Of a stretch of DNA of 64,000 nucleotides, positions 1 through 64,000 are shown piece after piece (within the stretch, counting starts at the first letter, position 1; each line of letters opens with the position of its first letter). A model generated the notes under the pieces. That model was not told the origin of the DNA, ran no database searches, and saw only the letters and a list, made by a program, of their open reading frames with translations. The stretch covers positions 372,001-436,000 of the forward strand of contig NZ_JAJEJT010000003.1 of NCBI RefSeq assembly GCF_021390645.1, written 5' to 3'. The position numbers and the translations under genes are program-made. This stretch comes from Paraburkholderia flagellata (GTDB lineage Bacteria > Pseudomonadota > Gammaproteobacteria > Burkholderiales > Burkholderiaceae).

Positions 1-118
1 GGCGGGCGGATGCGTCGAACGCGCGGAGCGCATTGAGCGGCGGCAAATGGCGTGGTTTCAATGAGTGCTTCAACGGATATATTGCCTGTTGGCAGGCCGG
101 CAATTTGCCAGCAGTCAT
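1..118 (-). CDS. LysR-family transcriptional regulator, N-terminus (partial)
   Basis: Reading leftwards off the window edge, the minus strand encodes RHLPPLNALRAFDASAR, the typical opening of the GcvA/AmpR-like LysR subgroup just before the helix-turn-helix. Only the N-terminus is inside the window. An ATG at 118-116 is in frame. A TTG at 73-71 lies closer to the conserved start and could be the true one. The gene is divergent from the SDR gene at 261, the usual layout in which a LysR protein controls its neighbour and itself. It is too short for the ORF threshold, so the call rests on the motif alone. Confidence 0.7.
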   Translation of the reverse strand, partial: MTAGKLPACQQAIYPLKHSLKPRHLPPLNALRAFDASAR

Positions 119-139
119 TCAACAGCTAGCCAGCAGTAA

Positions 140-181
140 TTTTATTGTCAGACAATAAAAAACATCATTCGACAATCGAAT
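140..181. promoter_or_regulatory. Two operator-like palindromes in the LysR/SDR divergent region
   Basis: TTTTATTGTC (140-149) and GACAATAAAA (151-160) form a perfect 10-bp inverted repeat around one base. ATTCGA (167-172) and TCGAAT (176-181) form a second perfect repeat around CAA. The second contains a T-N11-A arrangement (168-180), the classic LysR-type box. Both lie between the divergent LysR start and the SDR start, so they are good candidates for the LysR binding sites. The assignment is inferred from position and symmetry. Confidence 0.55.
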
Positions 182-260
182 CATAACGCCATACAGTTTC
201 TACACGAAATCCCATGCAGCGCAGCCCTGCCGCGCTGAATCCATTCAAGGAGAGAGCAAC

Positions 261-965
261 ATGGCAGTAGAAAAAGTAGCACTCGTCACGGCGGCCGGCA
301 AGGGCATGGGCGCGGCGATCGCGCGCGAACTGGCAGCCAGCGGCTACCGCCTGGCCTTGATGTCGCCCTCCGGCAGCGCGGCCGAACTGGCGAAAGAACT
401 GGGTGGATTCGGCTTTACGGGCTCGGTAACCGAGCCCGACTGTATCGACCGATTCGTTCGCGAAACGCTTGAAAAGTACGGCCGCATCGACGCCGTGGTG
501 AACAACACGGGGCACCCGCCGAAGGGCGATTTGCTTTCCATCGCCGACGAACAGTGGCACCTCGGGCTCGATCTCATCTTGCTCAACGTCGCTCGCGTGC
601 TGCGCCGCGTGACGCCGGCGTTTCTCGAACAAGGCGGCGGCGCGGTGGTGAATATCTCGAGTTTTGCCGCCGATGCGCCGGAGCAGGCCATGCCCGTTTC
701 TTCCGCACTGCGCGCCGCGTTGAGTTCGTTCACACGTCTCTATGCCGATCGCTACGCCAAGGACAATATTCGAATCAATTCCGTGCTGCCGGGATTTATC
801 GACAGCTGGCCCGAAACTCCCGAGATCGTTGCCCGCATTCCGGTTGGCCGCTTCGGCAAGACACAGGAGATCGCGCAAACGGTCGCATTCCTCTTGTCGG
901 ATGCCGCGGGGTACATCACGGGGCAAAACATCCGTGTCGATGGCGGCATCGTGCGTGCCCTGTAA
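261..965 (+). CDS. SDR-family oxidoreductase-like protein lacking the catalytic Tyr-Lys
   Basis: This 234-aa protein has the short-chain dehydrogenase/reductase fold: a TAAGKGMG cofactor-binding loop at residues 10-17, NNTG near residue 81 and a C-terminal DGGI end. At the active site, the usual YxxxK is read as PVSSALRAAL, so both Tyr and Lys are replaced (Ser, Arg). The conserved NISS serine region is present. It may be a non-catalytic or atypical SDR; the substrate is unknown. The start is supported by AAGGAG at 247-252. It is followed within about 10 bases by a PNPOx-like gene, probably translationally coupled, and is likely controlled by the divergent LysR protein. Confidence 0.85.
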   Translation: MAVEKVALVTAAGKGMGAAIARELAASGYRLALMSPSGSAAELAKELGGFGFTGSVTEPDCIDRFVRETLEKYGRIDAVVNNTGHPPKGDLLSIADEQWHLGLDLILLNVARVLRRVTPAFLEQGGGAVVNISSFAADAPEQAMPVSSALRAALSSFTRLYADRYAKDNIRINSVLPGFIDSWPETPEIVARIPVGRFGKTQEIAQTVAFLLSDAAGYITGQNIRVDGGIVRAL

Positions 966-975
966 CTCGGTGAAT

Positions 976-1554
976 ATGGATCAAATCGTCGACACGGTGT
1001 GGGCGCGCCTGCACGCTGGCGCAAACGCCGGCAAGGAGCGCTCGCCCTTCACGATGCTGCAGGCCGCGACGATTGCGCTAGACGGTGCACCCACCGTGCG
1101 GACGGTCGTGCTGCGACACGCCTCTCGCGAGCAACGTTCAGTCATGTTTCATACCGACGTGCGGTCTACGAAGGTGACCGAATTGAGGCGCGACCCGCGC
1201 ATATCGCTCGTCGGCTGCGATCTCGACGGTGGCATTCAAATACGGCTGCATGGCGTTGCGAGAATCGTCGATGCGCCGGCGGAAACGAGAGAGGTCTGGA
1301 ACGCGAGCAGACCTCGAACGTTGATCGTCTATCGCACGCCGGTTGCGCCCGCGACGCCGCTCGCGTCTCCCGCTGAAGCGCATGCAACGACGCAGGCCGA
1401 AGATCTCGACTCAGCGGCCGGATTCGACAACTTCTGCCTGATTGAAGTGACCGTAGCGAGAATCGACTACCTCGATCTGAATCCCGCTGGGCATATGCGG
1501 GCCAGTCTCGTGTTTGAAGAAGGGAAATGGCGCGGGACCTGGATCGCGCCTTGA
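976..1554 (+). CDS. Pyridoxamine 5'-phosphate oxidase-like FMN-binding protein
   Basis: This 192-aa protein resembles the Alr4036-type PNPOx-like split-barrel flavoproteins: an N-terminal helix, the TVRTVVLRHA strand, a FHTDVRSTKV segment and an RLHG segment, ending in the short GTWIAP tail. These proteins bind FMN and reduce or oxidise small substrates; the actual substrate is unknown. The start is taken as the ATG at 976; an in-frame GTG at 970 is equally close to the upstream stop (965). The near-overlap with the SDR gene indicates one operon under the divergent LysR regulator. Confidence 0.75.
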   Translation: MDQIVDTVWARLHAGANAGKERSPFTMLQAATIALDGAPTVRTVVLRHASREQRSVMFHTDVRSTKVTELRRDPRISLVGCDLDGGIQIRLHGVARIVDAPAETREVWNASRPRTLIVYRTPVAPATPLASPAEAHATTQAEDLDSAAGFDNFCLIEVTVARIDYLDLNPAGHMRASLVFEEGKWRGTWIAP

Positions 1555-1677
1555 ATTGCCGGCTGTTTATTTTGTTGCCCGCGTGAATGCCATGCCAGGC
1601 AACGGGCGCAGCCCGGTAGGGCCGCATCGCTTCGTCCGCAAAACGGGGCGCCTCGTGAAACAGTTACAAGATAAGTG

Positions 1678-1706
1678 TTGACGCTGGCTCACCCGGCAGG
1701 TACTGT
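1678..1706 (+). promoter_or_regulatory. Sigma-70-type promoter of the cold shock gene
   Basis: TTGACG (1678-1683) and TACTGT (1701-1706) are separated by 17 bases, a good -35/-10 pair. It would give a 5' leader of about 130 bases before the ATG at 1846, in keeping with the long thermosensing leaders of cspA-type genes. Confidence 0.55.
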
Positions 1707-1845
1707 GCTGTTCGAAGGTCAAGAAGTTCGATTGCTGTTCATCAATTGCTCGCTCCTCGGCGGTATTCGTTGTCCTCTCCCTCCTTGTCGCTTCGCGTGC
1801 TCTTTAAGAGAGCAAATCTTCGTTTATTTTTCTCAAGGATTCTTC

Positions 1846-2049
1846 ATGGATACCGGTACCGTTAAGTGGTTCAACGACAGCAAAGGCTTTGGCTTCATTA
1901 CCCCGGACAAGGGCGGCGACGACCTGTTCGCTCACTTCTCCGAGATCCGCAGCGACGGCTTCAAGACGCTGGCTGAAAATCAGAAGGTGAGCTTCGAAAC
2001 GAAGCAAGGCCCGAAGGGTCTGCAAGCGGCTAACATCAAGCCGCTGTAA
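1846..2049 (+). CDS. cspA: Cold shock protein (CspA family)
   Basis: This 67-aa protein is a single cold-shock domain with both RNA-binding motifs: KGFGFI (residues 13-18) and DLFAHF (RNP2). It starts [11 protein letters not shown] and ends AANIKPL, as in beta-proteobacterial Csp proteins. Such proteins bind single-stranded RNA/DNA and melt RNA secondary structure in the cytoplasm. The start is fixed by AAGGA at 1835-1839. It is monocistronic, with a promoter about 140 bases upstream and a hairpin directly downstream. Which csp paralogue it is cannot be told from the sequence. Confidence 0.95.
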
Positions 2050-2060
2050 AGTTTGAAGGG

Positions 2061-2086
2061 CCCGGCATCCGACGACGGACGCCGGG
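2061..2086 (+). terminator. Hairpin terminator after cspA
   Basis: CCCGGCATCC (2061-2070) pairs with GGACGCCGGG (2077-2086), a 10-bp GC-rich stem with one mismatch, 11 bases after the cspA stop. The T-run is weak, so termination may be incomplete. Confidence 0.5.
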
Positions 2087-2327
2087 TTGCAGCGACACCC
2101 TCGCGGAGCGTTGTCTCCCAAAGTTGGCGCGATCGCACTTTGCTGCGTCTGTTTATTCAGCAGCTTGCCAAGCGCCACACGCCTCGTTGCACCTCATTCT
2201 CCCCTCTGGCTCCAACGCCTCCTATTCGCTTTCCGAGCGCCGCAATTCGGCTTGCAATGGCTTTGAATTGGCGCATCCGTGCACATTTCGCACGGCACGC
2301 GAAAACTCAGACATCAATAAAATTAAA

Positions 2328-2552
2328 ATGCAGAACCAACACATTCAACAGTACAACGGCTATGCCGTCCAAGCCTCGGCGCATCGATTGCCCGACGGTA
2401 GTTTTTCATCCAACCTGCTGCTCGAACGCACCGATAGCGCGCGTGCCGAAGGCCGCTACCAGTTCTATTCGCTCGACTACTTCGCGAGTGAAGAGCAGGC
2501 GCTGCAGTACTCGACACGCTGGGCACGCAACTGGGTCGACACGCGCGGTTAA
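2328..2552 (+). CDS. Small conserved hypothetical protein
   Basis: This 74-aa acidic/aromatic protein begins MQNQHIQQYNGYAV and has no signal peptide or membrane segment. I recognise the type as a small protein often found between csp and rpsU genes in Burkholderiaceae, but no function can be assigned. The ATG at 2328 follows an A-rich stretch without a strong ribosome-binding site. An upstream in-frame extension exists but its composition looks non-coding. Confidence 0.6.
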   Translation: MQNQHIQQYNGYAVQASAHRLPDGSFSSNLLLERTDSARAEGRYQFYSLDYFASEEQALQYSTRWARNWVDTRG

Positions 2553-2663
2553 AGACGGCGCCACGGCTCGAAACACCCAACGCATCTGCGGCACCAGGGC
2601 GGGCGCAACCACGCCCCCAATCATCGAGCGCAATCCCGAACCGCCCATCGTCGGCACGCGTGG

Positions 2664-2691
2664 CTGACAACACCTGGCGTTCGGTTACAAT
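2664..2691 (+). promoter_or_regulatory. Sigma-70-type promoter upstream of rpsU
   Basis: CTGACA (2664-2669) and TACAAT (2686-2691) are spaced by 16 bases. The next gene start is rpsU at 2948, which gives a leader of about 250 bases. I see no other convincing feature in the 2553-2947 gap. Confidence 0.45.
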
Positions 2692-2947
2692 GCAGGACTC
2701 GTTCGCTTCGCACAGCACCTAAAAGACGCGTGTTCTGCATGCCCCGACGCACATCGGGCCTGTATTACGAGCTGCGGCGCCTGAGCAATCCCTTCGCGTA
2801 CCTGATTCGCCACCTGAAAAGGGCGATATCCATGCCTTCCAGGACGCAAGGGCTGCCCTGCAAATTTCATGCTTCCCATTACCGCGCGAGCGCGTGTCGA
2901 TCAACGCACGCGGCTACTTCCTCAATGCAGCAGAACCAAGGAATAAA

Positions 2948-3160
2948 TTGACTACCGTAATTCTGAAACCCGACGAGCCCGTGGAAGTTGCATTACGTCG
3001 TTTCCGTCGCGCGATCGAGCGCACCGGCTTGATTCCGGAGCTTCGCGCCCGGACGGCCTATGAAAAACCGACCGCAGAACGCAAGCGCAAAAAGGCGGCC
3101 GCAGTGGCACGCCTGCGCAAGCAGATCAAACGTTCGTTGCCGCCGAAAAAGCAGTACTAG
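2948..3160 (+). CDS. rpsU: 30S ribosomal protein S21
   Basis: This 70-aa basic protein matches S21: [18 protein letters not shown], then the [17 protein letters not shown] segment and a Lys-rich C-terminus. S21 is a small-subunit protein needed for translation initiation. The family's N-terminus is MTTV, which places the start at the TTG at 2948 with AAGGA at 2938-2942; the apparent longer reading frame upstream is not used. Burkholderiaceae carry several S21 paralogues, and this one sits with a cold-shock gene. Confidence 0.95.
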
Positions 3161-3430
3161 TCGGGAAGTACTGGGCAGGCATGCTGAAGCGGCCGTCTGG
3201 TGCGTGGCCGGGTGTCGTGCGCACTCCGCGAGCGGAACCGGTTCTAATCTGGGCCGAGTGGCCGGTCGAATCCACATTCGCACCAGCCACTTGATCTTCT
3301 GCGATCCATAGACCGTTTCGGCTGTGGTTCCGAGGCCTTCTTTGCCAACGAACCCACGAGCGCCGATGCAACGAATACCCCTGGCCTGCAAGCGAGCAGC
3401 CAGGCAGGCGCGCCAGTCGCTGTGACAGAC

Positions 3431-4543
3431 CTAGCGCGCCGCGATCCCCTGGGCTCCAGGCGGTACGCCGGTCACTGAACCAATCGGTTCGAGCGTACCG
3501 TCAGGCTTCACGCGAAAGCCACTTACCGCGCCGTTTCCTTCCCGCACGTAGAGGTATTTGCTGCGACTGCTGAGTGCCATGTCGAGTGGCGCGCTGAGCG
3601 TTCCTGCTGCTGCATTGAGCAAGCTTAGCGTACCGTCCGCGCCAATCTGCAAACTGCTGATCGTGCCGCTACCAGCATTGGCGGTATAGGCATAACGCCC
3701 GTCGCCAGTCGTGACGAGCCAGCACGGGGCGGACTGGCCCAGATGAATCGAAGCACTGATCGAATCAAGATGTTTGCCGTCCTCGACGTTATATGAGGAA
3801 ACCGAACCGGACCCGGCTTCGGAGACGATTGCATAGCCGCGTGATGTGATCGAAAAGCCGAACGGCGTGACGCCGTTTGAGGCGTGAGGCGTTGCAGTCG
3901 AGGCGTAACCGGTAAAGCCAACGGCATACGTGTCAATGAGTTGCGTGCCCTTTTCGGTCACCAGCAATTCGTTGCCTTCCGGTGCGAACTTGACCTGCGC
4001 AGGCTGGGCGTTGGCGCCGCCGGCAAGTGGCCGTTGCGAGCCGGGTAGCGCGACGAGGCGCTTGCCGAACGCGTCGACGAAATATCCGCTGATGTTCGGT
4101 GTGCCGCCGGCATTGAGCACATACGCGATGGGCCCCTTCACAGCCACGCTGACGGGCAATTGACCGCCCGATGGTTCTCTGTCGAGCAGCGTCAGCTTGT
4201 TGCCGTCGATCGCGAACAGCGAAACATCATTGCTGCCGGCATTCACAGCGAGCAGAAAACCCGAGTCCAGCGTCAGCGAACCCTGCGAGCCTAGTGGATC
4301 GGCCCCGGCGCCCGCACCTTTTCCGCCGGTTGGGTAAGTAGCCGCGTAGGTAAGTGTCCCGTTTTCAGCTCGAGAAAAGACAATGACCGAGTTTACAGAC
4401 GGCTGATTCGACAGGACGTAGACCGCCCCTCGCACATCAGCCTCAGAATCAGCTTGTGCAACACTGATTGAAGCGAATCCCAACGCAGTTGCGAGCGCGA
4501 CGGCTGGACATAGAAACGATGACCTGCAGGTGACAAATGACAT
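3431..4543 (-). CDS. Exported beta-propeller protein (lactonase/YncE-like)
   Basis: This 370-aa protein has an N-terminal signal peptide (cleavage near residue 30, AQAD) followed by repeated blades of the 7-bladed 6-phosphogluconolactonase/YncE type: GGQLPVSVAV, AQPAQVKFAPEG, GRYAYTANAGSGTISS and SRSKYLYVREG. Such proteins are periplasmic or extracellular; no catalytic motif identifies a substrate. It lies downstream, on the same strand, of the DUF1223 gene with a gap of about 220 bases, so it could be its own unit. The start ATG at 4543 is supported by the signal peptide. Confidence 0.8.
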   Translation of the reverse strand: MSFVTCRSSFLCPAVALATALGFASISVAQADSEADVRGAVYVLSNQPSVNSVIVFSRAENGTLTYAATYPTGGKGAGAGADPLGSQGSLTLDSGFLLAVNAGSNDVSLFAIDGNKLTLLDREPSGGQLPVSVAVKGPIAYVLNAGGTPNISGYFVDAFGKRLVALPGSQRPLAGGANAQPAQVKFAPEGNELLVTEKGTQLIDTYAVGFTGYASTATPHASNGVTPFGFSITSRGYAIVSEAGSGSVSSYNVEDGKHLDSISASIHLGQSAPCWLVTTGDGRYAYTANAGSGTISSLQIGADGTLSLLNAAAGTLSAPLDMALSSRSKYLYVREGNGAVSGFRVKPDGTLEPIGSVTGVPPGAQGIAAR

Positions 4544-4763
4544 GGCGAACTCCTGACCTGGTAGACTCGATTTCGCTTAAGGTACTGCCACTTCACCGGG
4601 CGTCCGTTCTACTTTCGGTGCGTCGTTTGGGAGTACAGGAAACACACCTGACGAACGACGATGTTCACACAGAAACATCTCAATTCTTTCATTTCTCTAC
4701 ATTTTGGATTCCTTATCAAACATCCGAAATGGCTTCCACGTCATTCCAATCCAGCCAATCTGT

Positions 4764-5456
4764 TCAAAGCCCTTCGTTGGCAACTCGCGCCGCGCCGATA
4801 ATTGCACCGTCCGGTGACTGAATCAGTATTGCCGCCTGTTCACCGGCGGTTGAGATGGGTTCAAGCTTCAACGGAGCGCCAGTCCATTCGCCGACGGTTT
4901 GTATCGAGCGAACGATATTTGACTCCCTGAGCGTGCGCCCCGTGTTTTCGCCTCGCGCAACGCTCGTCACATGCGCGGCGTCATATCCCACCAGCAGGAC
5001 TTGCGCATGGCCGGTGCCGCGCCCAACCGTGACTGATATCGTCCTGCCGTGACGCACACCACTAACAACCACCCCGGCCTCGTCAGCTTTTTGAGCGAAG
5101 CTGATCGCCGCCTCGGCTGCACGCCGATTCGAACCAACAAGTCCCTTCTGACCGTCGATCACCATTTCCGGCGTATAGGGACTGTCACCAAAGCGAGCCG
5201 CATAGTCCGCCTGGCGCTGCGTGGCCGCCTCCAGCGAGTACGGGTCCTGCCAGCCCAGACTGTTCCAGTACGTCACATGAAACGCGAGTGGAAGCAGCTC
5301 CGGACGGTCATGAGAGAGCTCCGACAAAAAGGCGTCGGCCGGAGGGCACGAGGAGCACCCTTCGGAAGTAAACAGCTCAACAACGACCGGGCGGGCTGAC
5401 GCCACAACGGGTGCGACAAGGAGCAAGGACGCGACAGCAACGAGCCGTACAAACAT
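4764..5456 (-). CDS. DUF1223 thioredoxin-like exported protein
   Basis: This 230-aa protein has a signal peptide (MFVRLVAVASLLLVAPVVASA) and the DUF1223 signature VELFTSEGCSSCPPAD, a thioredoxin-like fold with a CSSC pair at about residues 34-37. It is predicted periplasmic, with a possible redox or metal role. The ATG at 5456 is followed directly by the signal peptide. Same-strand neighbour of the beta-propeller gene. Confidence 0.85.
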   Translation of the reverse strand: MFVRLVAVASLLLVAPVVASARPVVVELFTSEGCSSCPPADAFLSELSHDRPELLPLAFHVTYWNSLGWQDPYSLEAATQRQADYAARFGDSPYTPEMVIDGQKGLVGSNRRAAEAAISFAQKADEAGVVVSGVRHGRTISVTVGRGTGHAQVLLVGYDAAHVTSVARGENTGRTLRESNIVRSIQTVGEWTGAPLKLEPISTAGEQAAILIQSPDGAIIGAARVANEGL

Positions 5457-5937
5457 GATCGGTCTCCAGGGCGACGGGACTGACGATTGATTTGTCGCAC
5501 GCGTTCAGCGGGTCCACCATTGCAGGCCGATCCGCATATCCATTTAACGCAGCCAAGATTCAGGGCCACCATCAAGCCGTGTTCAGATACGGACACTCGT
5601 TGCCCTGGTCCGTTAGTTCGTTCGGTTACGCATTCCGGTTACAGTCAGCGCTATTTTTTTGCGAGAAAGCACTTACGGCAGTTCTCGCGAGTGCCCTGCT
5701 CTCACCTCGCTCCCCGTCGGGGCTTCATGCAAAAAGCACTCAGTCGGTGTTACGTCGCTCACCAGGCGTGCTGGACTGCTTACATCCGCCTGACAACGAT
5801 GGCTACCTGGTTTGCATACAGTGAGCGGCAGGGGCATTTAGATGAATGACGCTGCAAGGAGCGCAGCAAGGCGACCGCTCGCGTTTTTTGCCTGTCCGAG
5901 TCTCTAATTGGCATCTGGTACATCAATGCGCTTTGTT
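5457..5937. other. Intergenic stretch, no gene recognised
   Basis: About 480 bases of lower GC than the neighbouring genes. Short open frames on both strands have no recognisable domain, signal peptide or convincing ribosome-binding site. I see no RNA gene or repeat here. Confidence 0.5.
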
Positions 5938-6159
5938 CTACCCAGATTGCGAGTGTTCCGCCGGCATTTGCGTGATCACTCGAGGAAAAAGGCACACAGG
6001 CATTTTTATGTGCATGCTTTGGTCGCCACATACGTGGCCCGCGTAATCGACGATTTCGCCGCGCGTAGTCGGCTCGACTGCCACCAGGTGGGTTGATGGT
6101 TCGGTTGAACAGGCGGTCAACTGCACTGCAAACCAGAGAGCGATGACAACGCGCATCAT
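5938..6159 (-). CDS. Small putative lipoprotein
   Basis: This 73-aa protein begins MMRVVIALWFAVQLTAC, a short signal ending in a lipobox (LTAC), then a hydrophilic tail with an additional Cys pair (HVCGDQ, PVCLF). It lies 57 bases downstream of the cytochrome c gene in the same direction. It may be a small lipoprotein partner. No strong ribosome-binding site is visible and I know no family, so it is a modest call. Confidence 0.4.
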   Translation of the reverse strand: MMRVVIALWFAVQLTACSTEPSTHLVAVEPTTRGEIVDYAGHVCGDQSMHIKMPVCLFPRVITQMPAEHSQSG

Positions 6160-6216
6160 GGAATAGACCCAGGAGAGACATTCGGCCAGGCGGGTGTGCA
6201 ATTCAGAACAGCTTCG

Positions 6217-6807
6217 TCAGTCTTTACCAGGCGCTGATATCAGGCTCTTGAGCGATGCCGCCGTGCTGTCGGCTTGGGCGTTGGCGTGTACGAGCAGGTC
6301 ATATTTATCGCGCGATATTCCGCGTTCGGCGTAAATAAACGCCGCTACTTGCCAAATGGCGTCGTCCGACTGTGTCTTGCCGAACGAAGGCATAGCCGTC
6401 ATGTTCACGCCATGCTTGATCGTCCAGAACATCAGCGCGGGCTTGTTCCGACGGCTCGCGGACAGCAGCGAGGGCGCTGCGGGCTGAATACCCTGTCCAA
6501 CGGCACTCAGTGGCCGGTCCGGCGCACCGTGACAGAGAGCACAACTCGCGTCATACATTCGCGCACCTGCACGAATGTTTTCAAACGACAGCAAATCGCC
6601 AGGCGCGACGTCCGATCCAGCATGCCGATGCAACGAGGCCTCGTAAGTTCCGTGCAGCAGCTTCGCTACGATCGGGTTGTCTCTGGAGCTTGCCGAAACG
6701 TCATATACGCCGGAGTACATGAAGGCCAAACCTGCAGCGCCGAGCACAACGAACAGCGCCACAACGGTAGCGACAACTGTCGTGATTCTGGTACGAAGAA
6801 ACATCAT
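6217..6807 (-). CDS. Membrane-anchored mono-haem cytochrome c
   Basis: This 196-aa protein has an N-terminal membrane segment (about residues 9-31) and one haem-binding motif CALCH at 89-93. A later TAMPSFGK region contains a likely Met axial ligand. The periplasmic domain could carry electrons from soluble or outer-membrane donors to the inner membrane. It lies just downstream of the secretion operon on the same strand (gap 236 bases), so it may be the distal end of that unit or have its own promoter. Confidence 0.85.
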   Translation of the reverse strand: MMFLRTRITTVVATVVALFVVLGAAGLAFMYSGVYDVSASSRDNPIVAKLLHGTYEASLHRHAGSDVAPGDLLSFENIRAGARMYDASCALCHGAPDRPLSAVGQGIQPAAPSLLSASRRNKPALMFWTIKHGVNMTAMPSFGKTQSDDAIWQVAAFIYAERGISRDKYDLLVHANAQADSTAASLKSLISAPGKD

Positions 6808-7043
6808 GATGTTTGTACCGCGCAGCGTTTGTGGAACTTCGATTCTCCACGGCCGTGCTTGCCGAAAAGTGACGAGTGGATTACCGATTTGTCATCTTCC
6901 GACAAGAGGCAGGCGTCCACGCCCGCTGCATGCAATGCGCCCCAAGGTCATCATCTCATTGCATCGCAATCCTTAGTAATTCCCAAACGGGCCAGACACC
7001 CTGACTGATTCGGCTTATCGCACATGCTGCCGCCCGTCACGCG

Positions 7044-7682
7044 TCACCGTGACCCGGGCATCCGCTGCCCCGGCAGGAATCCACCATCAAAGCCGGACAG
7101 CGCAGGAAAGCCGGTTGATTGCCGGGGTGCCGTGAGGCCGCCAGCGTTGCTCTGCGTGGTGCGCAGGCCTGGGGCCAGAAAAATGAACTTCCATCCGTCA
7201 TAGGTCGTAGCGCCCTCAAAGTCCTCGTACTGCCGCGGAAATCCCGCGCGTTTGATCGTGGCCTCCTCTGATCTGCTGAAGACACCGTAGAAACGATCGC
7301 CCTGCAGCATTGGCACCCAGTCGTTCTTGCCCGTGACCGGATCCGGATAGGCAAAGCGCAGATGATGCAAAGGCTTGGGAAAGCGTGTGTCGTCGAGCAG
7401 TTCATCGACCGTTGCGGGATAAGCCCGGCCAACACGGTAGTACCGCAGAATCGCCAACCGGTACTGGTTGCCAGCGAACAGCAACTGCTTTTCCTGCTCG
7501 CGGCGGCGTTGCATCGACCACACGTCGAGCGCGCCCGCCAATGCGATCGACATCAGCATCAGCGCAATCAAAAGCGCTAACAGCGCAAGCCCGCTCTCAC
7601 GCGCCGTACGCGGCGCGAGGCGCCGCCTGGCCCGCACTTTCACGGGCCGGGCGGCGTGCGACGTGCGGGCCGCGCTGCTCAT
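7044..7682 (-). CDS. Atypical pseudopilin, minor (PilX/GspK-like N-terminus)
   Basis: This 212-aa protein has a basic N-terminus followed by ESGLALLALLIALMLMSIAL, a prepilin-type hydrophobic helix, but the usual G|FTLIE cleavage context is replaced by RESGLALL. This resembles minor pilins such as PilX or GspK, which lack the standard sequence. Last gene of the secretion/pilus operon; its ATG overlaps the stop of the preceding pseudopilin gene. It is probably a tip or accessory pseudopilin. Function is inferred from N-terminus and context. Confidence 0.65.
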   Translation of the reverse strand: MSSAARTSHAARPVKVRARRRLAPRTARESGLALLALLIALMLMSIALAGALDVWSMQRRREQEKQLLFAGNQYRLAILRYYRVGRAYPATVDELLDDTRFPKPLHHLRFAYPDPVTGKNDWVPMLQGDRFYGVFSRSEEATIKRAGFPRQYEDFEGATTYDGWKFIFLAPGLRTTQSNAGGLTAPRQSTGFPALSGFDGGFLPGQRMPGSR

Positions 7683-8068
7683 TTCGCGCCCCCCTCCGCG
7701 CGCGGAGGCGCCCCCTGCGCACTGCTAGCCGGCGCCACGTCATAGACGCCCGGCTTCGTTTCGTCCGGCGAAGCGATCACCGCCCATTTGTCATCGCCAT
7801 TGACCGGATCGACGGGAACGGCGCGCAAGTAATGCTTCGCCACCAGTTCGTCGAGCGTCTCGGGATACTGGCCGTTGTCCCCGTAGTACTGGTCGATCGC
7901 ATTGCGCATCACCGCGACGTTCTGGCGCCGGACCTGCTCCTTGCCGAGTTCGATGCTGTGCATGTAGCGCGGCACCGCTATCGTCAGCAGAAGGCCGATG
8001 ATGGCCATCACGACGACGAGTTCGATCAGTGTGAAGCCGCGGGTTTTGCGCGTGTGAGCGGGTTTCAT
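7679..8068 (-). CDS. GspG-like pseudopilin
   Basis: This 129-aa protein has the type 3 signal RGFTLIELVVVMAIIGLLL with Glu+5 and a helix, then a PYxxT-like segment (QYPETLDELV) and a Pro/Asp-rich end typical of GspG (AVPVDPVNGDDKW). It would be cleaved by a prepilin peptidase (none is in this window) and assemble into the pseudopilus. It overlaps the next gene by four bases (ATG/stop). Confidence 0.85.
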   Translation of the reverse strand: MKPAHTRKTRGFTLIELVVVMAIIGLLLTIAVPRYMHSIELGKEQVRRQNVAVMRNAIDQYYGDNGQYPETLDELVAKHYLRAVPVDPVNGDDKWAVIASPDETKPGVYDVAPASSAQGAPPRAEGGAK

Positions 8069-8077
8069 GATGCTCCG

Positions 8078-8626
8078 TCACCATTGTCTGTACGGGATAC
8101 CGTTAATGCCGACGCGATCGGATTTCGACGACACGTCGAACACATCCTTGCCAGCCTGTTCATTCATCATGGCCGGGTCGGCGCCCGCCGCCTGATCCGG
8201 CGGCTCTCCATAGGCCCGCACGCGCCACGTGTCCTCGGCAAGCGTGTCCGGGTCGCCGCTAAAGAAGGGATCGCGCGGCACGTGACGCAGGAACATCAGC
8301 AGGCCGCCTTTCGGATCGCGGGCGTTCTTCACGCCCGTCACGAGCACGGTCAGCGTCGGCGGATAGCCCGACGCTTCCGCATCCTTGTCGATGAGACCGG
8401 TATCGCTCGCCTCCTTGTAGGCGTCGAGCGCAGTACGAATCTCGCGCAACGCGTCACTGAGCTGCAGCTCCTTTTGACGCTGCACCATTAGTTCCGAAAA
8501 CGGCATGATCGCCAGCGCAAGAATGCCCACGAGCGCGAGCGTGATCACCAGTTCGATCAGCGTGAATCCGCGCTGATCGAACTGGCGTGTGCCGCGCAAG
8601 CGCATCGCGCACTTCCCGGTAGCCAC
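8078..8626 (-). CDS. GspG-like pseudopilin (type II secretion/pilus-like)
   Basis: This 182-aa protein has QRGFTLIELVITLALVGILAL, the class III signal peptide, then GYPPTLTVLVTGV and a HVPRDPFF segment as in GspG-type pseudopilins. The first start codon is a GTG at 8626; an ATG at 8605 is an alternative, and the leader is long in either case. It immediately follows the secretin stop (8630). The machine has four GspG-type or pilin-like subunits in all, suggesting a specialised pseudopilus. Confidence 0.8.
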   Translation of the reverse strand: MATGKCAMRLRGTRQFDQRGFTLIELVITLALVGILALAIMPFSELMVQRQKELQLSDALREIRTALDAYKEASDTGLIDKDAEASGYPPTLTVLVTGVKNARDPKGGLLMFLRHVPRDPFFSGDPDTLAEDTWRVRAYGEPPDQAAGADPAMMNEQAGKDVFDVSSKSDRVGINGIPYRQW

Positions 8627-8629
8627 GGT

Positions 8630-10855
8630 TCAGTACCCGCCCTCGACCGGGCGCAGCGGGTTATCGCTCGGCATGGTGCCAGGCGGCATTTGGAGCATCG
8701 CGGGCGGTGCGGGCGGCGGTGCCGCGGCGGACTCCGCTTCGCCGCCCGTCTGATCCGCTGCCGGCGGCGCGGCCGGTGCCGGCGCTGCGCTCTGCCCGGA
8801 CTGCCCAGCGGGAGCCGCTTGCGGCACAGGCGCTCGCGAGAATCGTCCACCATACGGTTCAGGGGGCGGCGTCGTGCGCGGCGGCGGCGCCGTTTGTCCG
8901 AACGCGCCGTTCGAAGGCGACGGCAGTGCGGGATACGCCTCGGCGCCCCCTCGCGAAGACGTGCCGCCAACCGTGCCGCCGCCGACCATGCCAGGCATCG
9001 GCTTTGCCACCGGTTCCACGGACGTTGCCGCACTCGCCACGACGGGATCCAGCCGAAGCTGATCGGCGTGCACATTGACATCGGTGCCCGACCACAATTC
9101 CTGCGTGTCCGCATCGGGGGCAATCTGCGGTCGGACGATGTGCGGGGTGATCTGCAACACGATCTCGGTCTTGACGTGGTCGCCCTGGTGGTTGGAGAAC
9201 AGCCTCCCGAGTACCGGCAACTGGCCAAGACCGGGGACCTTGTTAGCATTCCTACGGTCTTCATCCGAGATGAGGCCGCCGAGAATCTGGGTTTCGCCAT
9301 CGCGCAGACGCAAACTCGTCGACGCGCTGCGTGTCCCGATCTGATAGGCGAGCGAATTCAGGCCATTTGAATTGCTGCTTGAGATCGTATTGGTGATGTT
9401 GCTGACTTCGAGATTCAGCTGGATGCCGACGTCGCCGTCGCGATAGACCCGTGGTTGCACTTCCAGCTTGATGCCGACATCGAGGTACTGAATCATCTGT
9501 GTATAAGACGGGCCGCTCGTGCTCGGCGTGCTGGAACTCGAGATCACCGGCACCTTGTCGCCAATCATGATGCGCGCCTTCTCGTTGTTGCGTGTCCTGA
9601 TGCGCGGGCTCGCAAGCAGATCCGCATCGGTGTCGGTCAGCTTGAAGTTCGCCGTGGCCGAAAGGCTGCTGACATTCAGTTCATTGATCGTCAGATGATG
9701 CAGAATGCCCCATGTCGTCGCGGTGCTCGGGGTCGACATCGTGAACGAGTTCGGCCAGTCGATGCCAAGATCGGTGAGGCGCTCGTGCGACACTTCCAGC
9801 ACCTCGACTTCCATCATCACCTCGGGATCCGGCAGATCCTGCGCGGCGATCATCTCTTCGGCAACCTTGATCGTGTCCGGCGTGCCGCGAACCGTCACCG
9901 TATTCGCCCGCTCGTCGATCACGACCTCCTTGATCTTGAGAATGCTCTTCAGCAACTGCTGGATCTGCTTGGCCTCGACGTTCGACAGCTGGAACGTGCG
10001 CACCTTGAGTTCCTGATATTCGAGCTGCTTGGCGGGAGTGGCGGGATAAATGAAAATCGTATTCGCGTTGAGTTGCTTCTTGTCGAGCTGATTCTGCATC
10101 AGGATCATGTCGACCGTGTCCTGCACCGAAGCGTTCGTCACGAAGATCGTCGTCTTCAGATCGGCGCGGACGTCGCGGTCGAAGATGACGTTCAGCCCGG
10201 TGGTGCGGGACAACGCTTCGAACACCATGCGCACGTTCGCTTCGCGAAACTGCAGCGTCACCGGTTTCTGCATGATCGATGAAGCAGCGAGCCTGTCGTC
10301 GCGATCCGCGCGTTGCTGACTGAGCTTTGCGTTGATTTCCGTCTGCATCTGCTGAGCGAGGGTATTGGTCGGGTTCTCCACCAGCACGCGGTGCACCCGT
10401 TCGGCCGCCTGCGTATAGGCGCCGCGCTTCATCATCCGTTCGGCCTCCTGAAGGATGGCCAGGTCCTTGCGATCCTGATCGATCTGCATGCCGATCTTGC
10501 GGATGCGCTCATTGGTCGGGTCGATGGCGTACGCCTGGAAGAGGTTCCGGATCGCGTCGTCGAACTGGTAGCTCTTGCGGTATTGATCAGCCTGGTCGAG
10601 CAGCGTGGTGACCTGAGCGTTGCGCTGGTTCAGATAGTCGACTTTCGCCTGCGCGTCGGTCGGATCGTCATGGATATTCGGTACGTGCATGCAGCCGCTA
10701 ATGGCGAGCACGGACACGGCAATCGCCAGCGCGCGCCTCCTCGCGACCTGCATCGCGCCCCGGCACGGAACAGGAAACCGGATGACTGGCGAGAGGCGTG
10801 TCGGCGGGCCGCTGTCCCCATCGCGGCTCGCACCCCGTGTGCGTGAGGTGTTCAT
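8630..10855 (-). CDS. Outer-membrane secretin lipoprotein (GspD/MshL-like) with N-terminal TPR region
   Basis: This 741-aa protein forms the outer-membrane channel of the secretion machine. It has a lipobox LAISGC (Cys55), a helical TPR-like region (about 72-185), an STN domain (about 198-275) beginning VTLQFREANVRMVFEAL, an N1-type domain (about 285-350), and a secretin core ending in VPGLGQLPVLGRLF and TEIVLQITPHIV. The tail after about residue 600 is Pro/Gly/Ala-rich. The lipobox suggests translation could start at the internal Met35 (10753), although the ATG at 10855 has a good ribosome-binding site overlapping the upstream stop. The TPR plus STN layout differs from classical GspD and looks more MshL-like. 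Confidence 0.9.
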   Translation of the reverse strand: MNTSRTRGASRDGDSGPPTRLSPVIRFPVPCRGAMQVARRRALAIAVSVLAISGCMHVPNIHDDPTDAQAKVDYLNQRNAQVTTLLDQADQYRKSYQFDDAIRNLFQAYAIDPTNERIRKIGMQIDQDRKDLAILQEAERMMKRGAYTQAAERVHRVLVENPTNTLAQQMQTEINAKLSQQRADRDDRLAASSIMQKPVTLQFREANVRMVFEALSRTTGLNVIFDRDVRADLKTTIFVTNASVQDTVDMILMQNQLDKKQLNANTIFIYPATPAKQLEYQELKVRTFQLSNVEAKQIQQLLKSILKIKEVVIDERANTVTVRGTPDTIKVAEEMIAAQDLPDPEVMMEVEVLEVSHERLTDLGIDWPNSFTMSTPSTATTWGILHHLTINELNVSSLSATANFKLTDTDADLLASPRIRTRNNEKARIMIGDKVPVISSSSTPSTSGPSYTQMIQYLDVGIKLEVQPRVYRDGDVGIQLNLEVSNITNTISSSNSNGLNSLAYQIGTRSASTSLRLRDGETQILGGLISDEDRRNANKVPGLGQLPVLGRLFSNHQGDHVKTEIVLQITPHIVRPQIAPDADTQELWSGTDVNVHADQLRLDPVVASAATSVEPVAKPMPGMVGGGTVGGTSSRGGAEAYPALPSPSNGAFGQTAPPPRTTPPPEPYGGRFSRAPVPQAAPAGQSGQSAAPAPAAPPAADQTGGEAESAAAPPPAPPAMLQMPPGTMPSDNPLRPVEGGY

Positions 10856-11464
10856 TTACTTGTCCTCTCGTGGAATGGTTACCACCTGCCTTTCGTGCAG
10901 CGGCAAATAGGTCAGCACTACGTCCGACTCCGACACCGACTCGATGCGGTACTGGTTGTCGATCACGTCGCCTGGCGACACGATCAGTAACTGATCCCCG
11001 TTGCTGAGAAAGACTTGTGGCTTGGCTGCCTTTGCATCGAGTTGCCCCACGTAGGTGAAAGGCACCGGAGGCGCGGTGGGCGGAGGGGGCCGCACCGGCG
11101 CGGCTGGCGCTTCGACGGGAGGCGGCGGCGGAAGCCACGAAGAGACCGTGAATGGATCGTGGGCCGATTCGAGGGACAGCGGCGCGCGCAACGAGAGGAG
11201 CTTCGCATGGGCCGTCGCCCCTGCCGTACCGGCGAGCGCGCCCTGCGCAGCGGATGATGACGCCGCAGTCTTTTCGGCTGCGTCGGACGGGTGCGTGCGA
11301 TGCCTGGCATCTCGCCGCGTGTGTGTGTCACTGCGATGCTGGCTGTCGGGCACGACGGCCTGCGGCGGCATCTGGCGTGCCGCGACCATGACGCGATACC
11401 CTGCCCCGGCGGCCGCGATCGCGCACACCACCAGCAGCACACGCATGGACAGAGCGGGTTTCAT
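10856..11464 (-). CDS. PilP/GspC-like inner-membrane linker protein
   Basis: This 202-aa protein has one N-terminal membrane segment (about 5-28), a disordered Pro-rich linker, and a C-terminal beta domain (PFTYVGQLDAKAA ... VSPGDVIDNQYRIESV) of the GspC-HR/PilP type that docks onto the secretin. It connects the inner-membrane platform to the secretin. Its stop touches the secretin start, so the genes are co-translated. Confidence 0.75.
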   Translation of the reverse strand: MKPALSMRVLLVVCAIAAAGAGYRVMVAARQMPPQAVVPDSQHRSDTHTRRDARHRTHPSDAAEKTAASSSAAQGALAGTAGATAHAKLLSLRAPLSLESAHDPFTVSSWLPPPPPVEAPAAPVRPPPPTAPPVPFTYVGQLDAKAAKPQVFLSNGDQLLIVSPGDVIDNQYRIESVSESDVVLTYLPLHERQVVTIPREDK

Positions 11465-12027
11465 GGCTGGGCGCTCCGGTAAATCAGTTCGAAGCGCACC
11501 CGCGCGTCGAGAATATTGCCGTCCACCGCGGGACGCTCGACATGGATTTCCCTTAGCGCTGCATTCGGTACGTTGTTGAGCACCAACGCAAGAAAATGCC
11601 GGATTGCACTGTATTGATCCTTGACCGGCAACATCACCTGATAGCGCGTGAAGCGCGCGCCCGAATCCGTGCTCACCTGGTACTCGGCGGACCCGAGTGT
11701 CAGATTGCTGCCACGCGCCTGCTCGAATATCGACGCAATATCGTCCGCGCTTTGCGAAAAGCGCGGGAACAGTTCCGGCAAGGCGTCGAGCGCGACCGCG
11801 TCCACCTCGGCGCTGCGCGTGCCGTCTGGGTGATGCACCTTAGCCGCCTTCGCGAGCCGGCCTGAATCCTGCATTTCCTTCGTGTCGGCATCCACGCTGG
11901 CGATTTCGGCGCACATGAGGGCGGCCGCGCCGATCATTAGCACGCCGATGAGTCCAGGCAGGCCGTACGAGCGCCGCAACTCGAAGCGCAGTGTCAGAAG
12001 CCTGTCGCGCAGTTGCTCCGCTTTCAT
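11461..12027 (-). CDS. PilO-like inner-membrane platform protein
   Basis: This 188-aa protein has an N-terminal membrane segment (about 22-42) and a ferredoxin-like periplasmic domain, as in PilO/GspM. Sequence similarity is weak; the call rests on size, topology, position between the PilN- and PilP-like genes, and four-base overlaps with both neighbours. Confidence 0.65.
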   Translation of the reverse strand: MKAEQLRDRLLTLRFELRRSYGLPGLIGVLMIGAAALMCAEIASVDADTKEMQDSGRLAKAAKVHHPDGTRSAEVDAVALDALPELFPRFSQSADDIASIFEQARGSNLTLGSAEYQVSTDSGARFTRYQVMLPVKDQYSAIRHFLALVLNNVPNAALREIHVERPAVDGNILDARVRFELIYRSAQP

Positions 12028-12554
12028 GACTTCCTCCAGACGGCGGTGATCTGGAAACGAACCGGTTTGCCCGGCACATTGGTCTCGACCAGATGATCGT
12101 TGAGCACGGCTTCGCGCAGCAACACGCTCGTCTGCAGATACTTCAGGTACGTGATCATCGCGTCGACGTTCTTCGCTTCGGCCGTGATGCGAATCTGGCT
12201 CTGTGCGGGGTTCTGGTCGATGCCGATCAGCGCGACATCATGGTCCGGATAATCCTCCACGATCGAAAAAAGGTCCTGCCACGGCACGGTCAGTTCGCGC
12301 AGTATCGACAGGCTCTGCTTTTCCGCCAGTTTTGCGGCCGGTGTCGGCGGCGGCTTCACCGCGTGCTGCTGCGCGAACGTCCGATGGCGGACGGCGTCGA
12401 GATCCGCCTGCACGCGATCGTTCTCGGCATAGGCATGCCAGAGACGCGCGCCGCAGGCGAACAGCAGCACAACGGCGACACACAGCAAGATCAGGCCGCT
12501 CGTCCCGATGCGCACGCGGCGCCTCGCGAAGTCGATATCGAGGATCTGGATCAT
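12024..12554 (-). CDS. PilN-like inner-membrane protein
   Basis: This 176-aa protein begins MIQILDIDFARRR, then a single membrane helix (about 18-40) and a periplasmic alpha/beta domain. The short cytoplasmic tail followed by one helix is typical of PilN, whose N-terminus binds PilM. It overlaps the PilM-like and PilO-like genes by four bases each. Confidence 0.65.
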   Translation of the reverse strand: MIQILDIDFARRRVRIGTSGLILLCVAVVLLFACGARLWHAYAENDRVQADLDAVRHRTFAQQHAVKPPPTPAAKLAEKQSLSILRELTVPWQDLFSIVEDYPDHDVALIGIDQNPAQSQIRITAEAKNVDAMITYLKYLQTSVLLREAVLNDHLVETNVPGKPVRFQITAVWRKS

Positions 12555-13441
12555 TGCGCGTGCTCCATCAGTCGGCGCGCGGGCGAACTGTCCGACGCCG
12601 GTTGCGCCGGCCGGATCGCAGCCGCAAAACGCGCTTCGAATGGCGCCGGGTCGGTGTCGTTCCCGAACAGATAGATCGTGCAGTCTTCACGCTTGAAGCC
12701 CGCTCGCGTCGCCGAACGTTCGAACAGTTGCTCGGCCAGTTCGGCGAGCCTTGACGCGTTGCCCGCGTCGCCGGGAAAGAGGCGCTGCGCGTCATAGGCG
12801 GCCCAGCCACGCCGCTCGATCATCACGGCCTGCATCAACTCCTCGGCAACGAATATCAGCAGCGCATCGCCGCCCGCCACGACATCGACGCAATTGAGCA
12901 TTTCCGGAAGACCCAGTTTCAGGCGGGAAATCCGGACATTCCCGGCAACACCCACTTCATGAATGCCGTCATGAAGCGCGCGTGACATCGCGCTCGCAAA
13001 CAGCGCACGGCCGCCCTGCTGCACGCAGAAGCGCACCAGCAGCGATTCGCCGTCAATGCCGTAGGTGTCGGTGAAATGGGCGAGCGCGATCTCTTCGACT
13101 TCGCGCGCTCGCAGGGTGCGAAAGTCGCCGCGCAATATCGCGTGGTTGCCCCAGAAGTCGTCGAGCACCACGTGTGCGTTGCGCGCCGGCGATTTCGCCT
13201 CGCGGGGCGCGCTCTCGACTGCATCGGCTGCCTCAACGCCGGGCGTGGCGATGAGAGACGCGCGTAGCGCATCGAGCAGACCCGACTCGGTGCCGTACTG
13301 GTCGTCGGGAATCGTGATGCTGGTCGGCTCCGCGGGCGGCAGGTGTTTGCGCGGGCGCCACAGTCCGGGCGCGCGGACCCCGACGACGATCTCGCGTGTG
13401 CCGATTCCGATCGCAACCGGACTATTCAACCATCGTGACAC
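12551..13441 (-). CDS. PilM/GspL-cytoplasmic-like actin-fold protein
   Basis: This 296-aa protein has no signal peptide or membrane segment and looks like the cytoplasmic actin-like PilM (or the soluble half of GspL): a VAIGIG start, and VVAGGDALLIFV in the region of the second nucleotide-binding strand. It would link the ATPase to PilN. The start is a GTG at 13441 with GAGGAG just upstream, inside the end of the GspE gene (20-base overlap). Confidence 0.6.
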   Translation of the reverse strand: MSRWLNSPVAIGIGTREIVVGVRAPGLWRPRKHLPPAEPTSITIPDDQYGTESGLLDALRASLIATPGVEAADAVESAPREAKSPARNAHVVLDDFWGNHAILRGDFRTLRAREVEEIALAHFTDTYGIDGESLLVRFCVQQGGRALFASAMSRALHDGIHEVGVAGNVRISRLKLGLPEMLNCVDVVAGGDALLIFVAEELMQAVMIERRGWAAYDAQRLFPGDAGNASRLAELAEQLFERSATRAGFKREDCTIYLFGNDTDPAPFEARFAAAIRPAQPASDSSPARRLMEHAQ

Positions 13442-15164
13442 GGTTGATCTCCTCGAGTGTCGTTTCGCCGCGCTTCACGAGCTCGATCGCGGCGACGCGC
13501 AGCGTCTGCATGCCATAGCGCATCGCCGCAGCCTTGATGTGCCCAAGTGGCGCGCGCTCCGACAGCAGTTGCCGAAGTTCGTCGTTCATGCGCAGCGCCT
13601 CGGCGATCGCACGACGTCCGCGATACCCGCTGCCGCGGCATGCGGCACAGCCGGCGCCCCGGCGAAAGAGGTAGCTGCCCGCGGCTTCCGGGTCGATTCC
13701 CGAGCGGATGAGCGTCTCCTTGTCAACCGTGTCTTCGGTCATGCAGTCTGGACAGCATTGCCGCAACAGTCTCTGCGCAATCACGCCATTGAGGGCGGAA
13801 ACGAAGGAGTACGGATCGACCTCCATGTTGGTGAAGCGGCCTATTACGTCGAACACGTTGTTCGCGTGGACGGTCGTGAACACCTGGTGCCCGGTCAGTG
13901 CGGCCTGCACGGCGATTTGCGCGGTTTCCGGATCGCGGATTTCTCCGACCATGATCTTGTCCGGGTCGTGCCGGAGAATCGAGCGCAGCCCGCGTGCGAA
14001 CGTGAGTCCCTTTGCTTCGTTGACCGGAATTTGCAGGATCTCGCCGAGCTGGTATTCGACCGGATCCTCGATCGTCACGATCTTTTCGAGGCCGTTGTTG
14101 ATTTCCGTGAGAATCGCGTAGAGCGTCGTGGTCTTGCCGCTGCCGGTCGGCCCCGTGACGAGCAACATCCCGTACGGCATCGACGCGATCGTACGCATGA
14201 AGCGCGTGTCGCCCTCCTGAAAACCGAGTGCCTCGAGCGTCAGACCGCCTGCGGATTGCGAAAGCTGATAGCGGTCCAGAATCCGCAACACAGCATCCTC
14301 GCCAAACTGGTTCGGCATGATCGACACGCGGAAGTCGATTTCACGCCCCGCGTACTGCGCCTTGAAGCGGCCGTCCTGGGGCACGCGTCGCTCCGCGATA
14401 TCGAGCTCGGAGATCACTTTCACGCGCGAGAGCACCTGGTCCGCGACGTCGCGGCCCTCGGCACGGCCGACCACGGTGAGCACACCGTCCACCCGGCACT
14501 TGATCATCAGCCCATTCGCGCGGCACTCGAGGTGAATGTCGCTCGCCATCATCTTGAGCGCGTCGTAGATCGTCGAATTGAGCAGTCTGACCACCGGACT
14601 GTCATCGTTGCTGATGCCCTGCAGCGTCAACGCCAGCGAGGCCGGATCGACCGTGTTCTGGATCGGATCATCGAACGCGAGGGAGTCCATCGCGCGAACG
14701 TCCTTTTCGCGCACGGTCAGATACGCATTGATGTCTCCTGCGCTTGCGAGTGCCCAGCTATACGGGACGCCCGGCTGCGAGCGCATCCGGTGCTCGACCC
14801 AGCCGCGCGTGCGAGCATCGAGCGGATCGACGATCACGAACAGCAGCCCATGACTATCGCTGTCGTTTGGATCGTGAAAGCACACACAGAGACGGGTCGT
14901 CGCGTCGACGAACGAAACGACTTCGAAATCCGGTTCGAGCCGATTCAGCTCGCGCATGCCAATCGACTTCATGCGGAATTGCGCTGCCAGTTGCTCGCGA
15001 AGCTCGTCCGCGCTGAGCGAGGTCTGCGCCATCAGCTCCTCGAGCGCGCGGATACCGGAACCATGCCGCTCGCTGAGCGCTCTCAGCGCGTCGCGCAGGT
15101 CGGCGCGCGCTTCGGCCTGAAGGCCCTCCTGCAAGGCGATGACGGTATCCACGCGCTTCCCCAA
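13422..15164 (-). CDS. gspE: GspE/PilB-family secretion ATPase
   Basis: This 580-aa protein is the hexameric ATPase powering the pseudopilus. It has an N-terminal GspE_N/MshEN domain (about 45-95), Walker A GPTGSGKTT at 338-346, Asp and His boxes (DIHLECRANG; TTVHANN), and a tetracysteine zinc finger (CCPDCM and CAACRGSGY) typical of GspE. The start is uncertain: the annotated start is a TTG at 15164, while a GTG at 15152 follows GGGGAAG. It lies between GspF and the PilM-like gene and overlaps the latter. Confidence 0.95.
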   Translation of the reverse strand: MGKRVDTVIALQEGLQAEARADLRDALRALSERHGSGIRALEELMAQTSLSADELREQLAAQFRMKSIGMRELNRLEPDFEVVSFVDATTRLCVCFHDPNDSDSHGLLFVIVDPLDARTRGWVEHRMRSQPGVPYSWALASAGDINAYLTVREKDVRAMDSLAFDDPIQNTVDPASLALTLQGISNDDSPVVRLLNSTIYDALKMMASDIHLECRANGLMIKCRVDGVLTVVGRAEGRDVADQVLSRVKVISELDIAERRVPQDGRFKAQYAGREIDFRVSIMPNQFGEDAVLRILDRYQLSQSAGGLTLEALGFQEGDTRFMRTIASMPYGMLLVTGPTGSGKTTTLYAILTEINNGLEKIVTIEDPVEYQLGEILQIPVNEAKGLTFARGLRSILRHDPDKIMVGEIRDPETAQIAVQAALTGHQVFTTVHANNVFDVIGRFTNMEVDPYSFVSALNGVIAQRLLRQCCPDCMTEDTVDKETLIRSGIDPEAAGSYLFRRGAGCAACRGSGYRGRRAIAEALRMNDELRQLLSERAPLGHIKAAAMRYGMQTLRVAAIELVKRGETTLEEINRVTMVE

Positions 15165-15181
15165 TCCATGCTACTGAATAT

Positions 15182-16384
15182 CTACTGAATACTCGACGCG
15201 ATCTCGAAGATCGGCATGTACATCAGCACGACGATGCCGCCGATCACCACACCAATGACGATCATCATCGCGGGCTCGATCAGTCGCGAAATCAGGTCGA
15301 TCGTGCGCGCCACCTGCGCTTCCTGGAACGCTGCGATGCGGTCGAGCACGGGGCCGAGACCGCCCGTCTTCTCCGCTACCGTCAGCAGGCGGTACGCGAT
15401 CGCGTTCGCGAGTCCGGCCTCCTGAAACGCATCCGAAACCTTCGCGCCGTTGCGCACCCGCTGCAGTGCGCTGGCGAGCGCGGCCTGGTCCGCGCGTCCG
15501 ACCAGACCTTGTGCAAGGTCGAACGCCTTCACTGCGGGAATGCCGCCGTCGACGAGCATGGCCGTCGTGCGATAGAACTGCGACTGGCGAAAGACGCGGA
15601 AGTGTTGCCCGATCCCCGGCAGCGCCAGCATGCGATCGGCGATCCAGTTCCGCACGAACGGGCGGCGCAATGCAAAGCCCGTCGCCACGACGAGCACAGC
15701 GAGACCGACGCTCAGTCCGGCCCCGTGCGCGTGCACCATGCCACCCCATGCCATCAGCAGGCGCGACAGCAGCGGCAGCTCGCGCCCGCTGTGTTCAAGA
15801 AGGCTCGCGAAGCGCGGCACCACGAAACCGAGCAGGAACAGGACGACAGCCGCGCCGACGAACAGCAGGACCGTCGGATAGATCGCCGCCGACACCACGC
15901 GTGCGCGCAGCTCATGAAGTGTCGCGCTATTGCGCGAGTAACGTGTGAGGCTATCGGCGAGACCGCCGGTCTGCTCGCTCGCCTTCACGCATGCGACCAG
16001 AACGAGCGGGAAGATATGGCTTGCGTGCTCAAGTGCGGCGGACAGCGATTGCCCCTCTTCGAGCTGGCGCAAGAGGTCGCGATACACTTGCGCCGACGCC
16101 TCCCGGCGTTCATTGCCGCCAAGCGTGCGCAATGCATCGACAACGCCCACGCCCGCGTCAAGCAGCGCGGCAAGCTCGCGGGCAAAGAGTTCGACGTTGA
16201 AGCGCGCGCCAGGTATCCCCAGCCGGTTCGCACGATGCCGCCGCCGCCCGCCGTCGGCGCGAACCGACACGACACGCATGCCGCGAGAACGCGCAACCGC
16301 GGTGGCTGCCGTCGACGAATCGCTGTCGATGCGAAGCGTCTGCACCGAGCCATTCGTATCGAAGACACGTAGCACGTACTTCAC
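15182..16384 (-). CDS. gspF: GspF/PilC-family inner-membrane platform protein
   Basis: This 400-aa polytopic protein has the two T2SSF repeats (LFARELAALLDAGVGVVDAL and FYRTTAMLVDGGIPAVKAF) and membrane helices, ending in the PAMMIVIGVVIGGIV segment. It anchors the ATPase and pseudopilin assembly. The best start is the GTG at 16384 (VKYVLRVFD) with AAGGAG seven bases upstream; the longer frame to 16480 lacks a signal of its own. Confidence 0.9.
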   Translation of the reverse strand: MKYVLRVFDTNGSVQTLRIDSDSSTAATAVARSRGMRVVSVRADGGRRRHRANRLGIPGARFNVELFARELAALLDAGVGVVDALRTLGGNERREASAQVYRDLLRQLEEGQSLSAALEHASHIFPLVLVACVKASEQTGGLADSLTRYSRNSATLHELRARVVSAAIYPTVLLFVGAAVVLFLLGFVVPRFASLLEHSGRELPLLSRLLMAWGGMVHAHGAGLSVGLAVLVVATGFALRRPFVRNWIADRMLALPGIGQHFRVFRQSQFYRTTAMLVDGGIPAVKAFDLAQGLVGRADQAALASALQRVRNGAKVSDAFQEAGLANAIAYRLLTVAEKTGGLGPVLDRIAAFQEAQVARTIDLISRLIEPAMMIVIGVVIGGIVVLMYMPIFEIASSIQ

Positions 16385-16439
16385 GACGACTCTCCTTGCA
16401 GACAATCCATCACCGGCGCGACAGAGCCGCCGTGCATCG

Positions 16440-16946
16440 CTACCATGACGAGACCGTGACGTTCTCGCCCGTGCCGTCACCGCGTCCGTTCTTGCCCAGC
16501 GAAAACAGGTCGTAGTCGCCGTGGTCGCCCGGCGAACGATATTGATACGGGCGATCCCACGGATCCACCGGCACCGCCTTCTGCAAATACGGACCGCTCC
16601 AGCGGGTCACATTCTGCGGCTTGACGACGAGCGCATCGAGGCCTTCTTCAGTCGTCGGATAGGCGCCGACGTCGAGCCGGTATTGATCGAGCGCCTGACC
16701 GAGCGACACGATCTGCGCACGCGCGATCTTGACGTTCGACTTGCCGACCTGTTCGAAATATCGGGGTGCAACGAGACCGGCCAGCAATCCGATGATGACC
16801 ATCACGACGAGCAGTTCTAGCAGCGTGAAGCCGCGGCACGCGCGCGCGCGTGCCTGCGCGTATGCCGCGAGACTCGTGCAATGCCGTGGCGCCTCTGGCG
16901 AGGGCTCCCGCATGCCGCATTGGATAGAGGTCGATTCGCTGTGCAC
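16440..16946 (-). CDS. gspG: Major pseudopilin GspG
   Basis: This 168-aa protein carries RGFTLLELLVVMVIIGLLAGL and the GspG calcium-site region (GAYPTTEEGLDALV, QNVTRWSGPYLQ, VPVDPWDRPYQYRSPG ... SLGKNG). It is the main pseudopilus subunit. The GTG at 16946 has a GGGGAGGGGAG ribosome-binding site, giving a rather long (about 38-aa) leader. First gene of the operon; its promoter region is 16947-17098. Confidence 0.95.
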   Translation of the reverse strand: MHSESTSIQCGMREPSPEAPRHCTSLAAYAQARARACRGFTLLELLVVMVIIGLLAGLVAPRYFEQVGKSNVKIARAQIVSLGQALDQYRLDVGAYPTTEEGLDALVVKPQNVTRWSGPYLQKAVPVDPWDRPYQYRSPGDHGDYDLFSLGKNGRGDGTGENVTVSSW

Positions 16947-17032
16947 GGCTCCCCTCCCCTGTATCGACTCACCGCTTCAGCCTCGCTGAAGCCGTTGAAA
17001 GCATTTTTGTTCAGGTCGATACGGGCAAGAAG

Positions 17033-17044
17033 TAGGGAGTGCCG
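17033..17044. promoter_or_regulatory. TAGGG-N4-CCG motif upstream of the secretion operon
   Basis: TAGGG (17033-17037), AGTG, CCG (17042-17044). This resembles a TAGGG-N4-CCCTA-type palindrome recalled for NreC-like NarL-family regulators, with a poor second half. Similar motifs occur at 18570 and 42419. Low certainty by itself. Confidence 0.25.
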
Positions 17045-17064
17045 TCCAAAGACATGGGTAAAGA

Positions 17065-17095
17065 CCCTCCAGTTGCACCGTTCCTGACTGGAGGG
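17065..17095 (-). terminator. Hairpin terminator after the response regulator
   Basis: CCCTCCAGT (17065-17073) pairs perfectly with ACTGGAGGG (17087-17095) around a 13-base loop, four bases past the response regulator's stop on the minus strand, followed by TCTTT. It separates that gene from the secretion operon downstream. Confidence 0.6.
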
Positions 17096-17098
17096 ATT

Positions 17099-17773
17099 TC
17101 ACACATGCTCGTCGTCGGGCAGCGTCAGCACGCCCATGTCGATCGCGAGGCGCACGAGGCCGTTCAGGTTCCTGATGCCGAGCTTGCGCATCAGGTTCGC
17201 GCGATGCTTTTCCACGGTCTTGGGACTGAGACTCAGGCATTCGCCAACCTGCCGGTTCGTGTGTCCTTCGACCACGAGCCGCAACACAGTGCGTTCGCGG
17301 CCAGTCAATGCGTTCCAGAGCTGCGCATGGTGGGCGATGTCCTCCTGCGATCCGTGCGCGCCGCCGCAGATCCGGTTGGCGCCGGCGCCTGCCGTGCGCT
17401 TGCCCTGCATCACGAAGCCCATCTCCCGGACCAACTGCTCGAACGATGCGTCCTTGACCACGTAGCCGTCGGCACCCGCGGCGAACGCCTCCCGCACATG
17501 GTCTTCACTCCAATGAACGGTCAGGACGATGATCCTGATGCACGGGGACTCGCGCTTGATGGCAGCGATCGCCTCGAAGCCGCTGCCGCCGGGCATCGTC
17601 AGATCCATCAGGATCAGATCGGGCAGCGTCTCCCTGGCGAGGCGGTGGGCTTCTATCCCGCCGCTCGCTTCGCCGACGATGCAGTAGTCGTCCAGTTCGG
17701 AAACCATGCGACAAAGGCCGCTGCGCAGTAAATGCTGGTCCTCGGCAATCAGCACACGATGTCTTTTTTCCAA
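17099..17773 (-). CDS. NarL/FixJ-type response regulator
   Basis: This 224-aa protein has a receiver domain (acidic pair ED at 11-12, phospho-acceptor Asp57 in LILMDLTM, Lys105 region YVVKDAS) and a C-terminal LuxR helix-turn-helix (LTGRERTVLRLVVEG, SLSPKTVEKHRANLMRKL). The start is a TTG at 17773 with AAGGAG eight bases upstream. It follows the SCO1 gene by 30 bases on the same strand, so the two are co-transcribed. Its partner may be the kinase at 18730. It sits directly upstream of the secretion operon and is a plausible regulator of it. Confidence 0.95.
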   Translation of the reverse strand: MEKRHRVLIAEDQHLLRSGLCRMVSELDDYCIVGEASGGIEAHRLARETLPDLILMDLTMPGGSGFEAIAAIKRESPCIRIIVLTVHWSEDHVREAFAAGADGYVVKDASFEQLVREMGFVMQGKRTAGAGANRICGGAHGSQEDIAHHAQLWNALTGRERTVLRLVVEGHTNRQVGECLSLSPKTVEKHRANLMRKLGIRNLNGLVRLAIDMGVLTLPDDEHV

Positions 17774-17803
17774 TTTCGTCGCTCCTTGCTGGACGCCGCG
17801 CGC

Positions 17804-18439
17804 CTAGTTGGAAGCGACCACGTCGTGATAGGCGGCGAGCAGTTCCGTTGGCGTAGCAAAGCCGTCTATGCGCAGCCAGGGCTTGCCGGGCGCGGCGCGC
17901 AGGAATGCAACCGGCGTGTGGTTCATCTTGTCGCCGCGATAGACGTTGAACGCGCGCTGCGCTGCAATGCTCGCCTCGACCGTGCCGGTATAGTGCTGCC
18001 ACTCGGGGCCCGCTTCGAACCTGGCCGCGTAGGCCTTGAGTCGCGCAGGGGTGTCTTCTTCAGGATCGATCGAGATCGACACGATGTGGACCTTGTCACG
18101 GTCGCTGCCCAGATCGCTTTGCAATGTTTCGAGCGTCTGGCTGACCATCGGGCAGATCGTCGTGCAGGTGGTGTAGATGAACGTCAGGATCACTGGCCTG
18201 CCATCGTTCAACTCGCCAATCAGCGAAACTGTCTTGCCGTCATCGCGCACGAGGTCAACCGAAGGCAGCGTGTACTGTGCCGTCGTGCGAGTCGTCATGC
18301 CCGCCATCATGTGATGATGCATGTGAGGATCGACAACGGGTTCGGCGTCCCCGGCAGGTGCGCACCACGCGGCTGTTGCCGCGAATGCCGTGCACGTCAG
18401 CACGAATGCACCTATCCTTAACTTTGCAGTCCTGTTCAT
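17804..18439 (-). CDS. SCO1/SenC-type copper chaperone
   Basis: This 211-aa thioredoxin-fold protein has a signal peptide, a His/Met-rich patch (DPHMHHHMMAGM, about 38-48), the SCO copper site CTTIC (Cys92, Cys96) and the distant His174 in MNHTP. SCO proteins deliver Cu(I) to cytochrome oxidase CuA and to other copper enzymes. Here no oxidase is adjacent, so it may supply the multicopper oxidase at 40-42 kb (inference). The ATG at 18439 has GGAG upstream. Divergent from the kinase gene; co-transcribed with the response regulator. Confidence 0.9.
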   Translation of the reverse strand: MNRTAKLRIGAFVLTCTAFAATAAWCAPAGDAEPVVDPHMHHHMMAGMTTRTTAQYTLPSVDLVRDDGKTVSLIGELNDGRPVILTFIYTTCTTICPMVSQTLETLQSDLGSDRDKVHIVSISIDPEEDTPARLKAYAARFEAGPEWQHYTGTVEASIAAQRAFNVYRGDKMNHTPVAFLRAAPGKPWLRIDGFATPTELLAAYHDVVASN

Positions 18440-18569
18440 ACTGGTCTCCAGAAATGAGGAGAAGGGTCGCGTCTCGCGATGCGCCGGTCGCGGCGCTCTC
18501 ACTCCCTCGCAAAACCAGTGTCATGAGTTTGCCCACGAGCGTCATTGGATGAGGGACCCCAAACGGCGG

Positions 18570-18581
18570 TAGGGTATGCCC
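18570..18581. promoter_or_regulatory. TAGGG-N4-CCC motif between SCO1 and kinase genes
   Basis: TAGGG (18570-18574), TATG, CCC (18579-18581) in the divergent region. It matches the motif seen upstream of the copper-oxidase operon (42419) and more weakly of the secretion operon (17033). Confidence 0.3.
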
Positions 18582-18729
18582 GCTTGATGGAAAACCCGCA
18601 CCGAGCAGTGGGGGTGTCCCCACATTAAAACGTCACAGATTCCCCGTTGCGGCTCGCATCCATCACGGCCTACAATCCCGGTAATCTTACGATTTGCTTG
18701 TACCGACACCGATACATCGGGGAGCTGCG

Positions 18730-19863
18730 ATGGATGAAAGTCAGCCAGGGGGACCGCAGGTAAGATTGCTCGACCTGATCGAAGCCATGCGCAAGCTGCG
18801 TAGCACGGCATATTCCAGCCAACCGGACGCCGGCGTCGTCACCGACGCGCGAGGAGCCGCGCTCGCGATTCTCACGCCCGATGGGACCTTCGTGTCCGCA
18901 AACCGCAGCGCCGCCGCGCTGCTCGGCTATTCGAGCGCCGAGCTTGCCGGCAAGGGTCTCGCCGACCTCGCGCCCGACGACTATCACGCTGAATTGGCAG
19001 ACGAATTATCTGCGAGCGCGGCTTGCGAGTTTCATTCGTTCAGTGCGGTTCTCAGCAGCCGGACAGGCCATCCCACGCGGCTCGCGCTGCATCAGCAAAT
19101 TTTGCCCACGAGACAGCCGGGATCGACCGTCTTGCTGACGCTGTTCGAAGAGCCGCTGACCTTCGAGCCCGGCTCAGCCGACCCGGCCGAACTGTTCGAT
19201 GCACGCGAGCGCGTGTGCCAGACGTATCTAATGATGGGCCAGCAGAAGGAGCGCCAGCGCCTTGCTGCGGAGTTGCACGATGGCCTCGGCCAGGCACTAA
19301 CCCTCATCAAGCTGATGGCGGAAGACACGCTGATGCGCATACGCCGCGGGCAGATCGACGATGCGGCGAACCTGCTGGATTCAACCGTGTTCCGGATCCG
19401 AGAAACGATCGGCGACGTGCGGCAGATATGCGGTGAACTGAGGCCGCTCATGCTGGACAAGCTGGGCTTGCCCGCCGCATTGAGTTCGCTGTGCCGGCGC
19501 GTCGAACACAGCGCGGCGGCGCTGTCGGTTTCGTTCGACTGCGACGTCGCGGATAACGACGTGCCTGAACATCTGAAAGCGGACATGTTCAGAGTCGCTC
19601 AGGAGGCGCTGAACAACGCCGTCAAACATGCCGAGGCGACTCAAATCTCCCTCAGCCTGCGGGGCGACGCGGGCGGCTGGTTATTGGCGATTCAGGACAA
19701 CGGCATTGGCTATGAAAACCATCCGCTCGCCACGGAAGATGCCTATACGACAGGATTGGGCCTGATCGGCATGCAGCACCGCGTCGAAATGCATGGCGGC
19801 GCGTTCTCGATCGACTCATCCGCCGCAACGGGTACCCGCGTCTGCGCGACCTGGACGCGCTAG
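18730..19863 (+). CDS. PAS sensor histidine kinase (HisKA_3/NarX-NreB type)
   Basis: This 377-aa soluble protein has a PAS domain (about 45-140), a HisKA_3 dimerisation region with the phospho-acceptor His183 in ELHDGLGQ, and a HATPase domain (about 280-375: EALNNAVKHAEA, DNGIG, GLGLIGM). There is no membrane segment or conserved cysteine cluster, so it is a cytoplasmic sensor of unknown signal. The ATG at 18730 follows GGGGAG. It faces, tail-to-tail, a NarL-type regulator at 19880-20671, and diverges from SCO1/response regulator; either regulator could be its partner. Confidence 0.9.
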   Translation: MDESQPGGPQVRLLDLIEAMRKLRSTAYSSQPDAGVVTDARGAALAILTPDGTFVSANRSAAALLGYSSAELAGKGLADLAPDDYHAELADELSASAACEFHSFSAVLSSRTGHPTRLALHQQILPTRQPGSTVLLTLFEEPLTFEPGSADPAELFDARERVCQTYLMMGQQKERQRLAAELHDGLGQALTLIKLMAEDTLMRIRRGQIDDAANLLDSTVFRIRETIGDVRQICGELRPLMLDKLGLPAALSSLCRRVEHSAAALSVSFDCDVADNDVPEHLKADMFRVAQEALNNAVKHAEATQISLSLRGDAGGWLLAIQDNGIGYENHPLATEDAYTTGLGLIGMQHRVEMHGGAFSIDSSAATGTRVCATWTR

Positions 19864-19879
19864 CGCGTTCTCGTCGCGC

Positions 19880-20671
19880 TCAGTCAGCCCCCAACGTCCC
19901 CGTCTCTCCAAGCCTGTATTCGGGCCGCTCGGCCGCCGGGCCGGAACCCGCCGCCGGCTCGGATCGTTCCGGCAAGTGCTCGTCGTCCACGTTCGGCTCA
20001 GCGCACTTGGCCGCGAGCGAGGTCAGCAAACCCATGCTCATCGCGACGAGAACCAGTTCGGTCAGATTGGCGATGTGAAGCTTGTGCATCATGCTTGCGC
20101 GATACTTCTCGATCGTCTTCGGACTCAGGTTCAGGTACTGTCCTACCTGGCGGTTGGTGCGCCCTTCCGCGATCAGCTTCAGCACGCTGCGCTCGCGCGC
20201 GGTCAGCACGTCCCAGGCATGCTTTGGTGCTGGCGCTTCACGGCCGCTGACGAACGAGTCGACCATGTACCCGTACACGTCTGCGCTCAGATGTTTCTTG
20301 CCTTGCATGACTGAGCGCATCGCGACCAGCAGCTCGTCGAACGATACGTCCTTCAGCACGTAACCATCGACGCCGGCACGCAGCGCCTCCCGCACGTACT
20401 CCTCGTTTTGATGCACGGTGAGCGCAATGATCCGCACGTCCGGCGATCGCCGTTTGATCGTTGCGCTGGCGTCGATGCCATTCATCCCCCGCATCGACAG
20501 ATCCATCAGGATCAGCTGAGGGGCGAGCATCATCGCCTGCTGGCAGGCTTCCTTGCCGTCCCTCGCTTCGCCGACGACGTCGTAGTCGCCTTGCGCACAC
20601 AGCATCGAACGTAGGCCATTTCTCAGCAGATCGTGATCCTCTGCGATTACAACGCGACATTTGGTATTCAC
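19880..20671 (-). CDS. NarL/FixJ-type response regulator
   Basis: This 263-aa protein has a receiver domain (Asp57 in LILMDLSM; YVLKDVS) and a LuxR-type helix-turn-helix (LTARERSVLKLIAEG, LSPKTIEKYRASMMHKL), with an extra C-terminal tail of about 40 Pro/Glu/Ala-rich residues not usual in this family. I chose the GTG at 20671 because GGGAGA precedes it at good spacing; ATG codons at 20707 and 20737 have poor sites. Convergent with the kinase gene. Paralogue of the regulator at 17099. Confidence 0.9.
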   Translation of the reverse strand: MNTKCRVVIAEDHDLLRNGLRSMLCAQGDYDVVGEARDGKEACQQAMMLAPQLILMDLSMRGMNGIDASATIKRRSPDVRIIALTVHQNEEYVREALRAGVDGYVLKDVSFDELLVAMRSVMQGKKHLSADVYGYMVDSFVSGREAPAPKHAWDVLTARERSVLKLIAEGRTNRQVGQYLNLSPKTIEKYRASMMHKLHIANLTELVLVAMSMGLLTSLAAKCAEPNVDDEHLPERSEPAAGSGPAAERPEYRLGETGTLGAD

Positions 20672-21221
20672 GTCTTGTCTCCCGGTTCCAACGCCCTCGG
20701 TCTTCATGATTGGCTCAACGATTTGACTTCGCCACAACCTTCCGTTAAGCTTTCATCACTTACATTCGAATTCCTAAGTATTTGCTTTACGCTTCTTTCT
20801 CGGGGCTTGCATGCGCGTGCCCTTTGCAAGGTTCGCGCCACTTCTCTTTGAGCAAGCAACGGCGCGCATCTCCACATTTCCGGAAAATTCGCGAGCGCGG
20901 CGGGCATCAAAAATGTTTCAAATTCGAACCCTTTTGCATTCCGCAGAGGATTCGCAATTGTCAGCGATGGCGCAATCCTGTTCGTTGTTATCACCCGGCG
21001 CAAATGAACCCACGACAATTGCGCCGGATGAGAAGAATATAGGCGCCCTGCATAACGGCTGATTCGTTTCCGCTGATTACCGAATCTTTCCGTTTGTTTC
21101 AGATGTTACGTTTCTGCACTGTGCTTTGCGGCGGCCAATTCACGTCTCAAAGTGTAGGGAGGTGCCCCATTGTCGATCTGTTTTTTCTGCAACCACAATT
21201 CAGTTGCAGGAGAAGACAACG
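20672..21221. other. AT-richer divergent intergenic region
   Basis: About 550 bases separating the response regulator and the transglycosylase, divergently transcribed. It is markedly AT-richer than its neighbours (for example around 20720-20800). It should hold both promoters, but I cannot single out a clear -35/-10 pair or palindrome. Small open frames here look spurious. Confidence 0.4.
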
Positions 21222-21854
21222 ATGCACTCCCACTCATCATTCAGCTTGCGAAACGCAATCATTCTCGCCTTCGCGACGCTCGGTGTGGTGTTGCCGGAAG
21301 CTGTATGCGCGCAGATTTTTGGCGCCGTCGACGGCAATGGAGCGGTCGTTCTCACGAACGTACCGGGCAAGCCCGGATTGAAGGTGATCGTTGCAGGCGA
21401 GCCGCGAGGTGAACCCGGCGCAAGGGGCCGCTCCCGCAAGTCCCCCGGCAGCGCCGATTTCCCCATGTACGCGGACGTGATCGACGAAGCGAGTCGTTCT
21501 TTTCGCGTTCAACCCGAACTGCTTCGCGCGGTAATCGACGTCGAATCGGGATACAACCCGAAGGCGGTTTCGGACAAAGGCGCGCTGGGACTGATGCAGT
21601 TGATGCCGGAAACCGCGAGGCGATTTTCGGAAGGCGACATGTTCAATCCACGCGACAACGTACTGGCCGGCGCCCGCTATCTGCGTTTTCTCCTCGATCT
21701 GTTCAAGGACGACGTAGAACTCACACTGGCCGCATACAACGCTGGAGAGAATGCCGTGATTCGCGCCGGCTATCGCGTACCGTCGCTGCCGGAAACCCGT
21801 CTCTATGTTCCGCGCGTGCTGGCGCGTTACAAGCAGCTTCTCGCGGCCAGTTGA
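21222..21854 (+). CDS. Exported lytic transglycosylase (SLT domain)
   Basis: This 210-aa protein has a signal peptide (to about residue 30), a short DUF4124-like beta region (GAVDGNGAVVLTNVPG), and a Slt70-family catalytic domain: Glu108 in DVESGYNPKAV, then GALGLMQLMPETA and AAYNAGENAV. It cleaves peptidoglycan without hydrolysis, making room for envelope machines. The ATG at 21222 has AGGAG nine bases upstream. Such enzymes commonly sit with type II secretion and pilus genes, which fits this neighbourhood. Confidence 0.92.
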   Translation: MHSHSSFSLRNAIILAFATLGVVLPEAVCAQIFGAVDGNGAVVLTNVPGKPGLKVIVAGEPRGEPGARGRSRKSPGSADFPMYADVIDEASRSFRVQPELLRAVIDVESGYNPKAVSDKGALGLMQLMPETARRFSEGDMFNPRDNVLAGARYLRFLLDLFKDDVELTLAAYNAGENAVIRAGYRVPSLPETRLYVPRVLARYKQLLAAS

Positions 21855-21897
21855 TTGCCTGACGCCGCGCCGTTGCGCGAAGAGTTTGAATAGCGAA

Positions 21898-21929
21898 CCG
21901 GCCGACTGGGGACCAGTTCAGTCGGCCGG
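21898..21929. terminator. Bidirectional hairpin between convergent genes
   Basis: CCGGCCGACTG (21898-21908) pairs perfectly with CAGTCGGCCGG (21919-21929), an 11-bp GC-rich stem with a 10-base loop, between the convergent transglycosylase and DUF1269-like genes. No clear T-run follows. Confidence 0.5.
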
Positions 21930-22031
21930 ACGCCCTCTGCTACGTATGACGCGAGCATTCGCAGGTCGCCGCGTCCTACGCTCTCCCTCCTGTGCTGCGT
22001 GTCTTTGTGTGTCGACCCGTGCTGGCGCGCG

Positions 22032-22538
22032 TCACGGAATCGCGGGCATGCTCGGGCCGGTTCCCTCGATGTGCGTCTGCGCGTCGTAAAGTTCGATCAC
22101 CTGCTCGATCTCCTCCACTCTCTCCTTCGGGACGTCGATCATTATTAGAAGCTCGCCCCGGAGAATCCCTTCTTCGAAACGCTTCAATCGCGAATTTGGC
22201 ATTTCGACGCCAATCATCGCTGCGACCCACGCGCCAAATCCCGCGCCTGAGAGTGTGAGGATCACCACGGTGCCGCTGGCGATCCTGAGATCTTCGGGCG
22301 GAACGACAAAGGCGATCAGCGCCACCAGCAATCCGGTCGCACAGCCTACTGCCGTGCCTCGCACCAGCGATGCAAGCAGATCACTGCTTTGCGCGAGCGA
22401 CGCCTGCGGCAAGCCGTCGATCGACACGTTCTCGTTGGCGATCACATGCATGTGCCGCCACTCGATTCGCTGCACAAGCATCTCGCCGACGATCGCCCGC
22501 GCACGCTGTGGGGTGGGCAACAAAAAGTAGACGCGTCT
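22032..22538 (-). CDS. DUF1269-like membrane protein
   Basis: This 168-aa protein has two adjacent hydrophobic segments (TAVGCATGLLVALIAFVV and a following GAGFGAWVAAMIGV) flanked by soluble ends, as in the DUF1269 family of unknown function. The ATG at 22538 is eight bases after GGAG. It is the last gene of the long minus-strand block, 138 bases after ccsB. Confidence 0.6.
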   Translation of the reverse strand, partial: RRVYFLLPTPQRARAIVGEMLVQRIEWRHMHVIANENVSIDGLPQASLAQSSDLLASLVRGTAVGCATGLLVALIAFVVPPEDLRIASGTVVILTLSGAGFGAWVAAMIGVEMPNSRLKRFEEGILRGELLIMIDVPKERVEEIEQVIELYDAQTHIEGTGPSMPAIP

Positions 22539-22676
22539 CATTTCAGGCACTCCAACTTTACGCCGGGCACGCACCGAAACCCCTGGTGACATTCTTGTTC
22601 GCGCCGAAGCTGGCTTTAAGTAGTAATGCCCGCCGAAATGCGTGGGTAGAGACCCGCAGATAGGCTTTCGTTTTCC

Positions 22677-23900
22677 TCACAGGCTGCCGTAGCTGTGTAA
22701 CCCCGAAAGGAACATGTTGACGCCGAGGAACGCGAAGGTCGTGACGAGCAGGCCCGTGAGCGCCCACCAGGCCGCCACGCCGCCACGCAGGCCCTTCATG
22801 AGGCGCATATGCAGCCAGGCCGCGTAGTTGAGCCACACGATCAGCGCCCACGTTTCCTTCGGGTCCCAGCTCCAGTAGCCGCCCCAGGCCTGCGCGGCCC
22901 ACAGCGCGCCGAGAATGGTCGCGATGGTGAAGAACGCGAAACCCACGGCGATCGACTTGTACATGACGTCGTCGAGCACCTCGAGCGCGGGCAGGCGGTC
23001 CGCCAGCACGCCGCGCTCCTTCATGATGTACGCCACGCCCACCATGGCCGAAAGCGCGAAGCTGCCGTAGCCGATGAAGTTCGCCGGCACGTGGATCTTC
23101 ATCCACCAGCTTTGCAGTGCGGGCACGAGCGGCTGGATCTGCTGCGCGTCGCGCGAGATCGAGTACCACATCAGGAAGCCCACGGCTGCGCTGATGACGA
23201 GCAGCACGAACGCGCCGAGCGCGCGCGTGTTGTAGTGCTTTTCGTAATACAGATAGAAGAGCGCGGTGATGAGGCTGAACAGCACGAACACTTCGTAGAG
23301 GTTCGAGATGGGAATATGGCCGACGTCCGCGCCGATGAGGTAGGACTCGTACCAGCGCACCATCAGGCCGACGAAGCCCATGAGCACCGCCGCCCACGTG
23401 AGCTTCGAGCCGATCGAGCCGCCCGAGGGCGAGCGCGAGAGCAGGCCGATCCAGTAGAACAGCGTGGCGAGCACGAACAGCGCGCTCATCCACAGGATGG
23501 CCGACTGGCTGGAGAGGAAATACTTGAGGAAAAAGGCCTGGTCGGCGCGCGCGAGGTCGCCCTGGTAGATCTGGATCGCGAAAAGCGCGAGCACCGCGAT
23601 ACCTGCCATGAGCAGCCGCGCCGGCTTCCAGCGCCAGCCCAGCACGACGAGCGCGGGCGTGGTGCCGCAGAGCACCAGCTTGTCGTAGTAGTTCATGTGC
23701 GCGTGATAGCGCGAGAGCGCGAAGCCCGCGCCCGCCACGAGCGCCAGCGCGAACAGCCAGTCCACCACCGTCAGGCGGCGCAGGAAGATACGCTCATCGT
23801 CCAGCACGCTCCTTTGATTCGCGTCGTACATGCACAGAGGCCGATGCAGTGCCACTGGAGCATGCACCGTGGCATCAGGTGAAGATGAGCCTGGTTTCAT
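22677..23900 (-). CDS. ccsB: Cytochrome c biogenesis protein CcsB (CcsA/CcmC family)
   Basis: Polytopic protein with the haem-handling tryptophan motif WGGYWSWDPKETWALI and conserved histidines; a system II cytochrome c synthase subunit. It passes haem across the inner membrane for attachment to CxxCH motifs. The partner CcsA/ResB is not in this window, so this may be an extra copy dedicated to the many local cytochromes (inference). Start codon uncertain: ATG at 23900 (407 aa) or 23831; the open frame extends further upstream without support. Confidence 0.85.
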   Translation of the reverse strand: MKPGSSSPDATVHAPVALHRPLCMYDANQRSVLDDERIFLRRLTVVDWLFALALVAGAGFALSRYHAHMNYYDKLVLCGTTPALVVLGWRWKPARLLMAGIAVLALFAIQIYQGDLARADQAFFLKYFLSSQSAILWMSALFVLATLFYWIGLLSRSPSGGSIGSKLTWAAVLMGFVGLMVRWYESYLIGADVGHIPISNLYEVFVLFSLITALFYLYYEKHYNTRALGAFVLLVISAAVGFLMWYSISRDAQQIQPLVPALQSWWMKIHVPANFIGYGSFALSAMVGVAYIMKERGVLADRLPALEVLDDVMYKSIAVGFAFFTIATILGALWAAQAWGGYWSWDPKETWALIVWLNYAAWLHMRLMKGLRGGVAAWWALTGLLVTTFAFLGVNMFLSGLHSYGSL

Positions 23901-23964
23901 GGCATTCACCGTCCAAGGACGACGCAGGCGGAAAGGCGTAGCGACTCCCGCCGGGCATAAAAAG

Positions 23965-24024
23965 GGTGCCCGCCCCGGGGGGGACGGCGCACCATGAAAG
24001 GTGCCCGTTGAGGAGGCGGGCACC
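23965..24024 (-). terminator. Tandem terminator hairpins after the di-haem cytochrome gene
   Basis: On the minus strand, GGTGCCCG (rc of 24017-24024) pairs with CGGGCACC (rc of 24000-24007) around a 9-base loop. A longer alternative pairs GGTGCCCGCC (rc of 24015-24024) with GGCGGGCACC (rc of 23965-23974), followed directly by CTTTTT. It lies just after the stop at 24066 and would separate it from ccsB. Confidence 0.6.
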
Positions 24025-24065
24025 AAAGCCGTTGAGCGAAGCCGCGCCACATTCAATGCCCCTGC

Positions 24066-24737
24066 TCATTGATTGCCTGGCGGGCTGGCGGATACCTCCT
24101 CTTCTGGCGGAAACACTTCGACGAACGCCGCTACCGCGCGTATGTCCCTGTCCGACATGTTGGCGCACACAGCCTTCATGACGGCGCCGCGAGGCCGGGT
24201 GTCGCTTTGCTGGAAGACCCCGAGTTGCTTCACGACGTAGTCCGCGTGCTGGCCCGCGAGCCGGGGAAACTGATTCATCCCCTCGCCATGCGGCCCGTGG
24301 CACCCAACGCACGCCGCGACGCCCTTGCCAGGCAGGCCCGCATGGTAGATTGCCTTGCCTTCATTGATGAGCGCGAGATCGCTCGCAACGCCCAGGGCCG
24401 CGGATTGACTCGAAAAGTACGTGGCTAGCTCGTCGATCTGCGTGTCGGTCAAGTGAGTGAAGCCCCACATAAAACGCTGCGCATTCGGGTCGGCTCGTGA
24501 ATGGTTCTTGAAGTCCGTCAGTTGATCGACCAGGTATTCCTTTCGTTGCCCGGCGAGCTTCGGAAAGGTAGGCGATACGGAAACGCCGTTCACTCCGTGG
24601 CAGTTCGAGCACACTTGCAAGGCGATGGTCTTTCCCGGAACCAGCGGGTTGTCGACCTGCCGCGAACGCTCCAGGTCCTGGCAGGCCGCCCCGGCCAGCA
24701 GAATCCCAATGGAGGCGATATGCGCCACTCTCTTCAT
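24066..24737 (-). CDS. Di-haem cytochrome c4-like lipoprotein
   Basis: This 223-aa protein has a lipobox (LLAGAAC, Cys19) and two cytochrome c domains, with CSNCH at 43-47 and CVGCH at 143-147, as in cytochrome c4. It would be anchored in the periplasm, passing electrons between an outer-membrane donor and terminal oxidases. The ATG at 24737 has AAGGAGGT upstream. Immediately downstream of the cytochrome-porin gene, which it may serve. Confidence 0.92.
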   Translation of the reverse strand: MKRVAHIASIGILLAGAACQDLERSRQVDNPLVPGKTIALQVCSNCHGVNGVSVSPTFPKLAGQRKEYLVDQLTDFKNHSRADPNAQRFMWGFTHLTDTQIDELATYFSSQSAALGVASDLALINEGKAIYHAGLPGKGVAACVGCHGPHGEGMNQFPRLAGQHADYVVKQLGVFQQSDTRPRGAVMKAVCANMSDRDIRAVAAFVEVFPPEEEVSASPPGNQ

Positions 24738-24884
24738 GTTACCCACCTCCTTACTGCAGCTTCCGATGTCATCTGTGGTGCTTACGTTCCGCGCAAATAC
24801 AAAACCGCTTCGACACATCGTATGGGGCCACCCGCTTGCGCACCGTCGTCGCGGCACGGCGCACCGGAAACAGCGCTCAGGGCA

Positions 24885-26273
24885 TTACCATGAAGCGGCC
24901 CACAGATAAATGAAGAGCGTGTCGTTGTCTCTCGCGTTACGCCCGGTGCCGTCGTAATTGGACGTGGCGCCGAGAAACCTGGTGTAGTGCGTGTACTGCA
25001 CGCCTATCCTGACACGTTGATTCGGTATCCAGAATATTTCAGGTGTCCAGCCCTGCGTGTTCGGGTGGAGGTTCGCACTGGCTGCGTAGGCCGCACTGTC
25101 TGGACTACCTGTCGTATTGAAGAACGAAAGGCTGAAACCGTACTTGCTCTGGTAGACGTACGATGCCTTGAGTCTCAGCGAATCGAGATTCCCCGACGTG
25201 CTGTCGGCGAGGACGAAATTGTTCGGATCATGGATGTTCTCACGCACATAGCGAGCTTGCGCGGTGATCGTGTGCGGCTCGAGCAGGTACTCGTACTGAG
25301 CATCCATGCCGTAATCGCGGTAGCGCGTCACGCCCTGCGTAAAGATCGGGAACTGGTTGGGATCGTTCGGATAGATGTCTACGTTCAACAGGAACGCGCC
25401 GACCATTGCGCTATGGGGCCCCCAGTCTCGCGTCAACGCGATGCGCGCATACGGGTTGTAGCCGCGCAGGTAGGTTTGCGGGTGAGCCGCATTTCCTTCC
25501 CGATTGCCGTGACTCATGAACGACCAGATTCCGTCGGCGGTGCTGTACGCGGTCAGTTCGGCGTAGACCGTTTTGTTCCAGTACACGTAACCGCCGACGC
25601 CCGCCACCTGTGACGCAAGACTTCCTTCGATGACAGGCAGGTTTGGGATTTTGGCAACCGGACTGATCGTCGATGAAATGTACGGATAACCCCATGCCGG
25701 CGCGGAGTTCCAGACGTCCTGCACCGTCGGATTGTTGTGCACGGTCACTCCGAGGATGAGATCATTCGCCTCTCCGAAGATCCGGTCCACGAACCGGAAG
25801 TCGGTATTGTCGGATCCCCAGTGGCCTTCCCATTTGTTCGTCACGCCATTCTGATGGTCATAGTTCGTATAGGTGAACTGTGTGAAGGCACCGATCTTGT
25901 CGGTGATCTTTCCGGCAAGGAAAATGCTTGCAAAGTCGAATATTGGCAGACCGTTCTTAGTATTGATGGGATTGCCGCTCGCGTCGTTGTTGACCCGCGT
26001 CTGGCTCAGATCGCCGATTGCCATCGCGGCGATCGGGACCGTGCGCTCGCCAAGCGTGTAGCCAGTGAGCTTGAACATTCGCCCGTAAGGCGTGAGCTCA
26101 GGAAATTGCCCTCCGGCGTGACAAGCCACACAACTTTGTCCGGTTTGGCGCGCGAAGATCGGCAGCGCGTATGCGGTGGTTGCCTGCAGCCATGCCAGCA
26201 TTGCGAGGGTGAGTATCCAGCCACCGCGCAGCAAGTTTCGAAATGCCGCATGGCTGACAAGTGCTCTTGTCAT
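24885..26273 (-). CDS. Cytochrome c-porin fusion, Cyc2-like
   Basis: This 462-aa protein has a signal peptide (to about residue 37), one haem motif CVACH at 48-52 right at the mature N-terminus, the FPELTPYGRMFKLTGYT segment, then a long region of alternating beta strands ending in Trp (AASW), as for outer-membrane barrels. This architecture, a small haem domain plugging its own porin, is that of Cyc2, the Fe(II) oxidase of iron oxidisers, and of related proteins proposed in Mn(II) oxidisers. It could move electrons across the outer membrane. The Cyc2 relation is by architecture and length, not by confirmed homology. ATG at 26273 has GGAG upstream. Confidence 0.75.
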   Translation of the reverse strand: MTRALVSHAAFRNLLRGGWILTLAMLAWLQATTAYALPIFARQTGQSCVACHAGGQFPELTPYGRMFKLTGYTLGERTVPIAAMAIGDLSQTRVNNDASGNPINTKNGLPIFDFASIFLAGKITDKIGAFTQFTYTNYDHQNGVTNKWEGHWGSDNTDFRFVDRIFGEANDLILGVTVHNNPTVQDVWNSAPAWGYPYISSTISPVAKIPNLPVIEGSLASQVAGVGGYVYWNKTVYAELTAYSTADGIWSFMSHGNREGNAAHPQTYLRGYNPYARIALTRDWGPHSAMVGAFLLNVDIYPNDPNQFPIFTQGVTRYRDYGMDAQYEYLLEPHTITAQARYVRENIHDPNNFVLADSTSGNLDSLRLKASYVYQSKYGFSLSFFNTTGSPDSAAYAASANLHPNTQGWTPEIFWIPNQRVRIGVQYTHYTRFLGATSNYDGTGRNARDNDTLFIYLWAASW

Positions 26274-26653
26274 GACTGTCGCTCCCGCGCCGCGTCGCGA
26301 AACGTAGCGCACCGGCGCTGAAGGCCGAAGTTCGCATTGCGATGTTCCGCGGCGGTATGAGAACGATTGCCTCTGGATGCTGCCACCGTTCACGATGAAC
26401 CCTTTGTGCCGCACGCGATGACTTCATTGTGCAAACGCGCAATCCGAATCGGGATGGGGCAATCTCCTCCTCTTGTGGTAGGCGTTGCGCTAGATGTCGC
26501 AGTGTGTCAAATGCCCGTTCGCCGTTTGCACACAGCATTGAGCGCCACGGCTTCTTCGGAACGAAGCCGCGCGCGCAAATTAGTTCGGTTTGCGAATCAA
26601 TTGATGAGTCGACGTGCAGGTGCGCGACACGCGCCTGCACTACGCAATTGACC
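26274..26653. other. Intergenic stretch upstream of the cytochrome-porin gene
   Basis: About 380 bases between the porin gene and the cytochrome/binding-protein fusion. The open frames here are shadows without ribosome-binding sites. It is long enough for a promoter for the porin/di-haem pair but I cannot place one firmly. Confidence 0.4.
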
Positions 26654-28366
26654 TCACGGCACGATCCAGTTCCCATCGGCCACGAGCTTGATGTGATCCG
26701 GCCCGGCAAAGCGGACGATATAGCCGCCTTTGGACGCGAACGTCTGCCCCGGCGCCAGCGTCAGGCGCGGATAGTAACCCGTCAGTATCCGGCGTTCGAG
26801 CATGTCCTGAATGCGCTCCACCAGGTAGTCCTTCACGAACGCATCGACCATATGGCTCAGCGTCTCAGCAAGCAGACCGCATGCAAGATACGTGTCTGCC
26901 TGCACCTGTGGAGCAACGATCGGAATCTGTCTGATCGAGAACCAGCCGAATGCGTAGTCGACGCGCACGCGCCTCCCTTCCGGCAAGTCGAACGGATACG
27001 CGAGCCGCGTGACGCCGCGCCAACTCGCCGGCAGGGGGATGCTATCGAGTCCGCCCATGAGGCCCGACATGAACACGGTATCCGTCGCTGGGGGGATTCG
27101 CGCAAGCGCCGCGACGTCCGGTGGACGCAGCCACAGCACGAGCACGTCCGAGCGCGGTATCCCTTGGATTGCATGCGCAACGCTTTCGCCGGGGGCAAGC
27201 ACGCGGTCCGACACCGCAATGCCGTAAGCCTTCAGTGCCGTGGCGAGCGCTTGCGCGCCGCGCTCGCCGTTGTCTCCCGCACGATAGACCTGCCTGACGC
27301 GCGTCAGCGCTTTTGCCTCTTTCGTCCCCTGCGCCTGCCGCGCGCCAGCTTCATCGACAATGCGCGCAGCAATCAGGTCCGACTCGAGCAGCACGCCTTT
27401 GGAGAAGTACACGGAATAGAAGTCGTGATCGGTTTCGACCGGGACTTCCACGTTGGGAAAGAGGCACGGCACCGCCTCCTGCTCGCAAAAATCGTGAATC
27501 GGCGCCCAGTTTTTGCCTCCGATACCCGACAACACTGCAAACACGGGCTGCCGGGCGAGAAACTGCGTAAGCTGTTCACGCCAGGTGTCCGGCGGACCTT
27601 TGAGCTCCCACACGTGCAGTTCCCAGCGGCGATTCACCATGAACATCATCTTGCGCGACGAACGCAACGGCGGCACCGCACCGAGTGGAAAGACGTTCTT
27701 GTCGGCGACGTAGTGCGTGAGCACATCGAGCATGCCCGCGCGTTTCACCGGATCGGCATCGGGCGTGATGATCGTCGCGAAGTGCAGCACGGTATCCGTA
27801 ACGCCCGTCGCCCTGCGCCGGTCGAGGTGCTTCAGATAGCCGATCAGCGCCTGCATATCGGCGTCGTTCAGCGCGTATTGCGGCATCAGGCTGCTCAGCG
27901 GCTTGCCTTCCGAGTCGATCCCTTCGCGAATGGCTCGCGCGATCGTCGCATCCGTGTACGGCTCGCGTTCGGCACGCATCCCGGGAACATAGGGCAAGTC
28001 GGCATCTTCCGTGTTCTGTGCGCGCGGCTCGACGAGGTAGCGCCAGGTGATCGGGGGGATGCTGCTGTTGCCTTCCCTGGAGCCCAGGCCACTGCGGCGA
28101 TGGCAGTTCACACAGGCCGCGGCTGCGCCTTCCAGGTGCACGCCCCCGTCGTGCATCGCCTCGAGCGGTTCGCCCGAACTCAGGATCCCCTGCTGGTAAA
28201 GAGCCTGCCCGGCGCTCCCTGTCGCGACCGGTTGCGCGGCCGGTGCGCAACGCGCCTCGCCCACCGGCATGATCAGCGCGGCGAGCAACGCGCATGGAGC
28301 AAACCATCGCGCCGCAAGCGAAGGTGCCCATGTGCGGCCTCCTGGCCCGCTTCCCGCGCGATTCAT
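26654..28366 (-). CDS. Cytochrome c fused to a periplasmic binding protein-like domain
   Basis: This 570-aa exported protein has a signal peptide, an N-terminal cytochrome c domain with CVNCH at 85-89, and then a type 1 periplasmic-binding fold (about 190-530; ABC branched-chain amino-acid/receptor family type). The combination of a haem and a ligand-binding domain suggests a sensor or an electron carrier gated by a bound ligand (inference). It starts two bases after the LolA-like gene stops, so it is tightly co-transcribed. Confidence 0.75.
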   Translation of the reverse strand: MNRAGSGPGGRTWAPSLAARWFAPCALLAALIMPVGEARCAPAAQPVATGSAGQALYQQGILSSGEPLEAMHDGGVHLEGAAAACVNCHRRSGLGSREGNSSIPPITWRYLVEPRAQNTEDADLPYVPGMRAEREPYTDATIARAIREGIDSEGKPLSSLMPQYALNDADMQALIGYLKHLDRRRATGVTDTVLHFATIITPDADPVKRAGMLDVLTHYVADKNVFPLGAVPPLRSSRKMMFMVNRRWELHVWELKGPPDTWREQLTQFLARQPVFAVLSGIGGKNWAPIHDFCEQEAVPCLFPNVEVPVETDHDFYSVYFSKGVLLESDLIAARIVDEAGARQAQGTKEAKALTRVRQVYRAGDNGERGAQALATALKAYGIAVSDRVLAPGESVAHAIQGIPRSDVLVLWLRPPDVAALARIPPATDTVFMSGLMGGLDSIPLPASWRGVTRLAYPFDLPEGRRVRVDYAFGWFSIRQIPIVAPQVQADTYLACGLLAETLSHMVDAFVKDYLVERIQDMLERRILTGYYPRLTLAPGQTFASKGGYIVRFAGPDHIKLVADGNWIVP

Positions 28367-28368
28367 GG

Positions 28369-29205
28369 TCAGGGCGACGGATGTCCGGCGCCGGGCAGCG
28401 CCGGCGAGGCATCGACGTCGATTGAAACCGATTTGCGGTGCATCTGCGGCGGCGCGGGTCTCGTAAAGAGACCATCGTCCAGCACCGGATTGAGCGACAC
28501 CTTGTCGATCGTCAGCTTGTCCTTTTTGTCGGATGCCACCGCGCCGCTCTCGATCTCGAGCGGTATTTGCAGCCCCTCGACGCTCCTGAAGTCGCTGTGA
28601 CCCACCAGCACCACGACCGTTTGCCCGAGCGGGGTGCGCACCTGGTGGTCCACCTGTACGTCAAGAAATGTTCGAGCATCGATCCACACATGGCGGGTCA
28701 CGCCGGAAGGCAGCTTCGCGGCGAGACGATACGCATCGCGGCCGCCCACCTGATCGGTACCCTCGAGCGTGACGCTGACACCCTTCGCTTGATGGTCGAT
28801 CAACAGCCCATCGATCACCTGCTCGTCGCGCGCGGACGTCGCCTCATCCATCGAGTACGGCCGCGGCGTGGCGCTGCCCATGCCGTTCGGGCCCAGTTTC
28901 CACCCTTGTTTGCCGTCGAATACGCGTACAGACTTCTGGTTGAACACCGTGACCTCGAAGCGTGTCTTGTTCGGGCGCTTCATGGCGAGGACGAACGGCA
29001 GATCCGGTGCAGGCGCATTGGCGCTATCGACGTGGCCGGACCAGATCATGGTCTGGACTTTACGCCAGGCGTCGAGACCGCCTCTCGCTTCGACGTTCTT
29101 CTCGACGATCTGATCCACGCTCAGATCCCGCGCGGGCATCTGCTCGCCCGCGAACACGGCCGCCGCGACGCTACCGGCGAGCACCCATACTGCGACTGGT
29201 TTCAT
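28369..29205 (-). CDS. LolA-like exported protein, paralogue 2
   Basis: This 278-aa protein has a signal peptide (MKPVAVWVLAGSVAAAVFA) and a LolA/LolB-type lipoprotein-carrier-like beta fold, including the VDQIVEKNVEARGGLDAWRK opening and the motif RNKTRFEVTVFNQ. It ends in GAGHPSP, echoing the tail of its neighbour. ATG at 29205 has GAGGT upstream. The paralogue upstream is about 300 aa with the same layout, so the pair is a tandem duplication. They may carry a hydrophobic ligand or bind the oxidase in the periplasm; function unknown. Confidence 0.7.
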   Translation of the reverse strand: MKPVAVWVLAGSVAAAVFAGEQMPARDLSVDQIVEKNVEARGGLDAWRKVQTMIWSGHVDSANAPAPDLPFVLAMKRPNKTRFEVTVFNQKSVRVFDGKQGWKLGPNGMGSATPRPYSMDEATSARDEQVIDGLLIDHQAKGVSVTLEGTDQVGGRDAYRLAAKLPSGVTRHVWIDARTFLDVQVDHQVRTPLGQTVVVLVGHSDFRSVEGLQIPLEIESGAVASDKKDKLTIDKVSLNPVLDDGLFTRPAPPQMHRKSVSIDVDASPALPGAGHPSP

Positions 29206-29235
29206 GGCCGTCAACCTCATGGGAGCACCCAACGG

Positions 29236-30180
29236 CTAGTGGCTCGCGCTCTGGCGCGGGCTCGGGTGCGCGCCGGCGGTCGTACTGGCATTGTGATTCG
29301 TGCCGGGGCTCGCAGTCGGGTGCGGGCTCGGGCTCAGCACCGGGTTCACGCCGACGCCCGGCGACGGGTGCGTCACTTTCGCCACCGTGATCTGCGGCCT
29401 GGAAAAGAGGGTGTCGTCCGCCGGCTGGTTCACTGCGACCTTATCGATGATCAGCTTGTGCGTGCCTCTCGCGCCGACGACAACCGTCTCGAGCGTGTGC
29501 GGCATGACGAGGCCGCCCTCCTTCCGGTAGTCGCGATAGAAGATGGCGACGTTGTGCATCTTGCCGTCAAGCTTGCGCGGGTCCCCATCGACCTTCAGTT
29601 CGAGAAAGCTGGACGCATCGATCCATACGCGGCGTGACGTGCTGTCTTTCATCGTCAGCTTCAGCACATACGCGCGGTGGCCTTCGACCATTTCCATGCC
29701 GAGCACGTCGATTCTCGTGCCCTTTGCCGCGTAGTCCATGAGCGGACCGTCCAGTTCAGCCCACGATGCGGCCGCTTTGGCCTCCGCGGGCGAGTACGGC
29801 TCCACTTCGTTGCGGCCGAGGAACGGTCTGACCTTCCAGCCTTGCGCGCCGTCGTAGACCTGGAAGGCCGTCTGATCGTTGAAGCGGACCTCGATGCGGC
29901 TCTTGCGCGGACGCTTGAGCGTCATCGTGAACGGCAGCCTGGTGTTCTTCGTGCCACCAGCTTCGAGCTGCCCCGACATCGTCATCGTGTTGACCGCGTG
30001 CCACGCCTGCAGGCCGCCGCGCGCCGCGACGTTCCGGTCGACGATCTGCGCCGCGCTCATATGCGCCGCTCCCGCGGTCTGCGCGCTTGCCGCAGAAGAC
30101 CCCGCAAGCACTGCCGGAGCGCTCGCCAGAAGCGTCACCACCGACGCGGTCTGGATTGCCAGCGAAAGAAAGCGGTTCAT
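29236..30180 (-). CDS. LolA-like exported protein, paralogue 1, with His/Pro/Ser tail
   Basis: This 314-aa protein has a signal peptide, the same LolA-like core (AAQIVDRNVAARGGLQAWHAV), and a C-terminal low-complexity tail of about 45 residues rich in His, Pro and Ser (SPSPHPTASPG, AGAHPSPRQ). The tail could bind metal or be a linker. It lies 43 bases downstream of the 171-aa gene with a clear AGGAG site. Confidence 0.7.
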   Translation of the reverse strand: MNRFLSLAIQTASVVTLLASAPAVLAGSSAASAQTAGAAHMSAAQIVDRNVAARGGLQAWHAVNTMTMSGQLEAGGTKNTRLPFTMTLKRPRKSRIEVRFNDQTAFQVYDGAQGWKVRPFLGRNEVEPYSPAEAKAAASWAELDGPLMDYAAKGTRIDVLGMEMVEGHRAYVLKLTMKDSTSRRVWIDASSFLELKVDGDPRKLDGKMHNVAIFYRDYRKEGGLVMPHTLETVVVGARGTHKLIIDKVAVNQPADDTLFSRPQITVAKVTHPSPGVGVNPVLSPSPHPTASPGTNHNASTTAGAHPSPRQSASH

Positions 30181-30223
30181 GAGTCATCTCCTCTTTATCT
30201 GCGCACGAAAAGCGGTTGCGCAA

Positions 30224-30739
30224 TCATTGGACTATCAACCCGTCGACGTGAAACGACCCCACGAAAACGTCGACGCGCTCTCCGGCCTTGATCGCTCCGC
30301 CCTTGTTCGAAAACACCATCCAGTACTCCTGACCGGTTTCCAGCGGACCGCTCTGGCGTAGCGCGCCGACCTTGTCCATCACCGGGATTTCGAGCAACGC
30401 ATGGCTCGTGCGCCCGAACATCAAGGCCGTCGCGGTCTTTTCGCCGAGCGGCCGCGCCGCCGCCGGATCCGTCACGCGATAGCTGAAGCGGATCAGGTTG
30501 CCCGACGCCGTGCGGCGCACGCTCAGGTGGTCAATGCCCTGCGCCAGCTCGTAGTACCCCTTCGCGCGCTGCGGCAGGCTCGCCGGCGAGTACGGCGACT
30601 GCTTCGCCGCCGCTCCCGCCGGCTTGTGCGCCGCGATCGCACTTTCCTGCCCCGCGGCGGGCTGAAGCCAGCTAGCAGCGAGGCAGACGCTGCCGGCAAT
30701 CAGCCCTGCCCACGGCGACCGATGGCAACGCTTGCTCAT
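30224..30739 (-). CDS. Small exported protein of unknown function
   Basis: This 171-aa protein has a signal peptide (LIAGSVCLAASWLQPAAG) and a beta-rich core with SVRRTASGNLIRFSYRVTDP and QEYWMVFSNKGGAI. I recognise no family. ATG at 30739 overlaps the last codons of the 2747-aa gene (ATGA), so translation is coupled. A longer frame to 31444 on the same strand is a shadow of the large gene. Confidence 0.7.
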   Translation of the reverse strand: MSKRCHRSPWAGLIAGSVCLAASWLQPAAGQESAIAAHKPAGAAAKQSPYSPASLPQRAKGYYELAQGIDHLSVRRTASGNLIRFSYRVTDPAAARPLGEKTATALMFGRTSHALLEIPVMDKVGALRQSGPLETGQEYWMVFSNKGGAIKAGERVDVFVGSFHVDGLIVQ

Positions 30740-33700
30740 GGCAACGCTCCCAGCGTCTTGCCACCCGTCGGTGTTGTCTGTGCGGGCGGTGTGATCACCG
30801 GCAACGCAGGCACACCTCCAGTGGCTCCGCCAGTCGCGGCGCTCGGCAAGATCCCCTGCAGCAAGCCGAGCAGCGTCGCCGGATTGTTGACCCCCAGCGC
30901 AAGCGGGTACGGCTGCGATGCAAGCACGCCTGGCCGGACGAACTCCACTGCGCCGATGTCGTAGCCACCCAGCTGCGGCCGCGGCGTGCCGAAGATGTCG
31001 CGATTCGGCGCGCCCGCCGCCGTGGCATGGTTGACCGCCGGCGAAGTCCCCGGAATCGTGTAGTTGCCAAGGAGCACGTTGAGTTGCGTGCCCGTGCTCG
31101 CCTCGTTGAACAGTGACAGCGGACCGTACGACATATTGATCCAGTTGTTGCCCTCGTCCGGCGTCGCCGACGGCAGCAGGCTGAACAATGGATTCGGCAG
31201 CACCGTGTCCGCAATGCCGGGCGGCACCGTGATGCCGATACCACCCGCCTCTGGCGGCACGCGTGCACCGTTGCAGTACTGATGCACGACACCCGGATTC
31301 GATCCGCTGTTGTTCGCGTTCGGATAGTCGCCGGCGTCCGTCAGGATCGAGTACCGCGGGCTCATCGTCAGACCCGAGCCATGGTTGGCGGCTCCGGTAT
31401 CGCCGAACGCGCCGATGTCCCAGAAGACCGCCTTCGGATCGCAATAGCCCGTGGCGTGCCCGGCCTGATTCAGCGACGGATTCAGCGTGACCACGTTCTG
31501 CAGCCCTGCAATGCCCGGATCGAGTCCTCCCACTGCGATATAGAACGTGCGGTTCTGCCAGAACAGGTCATTCGTGAGCACCGGGTTCGAGAACGTCGTA
31601 CAGCTCGGGTTGCCTGCTGGACACGTCACGTTCGGGCTCGTGAATGCCGCCACCAGGTTCTGCGTATGGCGCGCGGTCTCGAGCCCGGCCGGCTCGTACT
31701 GCGACGTCGTGGTCGGCTGGCACGTCGTTTCCGAACCCGAGGTCGTGCAGTTCGGCGGCCCGACATTGGCCTGGGTAGCAGCGGAAGTGTTGAACAGCAC
31801 GCCGGCCGTAGCAGTCGTGTCGTTGGAGATGACCGTGTTGTTGATGAAGTTCACGGCCACCGCATCCTGCAGCGACACGCCACCGCCAGCCCAGCCCGCC
31901 ACGTTGTTCGCGATGATGTTGTTGGTGACCTTCACGCGATACCACCTGGAGCTGTCGTTCGGACTGCGTTGCACGTCGGTGCCATTGACGTTCTGCAGCC
32001 GCAGGCCGCCGCCCTTGCCGCTTTCCGCCGTATTGCCGACGATCAGGTTGCCGTCGATCGTGATGCCCGGGCCCGCGCCGTCCGAAAGCTGCGGCGCGCA
32101 GTCGACGTCCGTGGTGGCGTTCTCGCAGAAGGTGCCGTCCGGCGGCACACCCTGAACGATCAGCCCGCCGCCGTACGTCGGCAACGTCGGGTTGTTGCTC
32201 TGATTGAACAGGATCCAGTTGTGCGACAGGTCGCCGTTGTAGCTGAAGCCGAAGTGCGCGACACCGCCGCCATCGCCGCTGCTGATGTTGCCGCAGACCC
32301 AGTTGTAGTTGAACTTGTAGTAGTCGGCGCCCGAGCAGAACGTCACCCCACCGGCCGAAGACGGCGTGGTCGAATTGATCTCGTCGCCGTACGAAGCATT
32401 CGACGTGACCTGGTTGTTATGCACGTTGACGTGGACGTTGTACTGGAACGCCAGCTGGGTCACGTTATCCGCCGCGATAGTGCCGTCGGGCACTTCAACC
32501 TGGCCGACGATGATGCCGCCCGTGAGCGTGCCTGCGTTCGAGAAGACGCGATTGTTCGATACCTCCGTGTAGTGGTTCCAGCCGTGCAGATAGATACCGC
32601 CGCCGCCTTGCGAGCTGTTCGTGAACGACATGCCGTCGATGCGCGACGGGTTGCACAGGAAGTTGCTCTGATAGGTATTGCAATCCGCGGCGCTGTTGGT
32701 GAGCGGCGTGCAGATACCGTTCGCGACGCAGTTCTGGTCCTGTGTCAGCACGCCGCCCACCAGCACGTCCTTCACGCCCTTGCCGAGCACGGTAATTGCC
32801 GCGCCTTCGTACGCGCCCATCAGCGTCGGCTCGATCAGCGTCTCCGCAAGGTTGCCGTTGAGGTTGAAATCCCAGCCCGAAGTCGGCTCGAATGGGATCC
32901 CGTCGATCTTGCGCTGCATCGAGGCGAGGCAACTGTACGCGCCGGTCGGATCGTACGGATTGCCCGCCGAGATCAGGCCGCCGTTCAGCGCATCGCCGAA
33001 CAGGCACCCGACCTGCCTGCGCCACGGGTCGAGCTTGCCCGACGGATGCGGGTTCGCGTCGATCGTGACGGCTGTGGCGCCCACGCCTTGCAGCCGCACC
33101 GGCTTCCACATGAGGAGCATCTCCTTGTAGGTGCCCGGGCCGACGACGATCATGTCGCCCGCGGTTGCGTGGTCGATCGCGGTCTGGATCGCGTTGCCCG
33201 CGGTGTTCTCGCCGCCCACGAAGGTAGGCGCCTTGCCGCCGACCGTCACCGTGACCGCGTCGATCGAGCGCTCTCCATTGGCCGCGGTGACGACGAGCTG
33301 GCCGCACTGGGTAGGCGTCGTCACCCCGCGCTGCTGGATCGTGCAGGCCGCATCAGGACCGAGCAAAGGCGGCACGATCACCGTGATCTTCGCGTCGCTC
33401 CAGGACGTGACCGGCGCCGGGATGCCCGCGATCGTCACGACACCGCGTTGCGCGCCGAAGCCGTAGTTGCGCGTGATGAACTTCTGGTTGAACGGCGCTT
33501 TGGTGGCGCTCGGACCGGTGTACGCATGGTTGGGCACCTGCTGCGTGCCGACCGACGTGATCGTCAGCGTCTTCAAAGGTGAACTGACCCACGGGCCCGC
33601 GCCGCCGTTGCTGCCCGCGGACGTGTTGCCGGCAATCGCGTCGCCGGTCACGCTCGCAATGCCCGGCGTGCCGTCCGGATAGGCGCAGTCGACCTGGTTA

Positions 33701-36700
33701 TATCCGTCCGCGAAGGCCGAAACGGGCACCACTGGCGTATCCATGTACTGCGTCTGTCCGGGCATGAACGGAATCTCGTAGCAGAACTGGCTGTATGCCG
33801 GGTTGTAGAGCGGGTCCTTGATGGTCTGGCCAGAGTGCGCCGGGTCGGGCATGTACGGGTCGTTCATGCAGGCGACCATCATCGTCGGCGCGTAGCCCGT
33901 CGGGTTCGGCGGATTGACTTGCCAGGTCGAATAGGTCAGCCCGTTGAAGATGCCCCACTGGTCCGAATAGGTGCGCGAGATTTCGTTGCCCGCGAAGTCC
34001 TTGAACGACACCGGTACGTTCGGCACAGCAAACTTTTCGCCGAACTGCGGCGAATACGGATCGAACTCCGAAGAGAAGTCGTCCAGCATGAAGCCGGTGT
34101 AGTGCGCGGCAACGTGTGTCGAGCTGAAGATCCAGAACTTCGCCTGCACCGCGCTTTGATCGGTAAGCTCCACCTCCTTGCGGTCGCACAGATTCCTCGA
34201 AGCCCCCGCGAACGGCGAGACTTCCTGCGAGCCCGGGAACAGGCTGATGTAGTCCGGCACGATCCGCAGCTCTCCAACACACGGCCAGAAGCGTTCGATG
34301 GACCCGGTATCGCCTTCGGCGTGCGGGGTCGAGCCGAGATTCGTGGTCGGATTCTGCGCGTTGTTCGGGTTGTAAGTGGAATTCATCGCGGCCTGATCGG
34401 GCAGGATGAAGATGTCGCCGATCCCGCCGAACTGCTGCGTGACCGGTGCGATGTAGTTATCGCCGATCAGGATGTTCTTGTCCTCCTCCTTCACCAGTTC
34501 GTAGCCCGGCGGCACGATGATCTCGACCACATACTTGCCGGGCGGCAGCATCTGCGTGCCGTCCTTCGTGGGATTCGCCTGGCAGATCGTGCAGTTGCTG
34601 CCGGTTGGCAGGCCACTATGCGGATCGCGGCTCGTCACGCTCGGGAACTGATACATGCCATCGTACGGCGCCGGCTGCACCTGGTTGAACACGTGCATGC
34701 CGTCATAGCACTTGAACTGCGAATTATTCGGCAGCGCACGCTGCTGCGGATCGAGCCAGTTTTTGGTGTTCTGCAGCGTGAAGAAGTACGGATCGGTGGT
34801 GCTCTGGCCCGGGCAGTTCATGTTCGGCACGCCGTCCGAACGGAAGCCCTGGGACCAGTCGTCCCAGCTCGCGGTCTTCGTCGAGTCGACGAGCTTCAGG
34901 CTCGTGGAACCGTCCGCCGCGACGCCTTCCTGGTACAGGTTCACCGTGACGTTCGGTACGTCGGGCGTCCACTTCGTGTGAACCAGCAATGCGGGGTCGT
35001 CGAACGGGCGCGTCGAAGCGTAGACGACTTCGCCCCGGATGCCGCCATTCTCGTTCGCCGCGTACTGCGTCTTGCCGAACTCGATGAACGAGCTCTGGCC
35101 CGAGAAACCCTGCCAGCCCATCGTGGTCACCCACGGCGGATCGACGCGGCCGGTCGAAGGATTCGAGCCCGAGCGGTCGTTGCAGTCCGCGTCGTTGCAG
35201 TACACCGCGCCCGGCACCCGCAGGTTCGTAGGCAGATGGATCGATTCCTGCGTGTTCGCGAAGTTCGCGGCAATGGTCGACTTGCCGCCGCCCGGCGTAC
35301 CGTCGGGCGGACCGCCCGCGTCGTAGACGACGTGCACGCCAGTCTGCTTGAAGCGGGTCAGGTCGGTATCAACGACATACCAGTTGAACAACGGGAACTC
35401 TTCGTTGAACGACGCATAGCCGTTCATGTCCGTGTTGTTGAAATCCGAATAGCTGCCGTCGCGGAAGCGGATGTTGGTCGGCAGCAGCGCGAGACCTGGC
35501 TTGCTCGGATCCCCTACGCCGTTGCCGTTCGTGTCGAGGAACGTGCGCGTATAGAGATTCGTCTGCCACTGCAGCACCGCAATATCGCCGGCGTCCGTTG
35601 TCGCGCCGCCTCCGAGCGTGACGGCAGATGCGAGCCCGTCGACGATCTGGTCGTTCCACTGGTCGAATACCGTGATGCGGGTAATGCCGGCAGGCAGGCC
35701 CGTGAAGCTGAACGTGCCGTCCGCGTTGCACTTGGTGAGCGCGTAATCTTCGCCGTCCGGATCGCCTACGCTCACGTAGCACTGCGTAAAGCTCAATGGC
35801 TTGCGCGACTGGCTGCCGTACAGGTGCTCGTCAGGCGGACGGCTGTAGTGCAGGTTCGTCACCCGGCCCTTGAGCCCGTTGTTGCAGGTCGAGGTGGCGC
35901 ACAGCAATGGCAGCCGTGCGTTGACGATTTTCGGGTTCGCAAAGCCAATCGACACGTGGAAACCCGCCGGCCCGAACTCCTGGAAGTACGCCGGGCCGCC
36001 GATCTTGATGAATGAGTCGTGGGCCTTCTGTCCGTCCAGCGTGTTCGTCTGCAGCCACTCCTCGCCGCGCGCGATGCGGTCGGCCGCCGGCGTCGCGATG
36101 ATGCCGTACCTGCCCGGCATCAGGTTGGCGACGATGGCCTGGCCGACGAGCGGCGACAGCGTTTTGCCGTCCGACTCATATTTCGGGCAGGTCGGGATCA
36201 TGCCGACAAGGCCGTCCGGGTTCGTCGAAATCGGGCACGCGTTGAGATTGGTGACCGGATCGATCGTACCCGCCAGCGAATTGGACAGCGGCATGTTGAA
36301 CATGTCGTAGGTCATCTGTCCGGTCGGGCTGCCGCTGCCGCCGGCGTCGTCCCACAGCTTGATCTCGAAGCCGCCGAGTCCCGGCTCGCGGGCCGAGCCG
36401 AACGTGTCGGTGCCGCCGCTCACATCCACTTCGCCGTTCAGCGGTGCGTCGTCCTCGAACACGAACACGGAAACCTTTGCTGTCGGGAATGGCGACTCCT
36501 CCAGCAACACATTGACCGAGGTCTGACCCGCCGAGATCGGGGCGCCGCCCATGCCGTTGCCGCACTTGCCCGTGCCCGGCGCGAAGTTCGCGACGGTCGG
36601 ACAGTCTTTGGAAATGTCGAACTGCCGCTGCGGACCCGAGGGGTTGGCCGGATCGACCGGCTGCGGCGCGCCGCCGCCGTTCGTGAACGAGTTGTAGGCA

Positions 36701-38979
36701 TTGCCCGGCAGGATCGAAATGTAATAGCGCTTCTTCGGATCGAGCGCCACCTGCGACGGATCCACCGGCACCTGTTGCGCCGCCGTTGTCCGGCACACGC
36801 CGTTGCCGACGTCGCACACAGCCGGTTTGTGGGTCTGGCTCGCCGGATCGTAGACCGTCTGGCCTGATTCGCACGCGGCGACGCCGACACAGCCCGCCGC
36901 CACCACGGGCATGTAGCTCGTGTGGAAGTTCGCACCGAGACTCGGCACCGGCAGCGGCGGACACGTGGCCGGACGCGTGGATGAGTTCACCTGGCAGGCC
37001 GGATCGATCTGGAACGTTCTGTCTTCCTCGATGATCCAGCGGTAGTCGCTGATCTTCACCGGCGTCTTGCCGGGTTGCGTGCTTGGCGCATCCAGCACGT
37101 TGACGACGAGTCCGCTGCCGCCCTTGAACGTCACCGTCACGGTCGCCGTATTGCTCGCCGTGTTCTGCGCATTCACCGCCTGGTACTTGAACGTCACGCT
37201 GGCGGACGCAGCGCTGCCCGTCGGCGCGGTCGCCGGGCTCGCCGTGAACGAGCCGTCCGGATTCAGCGTAACGGAGCCGCCCGTCGGGGTGCCGACCAGC
37301 GTCGCGGTTAGCTGCAATCCATTCGGATCGCTGGCGTACGTGAGCACACCGGGCTCCGCGATCTGCAGACGCGAGGCGATGTTGCTCGTATAGGCGGCAT
37401 TGCCGGCCGTGGGCGGCCCGGACAGGCACCCGTTGCCCGACGTGCACGCCGTGAGCGTCACCGTCGCGGCGGTGTTCGGGTTGCCGTTCGCCTGGTACTG
37501 GAAGCTGTCAGCCGTCGTGCCTTGGTTCGGCGTGTACACGAACGTGCCGTCGGGGTTCAGCGTGAGCGCGCCGCCAGTCGGCGGGGTCTTCACCTGCACA
37601 CCGTAGACATTCGCGTCCTTCGCTGCCACGCCTCTCGCCGGGTCGGACACCGTCAGCGTTTTGCCGGGAACGAAGAAGTACGTGGAACCGGTAACCGTCG
37701 CGTTGGCCACGGCTGCCTGTGTCGCCGCGGCAGCGTTGTTCACGCTGATGTAGCCCTGCATACCGCCATCGCGCGCATTATTCGTCGACAGGCTCAACTC
37801 GCGATCGAACACCGGCAGCGCGGAAGCGCTTGCCGGCGGCATATTGACCAGCGCGTCGTAAGTCTTGCCAGCCGCCATGAATACTTCCGACTGAATCCGC
37901 GGATTGCCGGGCAGCACGTTGCCGTCCTCGGCGATCAGCGCGAAGCCGGAAATCGGCGAGGTGCCGGTTTGCGCACCGACCACCGCCGGCACGTGCATGC
38001 GCAGGCCCGCATTGACAAAGCGAAGCATCACCGGCCCCGTGGTCGCGGCGCTCGTCGCGGCGAACGTCGAAGCGCCCGGATTGGTGCGGTCGAACGAGAC
38101 ACCGTTGATGAGGTAGTAACGCGGATCGTAGTTCACCGTGGGCGGATAGCAGGTGCCGAACGCGGTCGACTTCGAATCGCCGCAGCCGCCCGGCTGGCCG
38201 GACCAGGCCAGGGTTTCGCTAAAGCCCGCGGTCGTCACGGCCGCCGCGACCGCGGTGTTCTGCACCGGATCGATTTCGCTCAGTACGAGCGGCACGTCTG
38301 TGTCGTAGCTGATACCCGGATACGCTTGCGCCGGCGTCGTGCCATTGGCCGGCGTTCTCACCACCAGGACGCCGTACAGCCCCATCGGCCCCTGGATCGA
38401 CGGATGCGTGCCCGACTCGATCAGGTAGGTACCAGGATTCAGGTTGTTCCACGAGAGCGCTGTGGTGCTTCCGTGTGCGACTTCAGTCGCGAACGACTGC
38501 ACGCGGGCCGCCTGGTTTGGCGGCGTAAAGGTCGCCCCGCCGGGCGCGGCGGCGGCGGTTGGCCACGTGGTCGCGGTCTGCGTGGGGTGCGTCGGGCTCG
38601 GCATGCTCGTCGCTGTCGTGCCCAGACCGCCGCCCAGTTGCCCGACTATCACAAGCGAGGTCGGCACGGAGCCCGGCAGGCTGTTGGTCAGATTGATCGT
38701 GAGCTGCCCTGGCGGCACCGTGATCACCACTGGCGACCAGTTCGCTCCCGCGCCTGGGTTCGCGGCCGCGCACGCGGCGGGCGCAACAGCGGCCGACGAG
38801 CACGTGTAGCCCCACATCGGCACGCTCTGTCCATCAGGCATCACGGCAGTGGTGGCCTTCGCAGTCAGATTGACGCTCGCCTGGGCGAATGCCATCTCGC
38901 TCGCGCCCAGCATTACGAAAGCCGCAATCGATACCTTAAGCATACCTAACAGGTTTGCCTTGAGTGTGGTGGATCTCAT
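30736..38979 (-). CDS. Giant secreted protein: degenerate cupredoxins, Ig-like modules, parallel beta-helix
   Basis: This 2747-aa protein has a signal peptide (cleavage near residue 33), two N-terminal cupredoxin-like domains (about 34-440) including GTHPSIQGPMGLYG but without the HxH/HCH copper ligands. Two repeat modules follow (about 440-640; GGALTLNPDGTFVYTP and GGSVTLNPDGSF), then SdrD/Cna-type beta modules (about 850-1400), an IPT/TIG-like stretch (about 1780-1900), a right-handed parallel beta-helix (about 1900-2500) and an Asp/Gly-rich end (GAVEF, then LLG repeats). It looks like a surface or extracellular scaffold carrying or holding the multicopper oxidase. It follows the 538-aa gene by 17 bases and starts after GGGGAG. 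Confidence 0.8.
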   Translation of the reverse strand: MRSTTLKANLLGMLKVSIAAFVMLGASEMAFAQASVNLTAKATTAVMPDGQSVPMWGYTCSSAAVAPAACAAANPGAGANWSPVVITVPPGQLTINLTNSLPGSVPTSLVIVGQLGGGLGTTATSMPSPTHPTQTATTWPTAAAAPGGATFTPPNQAARVQSFATEVAHGSTTALSWNNLNPGTYLIESGTHPSIQGPMGLYGVLVVRTPANGTTPAQAYPGISYDTDVPLVLSEIDPVQNTAVAAAVTTAGFSETLAWSGQPGGCGDSKSTAFGTCYPPTVNYDPRYYLINGVSFDRTNPGASTFAATSAATTGPVMLRFVNAGLRMHVPAVVGAQTGTSPISGFALIAEDGNVLPGNPRIQSEVFMAAGKTYDALVNMPPASASALPVFDRELSLSTNNARDGGMQGYISVNNAAAATQAAVANATVTGSTYFFVPGKTLTVSDPARGVAAKDANVYGVQVKTPPTGGALTLNPDGTFVYTPNQGTTADSFQYQANGNPNTAATVTLTACTSGNGCLSGPPTAGNAAYTSNIASRLQIAEPGVLTYASDPNGLQLTATLVGTPTGGSVTLNPDGSFTASPATAPTGSAASASVTFKYQAVNAQNTASNTATVTVTFKGGSGLVVNVLDAPSTQPGKTPVKISDYRWIIEEDRTFQIDPACQVNSSTRPATCPPLPVPSLGANFHTSYMPVVAAGCVGVAACESGQTVYDPASQTHKPAVCDVGNGVCRTTAAQQVPVDPSQVALDPKKRYYISILPGNAYNSFTNGGGAPQPVDPANPSGPQRQFDISKDCPTVANFAPGTGKCGNGMGGAPISAGQTSVNVLLEESPFPTAKVSVFVFEDDAPLNGEVDVSGGTDTFGSAREPGLGGFEIKLWDDAGGSGSPTGQMTYDMFNMPLSNSLAGTIDPVTNLNACPISTNPDGLVGMIPTCPKYESDGKTLSPLVGQAIVANLMPGRYGIIATPAADRIARGEEWLQTNTLDGQKAHDSFIKIGGPAYFQEFGPAGFHVSIGFANPKIVNARLPLLCATSTCNNGLKGRVTNLHYSRPPDEHLYGSQSRKPLSFTQCYVSVGDPDGEDYALTKCNADGTFSFTGLPAGITRITVFDQWNDQIVDGLASAVTLGGGATTDAGDIAVLQWQTNLYTRTFLDTNGNGVGDPSKPGLALLPTNIRFRDGSYSDFNNTDMNGYASFNEEFPLFNWYVVDTDLTRFKQTGVHVVYDAGGPPDGTPGGGKSTIAANFANTQESIHLPTNLRVPGAVYCNDADCNDRSGSNPSTGRVDPPWVTTMGWQGFSGQSSFIEFGKTQYAANENGGIRGEVVYASTRPFDDPALLVHTKWTPDVPNVTVNLYQEGVAADGSTSLKLVDSTKTASWDDWSQGFRSDGVPNMNCPGQSTTDPYFFTLQNTKNWLDPQQRALPNNSQFKCYDGMHVFNQVQPAPYDGMYQFPSVTSRDPHSGLPTGSNCTICQANPTKDGTQMLPPGKYVVEIIVPPGYELVKEEDKNILIGDNYIAPVTQQFGGIGDIFILPDQAAMNSTYNPNNAQNPTTNLGSTPHAEGDTGSIERFWPCVGELRIVPDYISLFPGSQEVSPFAGASRNLCDRKEVELTDQSAVQAKFWIFSSTHVAAHYTGFMLDDFSSEFDPYSPQFGEKFAVPNVPVSFKDFAGNEISRTYSDQWGIFNGLTYSTWQVNPPNPTGYAPTMMVACMNDPYMPDPAHSGQTIKDPLYNPAYSQFCYEIPFMPGQTQYMDTPVVPVSAFADGYNQVDCAYPDGTPGIASVTGDAIAGNTSAGSNGGAGPWVSSPLKTLTITSVGTQQVPNHAYTGPSATKAPFNQKFITRNYGFGAQRGVVTIAGIPAPVTSWSDAKITVIVPPLLGPDAACTIQQRGVTTPTQCGQLVVTAANGERSIDAVTVTVGGKAPTFVGGENTAGNAIQTAIDHATAGDMIVVGPGTYKEMLLMWKPVRLQGVGATAVTIDANPHPSGKLDPWRRQVGCLFGDALNGGLISAGNPYDPTGAYSCLASMQRKIDGIPFEPTSGWDFNLNGNLAETLIEPTLMGAYEGAAITVLGKGVKDVLVGGVLTQDQNCVANGICTPLTNSAADCNTYQSNFLCNPSRIDGMSFTNSSQGGGGIYLHGWNHYTEVSNNRVFSNAGTLTGGIIVGQVEVPDGTIAADNVTQLAFQYNVHVNVHNNQVTSNASYGDEINSTTPSSAGGVTFCSGADYYKFNYNWVCGNISSGDGGGVAHFGFSYNGDLSHNWILFNQSNNPTLPTYGGGLIVQGVPPDGTFCENATTDVDCAPQLSDGAGPGITIDGNLIVGNTAESGKGGGLRLQNVNGTDVQRSPNDSSRWYRVKVTNNIIANNVAGWAGGGVSLQDAVAVNFINNTVISNDTTATAGVLFNTSAATQANVGPPNCTTSGSETTCQPTTTSQYEPAGLETARHTQNLVAAFTSPNVTCPAGNPSCTTFSNPVLTNDLFWQNRTFYIAVGGLDPGIAGLQNVVTLNPSLNQAGHATGYCDPKAVFWDIGAFGDTGAANHGSGLTMSPRYSILTDAGDYPNANNSGSNPGVVHQYCNGARVPPEAGGIGITVPPGIADTVLPNPLFSLLPSATPDEGNNWINMSYGPLSLFNEASTGTQLNVLLGNYTIPGTSPAVNHATAAGAPNRDIFGTPRPQLGGYDIGAVEFVRPGVLASQPYPLALGVNNPATLLGLLQGILPSAATGGATGGVPALPVITPPAQTTPTGGKTLGALP

Positions 38980-38996
38980 CGCCGTTCTCCCCGCCT

Positions 38997-40613
38997 CTAA
39001 TTCGATTCGTCGATCAGGAACGCTTGCGGATCAACGAGCATCATCATCATCATTCCGCCAGGGAAGATGTTGTTCGTGGTGATCTCGCGCTCGTTATGCG
39101 AGTGCCACATGAATGCAAAGCCGGCTTCCGTTTGCGGCGGATTCACCACCGTGCCGCTTGGCGGCGTCGTGCCGGTGGGCGATGTCGCGCGTATGGTCGC
39201 GTCCGGTCCCAGATAAGGGCTGCCGCCGTACCAGAAGCCGTTGGTCAGCACGTGCGAGTCCGGCAGCGTGACCGGGCCGCCGCTCCCCACCTTGCCGAAC
39301 GGATGCGCTTCGAGCGCCTTGTTGTGATCCGCGCACCACTCGTAGTAGTTCGGCGCTGTCGGATCCTGCGTGTAGTAGCCGTTTGCATCCGGGATGCAAA
39401 CGCTGCCGTCGCCGGGGTAATGCCCGTACACGTCCCAGTTCAGACCCTTGCCCGTCCAGTAGAAGATCCCGTCCATCGCAAGTCCCGGCGTCGTGGTGGT
39501 CGTGAACAGCAGCGGGCCGGCGACCTTGGTCGGATCCGTCTTCGCAAGCAGCATGTTGCCGTCGCGGGCGAGCACGCGCACGTGATTGCCGTGCTCATGG
39601 AACGGATGCTGCCAGCGGCCCGTGCCGATAATGCGCAGCAGGACCAGCTCACCGGGGTGCATGTGCGGGTTGCCGTTGTACGGCTGATTCGGATACTGCG
39701 CCGCGTAGTTCGGGTCCATGTCATCCGGCATCGAGCGCCCGTTCACCATGAAGTACGCCGGGTGATAAGGCTCCGTTTCCACGGTCATGCAGCCGGTCGG
39801 ATTCGTGCACGCATTGCCGGCCTGCTGTTCCGCCTGTGCATGAATGCGCGGATCCACTTCGGAGAACTGAAAAAGATACTCACGGTCGTAACACGCTGCG
39901 CTATGGTTGTAGGCCGCGGCGGCGTTGCGGAAATCGGGCTGACCGTCCAGCAGCTTGCGCGTCCCCTGGATCGGGTTGCAGCCGGTCGGCACGGCAATCG
40001 TGCCGGGCGACGAAGTCGGCAACACGATGACCGCGCCGTACAGGCCCATCTCGATCTGCAGGTCGCCCTGCGTGCCGCTGTAGTAGGCATGCGTGCCGGG
40101 TGTGGCGGCGACGAAGCTGTAGGTGACCGTGACGCTATGGGACGCCTCGCGCGTGAGCAGCCCCTGCACGCCGGTTGGCGTGCCGGAGCAAACCTTCGTT
40201 GTCGGGTCGATGGTACCCATGCAGACATCGAAGCCGGGAAAGAGAATCGACGTGTTGCCCGCTGCCGCCGGCAGATTGTTGGTGAGCGTCACCGTGACGA
40301 TATCGCCCTGGTTGACGATCAGCGTCGGGCCGGGAATCTGCATGGTGGGACAGTTCGCACCGGCAATGTTGGGCGGCGAAAATCCGGCCGGCGCGGTATT
40401 GCAGCCGTAGCCCCACGAATAGACGCTATTGCCGTCCGGCTGGGTGATGCGGCTCGCCTCGGCGCGCAGATCGAAATGCGTGCCCGTGATGCCAGGCGCG
40501 GCCGCATGCACCTGCATGTAGAAGAGCGCAGCGAGCGCCGCCGCGCCGAACCGTGCAAGCCGTCCGAGGCGCGCGAGGGTCGCGGTTCCTAAGCGGTAAG
40601 TGATGTGTCCCAC
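38997..40613 (-). CDS. Multicopper oxidase-like protein, second half-site subunit
   Basis: This 538-aa exported protein has two cupredoxin domains. The first resembles the MofA-like start (PTMQIPGPTLIVNQGD). The second carries HPFHEHG (His336, His339, His341) and HSHNERE (His504, Ser505, His506), then a run of Met (521-525). There is no type 1 Cys, so on its own it can supply only half the trinuclear cluster. The GTG at 40613 has AGGAGAAGAGCC upstream. It is the second gene of the operon, between the 522-aa oxidase and the giant protein. Confidence 0.8.
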   Translation of the reverse strand: MGHITYRLGTATLARLGRLARFGAAALAALFYMQVHAAAPGITGTHFDLRAEASRITQPDGNSVYSWGYGCNTAPAGFSPPNIAGANCPTMQIPGPTLIVNQGDIVTVTLTNNLPAAAGNTSILFPGFDVCMGTIDPTTKVCSGTPTGVQGLLTREASHSVTVTYSFVAATPGTHAYYSGTQGDLQIEMGLYGAVIVLPTSSPGTIAVPTGCNPIQGTRKLLDGQPDFRNAAAAYNHSAACYDREYLFQFSEVDPRIHAQAEQQAGNACTNPTGCMTVETEPYHPAYFMVNGRSMPDDMDPNYAAQYPNQPYNGNPHMHPGELVLLRIIGTGRWQHPFHEHGNHVRVLARDGNMLLAKTDPTKVAGPLLFTTTTTPGLAMDGIFYWTGKGLNWDVYGHYPGDGSVCIPDANGYYTQDPTAPNYYEWCADHNKALEAHPFGKVGSGGPVTLPDSHVLTNGFWYGGSPYLGPDATIRATSPTGTTPPSGTVVNPPQTEAGFAFMWHSHNEREITTNNIFPGGMMMMMLVDPQAFLIDESN

Positions 40614-40697
40614 GGCTCTTCTCCTAAGTGCAGGACTTTCTGGCCGAGTCCATGGCAGATCAGCCGTGAACTGTTCTTATCGAGTGCAAGAGGCGTC

Positions 40698-42266
40698 TCA
40701 TAGCGTGCAGACCTTCGTCCTGGGGTCCACCGACCTGCAGATGTGCACCTCGGTCATCAGGCCTCCGAAGTTCTCCTGATCGTTTGCCAGATGATCCAGA
40801 TTCGGCGTGTACAGGTAGAAGACCTGCCCTGACTGATACTTCGTCGTGTCGCTGGCATCGAGGATCAGATCGAGCGATTCCCCGCCACCGAGCGTGATCG
40901 AGTTCGTGTAGTAGGTCATGTCGTTGCCGGCCATGTCGCGCAGCAGCCGCGCATTGACAGCAACCACGTGCATCGGAATGCCGAGCGAGGCGAGCGTCTG
41001 ATATTCGGTAACGTCGAGATCGGAGATTCTCAGCAGCACCTTGCCGCCGACGGGGATATTGATCAGCGAAGGCAGCGGCTGCGAGAAACGCGGCACGCCG
41101 TCCGACGCAGGTGTCGAAAGCGGACCCGGATTCACTGTGTCGGGATAGCTGCGGCCATTCAGCATGAAGAACTTGTCTTTCATGTCGGTGAACGGTTCCG
41201 GATTGAAAGTCATACCTACGAAGTGGAAGTTCGGATCAAAGCCATGAATCTGCACCGGATACTCGACGTCGTAGGCGGTTGAGCCATCACCGTCGTTGTA
41301 GGCGTAGAGCGTGGGCGTCCCGCTCAGGTTGTTCGCATGCAGCACGCCGTTCTGCGGCGGCAGCGGCGTCGTGCACAGAATGTCGGTGCCGCACCGCGTG
41401 CGTAGATCCTGTTGCTGCAACACCAGCGACTGGTACAGCGACTGGCCTGCGGGCACCCGGTTCTGGCGCGGCCGCACGAAGATCTGGCCGACCATGCCCA
41501 TCTGCAGGTGCTCCGGCGGCGTGATGTGGCAGTGCCAGAAGTAGGTGCCCGCATCCGGCGCGAGGTAGTAGTACGTGAAGCTCGCGCCGATGTTGATCGC
41601 GACCGACGCATCCGGCACACCGTCATAGAACGACGAGGCATTCGGATAGCCGTGAAAGTGCACCGTATGCTTCTCGAACAGGTCGGGCCGCATGATCATT
41701 CCGACGTTGGTCAGTGTGAGGAAGAACTCGTCGTCCTCGTCGATCGCCATCATCGGTGCGGGTTCGTTGCCGTTCATCACGCCGATGTCCATGATCGGCC
41801 GCGGGTCGACATGGCCGGTGAGCTGGCCAGGCGGAACGGATTCCGGATCGGGCGTGAGACCGACCGCGCCGTTATAGGTCTGATCCGTTCTGGGGTCGCC
41901 GACGGTATTGAACACCGAGGCGAACTCCGTGCCGGGCAGGCCCGCCTTGATGTCGGCGAGGCCGGACAGCGGCCCGAAAGCGAACAGATAGGTCTGCACG
42001 CCATTGGCCATCGTCGCGTAACCGTCGCCCCCTGAGATCTGCTGGCACTTGATCGCACCGTTGACGACACCCGTCGATGCCGAGGTCTGGCCCGTGAAGG
42101 ACGGTCCCGTGTACGGCGGTTCGCCGGCGCCCGCCGCAAGCGCCGTCGGATGGGACGGCGTGGTCGGCGGGCATTGAACCATGAACGACTGGGAGAATGA
42201 GGGAATCGCAAACATCATGCACAGCAGGGCTGCCACGCTATTGCGACACATACGGATGCTGAACAT
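40698..42266 (-). CDS. Multicopper oxidase-like protein, type 1 copper subunit
   Basis: This 522-aa exported protein has one multicopper-oxidase-type domain with HTVHFHG (His200, 203, 205) and WHCHITPPEHLQMGM (His245, Cys246, His247, His253, Met258): a complete type 1 copper site plus half the trinuclear ligands. Two residues are inserted between Cys246 and the type 1 His compared with laccase. The remaining domains (to 522) are cupredoxin-like but lack ligands. It matches the C-terminal half of MofA/ceruloplasmin-type oxidases as I recall them. Start ATG at 42266 follows GGAGGT. First gene of the 20-kb operon; promoter in 42267-42818. Confidence 0.85.
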   Translation of the reverse strand: MFSIRMCRNSVAALLCMMFAIPSFSQSFMVQCPPTTPSHPTALAAGAGEPPYTGPSFTGQTSASTGVVNGAIKCQQISGGDGYATMANGVQTYLFAFGPLSGLADIKAGLPGTEFASVFNTVGDPRTDQTYNGAVGLTPDPESVPPGQLTGHVDPRPIMDIGVMNGNEPAPMMAIDEDDEFFLTLTNVGMIMRPDLFEKHTVHFHGYPNASSFYDGVPDASVAINIGASFTYYYLAPDAGTYFWHCHITPPEHLQMGMVGQIFVRPRQNRVPAGQSLYQSLVLQQQDLRTRCGTDILCTTPLPPQNGVLHANNLSGTPTLYAYNDGDGSTAYDVEYPVQIHGFDPNFHFVGMTFNPEPFTDMKDKFFMLNGRSYPDTVNPGPLSTPASDGVPRFSQPLPSLINIPVGGKVLLRISDLDVTEYQTLASLGIPMHVVAVNARLLRDMAGNDMTYYTNSITLGGGESLDLILDASDTTKYQSGQVFYLYTPNLDHLANDQENFGGLMTEVHICRSVDPRTKVCTL

Positions 42267-42818
42267 ATGACCTCCGTCCTTGGGGTCAACCAGCGCGTTA
42301 CGCGCTGTACTGCGCGCTCTACTGCCAATGCGGGCTCATGCAACCGCACACTGACACGTATCTGGATTTTGGATATGGGCAGCGGGGCCTGCGATGGGTT
42401 ACCTCCCTACACTTGCAGTAGGGCAAACCCAGCGCGTTGTGCGGTCGCGCTCCGGACGACGATCGAGTGTGTTCTAGCCAACACAAGCAACGTGTCATGC
42501 AGCGATTCCGGTATGGAAAAGCAGCGCGGAGGACGGCGGTATTGCTTTCATTTATATTTCACTGGCAACAGTGCTTCGTTGAGTCTCGACGTTGATCCGG
42601 TTTTCTCGCCGAATAAGTCTGAGGATTGAAACGTCGTTCTTATGTGCTCTTTGGCATATAGCGACAAACTTTCGGATGAGTACAATCGCGCGTACTCACG
42701 TCCTGCGCGCAAATGCGAAAGCCGCAGATGCTTCTCGATCACGCGGTCAAACGGACGGCACTCCCCTCCTGGTTTCTACCGGCGAGGGACTTGGCGTACT
42801 TAGCGGTGGGGGCGGGTC
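42267..42818. promoter_or_regulatory. Divergent promoter region of the oxidase operon, with palindromes
   Basis: About 550 bases, AT-richer near 42600-42720, between the oxidase operon and the gene at 42819. It holds CCCTAC (42405-42410) and GTAGGG (42418-42423), a perfect inverted repeat around 7 bases, and TAGGG-CAAA-CCC at 42419-42430. The second motif is shared with the SCO1/kinase region. No gene is recognisable here. Confidence 0.5.
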
Positions 42819-43670
42819 ATGGATTTCCTGGCAAAAAGGGCCGTGGTGAATCTCGTTGAGCGGAAAGATCACACCCTTGAAATTGTTGAGAGCGAAAACG
42901 AGAAGCGGACGTATTACCCCGCCATGTCGATGTGGTTGAAGCTGGAGCAGCTTCAGGTGGCGCAACAACTCGTCGAGCCCCTGGATGGAGACCGGCAACC
43001 GATACTGTCCACATCGCTACACGGAGTGGCACACCTGGACGGCCAGGAACTCTCGATCATTGGCGCACCTCAGCAAGCGACACGCGTGCTCCACGTGTCC
43101 TTTGAAGCCCGCGACGTCAGCACCGCTGACCGGCTTGGATTGCGCGCTCTGGAAGACGAACTGGGTAACTCGTTGTCCGATGTGGCGCTCGGCACTGCCC
43201 GACTGGGCTTCAATTCCGCCGATGACGAGACCGGGGAACCCGAACAGTGGTGGCTCGCCTGCCACATTCCCCCCGCCTGTCTCCAGGTGCTTGCGCAGGC
43301 AATCTCGGAAGGCCAGCTTGGCGCGGTAGAGTTGGGGCTGGCGATGCGGCATGTCTACACGGCCGAGAATCCGGCGGCCAACCCTGCACGCCAACCTCGG
43401 CTCTTTCTCCGGCCCAACGAAAGCGACGACGCGATTGAATGGCCGAATATCGCAACTGGCTTTGTCACCCACCTTCGGATCGACTTTGCGACTGCCTCAT
43501 TGCATGGCTCCTCGACGCGTGGCGACGAGGCGGTCGCGGCGAAGCTCGTCGCGGATGCCGTGAGTGCCCTGGGGCCGACGCTCCTCAATCTGAGACTAAC
43601 CGTAAGATGGATCGGCATCCTCATTGCCGTGCTGCTCTTCCTTGAAGTGCTCGAGCGGCTGCAGATCTGA
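42819..43670 (+). CDS. Hypothetical protein with C-terminal membrane anchor
   Basis: This 283-aa protein has no signal peptide and ends with one hydrophobic segment (WIGILIAVLLFLEVL) so it would be anchored by its tail. The body has no motif I recognise. ATG at 42819 follows GGTGGGGGCGGG. It is divergent from the oxidase operon and on the opposite strand from nearly everything in the module, so it may not belong to it. Confidence 0.6.
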   Translation: MDFLAKRAVVNLVERKDHTLEIVESENEKRTYYPAMSMWLKLEQLQVAQQLVEPLDGDRQPILSTSLHGVAHLDGQELSIIGAPQQATRVLHVSFEARDVSTADRLGLRALEDELGNSLSDVALGTARLGFNSADDETGEPEQWWLACHIPPACLQVLAQAISEGQLGAVELGLAMRHVYTAENPAANPARQPRLFLRPNESDDAIEWPNIATGFVTHLRIDFATASLHGSSTRGDEAVAAKLVADAVSALGPTLLNLRLTVRWIGILIAVLLFLEVLERLQI

Positions 43671-43829
43671 TCCCGCGACCATCTGGAGATCGCGGCCAAT
43701 AGCGATTGTCAGCCAGATCAGGTGCGCGCCAGAAACGAAGGCGACGCGTTCGAAGCGGCCTGCCAATTCGTGTACGAGTGCGGGTCGTATCGGTCGCGTT
43801 TTCTGTAGGAGTGTGCTGCTAAATAACAA

Positions 43830-43857
43830 TATTGTGATAAGTTTAATTATCACAATA
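43830..43857. repeat. Perfect 11-bp inverted repeat, AT-rich
   Basis: TATTGTGATAA (43830-43840), six bases, TTATCACAATA (43847-43857). The centre is GTTTAA. The half-site spacing does not fit CRP (which needs 6 bases between TGTGA and TCACA). It could be an operator or a transcript hairpin at the end of the upstream gene. Confidence 0.4.
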
Positions 43858-43864
43858 CGACGAT

Positions 43865-44480
43865 TCATAATTGAAACTCGGAGGACTGAAAATCCACCTC
43901 GACCAGCCTCCTATTGAACCTGCAGTTCCTCCTGACGACGAACATAGCGCTCAGTGTTACAACGACAGGCGAGTGACCGTCGCCGTAGACGACCTCATAC
44001 CCAAACTCCTCTATGAGGTCTTCGTCGTCCCAGACATCATTGAAGCTTGTGCGGTAGTTGAAGATGAGTGTCTTAGCGCCCTTGCCGTCATGGAGCACGC
44101 GGGCCACTGACTCCTTGTCATGCCTCCGTCGATCATCGAATTCGTGACGACGCTACCGTCAGCCTCGAGCGCGATGGCGTTGCCGTCGGCCGCCTTATTC
44201 CAAGTTGCCTTGTGATTCTTCTTCAGGAGCTCCGATAGGCGGATGCCCTCCTTGACGCCCATCGGTTCGAGGCAGATCGCCTTCATCTGGTCCCATCCGT
44301 TGAACCAGATGTCGCCGAAGGTGACGCCTTCGGGCAGGTCTTCGAGGAACTGCAGCGCGTCTCCCCGCTGGGCAGGGAGCACATTGACGTTCAGCAATTT
44401 CCGTCGAGCATCTCCATGCAGTTGCGAATGACGGTCCGTCCAGTATCGTCGTGAGTGAAAGGGGTTGCGTCCGCGCAAAT
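43865..44480 (-). pseudogene. Broken gene of unknown family (two frameshifts)
   Basis: Three segments in different frames read as one protein: ATPFTHDDTGRTVIRNC...EMLDG, then a frame change near 44397, LLNVNVLPAQRGDALQFL ... SMIDGG, then a second change near 44124 (GGAGG, one base short), HDKESVARVLHDGKG ... YGDGHSPVVVTLS. Neither the 5' nor the 3' end is clear. I recognise no family. The in-order continuity across frames argues for decay rather than chance. Confidence 0.65.
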
Positions 44481-44786
44481 CGCGCGCGCCGCCGCTGCGT
44501 TGCTGGTTCTCGCTCCGGCTCGCACGAGCGTGAGCGAGTTTCGTCATCCGACGCGAAGCGGAAAGTGTTCGGCAAACCTTTCAAGTCGAGATGTGGCGTG
44601 CGCATGATGGTGTCCCTCATCGCCCGAACTGCAGCGACTCCATCCTGCGCGTCCCGGGACTCGCGCAAAACCGGCCATGGCGGGGGAAAAACGCCTCCAG
44701 AAGGTGGCCGCAGAAACGTCCCTCGATTTGGGGGGATAGCAACCTGGAGGGATACGGATACGATGCAATCGACTGGAGAGGCGCCC

Positions 44787-45482
44787 ATGGACAACCTGTA
44801 TTTCCGCCACGTACTGCTTGTAGAGGACGAAGGTTTGACACGAATCGCGATGAAGAGCCAGATTCTGACCTCAGAACCGACGCTCGACATCGACGAGGCC
44901 GGCTCATATGCTGCCGCTGTCGAGCAACTGCAGAACAAGGCTTACGACCTGGTGTTTCTCGACTACCAGATCGGGGGCGATCACACCGGGCTAGACCTGC
45001 TGCGCTGGCTGCAGGAGAACGAGCGTGCTGCGCGTGTGGTCATGCTGTCCGCGCAGGACGACCGCGAGACCGTGCTGGAGTGCATCAAGAATGGCGCCGG
45101 CGGCTTCATCTCGAAGGCCAGCGAGAAAGGCGGCGCGGTGTTCAGGGAAGCGCTGCAGACGATCCTGAATGGACGGGTTTTTCTGCCGAACAGCGTGCTC
45201 GGCAAAGGCGGCCATACCCCGCAGTCACCGGGCCCAAGCAAGGGCATTCCGATCGACTCGCTGAACCTGCCGCCGCGCCTCGGGCAAGCCTTGGTTTTTC
45301 TCCTGCAAGGCATGTCAAACAAGGCCATCGCGCGAAAGATGGATATCACAGAGAACACCGCGAAGGAGTACATCAGCTATCTGCTGAGCCGCTTCAACGT
45401 ATCGCGGCGCACCTTCCTGATCGTGGAAATGGCGCGTCGCGGCGTTGAGATTCCCACCGTCGCGAACGCTCCAGCGGTCTAA
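44787..45482 (+). CDS. LuxR-type response regulator
   Basis: This 231-aa protein has a receiver domain (EDE near residues 13-15; Asp59 in LVFLDYQI; ISKASEKGG) and a C-terminal helix-turn-helix (LPPRLGQALVFLLQGMSNKAIARKM; TENTAKEYISYLLSRFNV). ATG at 44787 has GGAGAGG upstream; a second ATG at 44763 is less well placed. It faces the decayed kinase tail-to-tail and has lost its likely partner, or uses another kinase. Confidence 0.9.
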   Translation: MDNLYFRHVLLVEDEGLTRIAMKSQILTSEPTLDIDEAGSYAAAVEQLQNKAYDLVFLDYQIGGDHTGLDLLRWLQENERAARVVMLSAQDDRETVLECIKNGAGGFISKASEKGGAVFREALQTILNGRVFLPNSVLGKGGHTPQSPGPSKGIPIDSLNLPPRLGQALVFLLQGMSNKAIARKMDITENTAKEYISYLLSRFNVSRRTFLIVEMARRGVEIPTVANAPAV

Positions 45483-46039
45483 TTCGCCTCGATCGACTTC
45501 GCTCCGAGATGGTGTCCCTCGAGCTATGACATCACCGCATTCACGATCGACAAACCGAGTCCAAGCCCTTTCCCGCGCTCCCGCTCCGGGTTTCTGATCT
45601 GCACGAACGGCTGAAAGATCGCCTCCCAATGCTCCGGCGCGACTCCTATGCCGTTATCGAGAACGTTTAGCTGCACATAGTTCCACATGCGTACCAAACC
45701 CACAATCACTGCACAGCGACCCGATTTCGACGGATCCGAATATTTGATTCCATTCGCGATGAGGTTGCTCAACACGCGGGGAATCCAGTCGGCGTCGGTG
45801 CGCACCCATGCGGGTCTTTGCAGCGCCGTGGCATAGCGCAGCACAACGCCGCGACTCGCCGCGAACGACGCGAGTTGCGCGACCGTCTCCTCGGTCACGC
45901 GGCTCAGGTCGACGCTCGTATAGCTCGGATTGACGTGCCCAGATTCGAGCTTCGACAGGTCGAGCACCGCGTTGAAGAGACGCGCCAAGGTCCAGCCCGT
46001 TTTTTGTGCGATTGCTCGAGCGGGGGCGAGGCGGCACAA
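45479..46039 (-). pseudogene. Decayed histidine kinase (HATPase domain, truncated by TAG)
   Basis: The minus strand reads ARLFNAVLDLSKLESG, then a HATPase region (RVLSNLIANGIKYS; VLDNGIGVAPEHWEAIFQPF; GKGLGLGLSIV), then a TAG stop after NAVMS. In frame beyond the stop comes LEGHHLGAKSIEAN, typical of the kinase C-terminal strand. The H-box helix is missing from the 5' side. The last codons overlap the response regulator stop at 45482. The natural reading is a kinase inactivated by a nonsense mutation and 5' loss. Confidence 0.7.
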
Positions 46040-46101
46040 CCACGCATTTCGGGGGCGGGAGACATCCTGATTTCCCCACTGCCCCCGGCCCAGACCGGGT
46101 C

Positions 46102-46254
46102 ATTCCTGGGCCGCCGTTCGAAGAAACACGATGGTCGAGCACCGGCCGCCGCCCGTGACGCGCTCAATCCGAACAGGTCGTCACGATCGGCGGCGCTCAT
46201 ATTGATGACGGGGAAAATCGTGTTGACCGCACTCGGATCGTTGTAGTCAGCCAT
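46102..46254 (-). pseudogene. Start of a lost gene after the GMC/patatin gene
   Basis: Starting 29 bases after the GMC/patatin stop, ATG at 46254 follows AGGAG and reads MADYNDPSAVNTIFPVIN, then becomes unrecognisable, with the frame running into the kinase remnant. It looks like the 5' end of a gene removed by a deletion joining it to the kinase. Low confidence; the end coordinate is a rough limit. Confidence 0.3.
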
Positions 46255-46282
46255 GAGTGAACTCCTGGCGTTCGTGTCGATT

Positions 46283-49200
46283 TCAGGGTCGGGTGGTGAA
46301 AACGTTCATGCCCGCGCAATAGCCCAACTCGCGATACGCTTCCCACTGGCTATCGGTAAAGAACTGGTCCGCAGTGGTTTGCTGGGGAAAATCACTGTAG
46401 TTTTTTGCATAGGTGCTCACATCGGTGGGCGCGCCGATGCCAACGCTCGGCTTGATGTACAACACCCAGCTTGGGCGGTCGGGCTCGTTGGAATAGGTGA
46501 TACAGGCGAGCGCGGCGCCACGAGATCCATCGCGCTTCAGCTCGGAAAACGCTCCAATGGCTTCTGGATCAAACGATGCCTTGACCCAGTCTGGCACGTG
46601 CGGCTCTTTTGCCCCGCGCTCAAAGGCACTCCATCCGGCATCGCCTGACTGATGACTCGCGCGCAAGGGGTGCGGATCGAGCCAGGTGATCTTCGCGCAG
46701 AAGTCGTAGCGCACCTGCCTCGTCAGCAGTGCGAGCGATTCACAGCGGTAATCCGGGTCCGCGGCCGCGTCGACAGCGACGATGAAGGGCAGTCTGCGGC
46801 GGATCAGCTCGTAGATGCCCGTGTTGTCGAAGTGGCCGCCATCGCTCAAATACCACAGCTTCGCGGAAGGCCCCTCGAAATAGGCACGCCATTCGTCAAG
46901 CAGCTTGGCCTGCAGTGTGAAGATGATCGAGGGCAGTGACTTGATCACGCGCCAGCCCCCGCGCCGATATTGTCCCGGTCGCCCGCCTGCTGGAATACCG
47001 CTGTTCCACCAGTAACCGATCCGGACATTCAACAGGCCAAGCAGCAGCGATTCCGCGAGCTTCGTGTTGCGGCCAAGACCGGTCGATGCGGCGGCGCCCG
47101 AAATCGCCATCCACTGGCCAAGGCTGAGCCGCTCGACATCGACCTGCGCGCCGCTGGATTTTACGAAGGCGTGAAACGCGTTGGGATCGGGCTCCACTCG
47201 GACCGCGGTGACAGGCGCCAAGCGCACGGAAGTCGTCGCGTCGCGCGCGCCCCAGAGGGCGTGAAAGCGCCTGCCCGCGCTGATGCCGGCGGGCCCGACA
47301 CACATCGGCATGCCCTTGTCGTCGCGCAATTGATTGCCGGAGAGCGGGTCGACCGTGTTATTCAGGCACGAGCAGACCAAATGCAGCGGGCCACCATGTC
47401 TTTCAGGATGGTAATCGTCGAACATGACGTCGTCGCCGAGATCGCTCACACCCACCGGAACAGGCTTGCTGGTGCCTGGCGGATTCACGCGGGCATCGTT
47501 GGACGCGCCCAGATAGGTCCGCACGAGCTTCTGCGCGTAGCTCTGCTGCAGGGAGGACAAGTTGAGAAAGAGCAGCACGCGGCCCTTCACCGCCGAAATG
47601 AGCAACGCGGCAATCACGCAGTAACGCGCAGTCGTCGGATCGAGGCCGAAGACCAGATAGACGAGCACATCGAGGAACAGGAACAGCACGAAAGCCAGCG
47701 CAAAGGCGAAGAGCGCAAGCAGCACCTCTTTCACGAGGCCGCTCCCGAGAGTCTTTCCCGCTTCTGGCGCTGGCGTCGTGGCCGTTTTCGCCTGACGCTT
47801 CAACACGCTCGCCGCGATCCCCCGTAGCAGCACCAAAACGGGCGCGACACCAGCAAGGGACCAGGTCATCGCACGAAACCCGCGTGCCGGAAGGAATTGC
47901 GCGAGCGTATCGACCACCACGAATAGCGCGGTCACGACGAAACCGAACAGCGCCACGCCGAGCAGCCGGGTCAGCCGGTTGCGTATCACGATGGTTCCGC
48001 CCTCGGGCTGCGCCGTCCCGGGATCAAGCGGCGGCGCACTCGCGCCGGATGACACGGGTTTGGCGACTAGCAATCCGGCCGCCTGCTGCTCGAACCACGC
48101 GAGCAGAAGCACACCGAGCGCGAGGGCGCTCCAGCCTCCGATGTCGGGCAGCGTCAGTCCATAGATCGCGCACCCGATCATCACGAGCCACACTGCGAAG
48201 GGCAACCACAAGCGCCAGTCCCATTTCGGGCGCCGCCTCATGGTGAGCCAGTAGCCGATGGAGGGCGGCAACATGCCGATCACGAGGAACCACAGCGGCA
48301 GCCGCCACCAGGCCGACAGCGTAACGCCGTACCATTGCGGCGGCGCGCTCTCGCACACCAGCGAAACGACGCTGACCTTCGAACAGTCGAGCGCGAACCA
48401 GTGCAGCGCGCCCAGCACGCCAAACAACAGCGCACCGATCCATACATGCACCGCCGCGAGGTTGCGCAGGATGACTACGACGTCGAACAACACGTCGTGA
48501 CGGCCGCCGCCCACGAGATATTGCGCGTTGTAACGCAGCCACTGGATTGTCGACGAGCCCAGATTCGTGAGCGTGCGTTCTACGCGGTCCGCGGGTATCT
48601 GGCGATCCTGGTCCGGCATCTCCGTAAACAGCTTGCCGAGAAATGACGCTATATAGCCGCCCCCCGAAACCGAGGACATGAAGTCGATATCGCGCAGGCG
48701 TCGCCGGCTCGCGAGCGCCTGAAGAACGCCTAGACAGAAGGTGGCGCTGCGCACGCCGCCGCCCGACAACGCGAGGCCGACCGTGTCCTCTGGCAATCGC
48801 GCGCGATCCGCATTGGCCGCCTCCTCCCATGCAGGCCGCGCAGAGTCCCGGCGCTCGCGCACCGCCTTCGCTTCGACGCTCTCGAGCTCGCGTGGATAGT
48901 TCTCCGAGTCGGCCAGCAGCACGTCGGCGGCCTTCTCGCTGATCATGAAGGTAGGAGTCACGATGAAGTAGCCCGGAATGGTCGGAAAGACCGATGTGTC
49001 GACGATGCGCAGACCCTCCACCCCATGCACGCGGAACTTGCTGTCCACCACGGCATACCGGTCCTGGAGGTCACGTGGATTCTTGCACCACGGATCGTAG
49101 CCAATCCGGCAGGTGCCGCATGCGTGATGCCCCCACGCTTCGTCCTTGATCCACTGACGCAGCGTTGGCGAGCAATCGGGTTTATCGACGCCCGGCTGGA

Positions 49201-51058
49201 CCTCGCAGCTGAACGCGCTAACGTGGCCATTGATCTCGCGGATGCGCTTGATCGCGTCGCACAGGGAATCCACGTCGCTCGTGCAGTCTTGCGCGCCCTC
49301 AATCGTGTCGTCGAACGAGTGAAAGTTGATTTCCGGCATCTGGAACGGATCACCACTGAGCAAGCGAACCGTGCCGTTGTTGTTGTTCGTGTAAGCCTTG
49401 AGAATGACCCAGCTCCATAAATTACGCGTCCTTTCGCTCGACGTCATGCTCCGGCACAGCAACTGCTGCGAATAGTCCCAGTAGTAGCCCCGAAACGCGA
49501 CCGGCAGCCCGAAGATGAACAGATCCGGGTCGCTGCGCAAACAGGCGCCGTTCGCGGACGACATCATCATCGCGAGCGCGCCGCCGTTGGTCGAGTAAAG
49601 GCCAGTCTGGTCAGCGAGCCACTGGCGCAGCATGGGGTCTTTGGCGTCGCCTGGGTCGAAGGTCACGCCGTCAAGTGTGGAAAACGGCTCGCTCGCCTCG
49701 CTGATCACGCTGACTTCATAGCGGTCCTGAAGATTGCGGCCGACGCCCGGGAGATGCACGACCGGCCCGAGAAGCGCTCCGTCGCGGTCGCGCGGTCCGT
49801 CAACTTTGCCCTTCAAATTCTCCGAGTCGCCAATACCGCTCAGCATGAGCAGTTGCGGCGTGTTGAATGCGCCACCGCACACAATCACTTCGCGCCGGGC
49901 GAACACTTGTTGCGTGACGGGCGTCCCGTCCTTGCCGGCGTACTTCGGGCTGGCCGCATAGAGGTAAGGACCGATGCGGACTTCCACGCCAATCGCGCGC
50001 GGCACGCCGCTCTCGCTCTTCTCGAACACGATCCGCGTAGCGTGCGCGGGGTTCAGGATCACGAGCCGGTCGGGGAATTCGGCCATGACGTTGAGCAGAT
50101 GGTCGCGCAGACCGCAACGGCGCTTGCCGTCGGTGCCGATCGAGATCAGCGAAACGTGGGCGCGGCTCTGGATGTCCGGCGAGCGGACATTGGGGTCGAG
50201 GAACTGCAGAATCTGAAACCGGGCGAGCGCGCGGCCGAACATCGAGGCCGCGTTGCGATTCGCAAGCGAGGCGAACAGCACGTCCTTGAGCACGCCGACA
50301 AAGGTGCGGTCGCCTCGAACGATGGCGGCGATCACGAATGGGTCGATGAAACTCGTTTTTTGCCAGCCCGCGGAACCGTGGCCGCCGGGATCGAGCTGGC
50401 CGCGCGGATCGAGCTTGCGTGCGGTCCATTCCAGAAACCTGAACAGCAGCCCCAGCGTTTTGCCAGCGAAGGTCCGGTAGACCGAGTAGTAAAGACAGTT
50501 CTCGATCTTGGCGAAGTAGCCCTGCATGTTCTGCGAACGCCACGAATCGTCGCCGGTGTATTCGGCAATACGATCCCAATCGGCATCGTTCGGGCGAATG
50601 ATGATCATTGCGTGGTGCGACGTGCAACCGCCAATAGCCGCCGCGCGCGGATAGAAGATGCCGCCCTGCCCTTGCCCATCCGTTGCCGCGCAAGGGTCCT
50701 TCGCGCCGTCATATTTCGGATCGACTTGCTGTCGCGCCGTACTCGTGTAGTGGCGCACCGAGAATTCCCAGCTCATGTCCGGGTCTTCGGTCGCGCTGGC
50801 ATGGAAGGCGGGCACCGCGTACACCTGGCGCATCTGCTGCTGCGCGAGATCGGGAGCGCCCCGCGTCATCGGCTGAGCCCGCGCATCGGGCTGCGCGACG
50901 GCGGGGTCGTTGCCTGCCTCGATCAGCAGAACGCGGCGCCCGTTGAGCGCAAGCCGCGCGGCGAGCGGGCCACCGCCCGCGCCCGATCCCACGATCACGT
51001 AATCGAAGGGCGTGGTTTGCGGATTCCTGGCTTGCCACAGCGGGTCATCGGGGTTCAT
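46283..51058 (-). CDS. GMC oxidoreductase fused to a patatin-like phospholipase with membrane segments
   Basis: This 1591-aa protein has an N-terminal GMC (glucose-methanol-choline) FAD domain (GSGAGG at 24-29; C-terminal WGHHACGTCR with His644-His645, which are the active-site His pair in the family) and then a patatin-like domain: GGGVRS at 776-781, nucleophile Ser798 in SSVSGGG, a stretch of hydrophobic segments (about 870-1170), and the catalytic Asp motif SDGGHFDNTG (about residue 1410). The fusion oxidises an alcohol/sterol-like substrate and may release it from a lipid (inference). ATG at 51058 follows GGGAGG. Its stop-start distance to the upstream cytochrome gene is short (28 bases), so the two form an operon. 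Confidence 0.9.
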   Translation of the reverse strand: MNPDDPLWQARNPQTTPFDYVIVGSGAGGGPLAARLALNGRRVLLIEAGNDPAVAQPDARAQPMTRGAPDLAQQQMRQVYAVPAFHASATEDPDMSWEFSVRHYTSTARQQVDPKYDGAKDPCAATDGQGQGGIFYPRAAAIGGCTSHHAMIIIRPNDADWDRIAEYTGDDSWRSQNMQGYFAKIENCLYYSVYRTFAGKTLGLLFRFLEWTARKLDPRGQLDPGGHGSAGWQKTSFIDPFVIAAIVRGDRTFVGVLKDVLFASLANRNAASMFGRALARFQILQFLDPNVRSPDIQSRAHVSLISIGTDGKRRCGLRDHLLNVMAEFPDRLVILNPAHATRIVFEKSESGVPRAIGVEVRIGPYLYAASPKYAGKDGTPVTQQVFARREVIVCGGAFNTPQLLMLSGIGDSENLKGKVDGPRDRDGALLGPVVHLPGVGRNLQDRYEVSVISEASEPFSTLDGVTFDPGDAKDPMLRQWLADQTGLYSTNGGALAMMMSSANGACLRSDPDLFIFGLPVAFRGYYWDYSQQLLCRSMTSSERTRNLWSWVILKAYTNNNNGTVRLLSGDPFQMPEINFHSFDDTIEGAQDCTSDVDSLCDAIKRIREINGHVSAFSCEVQPGVDKPDCSPTLRQWIKDEAWGHHACGTCRIGYDPWCKNPRDLQDRYAVVDSKFRVHGVEGLRIVDTSVFPTIPGYFIVTPTFMISEKAADVLLADSENYPRELESVEAKAVRERRDSARPAWEEAANADRARLPEDTVGLALSGGGVRSATFCLGVLQALASRRRLRDIDFMSSVSGGGYIASFLGKLFTEMPDQDRQIPADRVERTLTNLGSSTIQWLRYNAQYLVGGGRHDVLFDVVVILRNLAAVHVWIGALLFGVLGALHWFALDCSKVSVVSLVCESAPPQWYGVTLSAWWRLPLWFLVIGMLPPSIGYWLTMRRRPKWDWRLWLPFAVWLVMIGCAIYGLTLPDIGGWSALALGVLLLAWFEQQAAGLLVAKPVSSGASAPPLDPGTAQPEGGTIVIRNRLTRLLGVALFGFVVTALFVVVDTLAQFLPARGFRAMTWSLAGVAPVLVLLRGIAASVLKRQAKTATTPAPEAGKTLGSGLVKEVLLALFAFALAFVLFLFLDVLVYLVFGLDPTTARYCVIAALLISAVKGRVLLFLNLSSLQQSYAQKLVRTYLGASNDARVNPPGTSKPVPVGVSDLGDDVMFDDYHPERHGGPLHLVCSCLNNTVDPLSGNQLRDDKGMPMCVGPAGISAGRRFHALWGARDATTSVRLAPVTAVRVEPDPNAFHAFVKSSGAQVDVERLSLGQWMAISGAAASTGLGRNTKLAESLLLGLLNVRIGYWWNSGIPAGGRPGQYRRGGWRVIKSLPSIIFTLQAKLLDEWRAYFEGPSAKLWYLSDGGHFDNTGIYELIRRRLPFIVAVDAAADPDYRCESLALLTRQVRYDFCAKITWLDPHPLRASHQSGDAGWSAFERGAKEPHVPDWVKASFDPEAIGAFSELKRDGSRGAALACITYSNEPDRPSWVLYIKPSVGIGAPTDVSTYAKNYSDFPQQTTADQFFTDSQWEAYRELGYCAGMNVFTTRP

Positions 51059-51086
51059 CGCGCCTCCCGTGGACGAAATTGACAAG

Positions 51087-54000
51087 TCAGAGCGTTTCGA
51101 GGAAAGCCTTCAATTGCCGCTTTTCGTCGTCGGTAAGCGACTCGCCGAACCAGTGACCCCGGTCCAGCACGAAGTCGGGACACTTGCTCGCTTTGAGCAG
51201 CGCCGGGCCGGCCTCCTGCTGGAATTCGTCGAGCGCCTTGAAGCTGCCATCCTTCGGGTCGTCGCGACGCACCCGCAGCACCCCGCGCGTGAGCCCGGCC
51301 ACCGCACTGAGGAGATCGAACGTGGGCGCGTCGGGGTTGATGTTCATGAGGAGATTCACCGGCGTGCCGCGCGGAATGGGACCGACGTTAATGCCAATCA
51401 GGCGGCCGTCGAGGAAGGCCTTCCCCACGCCGCCCATAACGACGAAGACCACGGCACTCACTGCGAAAAACGCACGCCCCCAACGCCGTGCATTGGGGAA
51501 GCGGAAGAACGCGGCCGCAAGCCCCAACACGACAAGAGGAATGACCCATAGCCATGGGTAGATCGCGGCCACGCCCGAAACGTGCAGCAGCGTCGCGAGC
51601 ACCGCCGCGAGCAAAGCGAGCAGGCCGCCTGCGAGGCGCGGTTGCCCCACGAAAATCAGCACGACGGCAATCAGTGCCAGCACCAGCCACACATAGACGA
51701 ACAGGAAAGGTGTCAAGTGTTCGCCCACTATGCCGGTGATGAGCGGCTTGATGAACCTCGGCGCAAAGTCGATATATGAATCCTTCGTCGTCCTGTAGAT
51801 AAAACCGACGTCCCTGAAGCCCGGTTGATCGGCTACGCCTGCCGCCGCGAACGACCGGCGAAAGTCCCCGCGCAGCGCGCTGCATTCCAGGCTCTGGTCA
51901 GCAGGGTTGTCGCGACAGAACTCCTCCTTTTGCGCGGGATAGAAGTTCACGCGCTGCGCCGCGCCATGCGCGAGCGTGCCAATGACAGCACGCTTGCGAT
52001 TGTTGAGCAACTTGTCGATGGCGTCGTCGTACGCCTCGAGCCGGCCCTCCACCGACGGCTTGCGGTTATATATGCCCAGTGCATTGTTATGTAGCAATGG
52101 TGCGGTCGCCCAGACGCTCACGAGCGAGGCCGGCCGGTAGTAGCCCGGGCCGCCGCCAGGCGGCGCATATTCGTCGTTGTTCCCCCACTTGTCGACGGCG
52201 CTCGTCTTGCTGAACGGATTGAAGAAGTGAACCAGCCCCACCGCAGGCAGGGACTTGTACGTTTCCGAAGAGAAGTTGTCCCAAACCTGGCCGCGCATGC
52301 CATTGGTGCCCACTGCGCGCTGCGAATTGCTGCCGACGAGGGTGATTGGCACGCGCACATCCGTCGAGAGATAGTTATTTTTCTCGAAGAAGTCCTGCCC
52401 TCCGTCCGGCCCTGCCACGATGTACTTCTGAAGCCGGTCCACATAGGCGAGCCACGGCTTGCTCAGCTTGAATGCGTCCCAGTCGGCAAAGTCCATGGGC
52501 AGCGTAATTCCGCCCTGGCTGTCCGCGTTTGCGGTGCGCCATTCGCGCGAAAATGTGATTTGCAGATCTGGCGGCTGCCTGCTCGAATGGCAGATCGCGC
52601 AATTGCGGATGAACACCTCGCGGCCTTTGCCGCTATCTGCCTTGTTGGCGTTGATCCGCGCGAGCCCCTCCTCGGTCGAGGCCAGCTTCATCGGCTGGGC
52701 TATCGTGGCGCCGGATTGCGTGACGTAAGTAAAGAGGGCCTCCAGCTCTTGCACGCGAAAGGCTTCAGTCGTATTCCAGTAGACCGACTTGGCCTTGATG
52801 GTCGCGATATCGAACGGCCGCTGCGGCTTGAATCCGACGATCGTGTTCTGCACCATGCGCCATTGCTCCGAATAAGCGCCGATGTTGAGATACACCCGCA
52901 ACAGCGCGCCTTCGATGCCGATGCTGTCGGCGCCATCGAGCAACACGCGTGGCGTGTGGCGCGGGTCGAGCGTGAAAACGGGGGCATCCTCGATACCCCG
53001 CAGCATGAGGTTGCTCTTGCTTTGCTCCTCGGGTGGGTTGATGGCGGCGCGCTCAAGACGCGCGTTCACTTCAAAAATCGCGTTGATCGTGTTCGGATTG
53101 TTGATGTGGTCCGTGGCCACTAGCGACGTGTCGATGGTTCCCGGCTGCTGGCTCGCGACGAACTGCCAGAGGAAACTATCCGGCGTCTTCAGGTTCGTGA
53201 AGGCGTTCGAGGGTAGCCAGTACTGGTTACCAATCATGCTCGACATTTCCCCCCACTCGGGATGCTCCGTACTTTGCGGCGACACGAGCGGATGCGGACC
53301 GACATGACAGAACGAGCACGCCATGCTCACGCGAAATGGCCGTACGAGCAAAGGGTCCGCGTGAAAGTCGGCGTCCTTGGGATCGGTCGAGTAGTATCTC
53401 GCGCCCTTATCGCTGACGACCTGCTCCTTCCAGTGCTCGCGTGCTTTCTCCGCGGCCGGCGACTTGCCAAAGAAGTCCGGATTCGGAAATAGCCGCAGCC
53501 CCACGACGCCGGAAGGATAGCCGTAGACGAGCGGGTCGACGCCATCGTCGCCGAGTTGAGCGATTGCCTGGTCATACAGCGCGGGGTCGCCGACCTCGAA
53601 AAATGTCTGGTGATCGTGCGCCGCGTCCTTGGGTATGGTCACACGCTCGACAGGTTTTCCGTCCGCGCCGACGTCATTCTCCGGCGCGTGCATTTTGATC
53701 TTGTCGCCGTCGGGTCCGTCGATATAAAGACCCAGCCCGGTCATCGGCGCGTCGCGCTCTACCATGCCAGGCTGATTGATCAGCCCGCCGTCCCTGAAAC
53801 GATGTGCCCTGTTCTTCGAATTCAGCAGGACAAGAAAGTCCGCGATGCCGTACCCGTTCTCCTGGACCCAGCCCCAAAACGCTTCATTGCCCTCGCCCCA
53901 CAGCATCCAGGTGTTCTGCCCCATGATGGCTGAGCGAGCGCCCTTCGGAACGGTGTGCCCGTCGAACCAGTCCATTGGTCGCGGCTTGGGGTCGTCGCCA

Positions 54001-54470
54001 ACGACGACCTTGTCGACCTCGCTGAAAATGTTTCGCGTCTCCGTCGGGAAGCACTGTTCGTTACGCGGAAACAGGCGCACGCCGCCTGCCGTTTTCGTGG
54101 CCCTGGCTTCGTCGGGTGGAGCGTCCTTTTCGACCTCGCCCTCCGGCGGGGCATCCCTATCGAGCGTTGGCGCGATCGACGCAGCCGGATAGCGTTTGAT
54201 CGCATGCTCCAGCTCGGTCGCATCAGCCTCACACGTTGCGTTAGCCGTCGATGCAACCTGTTTGCACGCCGCCGGCTTTGTCGCCGCTGGCGGGCAGCTC
54301 GACGCTGCGCACGCCGCCGGAGCCAATGCAGACGTTCCAGCGGCATTCGCCGCTCTCCATGCCAAAAGGCAAGAAGCGACCATTAGCGCACCCACTAGCG
54401 CGGGCTGCAAAACACGGTGCTGCTTCGCCAGCACAGGTCGTTCGCTTCGTGAACTGCATCGTGAACGCAT
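51087..54470 (-). CDS. Large di-haem cytochrome c with C-terminal membrane segments
   Basis: This 1127-aa protein has an N-terminal signal-like segment and two haem motifs, CSFCH (385-389) and CAICH (624-628). The region RPASLVSVWATAPLLHNNALG resembles the MauG/RoxA/di-haem peroxidase domain. A cluster of about four hydrophobic helices (about 945-1040) follows, then an extra C-terminal cytochrome-like domain with no CxxCH. It is probably the electron acceptor for the GMC dehydrogenase. The RoxA/MauG comparison is tentative. ATG at 54470 has GGGGAGG seven bases upstream. Confidence 0.85.
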   Translation of the reverse strand: MRSRCSSRSERPVLAKQHRVLQPALVGALMVASCLLAWRAANAAGTSALAPAACAASSCPPAATKPAACKQVASTANATCEADATELEHAIKRYPAASIAPTLDRDAPPEGEVEKDAPPDEARATKTAGGVRLFPRNEQCFPTETRNIFSEVDKVVVGDDPKPRPMDWFDGHTVPKGARSAIMGQNTWMLWGEGNEAFWGWVQENGYGIADFLVLLNSKNRAHRFRDGGLINQPGMVERDAPMTGLGLYIDGPDGDKIKMHAPENDVGADGKPVERVTIPKDAAHDHQTFFEVGDPALYDQAIAQLGDDGVDPLVYGYPSGVVGLRLFPNPDFFGKSPAAEKAREHWKEQVVSDKGARYYSTDPKDADFHADPLLVRPFRVSMACSFCHVGPHPLVSPQSTEHPEWGEMSSMIGNQYWLPSNAFTNLKTPDSFLWQFVASQQPGTIDTSLVATDHINNPNTINAIFEVNARLERAAINPPEEQSKSNLMLRGIEDAPVFTLDPRHTPRVLLDGADSIGIEGALLRVYLNIGAYSEQWRMVQNTIVGFKPQRPFDIATIKAKSVYWNTTEAFRVQELEALFTYVTQSGATIAQPMKLASTEEGLARINANKADSGKGREVFIRNCAICHSSRQPPDLQITFSREWRTANADSQGGITLPMDFADWDAFKLSKPWLAYVDRLQKYIVAGPDGGQDFFEKNNYLSTDVRVPITLVGSNSQRAVGTNGMRGQVWDNFSSETYKSLPAVGLVHFFNPFSKTSAVDKWGNNDEYAPPGGGPGYYRPASLVSVWATAPLLHNNALGIYNRKPSVEGRLEAYDDAIDKLLNNRKRAVIGTLAHGAAQRVNFYPAQKEEFCRDNPADQSLECSALRGDFRRSFAAAGVADQPGFRDVGFIYRTTKDSYIDFAPRFIKPLITGIVGEHLTPFLFVYVWLVLALIAVVLIFVGQPRLAGGLLALLAAVLATLLHVSGVAAIYPWLWVIPLVVLGLAAAFFRFPNARRWGRAFFAVSAVVFVVMGGVGKAFLDGRLIGINVGPIPRGTPVNLLMNINPDAPTFDLLSAVAGLTRGVLRVRRDDPKDGSFKALDEFQQEAGPALLKASKCPDFVLDRGHWFGESLTDDEKRQLKAFLETL

Positions 54471-55035
54471 TAACGCGCCTCCCCTGAAGGTGCGAAACCC
54501 GAGGCGCGATGGCTTCAGTGTTGCTCCCGCAAAGCGAGGTGCCGTGGCGCGCGCGGCCGGCACCCTCCGGCCGCACTCTCGAAACGCTCAATACCGCAGC
54601 CCGATGGCGTGCAGTCTGGCCCGCTCGTGTACTGGCGTCACCGACATACGTTGTCCGACCGTGAGGAGAATATAGGCGACGCCGATCGAATGTCAATTAT
54701 GTTTCACTAGTTTGGAATCCTTCTCATTAATCAATTCTCACAAAAGCCACGCAGAGGATGAGTCAACGATGCAGACTGAGTCGACAATGCGGCCAAGAAG
54801 CCTCCGCGCGCATCTCTTGCGCTGCACCCTCCAACTATCGGTAGAACCCCAACATTTACGCCAATGCGCACAGCATATTCGTTGTTGATACACCAGGACA
54901 ACCTGTTTGCCCGGCCAATTGCAGCCGCAGCGACCAGGTACTTCGTGGATTGCCCCGTAATGTGCCAACTTCGCAGGCTGCTTGAGCGCCGGTAATTCAG
55001 CGAGATTCATCCGCGGCGCCTTCTTACGCGTCCAC
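54471..55035. other. Intergenic region with one doubtful small frame
   Basis: About 565 bases. It should hold the promoter of the di-haem/GMC operon. AT-rich DNA is found at 54690-54750. One frame at 55010-54738 (minus, 90 aa) begins MNLAELPALKQPAK and follows the small molybdenum subunit by 25 bases, but I do not recognise it and the site upstream is weak, so I do not call it a gene. Confidence 0.4.
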
Positions 55036-55500
55036 TTACGGCCGCAGCGACTCGGCCGCCTGGTGGATTGCCCTGCGAATCCGGGGAAACGCGCCGCAGC
55101 GGCATGCGATGCCCTGCATGGCATCGTTGATTTCGCCGTCGGTCGGATGACGATGACAATAAAGCAACGCCGTTGCGGCAACCAGTTGCGCGCTTTGACA
55201 ATAGCCGCACTGCACGACATCGCATTCGATCCATGCCTTCTTCAGCGCGCGAGCTTCCGGACTCTCCAGTCCTTCAATCGTGACGACTTCCGCCTTGTCG
55301 ATGGCGCATATGGGTATCTGGCAAGACTGAAAAGCTATGTTATCGATCAAGACCGTGCAGGCGCCGCAAACGCCAATACCGCAGCCGAATTTCGTTCCCG
55401 TCAGTTTTGGTTCGAGTTCGCATCGGAGTGCCCAGAGCAGCGGAGTTTCTGGGGCAGAATGCATGACAACGGTTTTTCCGTTAATACGGACTGACACCAT
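55036..55500 (-). CDS. Molybdenum hydroxylase small subunit, [2Fe-2S] (IorA/CoxS-like)
   Basis: This 154-aa protein has both cluster motifs: plant-ferredoxin type CGIGVCGAC (40-48 with Cys60) and the helical type QCGYC (98-101) with CRC (133-135). It carries electrons from the molybdenum centre. It starts inside the 3' end of the large-subunit gene (100-base overlap). The small subunit follows rather than precedes the large one. Confidence 0.92.
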   Translation of the reverse strand: MVSVRINGKTVVMHSAPETPLLWALRCELEPKLTGTKFGCGIGVCGACTVLIDNIAFQSCQIPICAIDKAEVVTIEGLESPEARALKKAWIECDVVQCGYCQSAQLVAATALLYCHRHPTDGEINDAMQGIACRCGAFPRIRRAIHQAAESLRP

Positions 55501-57803
55501 ATATCACCTCCGGAAGGCACTGGCGGATCAAGAAGTGGAAGGTGCCGAACCCGGTTCCCTGTGAGTGCGAATAGCGCATTCGCTACGGCAGGCGCAATGG
55601 GCGGCGTACCCGCTTCGCCAACGCCTTGTGGTTCCGTACCACACTGAAGCACTTTGGTGCAAATCTCAGGACAGGTCGACATATTGACGAGTGGAAATTC
55701 AGAAAAATACTTCTGCTGAACCTGGCCATTCACGATGCTGATCCGTTGATGCAAGGCGGCGGAAAGCCCGAAAATAATGCCGCTCTCCATTTGTTGCTCG
55801 ACGAGATTCGGATTGATCGCGACGCCGCAATCGATCACGCAGTGGACTCGCGTAACCCGAAATGTGTCGCCAAGCCGCTCCACCTCCGCAACCTGCGCCA
55901 CCACGCTGCCAAAGGCTTCGTGCATTGCCACGCCTCTGGCAGTTGTTCCATCACCCTTCGGCCGGCTCTGCCACCTGGAAAAATCCATGAGTGTTCGCAG
56001 TACATAGGCGTGTCGCTTGTGTTCCGGCTTCGTCAGCATGTCAAGCCGAAACTGAAAGGGATCCTTGTGTGCGGCTACCGCCATCTCGTCGATGAAGCTC
56101 TCGACAAAGAACGCATGAAGCGAATGCCCAACCGAGCGCCAGTTACCCACGGGTATCGGCAGCGTCACCGTGTTGTGCGTGACCGCAATGTTCGGGCATT
56201 CGTACGGCTGATCGAACGCACCTTCTGCGTTCGTGGTGTCGGTGAACATCTCTGCGACCAACGCTGGGATGCCGAACGCTCGAGGCAGCGCTTGCGCACT
56301 GATCGACTGGCTGGCCGACTGGTTCTTCCACGCAATCAGCTTGCCGTCTTTATCGAGCGCCCCGGAGAATTGCGACACGCATGCGGGGCGATAGAAGTCG
56401 TGCGTCGTATCTTGTGCGCGTGGCCAGATTGTCTGCACGGGACGTCCGTTGGCATGGCGCGCGATTGCCACCGCTTGCACGATATAGTCAACCTCGAGTC
56501 GACGGCCAAATCCGCCGCCGATCAGGCACTGATGCACCTGCACGTTGTCTTCTTTCAGACCGAGGAACTTTGCCACAGCCTTGCGCGCCGCCATCGGAAT
56601 CTGCGTGGATACCCAAATCGACGCTTCGCATTCGTTCACCTGCGCAGTACAGTTAATGGGTTCCAGCGCCGCATGCGCGAGGTACGGCGCCTCATACTGC
56701 ATTTTCAGCGGCTCTGACTGCTTCAATTTCGTTTCGACGTCGCCGGTCGAATAGAAGTACTGCGGCTGAGCGCCACCTTCGATCGCCTTGACCAAGGCTA
56801 CGCTGATGTCTGCATCGCTGAGGTTTTTAGACGGACCATGATCCCACGTGTACGACAACTGGCAGAGCGTGCGCATGGCGATGTACGGGTTGTCGGCAAT
56901 GACTGCGACTCCGCCGGTACCGCCGTGGTAGGGATCAACTGTGAAGATGTCATGAATACCCTCGGTGTTCTTCACGTTCGAACTATCGTGTCCGGTTGCG
57001 ATTCCACCGAGTGTTGGACACATCTTGACGCTCGCGTATAGCAGGCCTTCTGGCAGCGCGTCGATCCCGAACTGCGCCGATCCGTCGATCTTCGAAGGCG
57101 CCTCTATCCGGTTGCGCCGCTTGCCGATAATCGTGAATTTCGATCTATCCCTGAGCGTGACGTGCGTGGGCGGATGCTCGAGCTTCGCCTTATCGATAAG
57201 CTCGCCAAATGTAGCTGAGTTTCTCGAACCCCAGACAATATGGCCCGCGCGAGCTTCGCATTCAGCAACCGGCGCCCCCCACGCCTTCGCCGCCGCGCTG
57301 CAAAGCATCGCGCGAGCGGAAGCACCAGCCTCGCGCATCGGTTCCCAGAGATCGGCGATGCTCGTCGAACCGCCCGTTACCATCGTGCCGCCTAAAAGCG
57401 TTAGAAGCCGCGCGAGATCCTCTTCGCCCTCCGCCTGCCAGCTGTGATCCTCGGGGCGACGAGGAAGCGCTCGCGCGAGGCTTACGCGGTTTCTATAAAG
57501 CGACTCCATGGGAGCATCGGCGAGCCGGATCTGGGACCAGTCCGCTCCGAGTTCATCGGCCAGCAGCATCGCAGCGCCGGTGTGGATGCCCTGCCCCATC
57601 TCGGCCTTGCTCATGACGATCGTGACGTTGTTGGCGCGATCGATCATTAGCCAGCCGTTGAGCTTCACGTTGGTACCGGGCGTCCCGATGGTTCTCCCGG
57701 TGCATATTTCCTCACGTGCTTGCGATACCGACCATCCGATCGCGAGCACGCTCATCCCCGCCAAACTCGCACCGCCGACAAGAAAGGTTCTCCGCGCCAA
57801 CAT
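55401..57803 (-). CDS. Molybdenum hydroxylase large subunit (IorB/isoquinoline 1-oxidoreductase-like, Tat-exported)
   Basis: This 800-aa protein begins MLARRTFLVGGASL, a twin-arginine signal, followed by the xanthine-dehydrogenase-family core: MGQGIHTG, the cofactor segment GGGFGRR and the catalytic Glu in GVGEAG. It belongs to the IorB/aldehyde dehydrogenase group, acting in the periplasm on N-heterocycles or aldehydes (exact substrate unknown). ATG at 57803 is preferred to a TTG at 57818. The C-terminus continues about 34 residues beyond the usual family end (GNRVRHLPL), into the small-subunit gene. Confidence 0.9.
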   Translation of the reverse strand: MLARRTFLVGGASLAGMSVLAIGWSVSQAREEICTGRTIGTPGTNVKLNGWLMIDRANNVTIVMSKAEMGQGIHTGAAMLLADELGADWSQIRLADAPMESLYRNRVSLARALPRRPEDHSWQAEGEEDLARLLTLLGGTMVTGGSTSIADLWEPMREAGASARAMLCSAAAKAWGAPVAECEARAGHIVWGSRNSATFGELIDKAKLEHPPTHVTLRDRSKFTIIGKRRNRIEAPSKIDGSAQFGIDALPEGLLYASVKMCPTLGGIATGHDSSNVKNTEGIHDIFTVDPYHGGTGGVAVIADNPYIAMRTLCQLSYTWDHGPSKNLSDADISVALVKAIEGGAQPQYFYSTGDVETKLKQSEPLKMQYEAPYLAHAALEPINCTAQVNECEASIWVSTQIPMAARKAVAKFLGLKEDNVQVHQCLIGGGFGRRLEVDYIVQAVAIARHANGRPVQTIWPRAQDTTHDFYRPACVSQFSGALDKDGKLIAWKNQSASQSISAQALPRAFGIPALVAEMFTDTTNAEGAFDQPYECPNIAVTHNTVTLPIPVGNWRSVGHSLHAFFVESFIDEMAVAAHKDPFQFRLDMLTKPEHKRHAYVLRTLMDFSRWQSRPKGDGTTARGVAMHEAFGSVVAQVAEVERLGDTFRVTRVHCVIDCGVAINPNLVEQQMESGIIFGLSAALHQRISIVNGQVQQKYFSEFPLVNMSTCPEICTKVLQCGTEPQGVGEAGTPPIAPAVANALFALTGNRVRHLPLLDPPVPSGGDIWCQSVLTEKPLSCILPQKLRCSGHSDANSNQN

Positions 57804-58114
57804 GACATCGTCCACCAAATGTTCTTACCGCGTATTGAGGTCGGCGAGGGCCGAAGCCCGGAATTCTCCCTGCATCTTGCACCGTTATCGGTTGCGATAC
57901 GAGTTGCGAGCAGCTGCATAAACGTGCACTTCTCTCCTTCTTGAATCACCTATATTAGTCACTGGATGTGGTGATTGCGAATCCGAAATACAATATGAAT
58001 TTGTAGCGATCGCTGAAAACGGAATACTCAGCAGTAGATCAAGCGAAGGTATGCAAACAGCAGAAAAACTCTCCTCGCGCAGCCTTGAGCAAGCCACTCA
58101 CTGGGAGGTGGTAA
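57804..58114. other. Intergenic region, divergent
   Basis: About 310 bases between the molybdenum-enzyme operon and the decayed gene at 58115. It must contain the operon promoter. AT-richer around 57950-58010. I cannot place a firm -35/-10 pair. Confidence 0.4.
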
Positions 58115-58940
58115 ATGCTGATCGATGAAATCCATGCGCTGCTCGCCGGATTATCCGCCCCGTGGAAGCGCGCGCGCGACAGTATGGTCTCGATCTGTCA
58201 TCGTTGGACTCGCCTCAGCGCACTGCCGCGTTGCTGAGCGAGAAACTCAATATCGAGTGGCAGGATTCCGAAGCACCGAACGCGCAATAGAACCGGGTGA
58301 CCCAGCACGCAGCCTGCTTTATCACGTGCTCGCGCTTTCGGAATGTTCCTCGCCCGATGCCCGCGTCAGTCTGGAAAATATCGAGCTGATCGAAAACTCT
58401 CTCTACTCGCTCGCACCTTTGACTTCCGACTGAACGAAACTCGATATAGCCGTACTTGCCTACCACTATCGTCCCGCCCGGCGTGCCGGGCATCAGCGGC
58501 ACGCGGACACGCTGTTTTCGCGGTTCGGCATTGCGCGAAATGACGATACAGAAGCGCTATACGATGCGGCAATTCGCTGCTTCGTGCCGCACATCAAGCG
58601 TAAGATCGTGAATAAGATCAAAGATAAGACCGAGGAGAGTTTCGAGAACGAGTCCGAACATGTTCGTGTATTGCCCGCGCGCTATAGTGCATTTCTCGTC
58701 CGGCGGGTATCGGGACCGGGCGGGCTCTCGTTGATCGAAAGCGAGCAACGCAGTGACACGCATCGCGCATTCATTCAGCCGGTGCGAAAGCCGTCTTCCG
58801 GAGAGTACCTGCGCGGGATAACGTCGCATCTGGATTACGGACATGCGCACATTGACGAAAAGCTCAAGCGCGCAGTGTGGGCGCGATGGGATATCTCTCC
58901 GGACTCATCGGAAGCCTCGACGGTCCACCTTGTTCGATAG
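58115..58940 (+). pseudogene. Broken gene (two frameshifts and a stop)
   Basis: ATG at 58115 follows GGGAGG and reads MLIDEIHALLAGLSAP, then a frame change near 58165 gives VEARARQYGLDLSSLDSPQ; another change near 58290 gives EPGDPARSLLYHVLA...SLAPLTSD; a TGA at 58431 interrupts; the same frame continues KLDIAVLAYHYRPARRAG ... HADTLFSRFG ... to HLVR at 58940. I recall the HYRP/HADxxFSR pattern from an unnamed bacterial family but cannot give a function. The gene is clearly non-functional. Confidence 0.7.
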
Positions 58941-59140
58941 TTTGCCGGTCTCCGAACGCAGCGCAATTCGCGGCTCCAGGTGTGGCGCCAATCACGCCAA
59001 GACGTTGCGGCGCTAGCGTGCACGGCCCTTGATCGAACCCGTGAGCTCCGCGATTTGCACCGTCAAAGGCTTCCCTGTGCCGGCTAAATGGGCCATCAGC
59101 ATGAACCGCGCCGGGAATCGTGGTGTCTGGTTGGTTTAAG

Positions 59141-59322
59141 TTAACGCGGGCAGGTCAGTGATATTTCGGAGTAGTTTTCCTCAGCTTCGGCGGGCGGAAT
59201 ATAGCCGAGAGGTTGCATCAGTCGATGATGGTCGTACCAGGCCACCCATTCCAGCGTCGCCAGTTCGACGGATTCCCGCGTTTTCCACGGGGCGCGTCGA
59301 TGAATCAGTTCCGTCTTGTACA
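59141..59322 (-). mobile_element. IS3-family transposase C-terminal remnant
   Basis: The minus strand reads LYKTELIHRRAPWKTRES, ELATLEWVAWYDHHR, then LGYIPPAEAEENYSEISL and stops at TAA (59143-59141). This is the C-terminal end of an IS3-family OrfB integrase. The sequence is broken upstream at 59322 and no terminal inverted repeat can be seen. It is a relic, and marks past transposition in this decayed stretch. Confidence 0.8.
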
Positions 59323-59874
59323 GACGTAGAAGAAATTAAAGTCGTCAACTGGAATCCTCATAGCACAGGGCTTATGCCGCTTGAATTGACGACTTTATTT
59401 GCACTCGCAAGAGAGCGTGCAAAAATTGGGGAGGCGGATCTCGTCAGGTATCCCTAGCGAGCGCCGATGATCGGCCATTGCCCGCAGGACCAGCATCTGG
59501 CAGACATTTAGCGCGGGAGCGGCCATTCGTCGAGTAAGGCGTGACACGCCATGAACAACCGCCAAAGCCACGCTGGGGTGTGGGCTGGCACCGGGCACGT
59601 ACCGTGGCGGTTATGCGCGCGAAAGCAGCCGTTGACCAAGGAAGCCAACGAACGACAGAAACGGGTCGGGTACGACCGTCCATATCGGGTGGCAGGCGGC
59701 CAAGCGCCGTCATTCACCGCTATGTACGCTGACACCGCAGCCGGTACGCCGGGGGCGCCAGGGCCTGCCTTCCTTTATGACCGGTGCGCGCCGCGAAGCG
59801 CAAGCGGCTCAGAAAAGAGACAGCCCTGCACGTCCGGTCGGCTATCATACCAATCCTCTCCGAAGTAGCTCGCT
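59323..59874. other. Decay zone with an inverted repeat, no gene recognised
   Basis: About 550 bases. AAAGTCGTCAA (59338-59348) and TTGACGACTTT (59386-59396) form an 11-bp perfect inverted repeat around 37 bases; the AT-rich flanks extend it loosely. A short frame ends ELTTLFALARERAKIGEADL and may be a gene fragment. Other frames look non-coding. The ABC-F promoter should be near 59800. Confidence 0.4.
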
Positions 59875-61536
<1,662 letters not shown>

Positions 61537-62008
61537 CGGAAGGTCCCCGGCAGCGCAGCGCCGGATGACCGACTCACTTCATCGAAGGCCACCAATGGCC
61601 AACGAGTTGCCAGCCCCGCCAATAAACCGTGTGGCCGTTCTACCCTTGAAAGCTGCCGCTGAGCCTGCGCTGGGTCGCAGGACGGCTCCGGGGTCGGTTT
61701 CGGTCAACCGCGCCGGGCAGTGGGGCCACCTCTGGCCACTGCCTCCGACGTTCTCGCGGACGTTCGAACGTCCGCTCCGTCTCAAACAACAGCCATGCGC
61801 TCGCAGCCGTATTGAGCAATGTCGCCGATTCCCCGGGGACCTGGCGCAGTCCGGCATGGCCGTTCAGCGATTCAAATTCCAGGGCGAAAGGGTCTGGAAT
61901 TCTCTGGGCCGATCATTTGCCAGAGAGAAACAGCCACGCGAAATTCTTCAGCCCGTGCCCACACGTGCGTCGCCGCGTTGAGCGCGCACCGTTACATCAC
62001 CTGGAATG
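61537..62008. other. Intergenic stretch with a 20-bp palindrome
   Basis: About 470 bases between the ABC-F and MarR genes, convergent. A perfect palindrome GCGGACGTTCGAACGTCCGC lies at 61756-61775. Overlapping frames on both strands are not convincing genes. I see nothing else. Confidence 0.45.
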
Positions 62009-62356
62009 TCACGCACCTTTCGCGGCTTTCGCAAAGGCTTCGGCAAGCTTGTCGAAATGTTTGAGCGCGGCAGGTGTGAGGTCAATTTGTTTGCGGCGTG
62101 CGTCTTCGGTATCGCTGAGCGTGAGCCAGCCCTTTTCCCGCATCGACGTGATGCGGGCATGAAGAGTAGCGGGCGAGCCAAGCTCGCTTTGTGCCATCAT
62201 GTCCCGAACCGAAAGGCGATCGCTTTTTTGCGTCGTGCGCGCAACGAATTCCAGGATCTTCTCTTCGAGCGGATCGAGCGCAGGCAGCGCAGGCAAGCCG
62301 CGCAGAGCTTCGGTGAGTTGCAGGAATCGAAGATAGATGTCAGCTGGACGTGTCAT
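62009..62356 (-). CDS. MarR-type winged-helix regulator
   Basis: This 115-aa protein has a winged helix: EEKILEFVART, SVRDMMAQSELGSPATLHARI, then a REKGWLTLSDTEDARRKQIDLT wing typical of MarR. It is shorter than usual (about 140). ATG at 62356. Divergent from the membrane protein at 62450, which it may regulate. Confidence 0.8.
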   Translation of the reverse strand: MTRPADIYLRFLQLTEALRGLPALPALDPLEEKILEFVARTTQKSDRLSVRDMMAQSELGSPATLHARITSMREKGWLTLSDTEDARRKQIDLTPAALKHFDKLAEAFAKAAKGA

Positions 62357-62449
62357 GATTTGCGCACCGTTCAGGGTGGGGTCCGCTTGGCGAATCTCCG
62401 GCTGGCTAATGCGGCGAAGTAATACGAACAGTGAGAGGATTGTACCGCC

Positions 62450-63067
62450 ATGGGGAGCTTGCGTTTACATTTATGGTCGATAACAGGTACCGTAGCCGCG
62501 TTTCTGGCGTCGCTGTGGCTCAATCAAGCGATTTTCGCGGGGACGTCGTTTGTTCAAGGTATCAACTGGATATACCTCCCGTCAGGAGTCCGACTTCTGA
62601 GCACGTTGCTGGTTGGGTTTGACGGGTTTGTCGGGCTGCTGGTTGCTGGTCTGCTGGCGGACTTTCTCTACTGGTTCCCACACGACCCGGTTCGCGCAAT
62701 CGCGGGAGCCATTCTGGGCTCGCTTGCGCCGTACCTGGTTTACAGGCTTGCACTGGAGCGCTACCACCTGCGCGCTTCGCTAGCGAATCTCACGCCAACG
62801 CGGCTTCTCGTATTGGCCGTCGCCTATTCGATTGCGAATCCGTTGCTACACCACATCTGGTTCGCACTGCAAGGCAATATGCGGAATTTTGGTGAAAGCT
62901 TCCTCACGATGTTCGCGGGAGATCTAACCGGTGCGTTGATCATGTTATATGCCATCAAGGGCATTCTCGCGCTCCTTCCGACACAGCCTAACCGTTCTCG
63001 CATGACGGATGGTATGTTCCGCGTACGCGTCGCACTGGACAGCGCCTACAACAACCAGTTGCGGTAA
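62450..63067 (+). CDS. Integral membrane protein (MASE1-like)
   Basis: This 205-aa protein has about five or six hydrophobic segments, with WIYLPSGVRLLSTLLVG and FLTMFAGDLTGALIMLY as in MASE1-type membrane sensor modules, but with no signalling domain attached. Function unknown. Divergent from the MarR gene. Confidence 0.65.
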   Translation: MGSLRLHLWSITGTVAAFLASLWLNQAIFAGTSFVQGINWIYLPSGVRLLSTLLVGFDGFVGLLVAGLLADFLYWFPHDPVRAIAGAILGSLAPYLVYRLALERYHLRASLANLTPTRLLVLAVAYSIANPLLHHIWFALQGNMRNFGESFLTMFAGDLTGALIMLYAIKGILALLPTQPNRSRMTDGMFRVRVALDSAYNNQLR

Positions 63068-63119
63068 GGCGAAGACACGCCGCGCGGCGCCTTCGCTGAT
63101 GGGCGCATCTGACTGTGCG

Positions 63120-63668
63120 TTAGTTGGTACGGATTGGCGCCAGCGCGCCCAGGCGATCGTGAAAGTCCAGCCAGTCAATGGCGAGCAACGGGATCGTCGG
63201 ATCGCCGCGTGTGCTGTACGAGAAAAATCGCATCCAGCCGTCAATGAAGATATGCCGACCCGGGCGAAGCAGACAGGGCGGCCGTGCCATCAACGGGGGT
63301 GCAATGTTCTGCATGTGTTCGATCAGGTCTAGACGCGATCCAGTGACGCTGTCGGGCAGGACAATCCGCTCGCCCTTCTGTTTCCCAAGGTAATCCTCAA
63401 CGGCCTCACATACGGATTGCGTGCATAACTCAATGAAGGACACACGGACGTCATTGAGGGTCGCGCAAGCCATTGCTTGTTCCGCTACGTCGATGCACGT
63501 GCGCCGCAGTGCCACGGACCGGGCGTAGTCAGGCAGCGCCCGGAACGTTGTCTCGCCGCTACCCAGTGCGTCTTGAAAGATCGGGTAGCACGCGAGCCAT
63601 GGACCCGGAGCGCGATCAATCGGTTCGCGTGCAAAGGCCAACCGGCAGTTGCGGAAGACGCTTTTCAT
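63120..63668 (-). CDS. Hypothetical protein
   Basis: This 182-aa protein begins MKSVFRNCRLAFAREP and has no signal peptide, membrane segment or motif that I recognise. ATG at 63668 has AGAGGA nine bases upstream and is preferred to 63692. Convergent with the membrane protein gene. Confidence 0.6.
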   Translation of the reverse strand: MKSVFRNCRLAFAREPIDRAPGPWLACYPIFQDALGSGETTFRALPDYARSVALRRTCIDVAEQAMACATLNDVRVSFIELCTQSVCEAVEDYLGKQKGERIVLPDSVTGSRLDLIEHMQNIAPPLMARPPCLLRPGRHIFIDGWMRFFSYSTRGDPTIPLLAIDWLDFHDRLGALAPIRTN

Positions 63669-63857
63669 TCCGGCATGTCCTCTCAGGCTCATCGTTATAA
63701 AAACTATATCGATAAGATCACAAGCGCGCAAGAGTCGGACGGTCCCACGCGTGTGCATCCCCCGCTATCACTGCCTGCCAACCTGTCATGTCGCTCCTCC
63801 TGCATCCGGTAACGCGGTAGCGGGCCATCGGCAAACAGCGGCTTCCCTGGCGTAGCC

Positions 63858-64000
63858 CTAAGTCTTGCGTGCGAAAGCCAGGACGCAAGGCATCGGAATT
63901 CGTAATTCCCCGACGTCGTTGCGGTATGCCTGCGCGTCACGCGCGACGGCCTCTTCAATCAATGCCAGCACAGCCGGCGTCTGGGCTTTCAGCAGTGCGG
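63858..64000 (-). CDS. SAM-dependent methyltransferase, C-terminus (partial)
   Basis: The minus strand from the window edge reads ALLKAQTPAVLALIEEAV, then RDAQAYRNDVGELRIP and MPCVLAFARKT, stop at 63858-63860. This matches the C-terminal end of a class I (UbiE-like) SAM-dependent methyltransferase. The 5' part lies outside the window. Confidence 0.65.
   Translation of the reverse strand, partial: ALLKAQTPAVLALIEEAVARDAQAYRNDVGELRIPMPCVLAFARKT

What the first reader, a model, noticed from the sequence alone, without database searches (positions are those of the whole stretch)
38997..42266. A multicopper oxidase split between two adjacent genes
Seen: the 522-aa product has H200/H203/H205 and H245-C246-H247, H253, M258, which gives a full type 1 copper site and four of eight trinuclear-cluster His. 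The 538-aa product has H339/H341 (HEHG) and H504/H506 (HSH), with no type 1 Cys. Known: ceruloplasmin- and laccase-type enzymes need both halves in one chain or across identical subunits. Inference: the active enzyme is a heterodimer with the cluster at the interface. I am not aware of such an arrangement but cannot check the literature.
Basis: partly seen in the sequence, partly recalled or inferred. Interest (0 to 1): 0.92.

Follow-up and report, generated by a model that had tools for sequence, protein, structure and literature searches.

The report
Copper oxidase split across subunits
Two neighbouring genes each carry one half of the copper-binding site of an oxygen-reducing enzyme, and a third gene carries a copper-free version of the same fold, so the working enzyme is probably a three-part complex on the cell surface, possibly used on metals or minerals.

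Summary
The 522-aa protein (A, 40698-42266 -) has a full type 1 site and two HXH pairs in its first cupredoxin domain. The 538-aa protein (B, 38997-40613 -) has the other two HXH pairs in its second domain and no type 1 Cys.

It is not chance. A, B and the next gene (C, 30736-38979 -) run in this order in 79 of 80 loci fetched with A; in the exception, L040, A and B are broken and C is absent. All twelve ligands are kept in those 79, except one His in one MAG, and hold in relatives 40-46% identical. A and B occur in the same 29 of 299 family genomes.

The linked A+B AlphaFold model failed (pLDDT 48), so the interface is inferred. The cluster is in print (Slit_1812-1818); the passages I read do not describe the split.

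The parts
40698..42266 (-). Gene A, 522 aa: probable signal peptide (by eye), cupredoxin domain 1 with T1 site and two HXH pairs, cupredoxin domain 2 without ligand pairs
41649..41669 (-). A residues 200-206 HTVHFHG (T1 His H200; TNC His H203, H205)
   Evidence: conservation
41493..41534 (-). A residues 245-258 HCHITPPEHLQMGM (TNC His H245, H247; T1 C246, H253, M258)
   Evidence: aligned to HCHVNVNEHVTMRGM of 3g5w
38997..40613 (-). Gene B, 538 aa: probable signal peptide (by eye), cupredoxin domain 1 without ligands, domain 2 with two HXH pairs
39591..39608 (-). B residues 336-341 HPFHEH (TNC His H339, H341; H336 also invariant)
   Evidence: aligned to HAMHSHGHD of two-domain laccase 2zwn
39096..39104 (-). 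B residues 504-506 HSH (TNC His)
   Evidence: FMWHSHNEREITTNNIFPGG aligned to FIFHDHVDTHVTAGGKHPGG of 2zwn (that stretch scores only 0.7 bits on its own)
37690..38883 (-). N-terminal residues 33-430 of gene C: third two-cupredoxin unit with no copper ligand pairs
30736..38979 (-). Gene C, 2747 aa: third cupredoxin unit fused to bacterial Ig/cadherin-like and SdrD_B parts and a choice-of-anchor Q match near the end
   Evidence: the adhesin-like part is a separate gene in L082-L085 and in one frame with A in L099
28369..30180 (-). Two paralogous genes (314 and 287 aa) with LolA_like matches below the Pfam cut-off; conserved downstream partners
26654..28366 (-). 570-aa protein with a c-type cytochrome domain, conserved partner; possibly MofC-like (label by analogy with PMC5566968, not tested)

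Best explanation
A, B and the N-terminus of C descend from one two-domain multicopper oxidase of the homotrimeric, type C kind (T1 in domain 1). After triplication each copy lost a different set of copper ligands. The three chains assemble as a 1:1:1 ring of six cupredoxin domains. Domain 1 of A supplies the T1 copper and four His, domain 2 of B supplies the other four His, and together they make the only trinuclear cluster. The B-D1:C-D2 and C-D1:A-D2 interfaces are copper-free. An electron from a substrate enters at T1 in A, passes through C246 and its flanking His to the shared cluster, and O2 is reduced there. The adhesin-like part of C displays the enzyme outside the cell, probably facing Fe(II), Mn(II) or a mineral. 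Shown here: the ligand split, its conservation, colinearity, co-occurrence and the predicted fold of C-N. Inferred: descent, assembly, stoichiometry, copper loading, activity, location and substrate.
Against: The only attempt to model A with B failed. No natural A+B fusion was found: none among the 360 proteins held, although only 120 of the 303 hits of the dedicated search were visible. I know of no experiment on copper content, complex or activity. A D2 still has His opposite B H339 in 47 of 79 loci. The fold match of C-N does not tell oxidases from nitrite reductases, which tie. Linked genes share ancestry, so the mirrortree r of 0.895 proves little.
Confidence: 0.78

Rival explanations
1. 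A and B form a heterodimer (or dimer of heterodimers) that holds the shared cluster, while C is only an anchor or scaffold and not part of the ring.
For: All ligand pairs are in A and B. In four divergent loci the adhesin-like part is a separate gene.
Against: C-N has the full two-domain fold of trimeric copper proteins and follows B in 79 of 80 loci and 7 of 7 divergent ones. It persists as a short gene where the adhesin-like part is split off.
Confidence: 0.13
2. No shared cluster: A is a blue-copper electron carrier that kept extra His, and B binds copper (or another metal) alone or as a homomer; they act in series, for example passing electrons to the neighbouring cytochrome c.
For: A has a complete T1 site by itself; cytochrome c and CcsB genes lie downstream.
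Against: Four non-T1 His in A and four in B are invariant in the alignments and sit where two-domain oxidases have their HXH pairs. The reciprocal losses have no reason under this view.
Confidence: 0.07
3. An ordinary pair of complete multicopper oxidases whose missing ligands were overlooked.
For: Many database names call each 'multicopper oxidase domain-containing protein', and one paper says Slit_1817 and 1818 have canonical motifs.
Against: Homologous positions in the other domains carry conserved non-ligand residues in nearly all loci.
Confidence: 0.02

Closest known systems
Two-domain multicopper oxidases 3g5w, 2zwn, 3gdc (type C by recall and by the HCH in domain 1)
   Same: Two cupredoxin domains per chain; T1 in domain 1 with HCHxxxxxH spacing; HxxHxHGH and HxH in domain 2; cluster between chains in this class
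   Different: Here three non-identical chains, each keeping only part (A, B) or none (C-N) of the ligand pairs, so one cluster per ring is expected instead of three
Sideroxydans lithotrophicus ES-1 Slit_1812-1818 and the 'three tandem MCO-coding genes' cluster (PMC12016527, PMC5566968; passages read)
   Same: Probably the same gene cluster: two MCO-motif proteins and a larger one with adhesin-like and polysaccharide-lyase-like domains, cytochrome beside; the paper names Paraburkholderia among carriers; higher on magnetite
   Different: The passages I read do not say that the copper site is divided between the proteins nor that the large one carries a two-domain unit; SCO1/SenC is in that cluster but I found none among 23 window ORFs scanned; the Slit proteins were not fetched
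OmpB/MofA extracellular multicopper oxidases
   Same: Extracellular, metal-linked, with a cytochrome (MofC) and sometimes a copper chaperone nearby (PMC5566968, passages)
   Different: Reported as single genes; [quoted passage not shown] not compared here by sequence
Ceruloplasmin-type six-domain oxidases (recalled)
   Same: Six cupredoxin domains expected, one trinuclear cluster between two of them
   Different: One chain there, three genes here; T1 arrangement differs

Membership tests
Type C two-domain multicopper oxidase | Two cupredoxin domains per chain related to 3g5w/2zwn | tested here: met
Type C two-domain multicopper oxidase | T1 copper site in the N-terminal cupredoxin domain | tested here: met
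   Met for A only; B and C-N lack it
Type C two-domain multicopper oxidase | Each chain carries both halves of the cluster ligands (D1 and D2) | tested here: not met
   A lacks the D2 pairs, B lacks the D1 pairs, C-N has no HXH pair
Type C two-domain multicopper oxidase | Homotrimer with three clusters at interfaces | not testable with these tools
   The linked-chain model failed
Three-domain laccase / CueO / CopA | All four ligand motifs in one chain; family score cut-offs reached | tested here: not met
   Scores far below cut-offs, e.g. A to CopA 33.5 against 478.95; motifs split
Copper nitrite reductase (NirK) | TIGR02376 score | tested here: not met
   33.8 (A) and 27.8 (B) bits against 296.3
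Ceruloplasmin-like six-domain oxidase | Six cupredoxin domains in one chain | tested here: not met
   A and B are separate frames in all 80 loci and in 7 of 7 divergent ones
OmpB/MofA | Sequence homology to OmpB or MofA | not tested
   No OmpB/MofA sequence was compared

The most novel reading that the evidence does not exclude
An obligate heterotrimeric multicopper oxidase made by gene triplication and complementary loss: one chain brings the T1 copper and half of the trinuclear cluster, the second brings the other half, and the third is a copper-free ring member fused to an adhesin that holds the enzyme on the cell surface, where it takes electrons from metal ions or minerals.
Probability: 0.55. 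Interest if true: 0.85.

Novelty: new variant of a known kind. Interest (0 to 1): 0.76.

Why it matters
The multicopper oxidases I know keep all ligands in one chain or in identical subunits. A division of one trinuclear cluster between different gene products, with a dead third paralogue, would be a clear natural case of a homo-oligomeric metal site turned hetero-oligomeric. It would also explain why single-gene expression or annotation of these proteins as 'multicopper oxidase' may mislead, and give a testable structure for a cluster already linked to growth on magnetite.

Tried and rejected
Linked A+B structure prediction: accepted and run, poor model, no conclusion; I did not search folds with it. 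The first alignment for it (A1) was discarded because most B rows were aligned partly onto A; A2 was usable but was replaced by the larger A3.

Search for natural A+B fusions: none with both parts above 40% identity among the 360 proteins held, which are the top 120 of three searches. A 2290-aa frame in L099 turned out to be adhesin-like part + A, not A+B.

Foldseek 'pdb' search of C-N was not run; the VIA second look was.

A SCO1 copper chaperone was looked for in part of the window and not found: Pfam on 23 ORFs in all, not the whole window.

Literature: ten searches gave, in the listings seen, no title or abstract start on a heteromeric or split multicopper oxidase of this kind. One search showed 20 of 41 papers and one search showed 15 of 149. 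PMC3129051 and PMC8517187, which hold 'heterodimer' and 'heteromeric' beside copper terms, were not opened. The library lacks most subscription journals. Papers were read as passages only: PMC12016527, PMC5566968, PMC8218464, PMC13151041, PMC10419308, PMC10654088.

Mended on checking: I first counted C in 80 of 80 loci; one search shows 79 of 80, because in L040 the hit was B's own paralogous match. The strict count of 78 wrongly let L040 pass and is not used.

Rows dropped: L040 from the A and B counts; L040, L046, L047, L063 and L064 from the C counts, leaving 75. The middle of the output was cut; replace it.

Full report
What is there. On the minus strand gene A (40698-42266, 522 aa) is followed after 84 bases by gene B (38997-40613, 538 aa) and after another 17 by gene C (30736-38979, 2747 aa). 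Pfam finds two multicopper oxidase models in A and in B, and none in C, where it sees only bacterial Ig/cadherin-like and SdrD_B parts.

The split is real and under selection. Of the 80 loci found with A in public genomes (Burkholderiales, Acidobacteria and others; 80 kept of 189 relatives), 79 have A, B and the C N-terminus on one strand in this order. The exception, L040, has A in two frames, B cut near residue 360 and no C. In the other 79 loci the T1 ligands H200, C246, H253, M258 and the cluster His H203, H245, H247 of A are 79/79, and H205 is 78/79 (Ser in L053). H339, H341, H504 and H506 of B are 79/79. In seven more distant loci the same three units follow each other, and in the alignments that include them these positions are invariant. 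Three further distant loci keep the same split.

The missing halves are truly missing. A profile alignment of A and B is colinear through both domains. A's HTVHFHG faces B's TSILFPG, and A's WHCHITPPEHLQMGM faces B's YYSGTQGDLQIEMGL. B's HPFHEH faces A's IPMHVV. Against solved structures the B profile matches the two-domain laccase 2zwn in three colinear stretches: degenerate domain 1, HPFHEHGNH on HAMHSHGHD, and FMWHSHNEREITTNNIFPGG on FIFHDHVDTHVTAGGKHPGG; the last stretch scores only 0.7 bits on its own. A's best hit is 3g5w; its domain 2 carries YTPNLDH where 3g5w has HDHVDTH, a weak stretch of 3.8 bits. The facing residues are themselves conserved non-ligands, except A H433, which is His in 47/79.

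Co-occurrence. A and B were found in the same 29 of 299 genomes of the family. In a sample of 199 genomes of the phylum of L056's genome, A was in 12 and B in 11, 11 shared; the exception, G1010, has its A hit at the end of a contig. In six genomes with one to five copies, 12 of 12 A copies have a B beside them. In a thin sample of the window's phylum (299 genomes, the window's own included) A was in 2, so the cluster is patchy.

How it most likely works. In two-domain oxidases the trimer's cluster takes His from domain 1 of one chain and domain 2 of the next, and type C means T1 in the N-terminal domain (PMC13151041, passages). With three unlike chains in the order that places A domain 1 against B domain 2, one interface is complete and the two others pair empty domains with empty domains. 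That is the pattern seen. Electrons should enter at the T1 copper of A and O2 be reduced at the A-B cluster. This is inference: the linked A+B model had pLDDT 48 and pTM 0.41 and tests nothing.

Role. Downstream in the window lie two paralogous genes with sub-threshold LolA_like matches, a 570-aa protein with a cytochrome c domain, a 509-aa protein with one CXXCH that may be a cytochrome-porin (by recalled motif), a diheme cytochrome and CcsB. In five other genomes the LolA-like pair and the 570-aa cytochrome are there in 5 of 5, the 509-aa protein in 4 of 5 (one at 39% identity), the diheme cytochrome and CcsB in 3 of 5 of the 19-20 kb fetched. In Sideroxydans what appears to be the same cluster (Slit_1812-1818) was more highly expressed on magnetite than on Fe(II)-citrate (PMC12016527, passages), and an earlier genome survey lists three tandem MCO genes there (PMC5566968, passages). 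I did not fetch the Slit proteins, so the identity rests on the description, which names Paraburkholderia among the carriers. A role in extracellular metal oxidation is plausible, at about 0.45; I tested nothing on it.

Novelty. The gene cluster is known; the divided copper site and the hidden third cupredoxin unit are not mentioned in the passages I read, and the ten searches listed in Tried and rejected showed no paper on such an arrangement in their listings. It is a new variant of a known kind: a two-domain multicopper oxidase turned from homotrimer to probable heterotrimer.

Noticed in passing
24885-26414 (-): 509-aa protein with one CXXCH near the N-terminus (ARQTGQSCVACHAGGQFPELTPYGR); resembles Cyc2-like cytochrome-porins by recalled motif only; no Pfam or NCBIfam hit; homologues in 4 of 5 downstream regions.
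   Followed up: partly
46283-51085 (-): 1600-aa ORF with GMC oxidoreductase domains followed by a weak patatin-like match just under its cut-off, in one frame.
   Followed up: no
51087-54563 (-) and 55401-57818 (-): 1158-aa ORF with a very weak RoxA-like cytochrome match, next to an 805-aa ORF with molybdopterin-binding domains.
   Followed up: no
L099:5857-12726 (-): Adhesin-like part and A in one 2290-aa frame, while in the window that part is fused to the third unit.
   Followed up: yes
L040:10001-12757: A decayed cluster: A in two frames, B cut near residue 360, no C; G540 shows a similar picture.
   Followed up: partly
G870 (genome of L061): Five A-B copies in one genome, hinting at lineage-specific expansion.
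   Followed up: partly
P0241-P0244, P0246, P0247, P0305, P0317, P0329, P0358, P0360: A homologues of 806-871 aa with long inserts, mainly between the N-terminal part and domain 1.
   Followed up: partly
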